Made by a program: the position numbers and the translations under genes. From positions 1 to 45,370 of the forward strand of contig JAGCGK010000014.1 of assembly GCA_017649645.1 (NCBI GenBank): a stretch of 45,370 nucleotides of DNA, written 5' to 3'. The notes under the pieces are model-generated. The model did no database searches, was not told the origin of the DNA, and saw only the letters and a program-made list of their open reading frames with translations. Origin of the DNA: Clostridiales bacterium. Lineage in GTDB: Bacteria; Bacillota; Clostridia; Saccharofermentanales; Saccharofermentanaceae. Shown piece after piece: positions 1-45,370 of the stretch (its first letter is position 1; every line of letters starts with the position of its first letter).

Positions 1-141
1 CTGTACGTTATATCCGATCTTACGGTATCCATCGGGACCTACAAATACGGACATTTTCTGGGTAACGCCGATAAAGCCATGAAGCGCAGGGTCAACTGCG
101 ATATCGGTATCAAGATAATCGGCGAGACTAAGGAACTTTAA
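1..141 (+). CDS. C-terminal end of an unrecognised protein (partial)
   Basis: The first base is in frame and the reading frame runs 47 codons to a TAA at 139-141, so this is the 3' end of a gene that begins outside the window. The visible residues end in GETKEL and hold a basic stretch (KAMKRR), with no membrane segment. I do not recognise the family from this fragment. The codon use (ATC, GGC, AAG) matches the rest of the window, which supports a genuine gene end. The 150 bases that follow, up to the lipoprotein gene, hold no convincing gene. Confidence 0.6.
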   Translation: MYVISDLTVSIGTYKYGHFLGNADKAMKRRVNCDIGIKIIGETKEL

Positions 142-292
142 TGTTTCTTGTAGGATATGTAAGATTTTGGAGGGCTTTTTCGAGAAAAATTCTAAGAAAG
201 ACGGCAGGGAGAGCGTAGTACAAAGGCCTTGTAAGATGTTAATATATCTTTATGATTTTGGATCCGGGGGATCCGTTTAATGGAGGGCAGAT

Positions 293-1255
293 ATGGCTAA
301 AAGTGTTATGAAAAAGTTCGTGGCTGTTATGGTCGCCGGTTCTATGGTATTCGCTCTTGCTGCTTGTGGCAGACCGACTCCTGAGAAATTCAAGGAAACC
401 GCTATCAAGAAGCTTGAAGCTACAGAAATTGATATCGACGATATCAAGGATATTCAGGAAGACGAGGAAAAGAGCAAAGATTTCCAGAAAGATCTCGAAG
501 ACGGTATCGTTATCTACGCTACAGGTGATGATATCGAAGACCAGATCGACAGCGAGGATGATGTCGAGGAGAGAAAAGAAAAGGCTGAAGAGACACTCAA
601 GGAACTTAAGAAAAACGGTGTCGACGTAGAGGAGATCCTTGGTTTTGACCCTTCAGACTGGGAAACTGACGATATTCAAGATATGACGATATATTCTATC
701 GGTGATAATCTCGATGATAATAAGAAAGCTTGTTCCGAAAGTGCCGTTGTTATCCAGTTCGCAGACAAGGATAAGGCTAACGAGACTTTCGAGAGTATTG
801 CTACGAACTATGTGGAGAGATCAGGTATCGATCTTGAGGAACTCAACAAAGGTGAGATCGTAAGCAAGGGAAAGAGCATTCAGTTCATCATCAACGGCGA
901 CTCCGATCTTATCGGTGATCTTATCATAGACATCATGTATATATTTGCTGATAAGACAGAAATGGACGAGGAACAAATTGAGGAACAGATCAAGGAAGCA
1001 AAGATCCGGGTTAAGGAGGGTCTCGATAGTGATATCGCTTTCACATTCGGTCTTTACTACGACAACGGAATAATGACTATCGTTTTCGGTTACAGCATGA
1101 CCGGTGATCTTGATAATATCGCTACTATTTCCGAGACACTCGGTGTAACAGATCCTACGACAGTTGAGATGAGTGACGCAATGTATGACGGTTTTGTCAA
1201 GTTCTTTGAGAATAGCCTCAGCGATGACCTCCTTGAGAATCTCCATCTCACATAA
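293..1255 (+). CDS. Acidic lipoprotein of unknown function
   Basis: The product is a 320-residue putative lipoprotein. It starts with basic residues and a hydrophobic stretch ending in the lipobox LAAC (Cys25), so it should be lipidated and anchored on the outer face of the membrane. The mature part is very rich in Asp and Glu, with helical stretches, and has no second membrane segment and no enzyme motif I can recognise. The ATG at 293 has GGAGGG eight bases upstream at 282-287; an in-frame ATG five codons later is a weaker alternative. It appears to be a single-gene unit, closed by the hairpin at 1277-1310. Function is unknown. Confidence 0.8.
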   Translation: MAKSVMKKFVAVMVAGSMVFALAACGRPTPEKFKETAIKKLEATEIDIDDIKDIQEDEEKSKDFQKDLEDGIVIYATGDDIEDQIDSEDDVEERKEKAEETLKELKKNGVDVEEILGFDPSDWETDDIQDMTIYSIGDNLDDNKKACSESAVVIQFADKDKANETFESIATNYVERSGIDLEELNKGEIVSKGKSIQFIINGDSDLIGDLIIDIMYIFADKTEMDEEQIEEQIKEAKIRVKEGLDSDIAFTFGLYYDNGIMTIVFGYSMTGDLDNIATISETLGVTDPTTVEMSDAMYDGFVKFFENSLSDDLLENLHLT

Positions 1256-1276
1256 TAAGTGATCACGGAATTTTAA

Positions 1277-1310
1277 GGCTTCCCGATCTTTTTCGGGGAG
1301 TCTTTTTCTT
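1277..1310 (+). terminator. Intrinsic terminator after the lipoprotein gene
   Basis: The segment can pair CTTCCCGA with TTCGGGGAG around a short T-rich loop, and TCTTTTTCTTTTC follows. It sits 20 bases after the lipoprotein stop codon and before the next ribosome binding site. Confidence 0.7.
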
Positions 1311-1414
1311 TTCATCGAAAACTCCCTTTCTAAGAGGTTCTTGGCAGTAAGGTAGATTTTTTCGGAGAAAATGCTTATCATTTACAGGTAATTCGTGATA
1401 AACGGAGGAAACAT

Positions 1415-2278
1415 ATGAATATCAAGAAAACAGTGAGCTCTTTGCTGGCTCTTACAGTAATAATACCGATCGTGCTCTTTTATGGTACAGGCGTTCAGGC
1501 TGCCGGAACGAGCAGGGATTTTGTTCAAAGGATCTATAAGTACGTTCTCGAGAGAGACTCCGACAAGGACGGAGAAGATTTCTGGCTTAACGAATTGTCC
1601 ACAGGTAAGCTTAACGGCGGACAGCTCGCAAAGCAGTTCCTGGTAAGTAAGGAATTCACGGACAAGAACAAGAATGATACCGAGTTCGTAACTATCCTTT
1701 ATAAGACGTTTTTCGGAAGAGATCCTGAGAAGGAGGGTCTGGATTTCTGGCTCAACAATCTTTCTTCCAAGAAGAACACCAGAGACAATATCGTTGATGA
1801 ATTCATAAATTCACAGGAGTGGGCTGACATCTGCGCGGAGTACGGCATCGTCTCAGGCGGAAACAAGAAGCCGACACCTAAGACAAATACGAATAAGGAA
1901 CCTTCGCAGAAGACGAAGGATTTTACGGAGAGACTTTATACATCAGCATTAGAGCGTCAGTCAGATAAGACAGGTCTCGAGTACTGGTCCAAGAAACTTG
2001 CCAACTATGAGATCACGGGCGAAGAGGCTGCTGCAGAGTTCTTCTTCAGCGATGAGATGAAGAAGGCAAACATCAGTGATGCGGATTTTATCTACAGACT
2101 TTACGCTACATTCTTAGGCAGAGTTCCTGATCTCGGCGGATTCGATTTCTGGCTCAATGAGATGGCCAAGAATCCTTCCAAGAAGTACGAGATGGCATTT
2201 TACGGATTCTCCAGAAGTGAGGAGTTCGTTAAGCTCTGTAATGAAGCAGGTATCGTTCCTTACGCTGTCAAGTCATGA
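1415..2278 (+). CDS. Secreted DUF4214-repeat protein
   Basis: The product is a 287-residue exported protein. A basic start and a hydrophobic segment ending near VQAAG give a clear signal peptide. The mature protein holds four copies of the DUF4214 pattern, in which an aromatic residue and (I/L)Y are followed by R, an acidic pair, G and (F/Y)W. Examples are IYKYVLERDSDKDGEDFWL, LYKTFFGRDPEKEGLDFWL, LYTSALERQSDKTGLEYW and LYATFLGRVPDLGGFDFWL. A Lys/Pro/Thr-rich hinge separates repeats 2 and 3. DUF4214 is found in surface and secreted proteins and its role is unsettled. GGAGG lies about 7 bases before the ATG. The stop codon directly abuts the stop of the opposing gene. A larger DUF4214 protein lies at 9195-11111. 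Confidence 0.85.
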   Translation: MNIKKTVSSLLALTVIIPIVLFYGTGVQAAGTSRDFVQRIYKYVLERDSDKDGEDFWLNELSTGKLNGGQLAKQFLVSKEFTDKNKNDTEFVTILYKTFFGRDPEKEGLDFWLNNLSSKKNTRDNIVDEFINSQEWADICAEYGIVSGGNKKPTPKTNTNKEPSQKTKDFTERLYTSALERQSDKTGLEYWSKKLANYEITGEEAAAEFFFSDEMKKANISDADFIYRLYATFLGRVPDLGGFDFWLNEMAKNPSKKYEMAFYGFSRSEEFVKLCNEAGIVPYAVKS

Positions 2279-4627
2279 TCAACCGAGAGTGATCACAAGT
2301 TCCTGAGAAGAGAAGTCGATGGTCGTTCCCCATTCGGATACGTTCGGCATGGATTCGGATACGCTTACGACATTCTTGACGCCGCTTAGAACGATCCTCT
2401 TCGTTGAGCCGAAGCCCTTTGTTCTGACGGTGATCTTCTGACCTTTTTTGAGGATATTGATAACGCCTGAGGTCTTTGCATCTTCAGAGAAGACCTCGAA
2501 TGCGCAGATGTTATCGTTTTCGAGCTCGAATACAGAGAAAGTGATGTTGTTAAGAACATCCCCGTGACCGTGTGAGTCCGGCATGGTCGTTACGACTATG
2601 GAGTTAGGACGCACGAGGATCGGGATGGAATTCTTGTCGGCTTTTCCGGATTTGTAGCATGGTCCCTGGATCTTCTCTCTGGTAAGAAGGTTGGTCCAGT
2701 TTCCGGACGGTACGTAGTAGCTTACCGTATTTGATGCGTTAAGGACCGGAACGACCATGATGGAAGAACCGAGCATGTACTGGTGAGCCAGAAGTCTTGA
2801 TGACAGGTCATTCTCGAATTCAAGGAATACAGGTCTCATGGCAGGCGCGCCCATCGTTGCTGCTTCGCATGTGATGGAGTAGAAGTGCGGGAACATTCCC
2901 GTACGCATTCCGGAGAAGAGCTTGATGGTCTCGACAGCTCCTGCGAACGCATTCAAAGGAGTCTTGCAGTTAACCGTAAATCTCATGTGCGGAGCCATAA
3001 GGCCGAACTGTGCCCAACGTGTAAAGAGTTCGTCGTCAACGCCGGGTGTCAGTAGCGGCGTGTCGATATTTACTGTGTTGATTCCCGAAAGTCCCAAAGA
3101 CAAGCAACGCTTAAGGACACTGCTCATAGCACCGAATGATTTGTTCTCGGCGATGACGTTGGTGTAAGGATAAAGCTGAGCGCCTGTGGATACCGCATTG
3201 GAGATGACCATGGCGTTCGCGTGTCCGTTAGTTCTTGATACTGCTTCAAATACTGACTCGTTGAAGAGCATGCAGAATGAATCGTTGACTTCAGAAGCGG
3301 TGAGGCCGTTGGTGAATGATACTTCGTCATCCGCGAAGTCAAAGAGCGTATATCTGAAACCTGCTTCGATCATGTCCACACCCATGAGAAGGAGAGCGTC
3401 GACTCTCTGCTGGACGAATGATCTTCCGCCTACGTTCGTAAGGTCGATCAGTGCGGCACCTGCGCACTCCGTGTCGCGCATGTAGATGATTCCGTCTGTT
3501 GTCTTAACAAGGATATCGTTCTCGAGACACTCGTCGAAGAATTCGGAATCCTCACTGATGTACGGCGTAACCGTAACACCGACGCGGATGCCCTTCTCGT
3601 GGAGCTTTCGAAGGAAGTCCTGCGGGTTCGGGAACCTCGTAAGGTCAAATGAGAATCCCAAAGGATCACTAGGTGACAGCCAGAGATTTGAAAGCCAGAT
3701 CTCGCTTAGCGGGATGCCGTTTTCTGAACTCGTATCCGCATACTTGATGATGTCTTCAGAAGTAATCGTCTTATCGTCCTCGAAAACAACCGCCGTTCCG
3801 AGACTCCAGGAAGGAGCCGGATGTGCGATTCCCAAGAATCCGTTGAAAAGACCCAGGATGCTCATCATGTCTTCGCTCGCGAAGATAACGTATTCCAACT
3901 CCTCGTCATTTGTGGAGAATGAAACTGCGGAATCGTACTGGGTTCCGAATGAGAAATCAACGGTGTCGATGGTGTTAACGAAAACACCGTACTTAGCTGA
4001 TGAAATGTAGAAAGGAACTTTCTGATAGTCGGAGGTCTGAGCTCCCTGACGCGACTTGTTCGCAGCGTGTATCTCGGAACCGTTCAAAAGGAGTGCGGCG
4101 CCGTTAGCACCGAGTCCGTAGAGCTGCTCGTCAGGATTGAAGGACAGAGCCTCACCGGTTGCTGCCTTAGCTGAAACCTTATACTGTGAAGCAACACCGG
4201 AACTTGTTATGTAGGAAGCTCCGCCGTTATCTGCTCTTGTCGATGTGATGAATTTTCCGTAGTAATAAAACTCTATACCGAATACATCTGACTTGGAGAT
4301 CCTTGCTTCGAACATGTTGCACTTGAAGACGATGGTATCTTCCGTCTCTTCGATCTCACCGTACTGTGACGGTTTTGTCTCGATGTATTTTTTCGGGATC
4401 TTAAGACCTGATCGGTGATTTACGTATCTGACCTTTATGGCATTTGAACTGCAAGCCGAGATCTCGATGGTCATCTGGCCCGGAACATCCGATCTTGTCA
4501 GAGATTTTCCGGTTATGCTGCTTTGGTATGCGCAGACGGACGTCTTTAATGTGAGCGTATAGTTTTCGAAAGATACGGCAGAGATTGCCTTAGGATTCTT
4601 GATAAGTGCTCCTGATCTGGATGTCAT
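2279..4627 (-). CDS. GH31-family-like protein, catalytic residues apparently lost
   Basis: The 782-residue protein follows the layout of GH31 alpha-xylosidase/alpha-glucosidases: an N-terminal beta domain (with LYGLG near 169-173 and KVPFYISS near 203-210), a (beta/alpha)8 barrel from about 273, and C-terminal beta domains (RPVFLEF, YMLGSSIMVVPV). No signal peptide is visible, so it is probably cytoplasmic. By hand alignment to the alpha-xylosidase YicI type, the strand-4 motif KTDFGE is replaced by EAGFRY at 421-426, which puts Gly423 at the nucleophile. The acid/base region GGD becomes VIA (491-493). The strand-1 substrate Asp appears as Ser, and the HDIGG loop is not kept. It is probably a non-hydrolytic homologue, perhaps sugar-binding. 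CCTCC at 4636-4640 is its ribosome site on the minus strand. Confidence 0.75.
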   Translation of the reverse strand: MTSRSGALIKNPKAISAVSFENYTLTLKTSVCAYQSSITGKSLTRSDVPGQMTIEISACSSNAIKVRYVNHRSGLKIPKKYIETKPSQYGEIEETEDTIVFKCNMFEARISKSDVFGIEFYYYGKFITSTRADNGGASYITSSGVASQYKVSAKAATGEALSFNPDEQLYGLGANGAALLLNGSEIHAANKSRQGAQTSDYQKVPFYISSAKYGVFVNTIDTVDFSFGTQYDSAVSFSTNDEELEYVIFASEDMMSILGLFNGFLGIAHPAPSWSLGTAVVFEDDKTITSEDIIKYADTSSENGIPLSEIWLSNLWLSPSDPLGFSFDLTRFPNPQDFLRKLHEKGIRVGVTVTPYISEDSEFFDECLENDILVKTTDGIIYMRDTECAGAALIDLTNVGGRSFVQQRVDALLLMGVDMIEAGFRYTLFDFADDEVSFTNGLTASEVNDSFCMLFNESVFEAVSRTNGHANAMVISNAVSTGAQLYPYTNVIAENKSFGAMSSVLKRCLSLGLSGINTVNIDTPLLTPGVDDELFTRWAQFGLMAPHMRFTVNCKTPLNAFAGAVETIKLFSGMRTGMFPHFYSITCEAATMGAPAMRPVFLEFENDLSSRLLAHQYMLGSSIMVVPVLNASNTVSYYVPSGNWTNLLTREKIQGPCYKSGKADKNSIPILVRPNSIVVTTMPDSHGHGDVLNNITFSVFELENDNICAFEVFSEDAKTSGVINILKKGQKITVRTKGFGSTKRIVLSGVKNVVSVSESMPNVSEWGTTIDFSSQELVITLG

Positions 4628-4701
4628 ATATATTTCCTCCCGTTCCGGTCATATAACCCTTTATTAATTAAATCACACTTTTTTGAAGATTATACTGATG
4701 T

Positions 4702-4707
4702 TATAAT
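4702..4707 (+). promoter_or_regulatory. Likely -10 element of the 4737-8593 operon
   Basis: A perfect TATAAT lies 30 bases before the ATG of the alcohol-dehydrogenase-like gene, in the 109-base region shared with the divergent GH31-like gene. No good -35 hexamer at 16-18 bases is visible, so this is a partial promoter call. Confidence 0.4.
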
Positions 4708-4736
4708 ACAATTTGATTTCAAAAAGGAGTACCTGA

Positions 4737-5921
4737 ATGGTCGGCAAGAAAAGATTTACAAAATACGCGAACCAGTCAAACGTCGATTCCCAAAGTCTTT
4801 TTGTGGATGATGATGCCAGACTGCATCTTGTCGATGAACTTAAGGTCAGGGGCTCCAGAAGGATCCTTATCATCTGCAACAACACGATAAGAAAGCTCCG
4901 CCCGTTCAACGAACTCATCGACAGTTTAAACAACGAAGGCTTCAGGACTTTCGTATTCTGCCAGACCGAGATGATCCTGATGGACAGGGACATCGAAGGC
5001 GGTCTTAAGGTATACGGCGAGTATAACTGCGACACCATCGTCACCATCGGCGGAACCTGCGAGATCGACTGCGGCAAGCTGATCGCCGCTCTTTCGGCAA
5101 ATCCCGTCAAGACCATAGGCCAGATCGTCGGCGTAGATAAACTTCCGAACGACATCCCGCTCCTTTGCACGATCATGACCGAGAACTGCGCTTCGTCCAC
5201 CACGGCCAGCGCGGAATTCTTCGACAATACGGCGATGAAGTGGAGGACCGTCATAAGCGGCAATCTCGTACCGCATATCGTTGTCGTCGATACTGATTTT
5301 TCCGAGCGTGTTTCTTTCGAAAACACTGTCTCGTCAGCCCTTACGGCATTGTGCGTAACCATAGAGGCGTACATAAGCCCTGTAGCAAAATTCTATCCGG
5401 AGTACAGGGCAAGTGCGATCAACTCCAGCATGATCCTTTTCAAAAATCTCGAGAAGTTCAGCAATAATTCCACCGATACCTTTCTTCGAAAACAGATCGC
5501 CGTCGGAGGATTTTATTCGGGACTTTCCACCAGAAAAACGGGAATCGGTTACGCTCACATCATCATGCATACCCTTGTCTCAAGATACAACATGGTCCAC
5601 GGCAAGTGTCTTCCGAGGATCCTGATCCTCGTTTTAAAAGAACTTCAGGGCAATCCAGAGATCTGCGACGGACTTGCGGACCTTGCCAAAGCATCACATT
5701 TCTGTTCCTCGTCCCTTGCAAGCGACGTAGCAGCAGAGTCCTTCATCTACAACCTCGAGAGACTCTACGGCAAGGTCTCCGACGAAGGCGACGAGCCTGT
5801 TGCCAAGGCTGAAGACATCGATTATCTTGTCAACGAAGTCGCTAAGGAAGCAAGGACATATGTCCTCGACAAGACCATAGACGACAAGGCACTTCGAAAG
5901 ATAATTACGGCGCTTACATAA
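4737..5921 (+). CDS. Iron-containing alcohol dehydrogenase-like protein with altered metal site
   Basis: The 394-residue protein has the fold signature of the iron-dependent alcohol/glycerol dehydrogenases. There is an N-terminal nucleotide-binding half with DTIVTIGGTCEIDCGK (about 99-114, in place of the usual GGGSxxDxAK) and a helical C-terminal half with IEAY and HG motifs. Of the four usual metal ligands, the two His of the second pair are kept (His274 in GYAH, His288 in MVHG). The Asp and His of the first pair (DALTHAIEAY in active members) are Thr203 and Val207 here. The glycine-rich and PTT-type cofactor loops are also altered. It may be inactive, or may use a different metal or substrate. 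AAGGAG lies 7 bases before the ATG. The cca gene follows with no gap, so they are co-transcribed. Confidence 0.75.
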   Translation: MVGKKRFTKYANQSNVDSQSLFVDDDARLHLVDELKVRGSRRILIICNNTIRKLRPFNELIDSLNNEGFRTFVFCQTEMILMDRDIEGGLKVYGEYNCDTIVTIGGTCEIDCGKLIAALSANPVKTIGQIVGVDKLPNDIPLLCTIMTENCASSTTASAEFFDNTAMKWRTVISGNLVPHIVVVDTDFSERVSFENTVSSALTALCVTIEAYISPVAKFYPEYRASAINSSMILFKNLEKFSNNSTDTFLRKQIAVGGFYSGLSTRKTGIGYAHIIMHTLVSRYNMVHGKCLPRILILVLKELQGNPEICDGLADLAKASHFCSSSLASDVAAESFIYNLERLYGKVSDEGDEPVAKAEDIDYLVNEVAKEARTYVLDKTIDDKALRKIITALT

Positions 5922-7262
5922 ATGAGAATGAAGAATATATTTCCGGATTACGTAACCAAAGTCTTAAGACTATATGACGAGAAAGGCTTTAAGGCCTACG
6001 TGGTCGGAGGTGCTGCCCGTGACATCACCATGGGAAGGATCCCCGACGATTACGACGTGGCTTCAAATGCTTCTCCCGAAGAAGGAATCGCTCTTTTAAG
6101 CGAAGCCGGAATAAAGACCATCGATACGTCCAAAAAACACGGAACCATCGTAGCTCATCTTGACGGTGAGAATATAGAGATAACCACGTTCAGAGTCGAA
6201 GGAACTTATGAAGATCACAGACATCCTTCGTCTGTAACCTTATCGAGGAATATCGAAGATGATGTAGCAAGAAGAGACTTTACCATGAACGCGATCTACA
6301 TAGATTCAGAGGGTGAACCGGTGGATCTGTTCGGAGGCGTAAAAGATATAAACGACAAGATCATAAGAGCAGTCGGTGACCCCGAAGAAAGGTTTACCGA
6401 AGATGCCTTAAGGATATTAAGAGCGCTCAGGTTTTCCGCTGTTCTCGGGTTTAGGATCGAAGAGAAAACTTCTGAAGCGATCTTCAAGACAAAAGATCTT
6501 TTAAGTGAGATCTCTGAAGAAAGGATCGCCGAAGAATTCAGAAAGCTCATCACAGGTAAGAATGCATCAAATATCATAAGAGAATATACGGACGTGTTCG
6601 GAATATTTATCCCCGAGATCATAAGGATGAAGGGCTTCGACCAGAAGTCCACATATCATGATATGGATCTTCTCGAACATACTTTGTCGGTACTTGATCT
6701 CATCGAACCGAAGGATACAAACCTTTGTATCGCGGCGCTCCTTCACGACATCGGAAAACCTGATGTCTTTAAGATCGATGAGCAGGGCATAGGTCACATG
6801 AAGCTCCATAATATCGAGAGTAAGAGGATAAGCGAGGTCTTCCTCGATAAGTATAAGTTCTCCAACGAAGAAAAAAAGGACATCCTGGACCTGGTATATC
6901 TTCACGATGTCTTTCCTAAGACCAAGCCTAAGATCAGAAAATATCTGTCGGAGTATTCACCGGAATTCATGGAAAGGCTTGCCATCCTTCAAAAGGCGGA
7001 TATCCTTTCTCATTCTGCCAAGGGCAGGGAGAGGATGGTACTCTTGGACGAGCGTCAAGAACTCATCGAAGAGATCATCCGCGACAATGACTGCCTTAAG
7101 ATGAAGGACATGGAGATCGGAGGCAAGGATCTCATGGATCTCGGTATTGAAGAGGGAAGACGGGTCGGCGAGATCCTTAAGGATGTTTTCGAGAAGGTAC
7201 TGGAAGGCGAGCTTCCGAACAAGAGGGACGAACTCATTCTTTATGTGAAATCCATTCTTTGA
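5922..7262 (+). CDS. cca: CCA-adding enzyme / tRNA nucleotidyltransferase with HD domain
   Basis: The 446-residue protein belongs to the class II nucleotidyltransferases that build or repair the 3' CCA end of tRNA from CTP and ATP. Visible motifs are VVGGAARD (about 27-34), the metal-binding DDYDVAS (42-48), the RRDFTMNA motif, and a RILRALRFSA stretch of the neck region. A C-terminal HD phosphohydrolase domain carries LLEHT and LLHDIGKP. A poly(A) polymerase of the same family is the alternative, but in Clostridia this form with HD domain is normally the CCA enzyme. The ATG directly follows the upstream TAA and has no clear Shine-Dalgarno sequence, which suggests translational coupling. An acyltransferase gene follows 32 bases later. 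Confidence 0.88.
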   Translation: MRMKNIFPDYVTKVLRLYDEKGFKAYVVGGAARDITMGRIPDDYDVASNASPEEGIALLSEAGIKTIDTSKKHGTIVAHLDGENIEITTFRVEGTYEDHRHPSSVTLSRNIEDDVARRDFTMNAIYIDSEGEPVDLFGGVKDINDKIIRAVGDPEERFTEDALRILRALRFSAVLGFRIEEKTSEAIFKTKDLLSEISEERIAEEFRKLITGKNASNIIREYTDVFGIFIPEIIRMKGFDQKSTYHDMDLLEHTLSVLDLIEPKDTNLCIAALLHDIGKPDVFKIDEQGIGHMKLHNIESKRISEVFLDKYKFSNEEKKDILDLVYLHDVFPKTKPKIRKYLSEYSPEFMERLAILQKADILSHSAKGRERMVLLDERQELIEEIIRDNDCLKMKDMEIGGKDLMDLGIEEGRRVGEILKDVFEKVLEGELPNKRDELILYVKSIL

Positions 7263-7294
7263 TATTATGTACTCCGAAAGAAGGTGGATATCGG

Positions 7295-8593
7295 ATGGCT
7301 GCAAACAAAGATGAACAGGGACGCGTACCAAGCACGTTTTTTTATTCGTTCTGTGCTACGGACGTTGTTGTGCCAATACTGTCGTTTCTGATGCGCATCC
7401 ATGCCAAGCCCGATAAGGAATTTCTCAAGGCAGAAGGCCCGATCTTCATCCTCGGCAACCACCCTTCGTACCTCGATCCATTCGTTGTGATGAGGCTTAC
7501 CCGCGGCAGGAAAGTCAATTATCTTGCAGGCGAGTTTTTGTTCCGCAACCGTATCTGGGGTTATCTTTTTCGAAAAGCAGGAATAATAGAGATCAAGCAG
7601 TTCACCAAGGACACGGGAGCTGTCATGGGAATGATGCGCGTCGTAAAAAGAAACGGCGTCCTGGCGGTCTTCCCTGAAGCGACCAGATTCATCGACGGCA
7701 AGACCATAGGATTTGACGACGGCATGGCCAAGTTCATCAAAAGGTGTAAGGCGAGCATCTGGTTCATGGAAAGCCACGGAGCGTACATGACGTACCCTCG
7801 ATGGAGCAGATCTTTCTTAAGGCTCGGAAGGATCGATGCCAAGTTCAGCAAGGTCTTAAGTAAAGAAGAAGTCGCTGCCATGTCCGTAGAAGAACTTCAT
7901 GAGGAAATGCTCAGACAGCTCGACTATAACGAGAATGACTATGCCCGGGAAACGGGTATCAAGTATAAAAACAGAAAGCTCGCTTCAGGCCTTCAGTACG
8001 TGGCTTATGCATGTCCGAAGTGCGAAGCGGAATTTACCATGCGGTTCACGGGCCGTGACGAGATCAGGTGCGAGAAGTGCGGTAACCGCGTAAAGATGCT
8101 CCAGACAGGACTTCTTGCTCCGGGAAATGAGGAGAGCAAGACCTTCGAAGATCTCCATCAGTATTCCGAGTGGGAAAGGTCTGTCACGAGAGAACAGATC
8201 AAATCACCGGACTTTAAGCTTTCTTTGGATGCAAGGCTCATGATGAAATTTGATGCCGTGGATTTTTCTCATGTGGGAAACGGCACCTTAACTGTTACGA
8301 CCGAGAAGATAGTCTATGAAGGAACGAAGTGTGATCCCAAAGACGGAATAGTCTACCACAAGAAAAAGATCAGAAGAGGCTACAAAAAACGCGAGCTTAA
8401 AGGAAGTCCCGTAAGACTTGAATTCGATATCTCAGACATGAAGGGAATAGTCGTGGGCTTCGGTGATTACGTTGAAACTCATGATAAAGAGGGAACGCTC
8501 TACAGGTTCAAGATAGACGGTCAGAAGGTATTTAAGGTTCAGCAGATCGTTGCCATGAACGGCAGATTATCGGAAAAGGCTGTCAAAGCTTAA
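7295..8593 (+). CDS. PlsC-type 1-acyl-glycerol-3-phosphate acyltransferase with zinc ribbon
   Basis: The 432-residue protein has an N-terminal PlsC/LPLAT domain, which transfers an acyl group to lysophosphatidic acid in membrane lipid synthesis. The HX4D motif is NHPSYLD (His56, Asp61) and the acyl-acceptor motif is FPEATRF. After the domain, at about 240-264, a four-cysteine zinc ribbon appears (CPKC, then CEKC 21 residues on), followed by a C-terminal beta-rich region of roughly 150 residues with no motif I know. Ordinary PlsC proteins are only about 200-250 residues. The ATG at 7295 has AAGGTGG seven bases upstream; a longer frame opening at a TTG at 7259 lacks such a site. Its 3' end overlaps the convergent GNAT gene by 11 bases. 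Confidence 0.8.
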   Translation: MAANKDEQGRVPSTFFYSFCATDVVVPILSFLMRIHAKPDKEFLKAEGPIFILGNHPSYLDPFVVMRLTRGRKVNYLAGEFLFRNRIWGYLFRKAGIIEIKQFTKDTGAVMGMMRVVKRNGVLAVFPEATRFIDGKTIGFDDGMAKFIKRCKASIWFMESHGAYMTYPRWSRSFLRLGRIDAKFSKVLSKEEVAAMSVEELHEEMLRQLDYNENDYARETGIKYKNRKLASGLQYVAYACPKCEAEFTMRFTGRDEIRCEKCGNRVKMLQTGLLAPGNEESKTFEDLHQYSEWERSVTREQIKSPDFKLSLDARLMMKFDAVDFSHVGNGTLTVTTEKIVYEGTKCDPKDGIVYHKKKIRRGYKKRELKGSPVRLEFDISDMKGIVVGFGDYVETHDKEGTLYRFKIDGQKVFKVQQIVAMNGRLSEKAVKA

Positions 8594-9059
8594 GTCTCAT
8601 GAAGACGTCCGCATGAGGATTCTCGTTATATCTGGAGATCTCCTCAAAGCCGAATTGCTTATAAATGGCGATCGCGGATTCGCTGGATCTCATAGTGTCA
8701 AGATAAAGCCATGTGTAGCCGAAGGTCTTAGCCTGATCGATGGCAAAACCCACCATCTTCTTGCCTAATCCCTGACCATGGAATTCATTGAGCAGATAAA
8801 GATGCTTGATCTCTCCGGAGTTCCTGTGCATAACTGCTGCGTACTTCGCATCGTAAGGAAGGTCAACAACGGCGATCGTTCCTACGATCTCCTGCTCATC
8901 GTCCATCATTACCCAGAAGTGCCTGTAATTTCCGGCAACATCTGTAAGAGCCTTATGTCTACCATACGGTTCGAAGACTCTTCCGGACTCAGGCATGCAT
9001 TTCTCGAAAAAGTCATTCAGCTGACCTTGAAGAAAATGTACAAAGCCGACAAGACGCAT
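8583..9059 (-). CDS. GNAT-family N-acetyltransferase
   Basis: The 158-residue protein matches a single GNAT domain, which transfers an acetyl group from acetyl-CoA to an amine. The acetyl-CoA pyrophosphate loop is FHGQGLGKKMV, preceded by the beta4 strand GEIKHLYLL, and the C-terminal half carries the common AIAIYKQFGFEE motif. The substrate cannot be told from sequence. I chose the ATG at 9059 because AAAGGA lies eight bases upstream of it; a GTG two codons earlier is too close to that site. The gene is convergent with the acyltransferase and overlaps it by 11 bases. Confidence 0.85.
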   Translation of the reverse strand: MRLVGFVHFLQGQLNDFFEKCMPESGRVFEPYGRHKALTDVAGNYRHFWVMMDDEQEIVGTIAVVDLPYDAKYAAVMHRNSGEIKHLYLLNEFHGQGLGKKMVGFAIDQAKTFGYTWLYLDTMRSSESAIAIYKQFGFEEISRYNENPHADVFMRLKL

Positions 9060-9194
9060 TGACACTATCCTTTCTTGCTTTCTTAAGAAGATTGTAACAG
9101 AATTTCAATATAAAACATATGTCTATAATTTTTCAAAATGGTATCATTTAAATGTTAAAAAACAGAGACTATGCACAAAATCTCGGAGGATAGA

Positions 9195-11111
9195 ATGCGA
9201 AGTAGAACACTATCAAGGTTGGCAGCAACACTCATCGCCGTCTTTCTGGTGATCCAGATCCCGATGGCTTCAGTTAATGCCGGAATATCGGATACAGAAG
9301 GTGTAGGCGGATTTGTAGCTCGTGTCTACAGGACCGTAATGGAACGTGAATATGATCAGGAGGGATTCGATTTTTGGACCAAGGGTCTCATCAATCGTGA
9401 ACTGGACGCAGCCAAGCTCATGGACTGTTTCGTCTTTTCTCCTGAATTTCAGGGATATAACATTTCCGACGAGGATTACGTAAGGATCCTTTATAACTCG
9501 ATGATGGACCGTGAGCCTGACGAATCAGGCAAGGCTTACTGGCTCGATTCCCTTAATCGCGGAATGACCAGAAGAAGAGCATTGTCCTGCTTCATCGATT
9601 CGCAGGAGTTCTCTGATATCTGCTCAGGCTACGGCGTTACAAGAGGAACCCTCCCTCTTACCGAGAACGTAGATATCCACACAGACAAGGTAATGTTCGT
9701 AACAGGAATCTACAGAAATATCCTCGGAAGAGATCCTGACACTGAGGGCCTTAAGAACTGGACAGACTATATTGTCAATGGTAATAACGCATCAGATCTT
9801 ATCCTCGGCTTTATCAACAGCACAGAGTTTAAGAACAGAGGCTTAAGCGACAGTGAGTACATAGCTTGTCTTTACAGGGCATGTCTCGGAAGAGAAGGCG
9901 GCGACAGCGAGATCAGCTCATGGGTCGACTATATGGATTCTCATCTTGTAAGCCGCAAGTACGTTTTCGCGCAGATCCTCGGATCACAGGAATGTTCCAA
10001 CCTCTGCCGTAATTACGGCATCGTGGCAGGAAATGTTGCCTTGAGCGAGAACAGAGATAAGTGCGTTCCTGTAAATGACTTTGTCATCAATGCATTCGAT
10101 AGCATTCTCCAGAGAAAGCCGAGCGAAGATGACATGAACTACTATGCAGGTCAGCTCACAAGCTCCATGACAGCCAACCAGTTCCTGTCTTCTGTTCTCG
10201 GAAGTGCTGAGTGTAAGGCTTTCAACTACAGCGATGAGGAATTCGTAAAGGTTACTTACAAGGCTGCTCTCGGAAGGGAAGCAGGAGATTCCGAAGTCTC
10301 TACATGCGCTAATAAGATCAAGAACAAGGGTAAGAACGAATTCTTAAGTGATATCTACGGAAGCCAGGAGTATAACGACTACTGCAACAAATGCAAGGTA
10401 TCTCCTAACTTTATTTCCGGTTGGAATACAACCGCAGCAGGTAAGGTATACATCCGTGACGGTGCTTTCGTTACAGGTTGGCAGACGATCGACGGCGACC
10501 GTTACTACTTTGATCCGTCCAACAACGTTGCAGCTACGGGTTGGAAGTATATTGACGGACTTAAGTACTACTTCTACGCTGACGGTTCCTTGTGCCAGGA
10601 TGTTACAGGCATAATCGGAGATCAGGATTCCTACTATCTCACGGTTAACTGCACAACTAACACCATCATGGTCTATGCAAAGGATACTAACGGCGAATAC
10701 ATCATACCTGTAAAAGCTATGATCTGTTCTTCTTCAGCAGGCGGCGTAACTCCTTCAGGAACGTTTACGATCCAGCGCCTCCAGGCTTGGAGAGAGCTTA
10801 TGGGACCTGTATGGGGCCAGTATTGCTCAAGGATCACAGGTAACTACCTGTTCCACTCTGTTTGGTATTACCAGAACGGAAATGCCAATACGCAATCAGT
10901 TACCCAGTATAACAACCTCGGTAAATCCGTATCTCACGGATGTATCAGACTTACGGTTGCTGATGCAAAGTGGATCTTCGACAACTGTAACGGAAGCCAG
11001 GTAAAGGTATTCTATTCATCCGATCCTGCACCGTTTGACAGGCCTGTACCTCCGCCGATAACTGCGCTTTATGGAGATTACGGTCACGATCCTACGGATA
11101 TCTGGCATTGA
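9195..11111 (+). CDS. Secreted DUF4214 / cell-wall-binding-repeat / L,D-transpeptidase protein
   Basis: The 638-residue exported protein has three parts. After a signal peptide (basic start, hydrophobic core, cleavage near NAG) come about six DUF4214 repeats up to roughly residue 405. Examples are VYRTVMEREYDQEGFDFW and IYRNILGRDPDTEGLKNW. Next come choline/glucan-binding-type repeats with GW and YYF units (GWQTIDGDRYYFD, GWKYIDGLKYYF). The C-terminus is a YkuD L,D-transpeptidase domain with the catalytic motif SHGCIRL (Cys583) and an upstream FHS histidine. L,D-transpeptidases make 3-3 peptidoglycan cross-links or attach proteins to the wall. The ATG at 9195 follows GGAGG by five bases. A strong terminator follows at 11123. 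Confidence 0.88.
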   Translation: MRSRTLSRLAATLIAVFLVIQIPMASVNAGISDTEGVGGFVARVYRTVMEREYDQEGFDFWTKGLINRELDAAKLMDCFVFSPEFQGYNISDEDYVRILYNSMMDREPDESGKAYWLDSLNRGMTRRRALSCFIDSQEFSDICSGYGVTRGTLPLTENVDIHTDKVMFVTGIYRNILGRDPDTEGLKNWTDYIVNGNNASDLILGFINSTEFKNRGLSDSEYIACLYRACLGREGGDSEISSWVDYMDSHLVSRKYVFAQILGSQECSNLCRNYGIVAGNVALSENRDKCVPVNDFVINAFDSILQRKPSEDDMNYYAGQLTSSMTANQFLSSVLGSAECKAFNYSDEEFVKVTYKAALGREAGDSEVSTCANKIKNKGKNEFLSDIYGSQEYNDYCNKCKVSPNFISGWNTTAAGKVYIRDGAFVTGWQTIDGDRYYFDPSNNVAATGWKYIDGLKYYFYADGSLCQDVTGIIGDQDSYYLTVNCTTNTIMVYAKDTNGEYIIPVKAMICSSSAGGVTPSGTFTIQRLQAWRELMGPVWGQYCSRITGNYLFHSVWYYQNGNANTQSVTQYNNLGKSVSHGCIRLTVADAKWIFDNCNGSQVKVFYSSDPAPFDRPVPPPITALYGDYGHDPTDIWH

Positions 11112-11122
11112 TAAAACGATCG

Positions 11123-11150
11123 AAACTGCCTCAGAAATGAGGCAGTTTTT
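11123..11150 (+). terminator. Intrinsic terminator after the L,D-transpeptidase gene
   Basis: AAACTGCCTCA (11123-11133) pairs perfectly with TGAGGCAGTTT around a GAAA loop and runs straight into five Ts. It lies 12 bases past the stop codon and isolates the transpeptidase from the sugar operon. Confidence 0.92.
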
Positions 11151-11214
11151 GTATTCTGTGAATGATTTCCGAAGCTCTGCGGGTAAAGTATCGGCTTTTC
11201 GGCATAATTGCCAA

Positions 11215-11253
11215 ACATTATTATTATCACTTGTAATAATAATAATGTATAAT
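11215..11253 (+). promoter_or_regulatory. Promoter and 13-bp inverted repeat (candidate operator) of the sugar operon
   Basis: ACATTATTATTAT at 11215-11227 is repeated in perfect inverted orientation at 11236-11248, with an 8-base spacer. The right arm runs into TATAAT at 11248-11253, and TTATCA at 11224-11229 is a possible -35 with an 18-base spacer. The palindrome therefore covers the RNA polymerase contact region 41 bases ahead of the rfbF start codon. It has no T-run and low GC, so a repressor site fits better than a terminator. The cognate regulator is not identifiable from the window. Confidence 0.6.
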
Positions 11254-11293
11254 GCTTTTGGATTATGCCCAATACTAATGGAGGACGATATAG

Positions 11294-12073
11294 ATGAAAG
11301 TTGTTATTCTGGCAGGCGGATTCGGAACAAGGATCAGTGAAGAGAGTCAGTTTAAACCAAAGCCGATGGTAGAGATCAGTTCCAAACCTATCCTTTGGCA
11401 CATTATGAAATATTACTCGGCATTCGGTTTTAACGAGTTTATTATCTGCTGCGGTTATAAGCAGTACGTTATCAAGGAGTGGTTTGCAGATTATTATCTT
11501 CACAACTCCGATGTAACATTCGACTTTACAGCCGAGAACAGAATGATCGTTCATAAGAACCATACAGAACCTTGGAAGGTAACTCTTATCGATACAGGCC
11601 TTAACACGATGACAGGCGGACGTATCAAGAGAATCCAGAAGTATGTTGGAAACGAGCCTTTCATGCTCACATACGGTGACGGTGTATGTGACGTGGATCT
11701 TAATAAGCTCATCGAATTCCACAAGGAAAAGGGCAAGATCGCTACTATGACAGCTATCAATGCAGGACAGCAGTTCGGTTGTCTTGATATGGCAGAAGAC
11801 GGTTCTGTTTTGAGATTCCGTGAGAAGAGCGAGAGAGACGGTGCCATCATCAACGGCGGTTATATGGTCCTCGAACCTGAAATATTCAACTACATCGAAG
11901 GCGATTCGACTGTTTTCGAGAAGGCTCCTATAGAAAACCTGGCAAAAGACGGTCAGCTCAATGCTTATGTCCATGACGGTTTCTGGAAGTGCATGGATAC
12001 AAAGCGTGACAAGGAACTTCTCGAGTCCCTGATCGATTCCGGAAAAGCACCTTGGATGATCTGGGAGGAATAA
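11294..12073 (+). CDS. rfbF: Glucose-1-phosphate cytidylyltransferase
   Basis: The 259-residue protein makes CDP-glucose from CTP and alpha-D-glucose 1-phosphate, the first step of CDP-deoxysugar synthesis. It has the nucleotidyltransferase start VVILAGGFGTRISEES, the sugar-phosphate loop KPKPMVEI, and family-specific stretches such as MLTYGDGVCDVD, INGGYMVLEPE and FWKCMDTKRD. Length is normal for RfbF. It heads a tight operon: rfbG begins one base after its stop. A palindrome-bearing promoter sits directly upstream. Confidence 0.95.
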   Translation: MKVVILAGGFGTRISEESQFKPKPMVEISSKPILWHIMKYYSAFGFNEFIICCGYKQYVIKEWFADYYLHNSDVTFDFTAENRMIVHKNHTEPWKVTLIDTGLNTMTGGRIKRIQKYVGNEPFMLTYGDGVCDVDLNKLIEFHKEKGKIATMTAINAGQQFGCLDMAEDGSVLRFREKSERDGAIINGGYMVLEPEIFNYIEGDSTVFEKAPIENLAKDGQLNAYVHDGFWKCMDTKRDKELLESLIDSGKAPWMIWEE

Positions 12074-12074
12074 T

Positions 12075-13148
12075 ATGGTCGATCTCGAGTTTTACAAAGG
12101 CAAGAAAGTATTCCTTACCGGACATACCGGATTCAAGGGAACATGGATGAGCAGGATCCTCGTTAATGCAGGTGCCATCCTTACGGGTTATTCACTTGAG
12201 GCTCCGACAACTCCGGACCTTTTCTCCCTCGCAGACGTAGAGGGAAAGATGACATCGGTGATCGGTGACATCAGAGATTTTGATAAGCTCTTTGAAGCTT
12301 TCAAGAAGGCTGAGCCGGAGATCGTTATCCACATGGCGGCACAGCCTATCGTAAGAGATTCGTATAAGGATCCGAAATACACATATGAGACTAACGTTAT
12401 CGGAACAGTCAACATCATGGAATGCGTAAGACTTACCGATTCTGTTAAGTCATTCTTGAACGTAACGACAGACAAAGTTTATAAGAACAACGAGTGGGAG
12501 TGGGGCTACAGAGAAAACGAGCCTTTGGACGGATATGATCCGTACTCGAATTCCAAGTCCTGCAGCGAGCTCGTTACACACAGCTATAAGTCATCATTCT
12601 TTGAAGACGGCAAGGTTGCTATCTCTACAGCACGTGCAGGTAACGTTATCGGAGGCGGAGATTTCGCTAATGACAGGATCATCCCTGACTGCGTCCGTGC
12701 ATTCCTCAAAGGTGACGACATTATCGTAAGAAACCCATATTCAACAAGACCATATCAGCATGTTCTCGAGCCCGTAATGGCTTATCTCATGATCTGCGAG
12801 AAGCAGTGGAATGACGGATCCCTCGCATCATGGTACAACGTAGGACCTGATGACATCGACTGTGTAACAACAGGCGATATCGTTGATATGTTCGTCAATA
12901 ACATGGGCGGAGTTAAGCGTGTGGACAAGGCCGATAAGGAAGGACCTCACGAGGCTAACTTCCTTAAGCTCGATTGCAGCAAGATCAAAAGAGCAATGGG
13001 CTGGAAGGCTACATGGAACGTTAACGAAGCTATCGCCAGAGTATGCGAATGGACGAGAGTATACAAGGCAGGCGATATGACCAAGATCCCTGAGATCATG
13101 GATAAGCAGATCAACGCTTTTATCAACAGCGAATACATAACAAAATAA
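12075..13148 (+). CDS. rfbG: CDP-glucose 4,6-dehydratase
   Basis: The 357-residue extended short-chain dehydrogenase converts CDP-glucose to CDP-4-keto-6-deoxyglucose using bound NAD. The Rossmann motif TGHTGFKGTW lies at about 15-24, the dehydratase signature is VTTDKVYKN, and the YxxxK motif is YSNSKSCSE. Later blocks such as STARAGNVIGGGD and RPYQHVLEP are also typical of RfbG. It lies between rfbF and rfbH with spacings of 1 and 19 bases, and its GGGAGGA ribosome site lies inside the end of rfbF. Confidence 0.95.
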   Translation: MVDLEFYKGKKVFLTGHTGFKGTWMSRILVNAGAILTGYSLEAPTTPDLFSLADVEGKMTSVIGDIRDFDKLFEAFKKAEPEIVIHMAAQPIVRDSYKDPKYTYETNVIGTVNIMECVRLTDSVKSFLNVTTDKVYKNNEWEWGYRENEPLDGYDPYSNSKSCSELVTHSYKSSFFEDGKVAISTARAGNVIGGGDFANDRIIPDCVRAFLKGDDIIVRNPYSTRPYQHVLEPVMAYLMICEKQWNDGSLASWYNVGPDDIDCVTTGDIVDMFVNNMGGVKRVDKADKEGPHEANFLKLDCSKIKRAMGWKATWNVNEAIARVCEWTRVYKAGDMTKIPEIMDKQINAFINSEYITK

Positions 13149-13167
13149 TTTTTCAAGGAGCATATTT

Positions 13168-14505
13168 ATGTTTGAAAACATGTCGGAAAAAGAAGCAAGA
13201 GAACAGATCTTGGAGATGGTAAAGGATTATTGCGATACATATCACAATAAGAAAAAGCCATTCGAGGAAGGAGACAGGATCCCGTACGCAAGCAGAGTTT
13301 ACGGCCACGAAGAGATGGTTAACCTCGTAGACAGTTCACTTGAGTTCTGGCTTACGGCAGGCAGATACACAGATCAGTTTGAGAAGGCTTTCGCTGAGTA
13401 TCTCGGTGTAAGATTCTGCTCACTCGTTAACTCAGGTTCTTCAGCTAACCTTAACGCATTCATGGCACTCACAAGCCCGCTTCTTAAGGAGAGAGCTATC
13501 AAGAGAGGTGACGAGATCATCACAGTTGCTGCAGGTTTCCCTACAACAGTTGCTCCTGCTATCCAGTTCGGTGCGATCCCGGTATTTGTTGATGTAACTA
13601 TCCCACAGTACAACATCGACGTAAGCAAGCTCGAGGAAGCTTATTCCGAGAAGACAAAAGCAGTTATGATCGCTCATACACTCGGAAATCCGTTCGACCT
13701 TAAGGCAGTTAAGGAATTCTGTGACAAGCATAACCTTTGGCTCGTAGAAGATAACTGCGATGCTCTTGGTTCCAAGTATACGATCGACGGCGAAGAGAAG
13801 TTCACAGGTACCATCGGTGATATCGGAACATCTTCTTTCTATCCACCGCACCACATGACAATGGGTGAGGGCGGTGCCGTTTACACAAATAACCCGATCC
13901 TTCATAAGGCTATCAGATCTTTCCGTGACTGGGGTCGTGACTGTGTTTGCCCGTCAGGTAAGGACAATGTCTGCGGTCACAGATTCGACAGACAGTATGG
14001 TGAGCTTCCTTTGGGTTATGATCACAAGTACGTATATTCACACTTCGGCTACAACCTCAAGGCTACAGACCTTCAGGCTGCAGTAGGATGTGCTCAGATC
14101 GTTAAGTTCCCGACATTCGTTGAGAGAAGAATCCATAACTTTGACAGACTTAAGGCTGCTTTGGCAGGCCTCGAAGATAAGATCATCCTTCCTGAGGCAT
14201 GCGAGAACTCAAAGCCTTCATGGTTCGGTTTCCTTATCACTTGTAAGGAAGGCGTAGACAGCTTCAAGGTTGTTAACTACGTTGAGAGCCACGGTGTTCA
14301 GACTAGAAGACTTTTCGCAGGTAACCTTACAAAGCATCCTTGCTTTGATGAGATGAGAGCTACAGGCGAAGGCTACAGAGTAGTTGGCGGTCTCGAAAAT
14401 ACTGACAGGATCATGAACGATACATTCTGGGTAGGCGTATATCCGGGAATGACAGACGAGATGATCGACTATATGGCTAAGACAATAAGGGAAGCATTGG
14501 CATGA
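13168..14505 (+). CDS. rfbH: CDP-6-deoxy-4-ketoglucose 3-dehydratase (E1 type, PMP and [2Fe-2S])
   Basis: The 445-residue protein belongs to the E1/RfbH enzymes that remove the C3 hydroxyl of CDP-4-keto-6-deoxyglucose using pyridoxamine phosphate and an iron-sulfur cluster. The Schiff-base Lys of ordinary aminotransferases is replaced by His229 in PPHHMTMGEGG, the hallmark of these dehydratases. Four cysteines match the cluster pattern: Cys197 (EDNCDALG), Cys259, Cys261 and Cys269 (C-x-C-x7-C). E1 normally needs an E3 reductase (RfbI-like ferredoxin reductase), and no such gene is visible in this window. RBS is AAGGAG. The stop overlaps the gtrA start by four bases (ATGA). Confidence 0.93.
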   Translation: MFENMSEKEAREQILEMVKDYCDTYHNKKKPFEEGDRIPYASRVYGHEEMVNLVDSSLEFWLTAGRYTDQFEKAFAEYLGVRFCSLVNSGSSANLNAFMALTSPLLKERAIKRGDEIITVAAGFPTTVAPAIQFGAIPVFVDVTIPQYNIDVSKLEEAYSEKTKAVMIAHTLGNPFDLKAVKEFCDKHNLWLVEDNCDALGSKYTIDGEEKFTGTIGDIGTSSFYPPHHMTMGEGGAVYTNNPILHKAIRSFRDWGRDCVCPSGKDNVCGHRFDRQYGELPLGYDHKYVYSHFGYNLKATDLQAAVGCAQIVKFPTFVERRIHNFDRLKAALAGLEDKIILPEACENSKPSWFGFLITCKEGVDSFKVVNYVESHGVQTRRLFAGNLTKHPCFDEMRATGEGYRVVGGLENTDRIMNDTFWVGVYPGMTDEMIDYMAKTIREALA

Positions 14506-15080
14506 GCGAGAATACCGAGATAACCAATGTTCCTGAGAACGAAGTGAAGAAGGAGAAAAAAGGCCTTATCGGTCTTATTGCTCAGTTCTTTAAATTCGGT
14601 ATTGTAGGACTTATCAACACCGGAGTTTCCCTGTTAGTTAACACGGTATCACTCCTTTTGTTTTATAAACTGGCCGGAATACCTGAAGACCACATGGTAA
14701 GTTATTGGACTTCTTCAATACTTGCCTGGGTTATCAGTGTCTTTAACGCATTTCTGTTAAGCAATAAGTTTGTTTTCAAGAACAAGGAAGGCGAAGAGAG
14801 AGTCTGGTGGAAGGTTCTTATCAAAACTTATATTTCCTATGCCGGAACAGGACTCGTGCTTAACAATATCCTTCTTTGGGTATGGAACGATGTAGTTCAT
14901 ATCGGACAGTATCTCGGTTGGCTTGCAGATATCTGCAGTAATTTCGGAATCGCGATAACGGGAGATAGACTTGTTTCTTATATCGCCATGTTCCTTAACA
15001 TGATAATAACCATTCCGCTCAACTTTATATGCAACAAGTTTTGGGCGTACAAAGGAAAAAAGAAAGAGGTGCAGGAATGA
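14502..15080 (+). CDS. GtrA-family membrane protein (lipid-linked sugar flippase-like)
   Basis: The 192-residue protein has the GtrA/DPMS1 pattern. A charged N-terminus leads to FFKFGIVGLINTGVSLLVN, and four hydrophobic helices include the NAFLLSNKFVFKN and FICNKFWAYK blocks typical of the family. GtrA proteins are thought to help move undecaprenyl-phosphate-linked sugars across the membrane for surface glycosylation. It overlaps rfbH (ATGA) and the aldolase gene (ATGA), so translation is coupled. The GT2 enzyme at the operon end is its probable partner. Confidence 0.88.
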   Translation: MSENTEITNVPENEVKKEKKGLIGLIAQFFKFGIVGLINTGVSLLVNTVSLLLFYKLAGIPEDHMVSYWTSSILAWVISVFNAFLLSNKFVFKNKEGEERVWWKVLIKTYISYAGTGLVLNNILLWVWNDVVHIGQYLGWLADICSNFGIAITGDRLVSYIAMFLNMIITIPLNFICNKFWAYKGKKKEVQE

Positions 15081-16684
15081 ACAATGTAAGCTTGCTTGAT
15101 TGTACATTGCGTGACGGAGGTTATCTGAACGACTGGAAGTTCGGAAGAAATACCATCGTAAATATTTTCGAGAGGCTCGTAGCTTCAAAGGTCGATTACA
15201 TCGAGCTTGGATTCATAAACGAGAAGAGAGAGTATGATCCGGACAGATCCATATTCCCTGACGTAAAGTCCATGACCAAGACATACGGTAATCTTGATGC
15301 CGGCGACTCGATAAAGGTCGGCATGATCGATTACGGTACTCTCGATATAAGTAAGGTATGCCCTCAGTCGGAGAGCTGTATCGATGCAATACGAGTCATC
15401 TTCAAAAAGCATCTTAGGGAAGATGCAATGGCTTATGTTAAACAGATCAAGGATCTGGGATATACGGTATTTGCCCAGCTCGTTTCCATCACGAGTTATG
15501 AGGATGACGAGCTTTTGGACCTTATAAGACTTGCTAATGAAGTTAAGCCATTCGCAGTATCCATGGTCGATACATATGGTCTATGCCACAGCGATACGCT
15601 TCTTCACTATGCGAATATCCTTAATGACAATCTCGATCCTGAGATCTGCCTGGGATATCACGCACATAATAATTTCCAGCTCGGATATGCAAACTGCATC
15701 GAGCTTTTGACCGGTCTTAAGACAGAGAGAAACCTTCTCGTTGACGGTACTATCTACGGAATGGGAAAGAGCGCTGGTAACTGTCCTCTGGAACTTCTTG
15801 CCATGTATCTTAACGACAGAAGAGGCAAGAACTATAACGTTAATCAGATCCTTGAGGCATGCGATTCACAGATCATCAATTTCCAGAAGGAGACACCTTG
15901 GGGTTATTCGATGTTCTACTTTATCGCAGCATCCAATGACTGCCATCCTAACTACGTAAGCTACCTTATGAATAAGAGGACACTCTCGGTCATGCAGGTA
16001 AATACGATCCTTGAGAGGATCCCGTATGAGAAAAAGCTCATGTATGACGAGAAGATCATCGAGAAACTCTATAGCGACTATCAGGAGATCGAAGTCGACG
16101 ATAAGGACGATCTTAAAAGGCTCAAAGAAGAACTCGAAGGCAAGAAAGTTCTTGTTCTTGGCCCTGGTACGAGCGTTACGGCAGAGTCTTCTGCAGTTCA
16201 GGATTTCATCATCAACAATGATCCTGCGATAATCTCGATCAACTATATTCCGTCAACCATCAAGCCGGATATCTGTTTTATCACCAACAAGAAGAGATTC
16301 GTACAGTTGTCTTCCAGCATCGCGAAAAATGCCGATACATTTAAGGTAATGGCAACATCCAATGTTACGAGTTCAACTTATACTTTTGACTACACGGTCA
16401 AGTATTCGAGCCTTCTCGATTACAATGCTCAGATCATCGATAATTCATTCCTGATGCTCCTTAAGATCATCAAGAAGATCGGTGTTGAAGAAGTATATGT
16501 GGCAGGCTTTGACGGATATGCGACAGACGACAGCCCGAATTACATCAATCCTGATATGGAGTATCAGTTCACTTCGGCTGAAGCTGCCGATCTTAATCAG
16601 TATGTTATCGGTGAGCTTAGTAAGCTCTCGTCGGGATTTAAGGTAAACTTCCTTACATCTTCTTACTACAACACAAAGGGGTAA
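15077..16684 (+). CDS. HMGL-type aldolase fused to a Rossmann-like C-terminal domain
   Basis: The 535-residue protein has an N-terminal (about 1-340) TIM-barrel domain of the HMG-CoA-lyase/4-hydroxy-2-oxovalerate aldolase family. The metal and catalytic motif is LLDCTLRDGGY (6-16), DTYG lies on a middle strand, and metal-binding His195/His197 sit in GYHAHNN. The GMGKSAGNCPLE loop is also typical. Such enzymes cleave or form C-C bonds to pyruvate- or acetyl-CoA-derived enolates. From about 350 a second domain starts (GKKVLVLGPGTSV) that resembles a nucleotide-binding Rossmann half, which I cannot name. The start at 15077 overlaps the gtrA stop, and GAGG lies upstream. The context suggests a role in building a sugar side chain. 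Confidence 0.75.
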   Translation: MNNVSLLDCTLRDGGYLNDWKFGRNTIVNIFERLVASKVDYIELGFINEKREYDPDRSIFPDVKSMTKTYGNLDAGDSIKVGMIDYGTLDISKVCPQSESCIDAIRVIFKKHLREDAMAYVKQIKDLGYTVFAQLVSITSYEDDELLDLIRLANEVKPFAVSMVDTYGLCHSDTLLHYANILNDNLDPEICLGYHAHNNFQLGYANCIELLTGLKTERNLLVDGTIYGMGKSAGNCPLELLAMYLNDRRGKNYNVNQILEACDSQIINFQKETPWGYSMFYFIAASNDCHPNYVSYLMNKRTLSVMQVNTILERIPYEKKLMYDEKIIEKLYSDYQEIEVDDKDDLKRLKEELEGKKVLVLGPGTSVTAESSAVQDFIINNDPAIISINYIPSTIKPDICFITNKKRFVQLSSSIAKNADTFKVMATSNVTSSTYTFDYTVKYSSLLDYNAQIIDNSFLMLLKIIKKIGVEEVYVAGFDGYATDDSPNYINPDMEYQFTSAEAADLNQYVIGELSKLSSGFKVNFLTSSYYNTKG

Positions 16685-16689
16685 GAAGA

Positions 16690-17343
16690 ATGAGTAAGTA
16701 CAAGGCAGTTTTATTCGATCTTGACGGCACCATAATGGATACTTCTGAAGGTATCCTCATGTCCATCAAAGAAGCAGCCGAGATGCTCGGATTACCTGAG
16801 CTCGAACCGGAAGTTCTAAGGACATTTATCGGTCCTCCGATCGAGTGGTCTTTCGAGGATAAGTACGGTATTCACGGCGACGACCTTAAGAAGGCCGCTG
16901 CTACTTTCAGAGACCGCTACAGTAATCATAACCTTCTTCATGCAAAGCCTTATGAAGGCATCTTCGATCTTTTTCGAAAACTACATGAAAAAGGCATAGG
17001 AACTGCGATAGCCACATACAAAAAACAGGACTACACCATGAAGCTTTTGAAGCATTTCGGTGTGGATAAGATGGTGGATGTCATCTACGGTTCCGACTAT
17101 GAAGGAAAACTTAAAAAATCGGATATCATCGAGCTTTGCATAAGAGATCTGAAAGTTACAAAAGACGAAGTCCTTATGGTCGGCGACTCAAAGCATGACG
17201 CTACGGGTGCAAAGGCCATCGGGGTTGATTTCGCGGGCGTATCATTCGGATTCGGATTCGAAGTTCAGGACGATATCAACGAATACGATCACGTTATATA
17301 TGTTGATAAAGCCATGGATCTTTATGACTTTATCGTTGAATAA
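16690..17343 (+). CDS. HAD-superfamily phosphatase (phosphoglycolate-phosphatase-like)
   Basis: The 217-residue protein carries the HAD motifs in order: FDLDGTIMDT with nucleophile Asp10 and Asp12, an alpha-helical cap, the motif III Lys in KLKKSD, and motif IV VGDSKHDATGA with paired acids. It should hydrolyse a small phosphomonoester in the cytoplasm. The substrate is unknown, but its position between the aldolase and the ThDP enzyme suggests it removes a phosphate from an intermediate of the same pathway. It begins 5 bases after the aldolase stop, with AAAGGGG upstream. Confidence 0.88.
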   Translation: MSKYKAVLFDLDGTIMDTSEGILMSIKEAAEMLGLPELEPEVLRTFIGPPIEWSFEDKYGIHGDDLKKAAATFRDRYSNHNLLHAKPYEGIFDLFRKLHEKGIGTAIATYKKQDYTMKLLKHFGVDKMVDVIYGSDYEGKLKKSDIIELCIRDLKVTKDEVLMVGDSKHDATGAKAIGVDFAGVSFGFGFEVQDDINEYDHVIYVDKAMDLYDFIVE

Positions 17344-17357
17344 AAGGAGAACAAAAA

Positions 17358-19175
17358 ATGGAGATCAAGATAGCACATCTGATTGCTGATTTTCTTGTCG
17401 AAAAAGGAGTTAAGCACGTCTTCACCGTTACGGGCGGCGGCGCTATGCATCTTAATGACGCACTGGGCCACAAGGAAGGCTTAACATCTGTCTACAACCA
17501 CCACGAGCAGGGTTCATCCATTGCTGCAGAAGGTTATGCGAGACTTACGGGTAAGATCGCCGTATGCTGCGTAACCTCAGGTCCCGGCGGAACCAATGCG
17601 ATCACAGGTGTAATGGGAGGCTATCTGGACAGTATCCCGATGTTTGTTCTCTCCGGTCAGGTAAAAAGAGAGACAACTTTGTGGTCTACGGATGTTCCGC
17701 TCCGCCAGCTGGGCGACCAGGAATTCCCTATCATCGACTCCGTTCAGAACATGACAAAGTATGCCGTTATGGTCACTGAGCCTAACGACATCCTCTATCA
17801 TCTCGAGAAGGCATGGTTCCTCGCTAATAACGGACGTAAGGGACCTGTTTGGCTTGATATCCCGCTCGATGTTCAGGCAGCTAAGGTAGATAAGGATCAG
17901 CTCCGTCACTTCGAAGGAAGCGACGAGGAGAAGGTTCTCTGCGCCAAGGAGAATCCGTCCTACAGCGAAGAGACCACAAAGGCTATCCTTGATAAGCTCT
18001 ATAACGCCAAGCGTCCTGTTATCCTTGCAGGTACGGGTATAAATGTAGCAGAAGCTAAGGACGAGTTCCTTAAGGCAGCAGCAAAGCTTAAGATCCCTGT
18101 AGTAACGGCATGGAACGCTCATGATCTCATGACGGACGATAATCCGTACTACTGCGGAAGACCGGGCACCGTCGGTACAAGAGGCGGTAACTTCGTTGTT
18201 CAGAACGCAGACGTTCTCTTTGTTATCGGATGCCGCATGAATATCCGTATGATCAGTTACAACTACAAGGAGTGGGCTAAGGATGCCTATAAGATCGTTG
18301 TGGATATCGACGAGGCAGAACTCAGAAAGCCTACAGTAAACGTTGATATGAAGGTCAACGCCGATCTTACCGACGTACTTAAGTCCATCAACGCTTCCTC
18401 CTATGAAGCTAATCCTATCCACGAAGCATGGGTCAAGTGGGGAAGAGACATCGATGCCAAGTATCCTGCATGTCTCCCGTCTTACGATGACGTTAAGAGC
18501 CCTGTTAATCCGTACGTATTTATCGACAAGTTCAGTAATGCTCTTTCCGAAGGTGACAAAGTTATCTGCGGCAACGGTTCCGCATGTGTTGTTACTTTCC
18601 AGGGCTTCCATGTAAAGAACGATCAGAGACTTTTCACCAACTCCGGCTGCGCAGCCATGGGTTACGGTTTCCCGGCAGCTCTTGGCGCTTGCGTTGCGGA
18701 AGAAGGAAAGCGTGTCATCTGCGTTGACGGTGACGGTTCATTCCAGATGAACATCCAGGAGCTTCAGACTGTCGTTTATAACAAGCTGAACCTCAAGATC
18801 TTCATCATGAACAACAACGGTTATCATTCCATCAGACAGACACAGACCAACCTCTTCACACCACCGCTCGTAGGCGTTTGTGACGGCAACGGCCTAAGTT
18901 TCCCTGACCTTGAGAAGCTCTCTGCCGCATACGGCATCAGATATGTCCGTATCTCCGATTCTTCTGAGGTCACCTCGAAAACACTCGAAGCTGTAAGCGG
19001 AAACGATCCTGTCCTTTGCGAAGTTGTCCTTAACGACAAGCAGACATTCTCACCAAAACTTTCATCCAAGGTACTGCCTGACGGCAAGATCGTATCGCCG
19101 CCGATCGACGATATGTTCCCGTTCCTCGAGAGAGAAGAATTTGACGCTATCAAGGAATCCGTTCCTAACAAATAA
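17358..19175 (+). CDS. ThDP-dependent acetolactate-synthase-like enzyme (YerE-like candidate)
   Basis: The 605-residue protein has the three domains of the thiamine-diphosphate acetolactate synthase/pyruvate decarboxylase group. The PYR domain carries the cofactor-activating Glu50 in YNHHEQG, a central domain follows, and the PP domain has GDG at 458-460 with the paired Asn near 485-487. Acetolactate synthase is possible, but no small subunit or branched-chain amino acid genes are nearby. In a CDP-deoxysugar operon the closer parallel is YerE of the yersiniose A pathway, which adds a two-carbon unit from pyruvate to C4 of CDP-3,6-dideoxy-4-ketoglucose. RBS AAAGGAG. Inference from context, not proof. 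Confidence 0.8.
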   Translation: MEIKIAHLIADFLVEKGVKHVFTVTGGGAMHLNDALGHKEGLTSVYNHHEQGSSIAAEGYARLTGKIAVCCVTSGPGGTNAITGVMGGYLDSIPMFVLSGQVKRETTLWSTDVPLRQLGDQEFPIIDSVQNMTKYAVMVTEPNDILYHLEKAWFLANNGRKGPVWLDIPLDVQAAKVDKDQLRHFEGSDEEKVLCAKENPSYSEETTKAILDKLYNAKRPVILAGTGINVAEAKDEFLKAAAKLKIPVVTAWNAHDLMTDDNPYYCGRPGTVGTRGGNFVVQNADVLFVIGCRMNIRMISYNYKEWAKDAYKIVVDIDEAELRKPTVNVDMKVNADLTDVLKSINASSYEANPIHEAWVKWGRDIDAKYPACLPSYDDVKSPVNPYVFIDKFSNALSEGDKVICGNGSACVVTFQGFHVKNDQRLFTNSGCAAMGYGFPAALGACVAEEGKRVICVDGDGSFQMNIQELQTVVYNKLNLKIFIMNNNGYHSIRQTQTNLFTPPLVGVCDGNGLSFPDLEKLSAAYGIRYVRISDSSEVTSKTLEAVSGNDPVLCEVVLNDKQTFSPKLSSKVLPDGKIVSPPIDDMFPFLEREEFDAIKESVPNK

Positions 19176-19184
19176 GGAGACCTC

Positions 19185-20126
19185 ATGAAAAGAGCCGTAA
19201 TTACAGGTTGCACCGGAATGCTCGGACTCGCCCTCATAAGAAAACTTCTGTCTGAAGGTTATGAGGTCGTAGCAGTGATCCGCCCTGACAGCAAGCGGGC
19301 AGATAATATTCCTGAAGATGAGAGGATAACGGTCGTCGAGCTCCCGCTCGAAGATATCGGCATGCTCCCTTCGGTATTAAAGCCTCTCGGCATCGAAAAT
19401 GCTTCGCTCTTCTTCCATTTCGCGTGGGGAGGAACATCAGGCGCAGCCAGAAACGATATGGAACTTCAAAAAGAAAACATCGCCGCAGCGTTAAAAGCTG
19501 TCGATGCAGCTCACGAACTTGGCTGCGAGGCCTTCCTCGGAGCAGGTTCCCAGGCCGAATACGGCCGCGTTCCTGACGGAACAAAATTAAGCGGCAAGAC
19601 ACCGTGCGATCCTGAGAACGGATACGGCATTGCCAAGTACGCAGCAGGCAAGATGACCAGAGTCAAGGCTCAAAGTCTCGGCATGAAGCACATCTGGGTA
19701 AGGATCTTAAGTACTTACGGCGAATTCGACGGTGCTCACACGATGGTAATGAGCATGGTAAGTAACTTCATCGACGGCAACCGCGCATCCTGCACCAAGG
19801 GTGAACAGATGTGGGATTACCTCTACTGTGATGACGCTGCCAATGCTTTCTATCTCGCAGCCACAAAGGGCGCAGACGGTAAAGTCTACCCTGTCGGATC
19901 AGGCGAAGTAAGACCGCTTGCAGATTATATAAGAGATATAAGAGATGCTATCGATCCTGATCTGGAGATCGGATTCGGTGAGGTAGATTATTACCCCGGT
20001 CAGGTCATGTATCTTTGCGCAGATATTGCCGAACTTACTGAGGATACAGGATTTAAACCGGAGTATACTTTTAAAGAAGGAATTGAAAGAACTATTAATT
20101 GGTATAAAGCGAGGAAGAACTCATGA
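19185..20126 (+). CDS. NAD(P)-dependent sugar epimerase/reductase (extended SDR)
   Basis: The 313-residue protein is an extended short-chain dehydrogenase with GCTGMLG (about 8-14) as nucleotide-binding motif, a family block FFHFAWGGTSG, and the catalytic pair in YGIAKYAAGK. These proteins oxidise, reduce or epimerise nucleotide sugars. In this operon it may reduce the keto or acetyl group left by the ThDP enzyme, as YerF does for yersiniose, or reduce C4 directly as abequose and paratose synthases do. I cannot choose between these by sight. RBS AAGGAG. Its stop overlaps the GT2 start (ATGA). Confidence 0.82.
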   Translation: MKRAVITGCTGMLGLALIRKLLSEGYEVVAVIRPDSKRADNIPEDERITVVELPLEDIGMLPSVLKPLGIENASLFFHFAWGGTSGAARNDMELQKENIAAALKAVDAAHELGCEAFLGAGSQAEYGRVPDGTKLSGKTPCDPENGYGIAKYAAGKMTRVKAQSLGMKHIWVRILSTYGEFDGAHTMVMSMVSNFIDGNRASCTKGEQMWDYLYCDDAANAFYLAATKGADGKVYPVGSGEVRPLADYIRDIRDAIDPDLEIGFGEVDYYPGQVMYLCADIAELTEDTGFKPEYTFKEGIERTINWYKARKNS

Positions 20127-21064
20127 AGAAGATATCGATCCTGATACCTTGTTACAACGAAGAACTTAATGTCGAGCCTATGGCACAGGCCCTTACTGAG
20201 ATGTTTGCAAAAGATCTCCCCAATTACGATTATGAGATCGTATTCATAGATAACGATTCGAGAGATCTGACGAGGCCGAAGCTTCGTGCACTCTGCGAAA
20301 AAGACAAGAGGATCAAGGCTATCTTCAACGCCAAGAACTTCGGTCAGTTCAATTCCCCGTATTACGGAATGCTCCAGACAACGGGTGACTGTACTATCTC
20401 CATGGTCTGCGACTTCCAGGATCCGATCGAGCTCATCCCGAAGTATGTTAAGGAATGGGAGAACGGCTATAAGATCGTTATCGGTATCAAGACTTCCAGT
20501 AAGGAAAGTAAGATAATGTACTTATTAAGAAGTCTCTATTATAAGATAATAAAGAAGTTCTCCGACGTTGAGCAGATCGAGCATTTCACGGGTTCAGGTC
20601 TTTACGATAAGAGTTTTATCAAGGTATTAAGAGACCTCAAGGATCCTAAGCCGTTCCTCAGAGGAATTGTAGGAGAGCTCGGATTTGAGCGTAAAGAGAT
20701 ACCTTATGAGCAGCCACAAAGAAGAGCAGGTAAGACCAGCAATAACTTCTATAGACTCTACGATGCAGCTATGCTCTCTATCACATCTTATACAAAGATT
20801 GGTCTTCGTATCGCAACTATCGGAGGAGCGATATTCTCGTTCTTCAGTCTGGTAGTCGCTCTTGTATATTTCATCTTGAAGCTTTGTATGTGGGATTCGT
20901 TCCCGGCAGGTATGGCTCCGGTCGTTATCGGTATGTTCGTATTGGGCTCCGTTCAGCTGTTCTTTATAGGACTTTTGGGCGAATATATCCTCAACATAAA
21001 CGACCGTATCATGAACAGGCCATTGGTTGTTGAAGCGGAGAGATTAAATTTCGACGAAGACTAA
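20123..21064 (+). CDS. GT2 membrane glycosyltransferase (GtrB/dolichol-phosphate-sugar-synthase-like)
   Basis: The 313-residue protein has a cytoplasmic GT-A domain with the start ISILIPCYNEE, the VFIDNDSRD acid motif and a DFQDP metal/sugar motif, then two C-terminal transmembrane helices (about 233-255 and 263-290). This is the architecture of GtrB enzymes that load a sugar from a nucleotide donor onto undecaprenyl phosphate. With GtrA in the same operon it likely transfers the operon's CDP-sugar, although characterised GtrB enzymes mostly use UDP-glucose. It is the last gene of the operon. Confidence 0.87.
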   Translation: MKKISILIPCYNEELNVEPMAQALTEMFAKDLPNYDYEIVFIDNDSRDLTRPKLRALCEKDKRIKAIFNAKNFGQFNSPYYGMLQTTGDCTISMVCDFQDPIELIPKYVKEWENGYKIVIGIKTSSKESKIMYLLRSLYYKIIKKFSDVEQIEHFTGSGLYDKSFIKVLRDLKDPKPFLRGIVGELGFERKEIPYEQPQRRAGKTSNNFYRLYDAAMLSITSYTKIGLRIATIGGAIFSFFSLVVALVYFILKLCMWDSFPAGMAPVVIGMFVLGSVQLFFIGLLGEYILNINDRIMNRPLVVEAERLNFDED

Positions 21065-21105
21065 CCTTACAAAATTGTTAGATTAGCGTAAGCAAAATCG
21101 ATAGT

Positions 21106-21111
21106 TATAAT
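21106..21111 (+). promoter_or_regulatory. Possible -10 element ahead of the small acidic gene
   Basis: TATAAT lies 63 bases before the ATG at 21174 in a 109-base AT-rich gap after the GT2 gene. No clear -35 at the right distance is visible. Confidence 0.3.
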
Positions 21112-21173
21112 CGGGCGTCAGTAATATCATATACTCAAGGAAGACGAAAGCGTACAGAAGGGAGATATATGAA

Positions 21174-21362
21174 ATGAATGACGCCAGAACTTTTTATGAG
21201 TTAACTTCTGAAGAGTTGAATGAACTTAAGATCATTATGCTCTTCAGTGATGATGAAGAGTTCTACGAAGACATTGATGAGATCTCCTATACATCTGTAA
21301 AACAGAAATTCGGAAACCTGAGGTTCAGGCGCGAAGACTTCGCCTGCAACCTGATTGCTTAA
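21174..21362 (+). CDS. Small acidic protein of unknown function
   Basis: The 62-residue product starts at ATG 21174 with AAGGGAG nine bases upstream. It is strongly acidic in the middle (DDEEFYEDIDE) and basic towards the end (KFGNLRFRREDFACN), with no membrane segment. An overlapping two-codon frame (ATGAAATGA at 21169) precedes it. A good terminator follows at 21399, so with the AT-rich upstream region it looks like a real monocistronic gene. I do not recognise the family and no function can be inferred. Confidence 0.55.
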   Translation: MNDARTFYELTSEELNELKIIMLFSDDEEFYEDIDEISYTSVKQKFGNLRFRREDFACNLIA

Positions 21363-21398
21363 GACACTCTCTTTTTCATAACACTTCATAACCCTAAT

Positions 21399-21436
21399 AA
21401 AAACACCTCTTTGCCCCCCCGCAAGAAGGTGTTTTT
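21399..21436. terminator. Intrinsic terminator, symmetrical
   Basis: AAAAACACCT pairs with AGGTGTTTTT, extended by TTTGC/GCAAG across one mismatch, around a loop of Cs. The T-run follows on the + strand, and an A-run precedes it, so it could stop transcription in both directions. Confidence 0.85.
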
Positions 21437-21453
21437 ACTTGCATTTTTTACAG

Positions 21454-21483
21454 GTGACAAAAATGTCTGATATCTGCTATTAT
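21454..21483 (+). promoter_or_regulatory. Promoter of the WYL regulator pair
   Basis: GTGACA at 21454-21459 and TATTAT at 21478-21483 are separated by 18 bases and lie 27 bases ahead of the first WYL gene. Each box matches four or five of six consensus bases. Confidence 0.4.
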
Positions 21484-21509
21484 ATGTACTAAGTTGAGGG
21501 AAAAGAGTT

Positions 21510-22700
21510 ATGATCGAACATAAAATGATTGATGACATCAATGTCATTCGTGAAGTCTCGCGTAAATACCATTCGCGCGGATTTAGTTCATCTGCCTTTC
21601 TTCAAGGTTCCGTAGTAAATACCGTTGATTCATACATGAATGAACAGGTCCATTTTGCTCCCGATGAAAACGGAGAATATGTTTATAAGACCATCGACAG
21701 CCGTGATCTTCCAAAGAGCCATTTGATGCAGCTTTGGAGAATGAAGACTATTGATGAATTCTATTTCAATATGCATTTCTACATTCTGGATATACTCCAT
21801 AATGCCGAGAGGACCGCTCAGGAGACCTACGATATAGCCACCGGATATGCCAGGGAATTCGATCCGGATTATGTTATCGATAAAGACCGCTTTTTCGGTA
21901 TGATCGATACCTATGTTGAAGACGAGATCCTGGTCATGAGGGAAGAAAACGGCGTAAAGCACTATACGATGGCGCCTCGCACTAAGCTTCCGAGTCCTGA
22001 ACTCCTCCGCTATTTCGCAGAGATCGCTCCGTGCGGAACAGCGGGTTTCACGATCGAGTATAAAAGACAATTCGTTAAATCGTTCTTCCAGTTCAAACAT
22101 CACTTTACGGCACTTGCCTTTAATGACGGTATTCTTTTGGATATTTTCGATGCCATCTCGAAAAGGATCACCGTCGTACCGATCCTTTTCGATGAAGGAA
22201 AGACAAATGAAGTAGTTCCGATCAAGGTATTGTCCGGAACTCATGGAGGCAGAGATCATCTTGCCTGTTATGATCTTGTGACAAAAAAGTTCAAGAACAT
22301 CAGGGTCGACGAGATAAGGGAATTCGAACTCGGCGAGAAGTATGACGAGTATGATGCCCGTTATGAAGAATTGGAAAAATTGAGAGAACATGTCTGGCTG
22401 ATCGATTTTACTGAAAGAATCGAGCATATAATGTTTGAACTTCAGTTCGAACCTGCCGAGGATTATGTTCTGCTCAGACTTAACAGAGAAAACAGATTCG
22501 GAAAGATCACTAAGCTTTCTGAAGGCTACGTAAGGTTTGAAGCAGATGTAACCAACTCATACGAGATACTTCCTTGGGTCAGGACCTTTATGGGTTGGGT
22601 AACTAAGATCGAACTGTCAAATAAAGAGGCTCTTAAGCATTTTAAAGATGAGATCAGGGCCATGAACGATATGTACGGAGGCAACGATGAAACTGTTTAA
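21510..22700 (+). CDS. WYL-domain transcriptional regulator
   Basis: The 396-residue protein appears to be a WYL-family regulator. The N-terminal part is helical and the WYL-type region at about 245-285 contains VPIKVLSGTHGGRDHLACYDL followed by FKNIRVDEI, where family members read a ligand and set DNA binding. The Trp-Tyr-Leu triplet itself is degenerate (HLACYDL). A C-terminal extension ends in LPWVRTFMGW. GAGGG lies upstream of the ATG. The second WYL-like gene overlaps its 3' end by 14 bases, so the two are likely made together and may work as a complex. Target genes are unknown. Confidence 0.7.
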   Translation: MIEHKMIDDINVIREVSRKYHSRGFSSSAFLQGSVVNTVDSYMNEQVHFAPDENGEYVYKTIDSRDLPKSHLMQLWRMKTIDEFYFNMHFYILDILHNAERTAQETYDIATGYAREFDPDYVIDKDRFFGMIDTYVEDEILVMREENGVKHYTMAPRTKLPSPELLRYFAEIAPCGTAGFTIEYKRQFVKSFFQFKHHFTALAFNDGILLDIFDAISKRITVVPILFDEGKTNEVVPIKVLSGTHGGRDHLACYDLVTKKFKNIRVDEIREFELGEKYDEYDARYEELEKLREHVWLIDFTERIEHIMFELQFEPAEDYVLLRLNRENRFGKITKLSEGYVRFEADVTNSYEILPWVRTFMGWVTKIELSNKEALKHFKDEIRAMNDMYGGNDETV

Positions 22701-23583
22701 TGAATATTCCAATCTGTTTTTTGGAATAAGCGGATACATCTTATATCTTGCCGAACTCCGTAAGGTTACGCTCCAGGACGTTGCAGACATGGTCGTCGCA
22801 TGCAGCAGCGTAGTTACCAAGGAAGAAATAGAAAGCTATATATCCAGCGATTCCAACAAGCTCTTAAGGGATGACGGAACTACGGTTCTCAAAAACAATC
22901 CGTCAATGCCTCTTACTATTATCCAAAAAAGATGGCTCAAGGCTATATCCCTTGATCCGAGATTTAAATTATTCGGAGAAGAACTGGAAGGTCTTGATGA
23001 TGTCGAGCCGCTCTACACAGCCAAGGAATATGAGATTTACGATAAGTTCAAAGACGGTGATCCTTATGAGAAGGAAACTTATATCAAGAATTTCATGACT
23101 GTCGTAAAAGCTATCAAAGAAGGCACTACTTTGAATATCTCCGTAAGGACCAGATCAGGCCACAGGAGAAAAGTCCTGATGCTTCCGTCTAAGATCGAAT
23201 ATTCTGACAAGGATGACAAGTTCAGAGTTCTCGGAAGCGGCGACAAGGTCAATATGAAGAATATCATCACTGCCGAGAAATCAGAAAAGAAGATATCTCA
23301 TGCCAGTGACGATGATTATGTAGTCAGAAATGAAGTTGTGTTCCGCCTTATTAATCCGGACATAGACGAGATGATGAACTACTTTTCTCATTTTGCTAAG
23401 GAAGTACGTAAGGTATCCGATACGGATTACGAAGTAAAGATCTTTTATCTTCCGGATGACGAGACTGAGATCATGGTTAGACTGTTTGCTTTTGGTCCTT
23501 CGATACAGGTATTGGCTCCTTCATCCTTCAGAGAAGTAATGAAGAGCAGGATCAGCAAACAGATGAGACTTTTCGATCAGTAG
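22687..23583 (+). CDS. WYL-type regulator, second of a tandem pair
   Basis: The 298-residue protein starts within the end of the first WYL gene. It has a helical N-terminus, the motif LTIIQKRWLKAISLDPRF (about 77-94) that I associate with clostridial WYL-type proteins, then a beta-rich WYL-like region (TLNISVRTRSGHRRKVLMLPSKIEYS) and a C-terminal domain with VEVKIFYL-like strands. Its final codons and TAG stop form the left copy of the 12-bp repeat TTCGATCAGTAG that flanks the next gene. It is probably a partner of the upstream regulator. Confidence 0.62.
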   Translation: MKLFNEYSNLFFGISGYILYLAELRKVTLQDVADMVVACSSVVTKEEIESYISSDSNKLLRDDGTTVLKNNPSMPLTIIQKRWLKAISLDPRFKLFGEELEGLDDVEPLYTAKEYEIYDKFKDGDPYEKETYIKNFMTVVKAIKEGTTLNISVRTRSGHRRKVLMLPSKIEYSDKDDKFRVLGSGDKVNMKNIITAEKSEKKISHASDDDYVVRNEVVFRLINPDIDEMMNYFSHFAKEVRKVSDTDYEVKIFYLPDDETEIMVRLFAFGPSIQVLAPSSFREVMKSRISKQMRLFDQ

Positions 23584-24243
23584 GAGATAGTTTTTGAGAA
23601 AAAGAACAGTAATACTTTTGGCCATACTCTTGATAACTTTAATGGGAGTATTATCAAGCGTTTTTTTAGTTGCCAGGTTTAATTATTCTACCAAGCACAC
23701 TATGGTTTACGAACCTTCTCAGTCGGAAGAACTCTTGGTAGCACACGATTTTGGGCTAATTCTTTCTCCTGATATAAGGATTACAAAACTATTCTTTTGT
23801 CAGAATAGAGAAGATGAAAACTCCCTTCGTTCAATAAGAATTGAAGGAGTTAGTGATGTTTATTCTTTTTTGACAAATAACGTGAACCTAGTATCAGAAG
23901 TTACCAAAGAAGAAGATTATATTCTTATTGATGGTGAACCTGTTAATTTTGTGGAAACAGTTGTCGATTATGAGCAAACTGGTCAATATAATGGATCAAG
24001 AGTAGCTGTTCAAATAAAGGGGCGTTACGAACCAGACGGAACAAGAGATTTTGAATCAACTTGCATAATTTCTTTTTTCGTGGATGAAAATGGGGATTTG
24101 CTTTTTGTGGAATGCGGGTATAAATATGTTCCCTACGGATCTAGCTATTCAAATATAAAAGACGAACATTTTTGGGATGATTTTTCTTTGTCGTGGATTC
24201 TTAAAAAGCGTAATACCTGATACCATACTCATTCGATCAGTAG
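23572..24243. repeat. 12-bp direct repeats bracketing an AT-rich gene
   Basis: TTCGATCAGTAG occurs at 23572-23583, as the last codons and stop of the WYL gene, and again at 24232-24243, where it covers the stop codon of the opposing membrane gene. The copies are exactly 660 bases apart and bracket one gene of different composition. No terminal inverted repeats or transposase are visible. Confidence 0.8.
23594..24220 (+). CDS. Single-pass membrane or exported protein, AT-rich, probably acquired
   Basis: The 208-residue product begins with basic residues and one hydrophobic stretch (VILLAILLITLMGVLSSVF), so it is either secreted or held by an N-terminal anchor. The rest is beta-rich and acidic with no motif I know. 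The start is a TTG at 23594 with GGAG seven bases upstream; no better ATG is near. The codon choice (AAT, TTT, ATT, GAA, AGA) is visibly AT-richer than that of both neighbours, and the gene lies between two copies of a 12-bp direct repeat. This suggests recent insertion as a single-gene unit. Confidence 0.65.
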   Translation: MRKRTVILLAILLITLMGVLSSVFLVARFNYSTKHTMVYEPSQSEELLVAHDFGLILSPDIRITKLFFCQNREDENSLRSIRIEGVSDVYSFLTNNVNLVSEVTKEEDYILIDGEPVNFVETVVDYEQTGQYNGSRVAVQIKGRYEPDGTRDFESTCIISFFVDENGDLLFVECGYKYVPYGSSYSNIKDEHFWDDFSLSWILKKRNT

Positions 24244-26468
24244 ATCTGATATACGATAGTGTGATTATCCTCAGGGAAGTATGCTACCTGCTTCAAGTTG
24301 GAAGCAAAGAATTCCGCATTGTACATAGGCTTACCCTCGGCATTTTGAATGTCATAGAATTCCGGATCGAAAACAAGATATTTGATCTCACGCTCTTTAC
24401 AATATGAGACAAACTTATCGATATCCCCGTTACAACCTGTTATAAGCCACTGATAGATCTCGTCACGCGTATAGGTGTCGTGACCCGCTGACCATGCGAA
24501 ATACGGCCAGCCGTAATAAGCAGGACGGCCTGCCAGGAAGAAACGGTTGACCGACCACATAGGTGTCAGGAAGACATCCGATGAGGATGTGTTATGTTCG
24601 ATCCAATCAACGAGTTCGGATCTGGTATTAACGTCGATATGACCCTTGTTTATGTTGATATAGACGCACCATTCGACGATACCCGTTCCCGTAAGTCCCA
24701 CGAGAAGACAAAGAGCTATGATGACTGACAGTACTTGTGTCGGAATGAACGCAGGCAAAGGAAGGATGAACTTCTTCTTATCCTCGGATTCCTTATTCAG
24801 AGCTTCCTCCAGCTTGTCGTTATCAAGAGGCAGGAGCTTAGGAAGACCTGTATCTTTTTTCGGAGCGAACGGGAGCCAGAAGAGGTTCGCGAGAAGGGAT
24901 GCCACAAAGATATCCACGAAGATGAGAGATATCTGAATGAACTTATGATTAGCGAGCATCTCAAGTGAAACCTTAACGTTGAATGCAAAGATCAACGGCA
25001 AAAGGAAAGTCACGAACAGAAGCGGCATGTAAGGAGGACGCTTCTTAAGTATATCGAAAACCAGTCTCGCTACTGCAAAAAGCACAGCCGAGATCAAGGT
25101 GAAACCGGTGATGTAGATGAGATAACGATAAGGACTTCCGAAGGTGCTCTCGTTACTTACAAATCCGCTCTGAAGAGAGAACTTGACCATGTTGGTGTAA
25201 GAACCGGAGAATATCCTGGTCTGAATGTACGAAGATGCGACGGCGCATACTGCGACCGCGAGATAACTTAATCTGCTCTCACTTACTATTGCCATGCCGA
25301 AGAGAATAAGAAGTCCCGCGATGAGAGCCGATCCGTGGATATAAGGCATTACGATAACGAGAATACACGCGAGGATCAGGTTCTTATATGGGCTGAGCGG
25401 ATCGCCTTTGCGAGGGATCCAGGAATTCTTCGTAAGGAAGAAACTCTTAAAGCCGTCGGATGAGACAGAGATACACAGGCGTCTCACATATGGGACAAAG
25501 AGTATCACGAGTATAAGTATCATTGAAACACCGAACATTAAGTGTCGCTGGTTCGCGTAAACATTGATGGCCCAGATGCCCCAATCGTCATAAGGGGTCT
25601 GCTTGAACCAAGAGAAAGAATGCAGGAGAACATTGATGCTTCTTGTGACACCGTATTCATGCTGCATCATATTCGAAAAAGATGAGAAGACGTTAAACGA
25701 ACTTCTGAAAAGAACGAGAAGCGGAGCAAAGAAGAATGTCATCCTTCTTCCGCTCAGAAGGACTCCCAAAAGTCCAAGGAGCATGAAGCAGCAGACCATG
25801 GCGATGATCGAAGGAACGTTGATCGCATAGTCGATCGGGAAACCCAGAAAACCCAGGATGCCGCAGAAGAAATAGAAGAAGAAATGATACTGAATTCCGT
25901 CTCCCGAATAATGCATGTATTGTGTCGGGAAGTTGGAGCCGACGCTGAATGACGATGTCATTGCCGTGTGAGGCGACAGGTCAGAGAAAACGGAGTAACC
26001 GTTTATGAGCATTCCGTCGGAGATCCTGAAAGTGTAGAAGAACAGGAATGATGCGACGGTCGTGAAAAGCACGATGGAGATCCCGTAGAACAGAGTGTTC
26101 TTGATGGAATTATCGAAGTTCGGGATCTTGGGATTTGCTTCCTTTTTCTTCTTGCGTTCTTTGTCGATGAACATGAAGATCATGTAGCACATGATAACGG
26201 TGACGACTGCAGTTCCTGCTGTTATGGCCGTTTGTTTTCGAGTAAGGACATAAGAAAATCCCAGGGATGCGTAGTACGTGAGGAATGTCGCGATGGAGAT
26301 TCCGGTTATGATACCTGCGGGAACTTTGAAGAGGAGATCCGGGATATTGGTCAGCTGCTTTTTTGAGACTGCTGTCGCAACATAAAGTCTCCTGATGTCA
26401 GGCACGAGAAAAGATACGAGTTCGTACCCGAATACAGCACATACCAAAATGAATAAGATTCCCAGCAT
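24237..26468 (-). CDS. Large polytopic membrane protein, possible GT-C-type glycosyltransferase
   Basis: The 743-residue protein has more than a dozen hydrophobic helices, starting with LGILFILVCAVFGYELVSFLV at the N-terminus, and a soluble C-terminal domain of about 130 residues that ends in IVYQIY. This layout, with aromatic-rich loops (YMHYSGDGIQYHFFFYFF), resembles GT-C-fold lipid-linked-sugar glycosyltransferases and related mannosyltransferase-like proteins, but I see no diagnostic motif. The C-terminal domain contains LFLTPMWSVNRFF-type and YLVFDPEFYD stretches common at the end of such proteins. GAGGAAG precedes the ATG on the minus strand. The gene stands alone and faces the acquired gene. 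Confidence 0.6.
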   Translation of the reverse strand: MLGILFILVCAVFGYELVSFLVPDIRRLYVATAVSKKQLTNIPDLLFKVPAGIITGISIATFLTYYASLGFSYVLTRKQTAITAGTAVVTVIMCYMIFMFIDKERKKKKEANPKIPNFDNSIKNTLFYGISIVLFTTVASFLFFYTFRISDGMLINGYSVFSDLSPHTAMTSSFSVGSNFPTQYMHYSGDGIQYHFFFYFFCGILGFLGFPIDYAINVPSIIAMVCCFMLLGLLGVLLSGRRMTFFFAPLLVLFRSSFNVFSSFSNMMQHEYGVTRSINVLLHSFSWFKQTPYDDWGIWAINVYANQRHLMFGVSMILILVILFVPYVRRLCISVSSDGFKSFFLTKNSWIPRKGDPLSPYKNLILACILVIVMPYIHGSALIAGLLILFGMAIVSESRLSYLAVAVCAVASSYIQTRIFSGSYTNMVKFSLQSGFVSNESTFGSPYRYLIYITGFTLISAVLFAVARLVFDILKKRPPYMPLLFVTFLLPLIFAFNVKVSLEMLANHKFIQISLIFVDIFVASLLANLFWLPFAPKKDTGLPKLLPLDNDKLEEALNKESEDKKKFILPLPAFIPTQVLSVIIALCLLVGLTGTGIVEWCVYININKGHIDVNTRSELVDWIEHNTSSSDVFLTPMWSVNRFFLAGRPAYYGWPYFAWSAGHDTYTRDEIYQWLITGCNGDIDKFVSYCKEREIKYLVFDPEFYDIQNAEGKPMYNAEFFASNLKQVAYFPEDNHTIVYQIY

Positions 26469-26644
26469 TTTTCTTCCTCTTTATTAGATTTATATATATC
26501 TTACCAAAACGTTTTAAACGCAAAAAATACAATAATGTTACGTTAAGTATACAGTTCTGTAAAACCTTGGTATCTCGGCTTTTTCGCCGAAAAAAGAATG
26601 CTACAATCCTTAAAAATCAAAGTGTTTCAAGGAGAAAATTTCTT

Positions 26645-27691
26645 ATGAAGATCGTGGTTTTGTCAGGCGGATTAAGTCCTGAGCGTGACGTATCAAAAAA
26701 ATCATCAAGTCTCATCGCAAATGCATTGCTCTCAAAAGGACATAAAGTTGCAGTTGTTGACCTCTATGAAGGTGTCGAAGACGGTGTTGATATCGGCTCG
26801 ATCTTCAAAGAAGGAACAGACGATCTGTTCAATTATGACATCCCTGAGAGTGAACCTGATCTCGAGGCCCTGATCCAAAGCTTCGGCGGAAGAAGAGAAT
26901 GGCTCGGACCACGCGTTATCGAAGTATGTAAATATGCAGATTCCGTATTCCTCGGCCTTCACGGATCACACGGTGAGAATGGCCAGCTTCAGGCGGTTCT
27001 GGATGCGCACAACATCGCTTACACGGGTTCAGGATATCTCGGCTGCGCACTTGCAATGGATAAGGATATCTCCAAGGCTATCATCGCCAGCCGCGGAATC
27101 AAGACAGCTAAGTGGATCATCAAACCTGCTGAAGTGATCAATATCGACGATGTAAAAAAGGAGATCGGCATTCCGTGTGTCGTTAAGCCTATCGGATGCG
27201 GCAGCAGCTGCGGTGTTTCCATCGTAAAGACAGACGACGAATTCAATAAGGCTATTTCCTATGCTGCAAGCTATAAGCAGGAAGTTCTTATCGAAGCATT
27301 TATAACGGGAAGAGAGATCACCATCGGTGTTGTAAATAACGAAGCCCTTCCGATCATTGAGATCATTCCTCACGAAGGATTCTACGATTACAAGAACAAG
27401 TATCAGGCAGGACTTACGGATCACATCTGTCCTGCAAGATTTACCGAAGATCAGACCAAACGTGCTCAGGGTCTCGCTGTCGAGATCTTTAAGGCACTTC
27501 GTATGAAGGCATACGGCCGTATCGACATGATCTATGACGAGAAGGCTGACGATTTCTGGTTCATCGAAGCCAACAATCTTCCGGGCATGACAAATACAAG
27601 TCTCGTTCCGGATGCCGCAAAAGTTGCAGGAATCTCTTACGAAGATCTCTGCGACAGGATCGCGAGGTCATGCGGTAAGGAAATGATCTGA
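26645..27691 (+). CDS. ddl: D-alanine--D-alanine ligase
   Basis: The 348-residue ATP-grasp enzyme joins two D-alanines for peptidoglycan precursor synthesis in the cytoplasm. It has the N-terminal KIVVLSGGLSPERDVS, the LHGSHGENGQLQ loop, ATP-grasp strands (CVVKPIGCGSSCGVS), and the C-terminal RIDMIYD and NNLPGMTNTS motifs. The omega-loop reads YDYKNKY with Lys-Tyr, as in D-Ala-D-Ala ligases and unlike VanA-type ligases that have His there, so no vancomycin-type change is suggested. The ATG at 26645 follows AAGGAG; an upstream in-frame start at 26567 would add an unusual basic tail and lacks such a site. Confidence 0.92.
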   Translation: MKIVVLSGGLSPERDVSKKSSSLIANALLSKGHKVAVVDLYEGVEDGVDIGSIFKEGTDDLFNYDIPESEPDLEALIQSFGGRREWLGPRVIEVCKYADSVFLGLHGSHGENGQLQAVLDAHNIAYTGSGYLGCALAMDKDISKAIIASRGIKTAKWIIKPAEVINIDDVKKEIGIPCVVKPIGCGSSCGVSIVKTDDEFNKAISYAASYKQEVLIEAFITGREITIGVVNNEALPIIEIIPHEGFYDYKNKYQAGLTDHICPARFTEDQTKRAQGLAVEIFKALRMKAYGRIDMIYDEKADDFWFIEANNLPGMTNTSLVPDAAKVAGISYEDLCDRIARSCGKEMI

Positions 27692-27708
27692 TCATTAGGG
27701 GTTTTGAA

Positions 27709-28962
27709 GTGAAGGAAGAAGGCAGACTAAAAGTAGGTATAATCGGCGGAGGAGCAGCAGGTCTTTTTACGGCGTGTCAGCTCAAGAAACTCGGCCTCAA
27801 CGACGATATAGAGATAACTATCCTCGAGAAGACATCGACACTCGGCAAGAAGCTTACGCTCACAGGCCACGGTCGATGCAATATCACTAACAGAAAGACG
27901 CCTTCCGAATTCAAAAAGGGCCTTCATGAAGCAGGCAATTTCCTGTATCCTGCGATCAAGGAATTCAGCCCTGATGATACGGTGAGATTTTTCGAAGAAG
28001 ACCTTGGGCTTAAGCTTAAGGAAGAAGACAATAACAGGATGTTCCCTGTGTGCGACAGCGCGGTAAAAGTAAGGGATACGATAGTCTCCTACATCTCTGA
28101 CAAGGTAAAGACCATATGTGATGCCAAGGTCCTGGACATCGCGAAAACAGACGGCTTTGACGTATACACGACGAAGGGCGATTTCAAGTTCGACATCCTG
28201 GTCCTGTCATGCGGAGGAGCATCTTTTCCCGAGACGGGATCAACAGGTGATTCATATGCTTTCGCATCAGGTCTCGGTCACACGGTTGAGCCGATAAGAG
28301 CGGCTCTTGCTCCTGTTAAGGTCGATAAAGTTTCAAGACAGTTTACCTCTGCATTAAGCGGAGTATCAGTTAACGCGAACGCGAGCCTTTACTGCTCGGG
28401 TTCCAAATCCGCATCGTCTGAAGGCGATGTACTGTTCGCAGACTTCGGACTTACAGGTCCTGCCATCATGGAACTTTCCCGTGAGATACCGACAGACATC
28501 GTTGACATGAACGGATGGATCGAGCTCGACTTCACACCGTTTATGAGCGACGAGCAGATCGATAAGGAATTCCAGAAGATGATCGACGAACACCCTGATA
28601 CCAAGGTATCAACTCTGGCATCAAAGTACGTTCCTTCATCCGTATCAAGAGAACTCTCGGCACGTGCAAAAGTTACCGATCTTTATGCGCAGAATTTCAC
28701 CAAGCAAAACAGAAAGGCTCTGTGCAAAGAGATAAAGCATCTTGAATTGGGTATAGAAGAAGCTCCGAACATCGATAAGGCTTATGTTACAAGAGGCGGA
28801 GTCAGGCTCAAGGAAGTCGATAAGAAGACGATGCAATCGACAATCGTTTCAGGACTTTATATAATAGGAGAAGCACTCGACATCGACGGCATCTCGGGAG
28901 GTTATAACCTTCAGGCCTGTATGAGCGAGGCATATGCGGTAAGTAAGAGTATACTCGGATAA
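27709..28962 (+). CDS. BaiN/HI0933-family FAD-dependent oxidoreductase
   Basis: The 417-residue flavoprotein has the FAD-binding start VGIIGGGAAGLFTACQL, a GKKLTLTGHGRCNITN motif typical of the YhiN/HI0933 group, and a closing SGGYNLQACMSEAYAV stretch. Members include BaiN, a reductase of bile-acid intermediates, but most have no known substrate. The start is a GTG at 27709 with AGGGG seven bases upstream. It follows ddl by 17 bases and may be co-transcribed with it. Confidence 0.85.
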   Translation: MKEEGRLKVGIIGGGAAGLFTACQLKKLGLNDDIEITILEKTSTLGKKLTLTGHGRCNITNRKTPSEFKKGLHEAGNFLYPAIKEFSPDDTVRFFEEDLGLKLKEEDNNRMFPVCDSAVKVRDTIVSYISDKVKTICDAKVLDIAKTDGFDVYTTKGDFKFDILVLSCGGASFPETGSTGDSYAFASGLGHTVEPIRAALAPVKVDKVSRQFTSALSGVSVNANASLYCSGSKSASSEGDVLFADFGLTGPAIMELSREIPTDIVDMNGWIELDFTPFMSDEQIDKEFQKMIDEHPDTKVSTLASKYVPSSVSRELSARAKVTDLYAQNFTKQNRKALCKEIKHLELGIEEAPNIDKAYVTRGGVRLKEVDKKTMQSTIVSGLYIIGEALDIDGISGGYNLQACMSEAYAVSKSILG

Positions 28963-28987
28963 CCTTCAGGGGATAGGAGGGAATAGG

Positions 28988-29539
28988 ATGGAGACAAAGG
29001 AAGAACTGTTCAGAAGATTGGACAAGTATTGCAGTACCCTTTCTCGTATCGAAGACGCAAAAGCAGAATACGAACTCGAGAGGAACAGATGCAGAAATGC
29101 CGTTCCTGAGGGAGTTTATAAGAATAAATTCTTCCACTATTTCTGGCCGTTTGTCGTGTTTTTCTTTGGTGCATGGGTTCTGGCTTTGATAGGTGCCGGC
29201 ATTTTCAGAGAAATGGATAACATGATGCTTTTCATGGTTGTTCTGGGTCTTATCCAGATCCTGGTTCCGATAATCGGAGTAGGCATCTCGTGGAAATTAA
29301 GAGACAAACAACACAGAAAAGTTGATGAACAGATCGAAGAGTATCGTAAGAAGGCTCTCGAATCAGATTCACTTAAAAAGCTTGATCAGAAAATCAGAGA
29401 TACAGAAGCTGAAGCAAATGAACTCTCTAAGATCCTGCCTGCAAAGTACAGGACCTTAAGAGGAGCTCAATTGATCCGCAAACGCCTTTATAAGGACGAC
29501 ATAAACACTATTGAAGAAGCTGTTGAAAGCCTTAATTAA
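28988..29539 (+). CDS. Coiled-coil membrane protein, paralogue of 32330-33013
   Basis: The 183-residue protein has an N-terminal coiled-coil-like region, two membrane helices (about 51-75 and 83-103) and a charged C-terminal helix. Its end, ILPAKYRTLRGAQL followed by INTIEEAVESL, matches the end of the protein at 32330-33013 (LIPVKYR, then AKTIEEVIAKM), so the two are paralogues, although this one lacks the zinc ribbon. AGGAGGG precedes the ATG. The next gene starts immediately after its stop. No function is known to me. Confidence 0.75.
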   Translation: METKEELFRRLDKYCSTLSRIEDAKAEYELERNRCRNAVPEGVYKNKFFHYFWPFVVFFFGAWVLALIGAGIFREMDNMMLFMVVLGLIQILVPIIGVGISWKLRDKQHRKVDEQIEEYRKKALESDSLKKLDQKIRDTEAEANELSKILPAKYRTLRGAQLIRKRLYKDDINTIEEAVESLN

Positions 29540-30208
29540 ATGGAACATCAGGTTATGAGTGAGAACAACATCAATTTAAACTGGCAGTGTTCATGCGGCC
29601 AGATCAACAACGGCAACTTCTGCTGTGCATGCGGAAGACAGAAGGTGCAGTATGCAGCACCCCCTGTCCAGCCTCAAATGCAATATCAGCAGACTCAATA
29701 TCAACAGCCACAGCCTTCAGTAGCGGTTAATCCTAAATCCGGATCTAAGATCAAGTTTCTCGATTATCTCGTAAGCTTGATCGCAACCATAGGTGTATTA
29801 CTCACGAATATCCCCGGAATGCTAATGTCGACATTGGCTTCTGCAGCAGGTCCTTTTGCCATGACGTTTGGCGGCGCTGATGCAGAGGAGTACACCCCGG
29901 CTTTTTTGGTCTTCGGTCTCGAAAGTATCGTTTTCATCTTGATCATCCTGGCTTTTCTCTTCAACATCATAAGCTATGTCAAATCAAAGAAAAGACCATT
30001 CAAAAAGTATAAACCGTTCAGGATCCTTGTTGCGATCTTCGTCATGATTTCTGCCCTGAGTTCGATCGTGTCAGCTGTCTGGCTCAACAGCCTTGACGAA
30101 GCTCCGGTATTGATCCTGATCCCTGTCATAGCGGTTCCTCTCGGAATAGCTGCTCTCGTTATAAACATTATCGACGTCTGTTCGAACAAGGATCAGATCA
30201 ACGCCTGA
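29540..30208 (+). CDS. Zinc-ribbon membrane protein of unknown function
   Basis: The 222-residue protein begins with a cysteine-rich zinc ribbon (WQCSCGQ, then CCACGRQ), a Gln/Pro-rich linker (QMQYQQTQYQQPQ), and four membrane helices. The ATG at 29540 directly follows the previous TAA; an ATG at 29555 (MSENN) is also possible, and neither has a strong Shine-Dalgarno sequence. Co-translation with 28988-29539 is likely. Small zinc-ribbon membrane proteins of this sort are common in Clostridia and mostly uncharacterised. Confidence 0.7.
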   Translation: MEHQVMSENNINLNWQCSCGQINNGNFCCACGRQKVQYAAPPVQPQMQYQQTQYQQPQPSVAVNPKSGSKIKFLDYLVSLIATIGVLLTNIPGMLMSTLASAAGPFAMTFGGADAEEYTPAFLVFGLESIVFILIILAFLFNIISYVKSKKRPFKKYKPFRILVAIFVMISALSSIVSAVWLNSLDEAPVLILIPVIAVPLGIAALVINIIDVCSNKDQINA

Positions 30209-30210
30209 TC

Positions 30211-30534
30211 TTATGCGCTGATGAGGTTTTCAAGCTTTGCGTTCAAGACTGCTTTTGGCATTCCGCCGATTGCTGAATCTACAACTTTTCCGTCCTTGAT
30301 GAAGAAGAAACTCGGTATAGACATAACACCGAATGACTGAGCCTATTCAGGATATTCGTCGGTGTTGACTTTGCCGACCTTGATCTTTCCGTCATAAGTT
30401 TCCGCCATCTCCTCGACGATCGGTGACATCATTCTGCAAGGACCGCACCATTCTGCGTAAAAGTCCACCAATACAGGCACTTCGCTTCTCATTACTTCCT
30501 GCTCGAAATTCTCATTTGTAAATCTGTATTCCAT
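30211..30534 (-). pseudogene. trxA: Thioredoxin gene interrupted by an in-frame amber codon
   Basis: Read from the ATG at 30534 (GAGGAA upstream), the protein has a complete thioredoxin start: [18 protein letters not shown] with the active-site WCGPC, and [15 protein letters not shown] at 30345-30343 then stops the frame after 63 residues. Past the TAG the same frame goes on as AQSFGVMSIPSFFFIKDG, which contains the cis-Pro loop, and ends at TAA 30213-30211, giving a normal thioredoxin length of 107 with one stop. The position usually holds Leu in PELA, so a single TTG to TAG change explains it. It may be a mutation, an assembly error or a truncated form lacking the cis-Pro. Confidence 0.85.
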
Positions 30535-30567
30535 ATCTATTTCCTCACTTTCTTTTCGAAAACTCTG

Positions 30568-30595
30568 TTGATAATTCAATTGTACATGGTATAAA
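30568..30595 (+). promoter_or_regulatory. Promoter of the HxlR regulator gene
   Basis: TTGATA (30568-30573) and TATAAA (30590-30595) are separated by 16 bases, about 70 bases ahead of the hxlR-like start codon. The same 132-base gap holds the start region of the divergent thioredoxin gene. Confidence 0.5.
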
Positions 30596-30666
30596 ATGTG
30601 TATCAAGTACGCAGTTTATTCTATCCTGGTATCAAAAACCTGAGTAATGCGAAAGGAAGGCCTTTT

Positions 30667-31005
30667 ATGTCCCGAAAAAAAGAGATGTTATGCGATGATA
30701 TCGCCGGCAAAGACTGCGGTCTTAAGAAAGTCATCGATATCGTAGGCGGCAAGTGGAAGATCATGATCTTATGCGTAATGGATCAGGTGGGCACCATCAG
30801 ATACGGTGAACTCAAAAGAAGAGTTTACGGAATAACAAATACCATGCTCGCCAACTCCCTTAAGGAAATGGAAGAAGCAGGTCTTGTTGACCGTAAGCAG
30901 TACAACGAGATGCCTGTAAGAGTTGAATATTCGCTTACCGAAAAAGCAGAAAGCATCGTCCCGATCCTTCTCGAACTAAAGCATTGGGGAGAAGAAAATC
31001 TGTAA
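30667..31005 (+). CDS. HxlR-family transcriptional regulator
   Basis: The 112-residue protein has the winged-helix signature of the HxlR/MarR-like group: GGKWKIMILCVM, then RYGELKRRVYGITNTMLANSL as recognition helix and wing entry, and YSLTEKAESI. HxlR members often sense electrophiles or redox state through an N-terminal Cys, and here Cys9 and Cys17 are candidates. It is divergent from the thioredoxin gene and 15 bases upstream of the DinB-like gene, so it may control either. AAGGAAGG precedes the ATG at 30667. Confidence 0.88.
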   Translation: MSRKKEMLCDDIAGKDCGLKKVIDIVGGKWKIMILCVMDQVGTIRYGELKRRVYGITNTMLANSLKEMEEAGLVDRKQYNEMPVRVEYSLTEKAESIVPILLELKHWGEENL

Positions 31006-31020
31006 GGCGAAAGGAACTAT

Positions 31021-31734
31021 ATGAATAAAGAAACATTGTATAAGACATTCGAACAAAAGAATGAAGAACTGAGAGCAGCCATAAACGGCGATGATCTGGA
31101 AAAGATCATCAACCTGACACTTGAAGTTCATGCTTTGGTCCATCCTGCAGAAGTCTCAGGATCAACAGAGAAAACCATAGCAGACTATGTTTTGGATTAT
31201 ATGTTAGAGGGTAATCAGAATGCTCTTGTCCCGAGACAGATCTGGGATACGGATCTTCACTATGCGGGAACAGACATGGTCCCTCTTTGCTGGCAGTTCT
31301 GGCACACATACAGGATCGAAGATCTCGTAAGTAACATCTTAATGGCTGATCAGGATCAGATCTTCAACGATGAATGGCAGAAAAAGATCGGTGCAGTCAT
31401 AACCGATACGGGTAATGCATTGGAAGCTGATGAAGTTATTGAATTCGGTAAGAAGATCAATGCCGAGGCTTTGAAGGAATATATGATCGTTGTCGGAAAG
31501 AACACCAGAGAGATCATCAAGAAGCTTACTTTAGATGAGATCAAATCAATGGTCCCTGAAGAGTGGGTAATGAGGATACTTGAAGTCGGCGGTGTAACAA
31601 CTGATTTCAGATCGGTATGGCTTTTAGTCTTCTGGGGAAGATTAACAAGAGGCGGAATGATACTTACACCGATGACATATCATCACATGATGCATCTTCC
31701 TGCCTGCATAGATCATCTGTCGATAATCGAATAA
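31021..31734 (+). CDS. DinB-superfamily-like protein
   Basis: The 237-residue protein looks helical with conserved-looking His and Trp residues. The closing stretch LTPMTYHHMMHLPACIDH puts several His near the end, as in DinB/YfiT-type four-helix bundles that bind metal and act as thiol-dependent transferases. The call is tentative. It has no signal or membrane segment. It follows the HxlR regulator with AAAGGA before its ATG and is probably part of the same unit, which fits a thiol or electrophile response. Confidence 0.5.
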   Translation: MNKETLYKTFEQKNEELRAAINGDDLEKIINLTLEVHALVHPAEVSGSTEKTIADYVLDYMLEGNQNALVPRQIWDTDLHYAGTDMVPLCWQFWHTYRIEDLVSNILMADQDQIFNDEWQKKIGAVITDTGNALEADEVIEFGKKINAEALKEYMIVVGKNTREIIKKLTLDEIKSMVPEEWVMRILEVGGVTTDFRSVWLLVFWGRLTRGGMILTPMTYHHMMHLPACIDHLSIIE

Positions 31735-31831
31735 AAATATGTCACTTCTCCAAAGGCACGGCATGTGTTGTAAGATAAGTTTTCTTACGATAGAATCAAA
31801 ATATCTTTATTGAAACGGAGAGTGTTTTGTC

Positions 31832-32311
31832 ATGAAAAGAAGCGATTATATCACATGGGACGAATATTTTATGGGCGTTGCAAGTCTTTCCGCACAGCGA
31901 AGCAAAGACCCGAGCACACAGGTCGGAGCCTGTATCGTCAATGACGAGAATCGCATCATGACAGTTGGTTATAACGGAATGCCGAGAGGCTGTTCCGACG
32001 ATGAGTTCCCATGGGAGAGGGAAGGCGGAATGCTCGATACGAAGTATGCCTTCGTATGTCACGCTGAGATGAACGCGATCCTTAATTGCGGAACGGCTGA
32101 CCTTAAGAACACACGCGTATATGTTACTTTGTTCCCTTGCCGTGAGTGCACAAAGGCACTTATCCAGAAAGGCATCAAAGAAGTTATCTATTTCAGTGAC
32201 AAGTATCACGATACTGAGGATGCAGTCGCTGCAAGAAAGATGCTGGATGCGGCAGGAGTGATCTATAAACCTTATCAGCCGTCAGGAAGAAAACTCGACA
32301 TCGAAGTATAA
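31832..32311 (+). CDS. Deoxycytidylate deaminase (ComEB type)
   Basis: The 159-residue protein belongs to the cytidine/deoxycytidylate deaminases and would convert dCMP to dUMP for thymidylate synthesis. The zinc-binding motif is VCHAEMNAI with His and Glu, plus PCREC with two Cys. The N-terminal [20 protein letters not shown] and the TVGYNGMP block are typical of dCMP deaminase. RBS GGAGAG. The zinc-ribbon membrane gene begins 18 bases later. Confidence 0.92.
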
Positions 32312-32329
32312 GATTATCCGGAGGGTACT

Positions 32330-33013
32330 ATGGCTTTTTGTGACAAATGCGGATTTGAACTCGAAGACGGGGATCTGTTCTGCGCGAAGTGCGGACATAA
32401 AATGTTCGGTGGTGAAACAAGCGGTGAAGAAAGCGAAGAGCCAAAGCATATCTCCAAAGAGATGCTCATAAAAGATCTTACGGAATATAAGAGTGCTCTT
32501 GCCATGAAGAGAACATATTCAGTCAAGGCGAAGGAACCGGAGGATTCGGGTCTGTTCGGAAGCAGAGATACGGAGCAACTGAGGCATACATTTATAAAGT
32601 TCTACTGGCCGTATCTGGTGGCAGCTCCGATAGCTTATTTTGTAATTGCGGTTTCCATAGCTGTATTTGGAGTACTGGTGGAGTCATTATTTTTGACCTC
32701 TGCCGCATATTTAGTCGCTTTTATCGTCGCAGCTGTTATTTTACTCGTCGGACGTTCAAAAGCCATGGCTGAGCGAGACTCGGCGAATTATGCGGTTATG
32801 GAGCACAATAAAAGGGTTCGTGACCGTAAAAAGGAGAGAGAAGATATCGATGGCATAGAAAGGAAGCTCAGAAAGGCTCAGAATACCATCGATAAGTACG
32901 AAGATCTGATCCCGGTCAAATACAGAAACGAGACATCGCTCAATACGATAATCAGGCAGCTGAAGTTAACTGATGCCAAGACGATCGAAGAAGTCATCGC
33001 CAAGATGAAATAA
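32330..33013 (+). CDS. Zinc-ribbon coiled-coil membrane protein
   Basis: The 227-residue protein has an N-terminal zinc ribbon (CDKCGFELEDGDLFCAKCG), two membrane helices near 95-145, and a charged C-terminal coiled-coil region ending in LIPVKYR and KTIEEVIAKM. The end matches that of the protein at 28988-29539, which lacks the ribbon. GGAGGG lies upstream. A role in the envelope is possible but the family is unknown to me. Its stop lies 7 bases before the T-box promoter. Confidence 0.75.
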   Translation: MAFCDKCGFELEDGDLFCAKCGHKMFGGETSGEESEEPKHISKEMLIKDLTEYKSALAMKRTYSVKAKEPEDSGLFGSRDTEQLRHTFIKFYWPYLVAAPIAYFVIAVSIAVFGVLVESLFLTSAAYLVAFIVAAVILLVGRSKAMAERDSANYAVMEHNKRVRDRKKEREDIDGIERKLRKAQNTIDKYEDLIPVKYRNETSLNTIIRQLKLTDAKTIEEVIAKMK

Positions 33014-33019
33014 AAAATA

Positions 33020-33048
33020 TTGCAAAATCAAAGATCTGTGCATATAAT
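33020..33048 (+). promoter_or_regulatory. Promoter of the T-box/phenylacetate-CoA ligase unit
   Basis: TTGCAA at 33020-33025 and a perfect TATAAT at 33043-33048 are 17 bases apart. Transcription would start near 33055, just before the T-box leader. Confidence 0.75.
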
Positions 33049-33054
33049 TAGCAC

Positions 33055-33345
33055 ATATCGAAAATGCGTCGATTGAGAGGAGTAGTCTTTCTTCCGCGGC
33101 AACAGGGATTGAGGGTCTTAGACTGAGAACCTTCATTGCAAAGCTTGAATGATGAAGTTCGCTCATGAGCAGGAATGCTGAAGATCATGTTGTAGGCGTT
33201 CACGGAAGTCCACCGTTATCCGGGACGAAGAATTGTTGGATTCTTGCTGAGTGCAGTCTTTTTCGAGAAGACTGAAGATGGGTGGTAACGCGTATATTAT
33301 ACGTCCCGTCAACGGAAACATATCCGTTGGCGGGATTTTTGTTTA
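33055..33345 (+). promoter_or_regulatory. T-box leader, probable tRNA-Phe sensor (specifier UUC)
   Basis: The leader has the T-box parts in order: a GAGGAGTAGT segment with the AGTA of the specifier-loop turn (33077-33086), an apical stem ATTGAGGGT/ACCTTCATT, a return strand reading GATGAAGTTCGCTCATGAGC, a stem III (AGTCTT/AAGACT, 33255-33272), and the antiterminator core GGTGGTAACGCG (33281-33292). The specifier is likely TTC at 33158-33160 (Phe), directly before GCTCATGAGC; GTT (Val) in a shifted reading is an alternative. TGGT in the bulge would pair with a tRNA ending ACCA, and tRNA-Phe has A at the discriminator. Uncharged tRNA would favour antitermination. Confidence 0.88.
33305..33340 (+). 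terminator. T-box-controlled intrinsic terminator
   Basis: CCCGTCAACGGA (33305-33316) pairs over 12 bases with TCCGTTGGCGGG (33323-33334, one T-G pair), followed by ATTTTTG. The terminator competes with the antiterminator that uses the T-box core at 33281-33292. Confidence 0.9.
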
Positions 33346-33375
33346 TCCGTAAAGCAAGAGCGAAAGGAGAAAAAA

Positions 33376-34698
33376 ATGGCAAAAGAGATCGAGACATTCA
33401 TCTGGGATGAAAAGAATGAGTGCATGAGCGACGACGAGCGTGAAGCGCTTGTTAGCGAGAGGATCAGAAAATGCGTAAAAAGACTTTACGAGAAGGTTCC
33501 TTACTACAAGACAAAGCTCGACAATGCAGGCGTTAAGCCTGAGGACATTAACGGAACAGAGGACCTCTGGAAGCTCCCGTTCACGGACAAATTCGACTTC
33601 AGAGACAACTATCCGTTCGGCACTTTGGCAGTACCGAGAGAGGAAGTTGAGCGTTTCCATGCTTCATCCGGTACGACAGGCCGTATGAAGGTCGTAGGTT
33701 ACACTCATAACGATATCGAACTCTGGTCCGATATGCTCTGCAGATCTTTCGCGATGGCAGGTATGAAGAAGAACGACCTCGCTCACATCTCCTACGGTTA
33801 CGGACTCTTCACCGGAGGTCTCGGCCCTCACTATGCATGTGAGAAGTTCGGTGCTACGGCTATCCCGGTATCAACAGGACAAACTGACAGACAGATCATG
33901 ATCCTAACCGATTGGAAGCCGGACGTTATCTTCTGTACTCCTACATACATGCTCAATCTTCTCGACAAGATGGACGAGAAGGGCGTAGATAAGAGCCAGC
34001 TCAACTTAAGGACAGGTATCTTCGGAGCTGAGGCATGGACTGTCGAGATGAAGCAGGAGATCGAGGAGAGAGCAGGTATCAGAGCATTCGATATCTACGG
34101 TCTTTCCGAGGTATGCGGTCCTGGAGTAGGCTGCTCATGCGATAAGGGCGACCTCATCCACATCCAGGCTGATCACTTCTGGCCTGAGGTAGTCGATCCT
34201 GAGACAGGTAAGCCGCTCCCTGACGGTGAACTTGGTGAGCTCGTATTCTCATCCATCACTAAGGAAGCTCTGCCTCTCATGAGATATAACACACATGACC
34301 TTACGAGGATCTATCACGGTAAGTGCGCATGCGGAAGAACAACACCTAGGATCGAGAAGATCACAGGCCGTGCTGACGACATGATGGTCATCCGCGGCGT
34401 TAACCTCTTCCCGAGCCAGATCGAGGAAGCTATCGGTAAGCATACTGACGCAGTATCACTGAACTATCAGATCTTCGTAGACCGTATCAACAATCAGGAT
34501 TCCATCTACGTTAAGCTCGAGCTTAAGCCTAACCTCTTCTCCGATACGATCGGTGATCTTTCTAAACTCAATAAGGCCATCGAGGCGGACATCACATCCA
34601 TCACGGGTCTTCACATCAGAGTTCAGCTTGTTGAGCCTAATACTCTTCCTAAGTCTGAAGGTAAGATGAAGAGAGTTATAGACTCGAGATTTAAATAA
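33376..34698 (+). CDS. paaK: Phenylacetate--CoA ligase
   Basis: The 440-residue adenylate-forming enzyme activates phenylacetate or a related arylacetate to its CoA thioester with ATP. Motifs are the P-loop HASSGTTGRMKVVGYT (about 95-110), IYGLSE, the MRYNTHDL hinge region and the C-terminal EGKMKRV near the catalytic Lys. In anaerobes such ligases often accompany indolepyruvate ferredoxin oxidoreductase for making Phe or Trp from arylacetates, but no such partner is in this window. AAAGGAG precedes the ATG. The T-box leader ties expression to tRNA charging, which is unexpected for a purely catabolic enzyme. Confidence 0.9.
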   Translation: MAKEIETFIWDEKNECMSDDEREALVSERIRKCVKRLYEKVPYYKTKLDNAGVKPEDINGTEDLWKLPFTDKFDFRDNYPFGTLAVPREEVERFHASSGTTGRMKVVGYTHNDIELWSDMLCRSFAMAGMKKNDLAHISYGYGLFTGGLGPHYACEKFGATAIPVSTGQTDRQIMILTDWKPDVIFCTPTYMLNLLDKMDEKGVDKSQLNLRTGIFGAEAWTVEMKQEIEERAGIRAFDIYGLSEVCGPGVGCSCDKGDLIHIQADHFWPEVVDPETGKPLPDGELGELVFSSITKEALPLMRYNTHDLTRIYHGKCACGRTTPRIEKITGRADDMMVIRGVNLFPSQIEEAIGKHTDAVSLNYQIFVDRINNQDSIYVKLELKPNLFSDTIGDLSKLNKAIEADITSITGLHIRVQLVEPNTLPKSEGKMKRVIDSRFK

Positions 34699-34744
34699 GT
34701 AGTATACTTCTCGCATGGGCAAGACTATTTTGGGGGAACATCCT

Positions 34745-36787
34745 ATGCGAAAAGCATTTCTTAGATCAGCGGCTTTAATGGTCGTAACAATAATATTGGT
34801 AATGACTGCAGCTTTCGGATCCGTGTATGCGGATCCGGAAGCTGTTGTTGACGGAACAAATCCGTGGGAGAGCGGCGGACAGATAACTCTGACGCTCAAG
34901 AACTGCGACGGCTATAACAAGATAACCGTTGTGGCTGACTTCGGAGGCACTGTCACGGACGCGTCAGGATGGGGTTTTGATACGTACAAAGTTGACGGCA
35001 GCAAAGTAACTGCGGAAGTTACAAGAGGCGGTCAGAATGACTGGGCCTTTAACGGCAGCGTCGGTATCCAGGTCAACGGTTCGAATATCAACGAGATAAA
35101 GCTCGTATCCATAACCGGTGATTCCACGAGCGGTACGATCTCCACATCAACTCCTGCACCTACAACGGCTCCGACATCCTCAGGCGAACCTGTTGTTACG
35201 GGTTCATCGGAGAACAAAGAAGGAAAGAAGGGCGACGACTGGCTTACCACAAAGGGCAGCAAGATCGTCGATCAGAACGGAACAGAAGTATGGCTTACGG
35301 GTGTTAACTGGTTCGGTTATAACACGGGAACGAACATTTTCGACGGATGCTGGTCCTGCAGCATGGACGGTGCACTTAAGGCGATCGCAGACAGAGGATT
35401 TAACCTCCTTCGTATACCGATCTCCGCTGAACTTCTTCTTAACTGGAGAAGCGGAACATATCCGAATGCCAATTTCAATCAGTCGACCAACTCGGAACTT
35501 ACCGGAATGAACAGTCTCGAGATCCTGGATTATGCTCTCGCGAGATGTGAGACTTACGGTATCAAGGTCATGTTCGATATCCACAGTGCTGAGACTGATG
35601 CATCAGGTCATAACGCTCCATTGTGGTACACGGGTAAGATCTCGACCGAAGATTACCTCACGGCTCTGGACTGGCTTTCTGCCCGCTATAAGGACAACGA
35701 TACAGTCATAGCATATGATCTTAAGAACGAGCCTCACGGCGCGGGCAACGAACAGAACCGTGCCATCTGGAACGATTCCAAGGATCCTAATAACTGGCCT
35801 TATGTTGCAGCACTTGCAGGCAACACGATCCTCGATAACAACCCGAACGCGCTCATCGTTATCGAAGGTAACCAGATATTCCCTAAGGACATCAAATCCA
35901 ATAACTTCACATCCATGAACGAAGGCGATTACTATAATGCATGGTGGGGCGGAAACCTCATGGGCGTTAAGGATTATCCTGTAGATCTGGGTTCTGCCGA
36001 GAGGAATAAACAGATAGTATATTCTCCTCACGATTACGGTCCTGCCGTTTATCAGCAGCCGTGGTTCAACTCGGGTTTTTCCTATCAGTCGCTGATGGAT
36101 GATTACTGGTATGACTACTGGTTCTACATCAAAGACCAGGACATCGCTCCTATCCTCATCGGTGAGTGGGGTGGCTTTATGTCCGGTGATAATCTCACAT
36201 GGATGACTTACTTAAGACAGCTCATAGGCGAGTACAATCTCAACTACACATTCTGGTGCTTTAACGCCAACTCCGGAGATACCGGCGGACTTGTAAAGGA
36301 CGACTTTACCACATGGGACGAGGAGAAATACTCATTCGTATCCGAAGTCCTCTGGAAAACATCCGACGGTAAGCCGATCGGTCTTGACCATGAGATCGCT
36401 CTCGGTGCTAACGGCGTAAGTCTCGGAACTATAAGCGGCAGCGTTGAGCCGACTGAACCTGCCGTTACTCCCGAACCTTCCGAAGAGACGGAGATTACTG
36501 ATGAGACAGAAGTATCAGCTGATGATACCAAGGTCTCAGATGAGACGACTGTCTCAGTTTCCGTTGAAACAGAAGTTGAAGAGGAAACTACTGATGAAGT
36601 AAGCACAAAGAAAGCCGATAACAAACTTCAGTTATCGGCTCTCGGAAATATCCTTAAAGTTGTAGCTGTTATCGCGGTCGTAGTCGTAGTCGCACTGATC
36701 GTTTTCGTCGTAACGAGAGTTATCGTTCTTAAGCGTAAAGGTCAGAACTTCAAGGAGATCCTGGTCAACATCTTTAAGCTGTTCTGA
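34745..36787 (+). CDS. Membrane-anchored GH5 cellulase/endoglucanase
   Basis: The 680-residue exported enzyme should cut beta-1,4-glucan. After a signal peptide (cleaved near VYAD) come a CBM-like beta-sandwich (about 40-125, ending WAFNGSVGIQVNG), a Thr/Pro linker, and a GH5 domain from about 165 to 550. Acid/base Glu329 lies in LKNEPHG and nucleophile Glu474 in ILIGEWGG. An acidic Thr/Glu linker (565-620) leads to one transmembrane helix at about 635-657 and a short basic tail (LKRKGQNFKEIL), so the enzyme is held on the cell surface. GGGGGA lies seven bases before the ATG at 34745. The helix and tail resemble those of the three surface proteins at 39058-43552. Confidence 0.9.
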   Translation: MRKAFLRSAALMVVTIILVMTAAFGSVYADPEAVVDGTNPWESGGQITLTLKNCDGYNKITVVADFGGTVTDASGWGFDTYKVDGSKVTAEVTRGGQNDWAFNGSVGIQVNGSNINEIKLVSITGDSTSGTISTSTPAPTTAPTSSGEPVVTGSSENKEGKKGDDWLTTKGSKIVDQNGTEVWLTGVNWFGYNTGTNIFDGCWSCSMDGALKAIADRGFNLLRIPISAELLLNWRSGTYPNANFNQSTNSELTGMNSLEILDYALARCETYGIKVMFDIHSAETDASGHNAPLWYTGKISTEDYLTALDWLSARYKDNDTVIAYDLKNEPHGAGNEQNRAIWNDSKDPNNWPYVAALAGNTILDNNPNALIVIEGNQIFPKDIKSNNFTSMNEGDYYNAWWGGNLMGVKDYPVDLGSAERNKQIVYSPHDYGPAVYQQPWFNSGFSYQSLMDDYWYDYWFYIKDQDIAPILIGEWGGFMSGDNLTWMTYLRQLIGEYNLNYTFWCFNANSGDTGGLVKDDFTTWDEEKYSFVSEVLWKTSDGKPIGLDHEIALGANGVSLGTISGSVEPTEPAVTPEPSEETEITDETEVSADDTKVSDETTVSVSVETEVEEETTDEVSTKKADNKLQLSALGNILKVVAVIAVVVVVALIVFVVTRVIVLKRKGQNFKEILVNIFKLF

Positions 36788-36790
36788 TGA

Positions 36791-38335
36791 TCAAAGTCCC
36801 AGGACTTCTTCTACGATAGCGAAGACTTTTTCCTGTTCTTCTTTATCCATTAACATGGCGATCTCATCGTGAGATGATTTCTGATCGACGAAAGTATGAA
36901 AATTATCGCGGTCTTCCACGTCCGGAAGCCTTACTGAATACCATACGTCGCATCCGCCGTAAAGGAGGATAACATCGCACTCGGTCGTATTCATCCATTC
37001 CATGACTGACTGTCTTACGGAAGGATCATACGTGATGGAATCATAGATCTGCTCAGGGAAGACGACCTTATAAAGGAGCATGTCTTCCATGTCTTCGGTG
37101 ATGACAAGTTCTGCACCGCTGCCATCTTTTTCGAGAGCGGCACGAAGGAAGGAGAAATCATATTCGTGCTCTCCGAGTTCCATTGCTGCCTGAATGTAGT
37201 ACGGATAGTACGGTGTTGTCGTGCTCCAGTCGAGCGGGATGGATCTGGACAGGAGAAGCAGGAGAAGATCCGATACGTAATCAGGACTGTCCTTGGAATC
37301 GAGGACGCTCCTTATGTTATCGAAGTCCCTGGAGTACTGCCATGTGTAAGTCGCGAACTCCAATACGCCCAGATCGAACAGGATCTCCGGCGTAGTGAAA
37401 TCCGTATAGACGGCGCCGTCATCCAGACCTGCCTGATAGAAAGCATCCTGCATCTCATCTCTGTGCTTGATGCATTCCACCTGGAATTCCAGAACAGTCT
37501 CACGGTAGACCGCTGCCTTTTCCTCGCCGTAGCACTCATTGCCGATAGTCTCATAGATATTGTCGTAATAATCCGCAGCCTGAGGACCGTCGCTGAACGG
37601 AGCCACAGTCGCGATATAAAGATCCATGTCAGACGGGAAATACATGGACTGGATCATAGTCGTCATGCCGCCCTTGCTTCCTCCTGACATGAGCCACTTG
37701 CCCGGGAAAACCCTCTTCAGCTGCTCGGTAATATGATGGAAATCGCAGGCCGCATTGTAACTTGTAAGATACTGCCAAAGCTCAGGATCATTCACATCAA
37801 GACCCTTTGGCGTCGACTGTCCGAAAAATCTGAATTCCGCATTTACACAGTTTGTCATGTAGGTAAACTGCCAATAACTCTGCATTCCGAAAGATAAGAA
37901 ATCATCATCGAGAAGATAGCCGCTGACATTGAGATTCGTAACGTCGCTTTCCGTGTTACAGACCTGGACTCTCTGCCTGAAATATCCCACGGAAGGATCA
38001 TTCCAGTCGATCGGCTGATTGAACCAGACAATGTAAGTGTCATTGCTCACTTCATCGACCCGCACAACACCGTCCAAAGCCTCGAGCTTCTCGTTGAACG
38101 GCAGGCTCTCATCGATCGGCTCGAACTCTTTCGTTGTTTCCGCCGTCGTCTCTTCAGTCGTCTCAGTCGTTTCGTCCGTTACTTCGGAAGTCTCATCAGT
38201 AGCCTCTGTTGTGGCCTTCGCAGTCTTCTTGGTGGCATCAGTTTCTGTCTCGTCTGTTTTTCTGCTCGAAAAACACGAAGTAAGCATAACTGCTGCAACA
38301 ATCACTGCTGCCACAGTCCTAAAACCTTTTTTCAT
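36791..38335 (-). CDS. S37/PS-10-type serine peptidase lipoprotein
   Basis: The 514-residue protein begins with a lipoprotein signal whose lipobox ends LTSC (Cys21), then a Thr/Glu-rich linker (about 27-72). The body resembles the S37 (PS-10) tripeptidyl aminopeptidase family, with an alpha/beta-hydrolase core. The nucleophile is probably Ser220 in MSGGSKGGM, with a possible Asp in GGCDVW and His in SSHDE near the C-terminus. It should act at the cell surface, releasing N-terminal tripeptides if the family call is right. Its stop lies three bases from the GH5 stop, so the two genes converge with no intergenic room. Confidence 0.72.
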   Translation of the reverse strand: MKKGFRTVAAVIVAAVMLTSCFSSRKTDETETDATKKTAKATTEATDETSEVTDETTETTEETTAETTKEFEPIDESLPFNEKLEALDGVVRVDEVSNDTYIVWFNQPIDWNDPSVGYFRQRVQVCNTESDVTNLNVSGYLLDDDFLSFGMQSYWQFTYMTNCVNAEFRFFGQSTPKGLDVNDPELWQYLTSYNAACDFHHITEQLKRVFPGKWLMSGGSKGGMTTMIQSMYFPSDMDLYIATVAPFSDGPQAADYYDNIYETIGNECYGEEKAAVYRETVLEFQVECIKHRDEMQDAFYQAGLDDGAVYTDFTTPEILFDLGVLEFATYTWQYSRDFDNIRSVLDSKDSPDYVSDLLLLLLSRSIPLDWSTTTPYYPYYIQAAMELGEHEYDFSFLRAALEKDGSGAELVITEDMEDMLLYKVVFPEQIYDSITYDPSVRQSVMEWMNTTECDVILLYGGCDVWYSVRLPDVEDRDNFHTFVDQKSSHDEIAMLMDKEEQEKVFAIVEEVLGL

Positions 38336-38362
38336 GTATCTTTCTCCCTTTTGTTTTTCGGA

Positions 38363-38920
38363 TTATTTAGTCAATTCAACAAAGTAGCGGATCTGACCGT
38401 AAACAGGGATCAGATAGAAGAAGATCCTTGTCCATGGCATACCGAGATCGCGGATCCTTCTTACCGTTGAACTTACGAACGCCAAACATGCAGCGGCACG
38501 TACAAGAAAAGCCGCATACTTAACGAACGGAATATAATCAACTACGATTCCCGCGATCATAACGATGAGGAAGAACAGCGCACCGAACCAATATTCCTTC
38601 TTGCCTGCTGTTCCTGTGAAATCAACGATCTTAGTTATGAAATTCTTTATTGCGAGACCGAAGTTCATGCGGCCGTCCGAACTCTGATTTTGGTTCTGAC
38701 CTGCACCTGTATATGTATTTCCGCTCTGATAGTTTGCATCCGTTCCCGTAACAGCAGGAGCCTGAATGACCGGTTCTGCCTGAGGAGCCGGAGCAGGCTC
38801 TGACACTGCTTCAGCAGCTGCTTCAACAACTTTAGTAGCTGTAGCTGTTCCAGTTCCGCAAGACGTACAGAACTTCAGATCGTCCGGTAATCTTTCTCCG
38901 CATTTTGAGCATATGATCAT
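38363..38920 (-). CDS. Zinc-ribbon DUF805 membrane protein
   Basis: The 185-residue protein has an N-terminal zinc ribbon (CSKCG, then CTSCG), an Ala/Pro-rich linker, and a DUF805 domain with the usual FTGTAGKKEYWFGALFF stretch and three to four membrane helices, ending in PVYGQIRYFVELTK. DUF805 proteins are inner-membrane proteins of unknown role. I chose the ATG at 38920 (MIICSKCG) because GGGAGG lies eight bases upstream of it; an in-frame ATG seven codons further has no such site. The neighbouring peptidase gene lies 27 bases downstream. Confidence 0.85.
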   Translation of the reverse strand: MIICSKCGERLPDDLKFCTSCGTGTATATKVVEAAAEAVSEPAPAPQAEPVIQAPAVTGTDANYQSGNTYTGAGQNQNQSSDGRMNFGLAIKNFITKIVDFTGTAGKKEYWFGALFFLIVMIAGIVVDYIPFVKYAAFLVRAAACLAFVSSTVRRIRDLGMPWTRIFFYLIPVYGQIRYFVELTK

Positions 38921-39019
38921 TTGAGTATCCTCCCAAATCATTTGTTATCAGCATTTTACTACGAAAAGTCATTGTTGTGTCTTTTGATAAAAAATATTAA
39001 AAAATCTTTATAAACAGTG

Positions 39020-39025
39020 TATAAT
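39020..39025 (+). promoter_or_regulatory. Likely -10 element of surface protein 1
   Basis: TATAAT lies 33 bases before the ATG at 39058 in an AT-rich divergent region with the DUF805 gene. A -35 at the proper distance is not clear. Confidence 0.4.
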
Positions 39026-39057
39026 CATAGGCGGTGGTAAATTTAAGGAGCAATTAT

Positions 39058-40329
39058 ATGCGAGAAAAGAAATTGTTCATTTCCGTGATCATGGCATTGA
39101 CCATGTTGTTTGCGTTGTTTGGAAATGTTGCTGCTGACGGAAGATCGGCAAATGATTCCGGTTCCGGCTACAATGACGGAACATTCAGTTTTTCATTCAG
39201 GTTATCAGGTTGTTCGGATTGCTCGAGCGTAACGGTTGAAATCGATCTCGACGATGCCGTTCTTACGGGCAGCGCCAGCTCATCGAACTGCGATTCCGCA
39301 TCCGTATCGGGCGGGGACACCATATACGTCACGATAACAGCGGCAAACAACCCGGGCGCCATAAGCGGTTCATCCACCGTTACGGTCAGCGTGGGAGCAA
39401 GCGGATCAACGGGCTATTCAATATCTCTCGCCGGATATGATATCGCGACGACTGATACTCCGACCCCGACTCCGACATCCACATCTACGCCGACTCCTAC
39501 TAACAAGCCGACGGTTTCACCATCTCCGACAGCTACTCCTAAGCCGACAGCAGCCCCGACTCCGACTACTGCTCCTGTTGAGACAGAGTCAGATACGGAA
39601 GCAACGGCTACACCTACTCCAACTTCCACACCAACACCTACACCAACGGGATCTACTACTCCTACACCTACTCCGACAGGTTCAGTAACTCCTACGCCGA
39701 CAGCAACTTCGACACCTACACCGACACCTAAGGCTATGGGCGACGGCGAGACTGACAGAGGTAATACTGAGAATACTGATGAGACAGAGATAGTTGAAGA
39801 GTCAGAGACATTCTTTGAAGGTGAGATCCCTACTAAGTCAGCAACCAAGGTTATGCAGCAGGTTGAGGACAAGAAGAAGGAGATCGATGTCGGTGATGTT
39901 ATCTGGAATGTTGTTAAGTTCGTTGTCATAATCCTGGTTGTAATTGTTATAGTCAGGATCGTTATCCTTAAGGTCAAGGGTGTATATAATGAAGATCTTC
40001 TCAAGGAATTCATTCCTGCCGCCATAAGACCTGATTTCCTTCGCGATAAACCTGTTGAGGAAGAAGCACCTATTGAATCTCACAAGGGATTCCTGCAGAA
40101 GTCGAATACCGAATCCGTAAGACCTGTATATTCGAACACGTTTAAGGCAGCCCCTCGACCGGAAGGCGATGAGGACGATAAGTTTGTTCAGGGTGCTTCC
40201 ATCGTAAAACAAAGACCTCAGAATAAGAAGGGCAAAGCTAAGAACAAGCCTCCTGTCAAGGAGACTCCTAAGGCTCCTGAGGAAGACATAAATGAGCATT
40301 CCTTGGATGAACTCGACAGCGACGATTAA
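39058..40329 (+). CDS. Surface protein 1: signal, beta domain, TP-rich linker, TM helix, conserved cytoplasmic tail
   Basis: The 423-residue protein has a signal peptide (MREKKLFISV start, cleaved near ADG), a beta-rich domain up to about residue 125, a long TPTPT-rich linker, an acidic stretch, a membrane helix at about 282-302 and a basic cytoplasmic tail. The tail starts RIVILKVKG and continues NEDLLKEFIP, then has GFLQKSNTESVRPVYSN and a Lys/Pro/Glu end. The last block recurs in the proteins at 40468 and 41981. The beta domain may bind a polysaccharide, which is an inference from its place beside a cellulase. AAGGAG precedes the ATG at 39058; an earlier GTG is less likely. A strong terminator follows. 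Confidence 0.75.
   Translation: MREKKLFISVIMALTMLFALFGNVAADGRSANDSGSGYNDGTFSFSFRLSGCSDCSSVTVEIDLDDAVLTGSASSSNCDSASVSGGDTIYVTITAANNPGAISGSSTVTVSVGASGSTGYSISLAGYDIATTDTPTPTPTSTSTPTPTNKPTVSPSPTATPKPTAAPTPTTAPVETESDTEATATPTPTSTPTPTPTGSTTPTPTPTGSVTPTPTATSTPTPTPKAMGDGETDRGNTENTDETEIVEESETFFEGEIPTKSATKVMQQVEDKKKEIDVGDVIWNVVKFVVIILVVIVIVRIVILKVKGVYNEDLLKEFIPAAIRPDFLRDKPVEEEAPIESHKGFLQKSNTESVRPVYSNTFKAAPRPEGDEDDKFVQGASIVKQRPQNKKGKAKNKPPVKETPKAPEEDINEHSLDELDSDD
39453..39737 (+). repeat. Thr-Pro codon repeats in surface protein 1
   Basis: The linker DNA is a run of ACT/ACA/ACG-CCG/CCT codons (TPTPTP units) with near-identical short direct repeats. Such tracts can change length by slippage. Confidence 0.6.
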
Positions 40330-40340
40330 TTGAGGACAAG

Positions 40341-40371
40341 GACCGTTTCACAAAGGTGAGACGGTCTTTTT
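40341..40371 (+). terminator. Intrinsic terminator after surface protein 1
   Basis: GACCGTTTCAC pairs with GTGAGACGGTC (one G-T and one wobble position) around a short loop and runs into TTTTT. It lies 11 bases past the stop codon. Confidence 0.88.
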
Positions 40372-40424
40372 GTATACGTTGTATTAAATATTCTTTTCAA
40401 GTCTCACTAACGTCAAATAGATGT

Positions 40425-40430
40425 TATAAT
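40425..40430 (+). promoter_or_regulatory. Likely -10 element of surface protein 2
   Basis: TATAAT lies 38 bases before the TTG start at 40468. No good -35 is visible; the 13-base sequence CAAGTCTCACTAA (40398-40410) just upstream recurs with one change ahead of surface protein 3. Confidence 0.4.
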
Positions 40431-40467
40431 GAGGTCAGTGTTTGAATGTAGTTGGGGGTAATATATC

Positions 40468-41679
40468 TTGCGCAAAAAGACATACATTGGAATTCTTGTT
40501 TCATTGCTGACATGTTGTCTTGTCTTTCTATCCTTATCTTGGGTAGCAGGCGAGACGGTATTTGCTGAAGGAACCGCAACAGGTTCAGTTACCAGTGATT
40601 CGGGAGATCCTGATTTTGCACATCTTCATTTAACGTTATCCGGATTCGAAGCCGGTGATGTTGTTACGGTTACTGTTGAATTTGATGTGAATGACATCTA
40701 TGCAAATTCCGGTGACAGTGTAGTAAGTGTCCAAACTGAAGGATCATCTGTCAACGTCTATAAGATATCATGTTACAGCCCGTACAGTTCACCGGACGGA
40801 ACGTACTATATTGCTCTCAGCGGAGTTTCAATTGCCGGAGTTTCCATAGAAAGTATTACGGTGGATAATGTCGAGCATAATCCTCCGCCGGCAACCGCTA
40901 CTCCTACGCCTAAGCCGGCTACTCCGACACCAACCCCGAAACCGGCAACTCCTACACCGACACCTAAGCCGGCAACACCAACTCCGACTGCTGCACCGGC
41001 AACTTCTACTCCAACTGCTGCGCCAACAGCAACACCGGTTCCTCCTGTAGAGACTTCTGATGAAACAGAACCTTCGGAGACCACGGCTACACCTACACCG
41101 ACATCTACACCAACTCCGACTCCAACGGAGACACCTACACCTACAGCGACATCGACTCCGACCCCTACATCGGTACCTAAGAATCCGGGTGACGGAGAAA
41201 AAGACAGATCGGATGAGAAGATCTACGATGAAACAGAAGAGACTGAAGATCCTGATCATGTTCCTACCAAACCTCCAACGAAACTTAGCGGTTTTATCGG
41301 GAAAAAGGATGATGGTAATGGTCCGAGTGCAGGTGCCATTATCTGGGGTATCGCAAAGTATGTTCTCATCATTTCTGCAGTCCTTATCGTAGGAAGATTG
41401 ATCTACCTTAAGGCCATCGGAACATATAACGAAGATCTTCTTAAGGAATTTATTCCGTTCAGGAAGAAGAAGGCTGATGATGATATGCCTGCACCGCAAG
41501 CGGTTAACGGCTATCTTCAGAAATCCAATACAGCTGCCGTTAGACCTGTGTACTCCAATGCTGCTTCTGAAGCAACCAGAAACAGAGGAGTCAATCATAA
41601 ACCTATAACGGGTGTCGGCAGATCTAACATGGCTGATGCTGCTGATAGTGAGTATAAATTGCCTGAAAGCGATGATTAA
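40468..41679 (+). CDS. Surface protein 2: paralogue of surface protein 1
   Basis: The 403-residue protein has a signal peptide (basic start, long hydrophobic core, cleaved near FAEG), a beta-rich domain to about 130, a Pro/Thr/Ala linker built from KPATPTPT-type units, an acidic stretch, one membrane helix at about 291-311 and a cytoplasmic tail. The tail has RLIYLKAIG, NEDLLKEFIP and GYLQKSNTAAVRPVYSN, near-identical to those of surface protein 1. The start is a TTG with GGGGG about nine bases upstream. Function is unknown; a beta-sandwich binding domain held by a helix with a conserved inner tail suggests a sensor or a scaffold. Confidence 0.72.
   Translation: MRKKTYIGILVSLLTCCLVFLSLSWVAGETVFAEGTATGSVTSDSGDPDFAHLHLTLSGFEAGDVVTVTVEFDVNDIYANSGDSVVSVQTEGSSVNVYKISCYSPYSSPDGTYYIALSGVSIAGVSIESITVDNVEHNPPPATATPTPKPATPTPTPKPATPTPTPKPATPTPTAAPATSTPTAAPTATPVPPVETSDETEPSETTATPTPTSTPTPTPTETPTPTATSTPTPTSVPKNPGDGEKDRSDEKIYDETEETEDPDHVPTKPPTKLSGFIGKKDDGNGPSAGAIIWGIAKYVLIISAVLIVGRLIYLKAIGTYNEDLLKEFIPFRKKKADDDMPAPQAVNGYLQKSNTAAVRPVYSNAASEATRNRGVNHKPITGVGRSNMADAADSEYKLPESDD
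40887..41181 (+). repeat. Pro-Thr-Ala codon repeats in surface protein 2
   Basis: Several tandem units of roughly 30 bases encode KPATPTPT-like peptides and are almost identical at the DNA level. The long opposite-strand frames in this tract follow from the repetition and are not genes. Confidence 0.6.
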
Positions 41680-41760
41680 GTGTTGGCAAATCTCACTAAA
41701 AACACTAAAAGATAATTGACTATAAAATAGATATACACTAGTATTCTTTTATCGAAGTAT

Positions 41761-41808
41761 ACGTCCATTACCGCCAGACGCGCTGCGGTAGTGGACGTTC
41801 TAGTTTTT
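41761..41808 (+). terminator. Hairpin and T-run after surface protein 2
   Basis: ACGTCCATTACCGC (41761-41774) pairs with GCGGTAGTGGACGT (41785-41798, one G-T pair), and TTTTT follows at 41803-41807. It lies 80 bases beyond the stop, farther than usual. Confidence 0.65.
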
Positions 41809-41923
41809 AACGATTCTAAAAAACGACAATTCCCATTTATCTGGCATCAAAACGATCTTTGTGCAATATGCATAAAAGAAGAGTGTTTATGGTGAGTGTT
41901 CTGCTGAAAAATGCATAATTCCG

Positions 41924-41932
41924 TGATATAAT
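41924..41932 (+). promoter_or_regulatory. Extended -10 promoter of surface protein 3
   Basis: TGATATAAT has the TGn extension directly before TATAAT and lies 48 bases ahead of the ATG at 41981. An extended -10 can work without a good -35. Confidence 0.55.
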
Positions 41933-41980
41933 AGTATTGTGTTTTTGTTGCATCGTTGTGTTTGTTTGGGGGAATTCGTT

Positions 41981-43552
41981 ATGAACAGCAATAAAAGACT
42001 AAGGGGCCTTACAGCTCTTTTGATTTCTTTACTGATGGTGATCTGTGCTGTCGGATTCGGCAATGATGTACTTGCTGATGGCACAAGCGATTCAGTTTCT
42101 TTAAGGAGTGTTTGGGGAGAAGGCGCTACTGTTGATATTTCAGGAAGCGGATATCAACCCAATTCCACATTTACCATAACAGTTAATTTCAATATGCCTG
42201 TTTCAGTTAACGATTATTGGGAAGCAAGTTCGGCTTCTGCCAGTGGCAGTTCCGTTACATTAACTGTTACTTCAAAAGCTGATGGCTCTTATACATGCGG
42301 CATGAATCTATCAGGTTCCGGATTTGTTGATTATGCAGCTGAAGGCCAACCTGTTATTTTTGCTTTCACCGGTTCTTCTTCAACAGGAAGTGCTCCAAAG
42401 GCAGAACCTGCAGCGCCGAAGCCGGATGAGAATAAACCTGCACCACCAAAGCCGAACGAGAATAAGCCTGCGGCACCAAAACCGGATGAGAACAAGCCGG
42501 CAGATCCAAAGGCTGATGAAAAGAAGGCTGAAGAACCTAAACAGGCTGAACCGGCAAAACAGGATCAGAATAACAACAATAACAATAGTAGTAACGATAA
42601 TAACAACACTTCGAAGAATACGGCTACGTCTACTCCTACAGCTGCTCCGACCAGCACACAGGATAACGGTAAGTCCTCAACTTCTTCGAATTCAGGAAAC
42701 TCAGATTCTTCTGCAACAGCAGCGCCAACCAAGTCTGCTTCCGCTGACAGTGCTGCAACTACAACAGCACCGAAGACGACAGATGCTCCTTCTTCTGACA
42801 ACAACAATGAAAAGAAGAATGAGACTGATACAGTAGAAACCTCTTCAAAAGCAGAACCTGAAACAACGGAGACAACTGAAGAGACTGAACCTGAAAACAC
42901 AGAGGAGACAGAGCCTTCTGAGTCTGTAGCTGCAGTAGCAGATGAGACTGAGGCGGCTGATGTAGCTGTTGTGATCGATGAAGGAACAGATGAATCCGGG
43001 GAACCGACACCAACACCTACAGCTCCGATCAATGTTAACGGAATAATCACTCCTCGCGGCGGACGTAAGAAGGACGGAATGAGCTGGTGGGCTTTCATCT
43101 TGATCCTCGTAGGAATAGGTGTCGGAGTAAGACTTGCTATACTTAAGAGCCAGGGTGTTGATAATTCAGAACTCGCGCTTGAGTTCATTCCTCTCGGAGC
43201 GATCAAGAGCAAGTTCAAGAAAGATGCCGTGCCGGTTGAAGAAAAGAATGAAGACGAACCGAAGGTCGTTAACGGATATCTCAAGAAGTCAGATACAGCT
43301 GCAATAAGACCAATGTATTCAAATGCAGCTTCCGGATCTGCATCAAGAGTAAGAGGCGGAACAAAGCAGACACCTCGAGTTGATGAACCTTCAACGGCTA
43401 CCAGCAAGGTAACGACGAACAAAGTTAGTTCAAGTCCTTCAAAGAAGACAACTACATCGTCGTCATCGAGCTCGAGCAACACCGCTTTCAATCATGCTCA
43501 GGCAATGAAAGAATTGAGAGCGATGGAGGAAGCTGAGAAGAACGGGCGCTGA
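41981..43552 (+). CDS. Surface protein 3: longest paralogue of the tandem set
   Basis: The 523-residue protein has a signal peptide (cleaved near LADG), a beta-rich domain to about 135, a repeated linker of KPDENKP-type units and Gln/Asn/Ser/Thr-rich stretches, an acidic Glu/Thr segment, one membrane helix at about 368-388 and a cytoplasmic tail. The tail has RLAILKSQG, NSELALEFIP, GYLKKSDTAAIRPMYSN and a Ser-rich end that ends in a charged helix. The match to surface proteins 1 and 2 is clearest in the helix-proximal tail and the KSnTaa motif. The ATG at 41981 follows GGGGGAA. It may bind polysaccharide; this is inferred. Confidence 0.72.
   Translation: MNSNKRLRGLTALLISLLMVICAVGFGNDVLADGTSDSVSLRSVWGEGATVDISGSGYQPNSTFTITVNFNMPVSVNDYWEASSASASGSSVTLTVTSKADGSYTCGMNLSGSGFVDYAAEGQPVIFAFTGSSSTGSAPKAEPAAPKPDENKPAPPKPNENKPAAPKPDENKPADPKADEKKAEEPKQAEPAKQDQNNNNNNSSNDNNNTSKNTATSTPTAAPTSTQDNGKSSTSSNSGNSDSSATAAPTKSASADSAATTTAPKTTDAPSSDNNNEKKNETDTVETSSKAEPETTETTEETEPENTEETEPSESVAAVADETEAADVAVVIDEGTDESGEPTPTPTAPINVNGIITPRGGRKKDGMSWWAFILILVGIGVGVRLAILKSQGVDNSELALEFIPLGAIKSKFKKDAVPVEEKNEDEPKVVNGYLKKSDTAAIRPMYSNAASGSASRVRGGTKQTPRVDEPSTATSKVTTNKVSSSPSKKTTTSSSSSSSNTAFNHAQAMKELRAMEEAEKNGR
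42397..42560 (+). repeat. KPDENKP-type tandem repeats in surface protein 3
   Basis: Three to four units encode (P)APKPDENKPA-like peptides in near-identical DNA of about 33 bases each, after which the units degrade into KADEKK and Gln/Asn-rich sequence. Confidence 0.6.
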
Positions 43553-43601
43553 CTCAACGCCGATCCTAAATTAGTTGATGATCTCTAGGATACTGTTTTT
43601 T

Positions 43602-43640
43602 TATAGCCTATGGTCGCTTCGGCGGCCATAGGTTATAATC
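43602..43640. terminator. Intrinsic terminator with UUCG loop after surface protein 3
   Basis: TATAGCCTATGGTCGC (43602-43617) pairs with GCGGCCATAGGTTATA (43622-43637) around TTCG, a stable tetraloop. A T-run precedes it and ATCTTTT follows. Confidence 0.85.
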
Positions 43641-43667
43641 TTTTAGAGAAAAATTGTGGAGGAGCCC

Positions 43668-44465
43668 ATGAAGACGGCAATAATCACCGGTGCATCATCA
43701 GGTATCGGAGAGGCATTCTTAAGAGAACTTGTAAGTGACCAGAGATACGAACAGATCTGGATCATCGCAAGGCGTGCGGATAAACTTAACGCCCTTTCTG
43801 AAGAACTCGGAAAAGAACGGATCATTCCTGTAGTTCTTGATCTTACTGACAGCAAGGGTCTTGATATCCTGTCTTCCAAACTCGAACAGGAAAAGCCTCA
43901 GGTGGAGCTTCTCATAAACTGCGCAGGCATGGGTAAGCGCGGTACCGTAAATGATATCTCTTTGTCAGATCTCGAAAACACGGTCAACCTCAACTGCAAT
44001 TGCCTTACGAAAACCACCAAGATATGCCTTCCGTATATGACGGGTCACGGCAGATCTTTTAAGGACGGTCCGAGGATCCTTAATATCGCTTCTTCCGCAG
44101 CTTTCCTTCCGCAGCCGGGATTTTCGGTATATGCGGCGTCGAAGGCTTATGTAACGAGTTTTTCGAGAGCACTGCAGTTTGAGCTTAAGAAGTTTAATAT
44201 CGGTGTTACCACCGTTTGTCCGGGACCTGTTAAGACAGAGTTCCTTAAGAAAGCAACCGACAACAAGGCAGGCGAGTTCACGGGCATCAGAGCACTTTGT
44301 GCGGCTGATCCGGTTAAGCTTGCCAGATCTTCTCTCAAGGCATGTCGAAAAGGAAGGGGACTTTACGTTTATAAGGTTTCCCAGAAAGCATTGCATGTGG
44401 CTTCAAAGATAGTCCCGACTTCGTGGATACTTTGGATTGAGAAGGTTACAATGAAACAGTTCTAA
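43668..44465 (+). CDS. Short-chain dehydrogenase/reductase
   Basis: The 265-residue classical SDR has the cofactor motif TGASSGIGEAF (about 8-18), a NCAGMG stretch (NNAG-type), and the active-site pair in YAASKAYV with an upstream Ser (IASSAAF). It oxidises or reduces an unknown alcohol or ketone with NAD(P). The C-terminal part (VASKIVPTSWILWIEKV) is hydrophobic and may touch the membrane, as in some sterol- or lipid-linked SDRs. GGAGGAG precedes the ATG at 43668. It stands alone between two terminators or hairpins. Confidence 0.88.
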   Translation: MKTAIITGASSGIGEAFLRELVSDQRYEQIWIIARRADKLNALSEELGKERIIPVVLDLTDSKGLDILSSKLEQEKPQVELLINCAGMGKRGTVNDISLSDLENTVNLNCNCLTKTTKICLPYMTGHGRSFKDGPRILNIASSAAFLPQPGFSVYAASKAYVTSFSRALQFELKKFNIGVTTVCPGPVKTEFLKKATDNKAGEFTGIRALCAADPVKLARSSLKACRKGRGLYVYKVSQKALHVASKIVPTSWILWIEKVTMKQF

Positions 44466-44497
44466 GGGCTTTTCTTTTGGTGTTATTTGTACAGTAG

Positions 44498-45370
<873 letters not shown>

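Follow-up and report, generated by a model that had tools for sequence, protein, structure and literature searches.

What purpose could a strongly conserved peptide serve on what is very likely the inner side of bacterial surface proteins? This question is raised by three tandem genes (positions 39058-43552) of the window, the whole stretch of 45,370 nucleotides that was analysed. They encode P1 (39058-40329; 423 amino acids), with a signal peptide, an outer domain of about 100 amino acids, a PT-rich linker, a transmembrane (TM) helix and a tail; P2 (40468-41679; 403 amino acids), with a TTG start; and P3 (41981-43552; 523 amino acids), in which the low-complexity linker is longer. These and all other window features given with coordinates lie on the forward strand. 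An N-terminal hydrophobic segment and one further helix were predicted for each protein, and the translations together with this prediction confirmed the order proposed in an earlier note on this DNA: signal peptide, outer domain, low-complexity linker, one membrane helix and a two-motif tail. A G-rich Shine-Dalgarno-like stretch and a TATAAT hexamer can be read upstream of each start; a promoter scan returned 9 sites compared to 8.1 (sd 2.9) in shuffles, and hence no excess. Searches of P1-P3 against Pfam and NCBIfam gave no match above the curated cut-offs. A match to GltJ in P2 (E=0.0016; 17.6 bits vs. a cut-off of 450) overlapped the PT linker and was taken as low complexity.

Motif 1, R...LK..G..N..L..EFIP, is found as the membrane-proximal RIVILKVKGVYNEDLLKEFIP in P1 (39955-40017), as RLIYLKAIGTYNEDLLKEFIP in P2 (41395-41457), and as RLAILKSQGVDNSELALEFIP in P3 (43130-43192). 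Motif 2, (N/K)G(Y/F)L(Q/K)KS(N/D)T..(V/I)RP(V/M)YSN, is represented by KGFLQKSNTESVRPVYSN (40084-40137), NGYLQKSNTAAVRPVYSN (41506-41559), and NGYLKKSDTAAIRPMYSN (43271-43324), respectively. The window's genome contains four tail-bearing copies, P1-P3 and one elsewhere, and their alignment with MAFFT bore out the two-motif tail in all four; the invariant positions are R, L, K, G, N, L and E-F-I-P in motif 1, and G, L, K-S, T, R-P and Y-S-N in motif 2. With BLASTP, the alignments of P1/P2 (2e-27) and P2/P3 (1e-18) began in the linker or just ahead of the helix and ran on into the tail, the outer domains remaining unaligned, while the P1/P3 alignment (1e-6) covered the helix and motif 1 without motif 2. 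The earlier note had also claimed that the outer parts diverged far more than the tails. Compared to a near relative (locus L134), P1, P2, and P3 were 60, 87, and 63% identical in the outer domain, 95, 98, and 94% over the TM helix and motif 1, 100% each in motif 2, and 86, 87, and 97% in the tail beyond motif 2. With a distant relative (L145), for which the protein pairing was picked by hand, the corresponding values were 44, 39, and 50%; 65, 61, and 61%; 70, 90, and 80%; and 19, 54, and 52%. The claim thus holds for the two motifs, whereas in the L145 pair divergence of the remaining tail equals that of the outer domain.

Named relatives in the window's genus include Saccharofermentans sp. 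(Clostridia), and many assemblies of the Saccharofermentans group are recorded, by their titles, from ruminant gut and horse faeces. Absence of the motif from homologues in relatives had been named in the earlier note as one outcome that would refute its reading; a profile search across genomes (E<=0.01) instead found motif 2, strongly conserved, in 76 of the 85 genus genomes and, with weak scores, in 16 of the 23 from a sister genus. None was found in the seven genomes of the family's three other genera at this threshold, and among 391 genomes of the class other genera gave a single chance-like match. The motif is genus-wide, extending beyond the three window genes, and among the genomes searched the motifs are limited to the two sister genera.

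The 67 named loci were collected with a motif-derived pattern and sorted by regular expression, and invariance counts over 74 copies of motif 2 are partly circular because the copies were pattern-selected. A motif-blind set was obtained by querying with the one-helix protein c6, devoid of its motif (E<=1e-4); c6 was found in 45 of the 85 genus genomes, of which 30 were retrieved as loci. Motif 2 was present in all 30, as the exact 19-mer in 27 and with one or two changed residues in the other 3, and mean column entropy was 0.036 bits within the motif vs. 1.22 overall, the next lowest separate segment being 0.384. Motif 2 is conserved far above the rest of c6. A Leu-to-Tyr change seen in 3 of these 30 copies would be missed by the selection pattern.

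The protein that carries motif 2 differs among relatives, being the surface protein (as in the window), c6, the C-terminus of the cellulase, or a small ORF. Exactly one carrier kind was found in each of 66 sorted loci including the window (c6, 41; surface protein, 15; GH5 cellulase, 5; small ORF, 5), and two further loci with a small ORF under the length limit brought the total for this kind to 7. In the six of these whose surface protein was read, all that the surface tail retains is a degenerate DYS(N/Q).T...AAEAAREAQ-like stretch. A tree of the GH5 catalytic domain (53 rows after two short ones were dropped from 55, with 12 sorted loci lacking a GH5 ORF left off) contained three carrier changes among its labelled rows; the cellulase carriers formed one group at 100 (SH-aLRT), and the small carriers fell within a group at 99. 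The carrier, then, changes along the tree, and the presence of motif 2 on differing carriers suggests the docking of surface equipment to an inner partner. The small ORF has no helix, and since just one of the 7 had an N-terminal amphipathicity above that of shuffles (at 0.05), anchoring through an amphipathic N-terminus was considered unsupported and presentation at the membrane not general. A C-terminal block common to c6 and the long surface proteins was likewise set aside as weak (hhalign 43.6%, E=0.00024); a profile of the long surface proteins gave 14 c6 matches in a small set, eight of them listed at about 1e-5 to 1e-4, and the reverse search had none of the long proteins among the matches listed.

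Placement of the motif on the inner side, as the earlier note held, was supported by the cellulase carriers, the charge rule and the signal peptide. As one helix separates the GH5-borne motif from a cellulase domain acting outside, this copy would lie inside. Lys and Arg are more numerous after the helix than before it in 5 of 5 GH5 carriers and in 35 of 37 c6 proteins, a set that includes at least one mis-sorted surface protein (motif distance 364). Among the surface proteins the charge rule holds only weakly (12 of 26, with 6 equal), and their orientation is read from the signal peptide, the linker and the one helix; by these features, the tail motif of P1-P3 is very likely inside the cell. 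A KRP motif is repeated in the inner tails. With a pattern defined after the tails were inspected, it was counted 62 times in 32,766 tail residues of 79 proteins (3 of which are not surface proteins), not once in their 26,807 outer residues, and 11 times in 802 other ORFs totalling 322,370 residues.

Near P1-P3 lies a gene for a membrane-anchored GH5 cellulase (34715-36787; Pfam Cellulase, E=7e-44) whose nearest solved structure by sequence is that of the E1 endocellulase (1ece, 1e-61) and whose N-terminal domain is related to that of P3 and of the long surface proteins. Its TM end (36680-36769) bears a weak motif 1 (E=0.001) and no motif 2, unlike the cellulases of five named relatives, which carry motif 2 themselves. 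Motif 2 and GH5 co-occur in 72 genomes of the genus, in 66 of them on the same contig, where the gap between them has a median of 642 nt and a maximum of 6156. Motif 2 was also found in four genomes without a GH5 match (G049, G054, G079, and G088), which indicates that it is independent of this enzyme, and those genomes of the sister genus that were read have GH5 on another contig than the surface genes. Comparison of separately built profiles placed the outer domains (the beta domains of the earlier note) of P2, P3, the GH5 N-terminus, and the long surface proteins in one family (probability 92-98% in five of six pairings; 49% for GH5/P2), to which that of P1 is weakly linked (7-35%). No known CBM profile of Pfam was matched significantly (CBM_2 in 1 of 22 domain members, E=0.012), and comparison with PDB profiles returned 1e5b at E=0.2 and weak matches to the cohesins 5m2o and 5aoz (E=0.014 and 0.024); Pfam cohesin was not found in P1-P3 or the 22 members. 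The outer domain might bind carbohydrate.

Given these findings, we would put at about even the chance that motif 2 is a cytoplasmic docking peptide, tying an apparatus of cellulase and surface proteins to a putative inner partner through an exchangeable carrier. P1-P3 would be type I single-pass surface proteins of a Saccharofermentans-group bacterium, presenting a possibly carbohydrate-binding domain on a linker and the two motifs inside. Motif 2, kept at the inner face of the membrane in most carriers, would bind a common cytoplasmic partner by protein contact and would in this way recruit, cluster or position the surface proteins and the nearby membrane-anchored GH5 as one apparatus. The cell appears to require the peptide on one carrier kind at the locus, for which a surface-protein tail, c6, a cellulase tail and a small protein of the same locus would be interchangeable. 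Two genomes retain the locus without a good motif 2, which is thus dispensable at least there: in G014, GH5, the surface protein and the KRP tail are present and a motif-2 ORF is lacking; in G077, motif 2 is reduced to a degenerate NNGYMEREH... stretch. A more ambitious proposal, and a doubtful one, is that gut Clostridia possess a new docking system at the inner membrane face, in which the near-invariant 19-residue peptide and the KRP tails assemble cellulase and surface proteins on a putative cytoplasmic scaffold. The peptide would then be passed between unrelated carriers, with KRP-type repeats in very long inner tails, as an inside-organised alternative to the outside scaffold of the cellulosome.

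The earlier note had left the choice between a docking and a phosphorylation site, had suggested that such a site could couple polysaccharide binding outside to signalling or the cytoskeleton, and had taken Ser and Thr of the motif as candidate kinase sites. In the second, rather unlikely case, the tail would be phosphorylated by a Hanks-type Ser/Thr kinase and read by an FHA domain (pTxxI/V), thereby reporting the binding of polysaccharide outside. The Thr of motif 2 is followed by Ile or Val at +3 in 69 of 74 pattern-selected copies, and FHA domains were detected in 111 of the 115 family genomes; however, they are present in all five genera, equally common in those without the motif, and so do not discriminate as a partner. 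The residue at +3 is Pro in 5 of the 74 pattern-selected copies (it was Pro in three cellulase carriers read), such that the FHA rule of Thr with I/V/L/D at +3 is not kept throughout. The sister genus argues further against this function. In six loci read, chosen from the 16 genomes with a match, the motif is NGYLQKPTVG...RPVRSN (as listed with the pattern RP.RSN, which matched all 13 of their surface proteins); the KSNT stretch is replaced and the Tyr, which is Phe in 6 of the 74 pattern-selected genus copies, is Arg. Of the candidate Ser, Thr, and Tyr residues, the two genera have in common just the last Ser (of SN), whose context we judge atypical for a kinase site. Phospho-Thr and phospho-Tyr in motif 2 are disfavoured, the proposed kinase sites are weakened, and docking fits best.

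RsgI proteins, which possess an RsgI_N domain, a CBM-linker architecture and a paired sigma-I factor, offer a second model. P1-P3 as membrane sensors of this type, with an outer domain sensing cellulose and an inner tail controlling transcription, are unlikely. The RsgI of cellulolytic clostridia combines a substrate-sensing outer part, one helix and an inner regulatory part in a cellulase context, as described in the accessible portion of the source (PMC12203970), and P1-P3 share the single helix and the possibly carbohydrate-binding outer domain. Against this, the inner part of RsgI, which is released as a fragment, is N-terminal according to the same portion (PMC12203970), whereas the P1-P3 tail is C-terminal by prediction; moreover, RsgI_N is absent from the window's genome (E<=0.001; assembly about 90% complete; B. 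subtilis control positive), P1-P3, as noted above, exceed no Pfam cut-off, and none of the neighbouring genes that were read was recognised as encoding a sigma factor. Equally unlikely is an assembly or sorting signal, by which the tail motifs would be read by the export or insertion machinery or by a protease, fixing the helix or processing the protein. Motif 1 directly follows the helix wherever it was found (one set of 79 proteins, 3 of them not surface proteins, having been preselected by a FIP-like tripeptide at this position), but the distance between the helix and motif 2 ranges from 22 to over 100 residues, and motif 2 is borne also by the helix-less small protein. The same variable spacing makes very improbable a co-translational arrest peptide that times membrane insertion, despite a short, near-invariant stretch with R-P located C-terminal to the helix; complete c6 proteins continue for some 60 to 170 residues beyond the motif, and we know of no arrest peptide with its sequence. 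That the motif reflects only common descent or recent gene conversion among the tandem copies, with no conserved role, is barely credible: the window genes are indeed tandem paralogues, but codons of motif 2 differ widely among P1, P2, and P3, with abundant synonymous change, so its conservation is not a DNA-level artefact, and it is conserved across the genus in non-tandem single copies on various carriers.

For the docking reading, precedents exist among known proteins, as described in the accessible portions of the respective reports. In PbpC from Caulobacter, one terminal peptide of the inner tail is both required and sufficient for recruitment, and it binds the bactofilin BacA directly (PMC12448750). 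PbpC is likewise a single-pass protein with short conserved inner peptides, which are split by a proline-rich stretch with the basic part beside the helix (PMC12448750); here too, single-pass proteins bear a short conserved peptide in a tail predicted to be inside. It differs in that its tail is N-terminal, it is a cell-wall synthase, and its partner is a bactofilin (PMC12448750). Bactofilin (PF04519) was considered as one cytoskeletal candidate here; in the two motif-bearing genera, none of the 108 genomes gave a match at E<=1e-5, the single match among 115 genomes of the taxonomic family being in another genus, and bactofilin was thus rejected as the partner. The inner tail of the bitopic FtsN, a protein that regulates an outer enzyme system, binds the cytoplasmic filament FtsA, an arrangement similar to that proposed for P1-P3, but FtsN is a division protein with an N-terminal tail and FtsA as its partner (PMC7613929). 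A clostridial cohesin surface protein resembles P1-P3 in its possible C-terminal helix anchor and its part in plant-cell-wall degradation, and differs in having a cohesin where P1-P3 have only the weak PDB match noted above; the accessible portion of that report does not mention a conserved inner motif (PMC11557425).

A PDB search with the motif gave two matches only (E 1.5 and 1.8), and the strings NGYLQKSNT, RPVYSN, and KSNTAPIRP are absent from the PMC full-text literature, subscription papers and preprints being outside its scope; within the same limits, no published work on cellulase retention at Saccharofermentans-group cells was found among the matches listed. An inner peptide that is spread across the genus and shifts between cellulase, surface protein and stand-alone carrier points to a single membrane-spanning functional unit, and its 19 residues provide a bait with which to fish for the inner partner directly. 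Should this partner be a scaffold or polymer, a second mode of organising plant-fibre degradation would be at hand, from the inside rather than through cohesin and dockerin outside. Separately, the C-terminal element of P3, AFNHAQAMKELRAMEEAEKNGR (43484-43549), includes FN.A.AMKEL..ME, which recurs in the tails of relatives as seen in translations read without statistics.

Motif 2, (N/K)G(Y/F)L(Q/K)KS(N/D)T..(V/I)RP(V/M)YSN, is best explained as a peptide that docks to one conserved partner, because it is short and near-invariant within a fast-changing tail, appears to lie inside the cell, and occurs on different carriers of one locus. Working bacterial precedents for peptide docking are provided by PbpC-BacA (PMC12448750) and FtsN-FtsA (PMC7613929). 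Two genomes retain the locus with motif 2 missing or degenerate, which counts against an essential role. Bactofilin, considered as a docking partner, was excluded by a search of the family's genomes, in which neither genus with the motif gave a hit.

The window, one contig of a 3.18 Mb, 201-contig assembly, encodes motif 2 in three tandem plus-strand genes, P1 (39058-40329), P2 (40468-41679) and P3 (41981-43552). Upstream are a membrane-anchored GH5 cellulase (34715-36787, plus strand) and, between it and P1, an S37-like peptidase (36791-38335) followed by a DUF805 protein (38363-38941), both on the minus strand; a short-chain dehydrogenase (43656-44465) bounds the stretch on the far side. The anatomy proposed in the earlier note, a signal-peptide-like start, outer domain, linker, one helix and a two-motif tail, was seen again in translations, alignment and helix prediction. 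Its claim that the outer parts have diverged more than the tails held for the motifs, among both paralogues and presumed orthologues, but not for the tail past motif 2, where identity in a distant pair was 19, 54 and 52% (P1, P2 and P3) and divergence equaled that of the outer domain. Since motif 2 codon usage is unlike between the three genes, the likeness is kept at the protein level. The genome-wide motif search proposed at that time returned one further copy, in a protein of 379 aa (G000:C6); beyond these four copies, the sole match to the motif 2 profile in this genome was at the level of chance (E=0.94). Both strands around the fourth copy carry large genes of secreted or lipoprotein-like type (L166:63-3618, 7037-9589), which by eye resemble extracellular solute-binding proteins.

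At E<=0.01, the motif 2 profile had matches in 76 of the genus's 85 genomes and weak ones in 16 of 23 sister-genus genomes; the seven genomes of the family's three other genera gave none. An order-wide search (E<=0.001) found it in 87 of 188 genomes, confined to these two of 30 genera, and a sample of 391 genomes of the class gave 12 matches, 11 from the same genus and one chance-like (a 23-residue frame). The range of motif 1, the membrane-proximal R...LK..G..N..L..EFIP, is nearly equal (75/85 and 18/23, with two marginal matches elsewhere in the order). Named relatives bearing motif 2 include Saccharofermentans sp. (Clostridia, Oscillospiraceae in the NCBI taxonomy), Mageeibacillus sp., and records titled Ruminococcaceae, Oscillospiraceae, Clostridiales, Clostridia or Lachnospiraceae bacterium; the habitats given in record titles are all ruminant gut or horse faeces.

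Each of 66 sorted loci has a single kind of carrier. Surface proteins bear motif 2 in 15 of these loci, the window among them. Of the 76 genomes with motif 2, 44 have it beside the flank of c6, a protein of approximately 220-370 aa that has a single N-terminal helix and lacks an outer domain; in the regions read, the c6 gene usually directly follows the cellulase gene. The cellulase's own C-terminus carries it in five named loci, and a small ORF near the surface gene (56-97 aa as listed) in seven, five from ORF sorting and two below the ORF length limit. At L133, L136, L139, L140 and L142 (also L132 and L141), the surface-protein tail is apparently split into separate genes: the surface protein retains a degenerate motif, the small ORF has the full one and, in the five loci read that far, the ORF after it encodes a KRP-type tail.

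An unrooted tree of 53 GH5 domains separated surface and small carriers from c6 and cellulase carriers, with support of 95 for each side. Cellulase carriers clustered together (100) in the midst of c6 rows, which they joined at 80, and a group with support of 99 contained the small carriers. Three carrier changes are required among labelled rows; the four counted for all groups include L141, unlabelled on the tree and a small carrier by separate reading. That the sister genus bears the motif on surface proteins suggests this carrier as the ancestral state.

Within the genus, motif and GH5 (E<=1e-60) occurred together in 72 genomes, motif only in four, GH5 only in four and neither in five (Fisher p=0.0004, uncorrected for kinship or missing contigs), and in 66 of the 72 they shared a contig at a median gap of 642 nt. 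Full reading of three sister-genus loci placed the surface genes near genes whose translations suggest citrate-synthase-like and uvrA-like products, and on contigs other than those of GH5; hence, tail function is not tied to GH5 alone.

Using a c6 stretch lacking the motif as a motif-blind query, c6 was found in 45 of the 85 genomes, 44 of which also matched the motif profile; in the 45th (G067), a contig end cuts off before the motif. The remaining 40 include the genomes with other carriers and at least one (G033) in which a contig end truncates c6. Every one of the 30 c6 ORFs retrieved as loci carried motif 2, 27 exactly as NGYLQKSNTAPIRPVYSNT and three with Tyr for Leu, one of these also with Ala for Val. 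The motif was the most conserved window of the c6 alignment (0.036 bits vs. a mean of 1.22). The sister-genus form, NGYLQKP...RP(I/V)RSN in 13 surface proteins of six fetched loci, shares NGYLQK and RP(V/I).SN with the genus form, at different spacing. Because KSNT and the Tyr are not common to the two genera, phosphorylation at the KSNT Thr or motif Tyr is, from these sequences, unlikely to be the conserved function; of the Ser and Thr previously regarded as candidate kinase sites, the Thr is replaced in the sister genus and the last Ser is conserved.

We infer that the motif lies on the inner side of the membrane. In the five cellulase carriers, one helix separates the motif from the catalytic domain, placing them on opposite sides. 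Of 37 c6 proteins, 35 have more Lys and Arg downstream of the helix than upstream; with this bias in 12 of 26 surface proteins (six equal), orientation of the latter rests mainly on signal peptide, linker and single helix.

Relatives also encode long-tailed surface proteins (ORFs of up to 1568 aa) with repeated (A/P)P(I/V)KRP.(S/E).S(V/S)N(R/H)A-like motifs, matched 62 times in tails and never in outer parts. By eye these resemble API-RP..SN of motif 2, and would make the tails multivalent. Inner tails at L034-L053 and L084-L150 (e.g., L034:9480-13589, L099:10108-14814) reach approximately 1100 residues, with repeats of KRP.S.SVN, KSPFKP, SSNSNQLGSLL, RAPVWAAP and AYGGIVRP and long Ala/Glu/Lys/Arg-rich stretches. 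To our knowledge, such long repeat-bearing inner tails are unusual for a Gram-positive surface protein. Cluster c10, at L034:13614-13973 and in six further regions, consists of small signal-peptide-like proteins that repeat the unit VYGPPP; they are possibly modified peptides, encoded beside a gene that by eye is radical-SAM-like.

Iterated profiles seeded by P1, P2, P3 or the GH5 N-terminus each gathered 115-124 proteins at 1e-3, including all four window proteins. When separately built profiles were compared, five of the six pairings among P2, P3, the long surface proteins and the GH5 domain scored 92-98% and the sixth, GH5/P2, scored 49%, which supports a single family; P1 was not clearly linked to it (7-35%). 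No significant relative of the outer domain was found in Pfam or PDB, and a carbohydrate-binding role is guesswork based on context. This domain of approximately 100 aa, at the N-terminus of GH5 and on surface proteins (some 120 proteins in L084-L156), is a possible new carbohydrate-binding module family. Elsewhere in the window, the product of 9171-11111 combines an L,D-transpeptidase (YkuD) domain with choline-binding-type repeats and four stretches of DUF4214. A 743 aa protein (24237-26468, minus strand; no Pfam match at E<=1e-5) is conserved at nearly this position (cluster c4) in 15 of the 21 regions compared.
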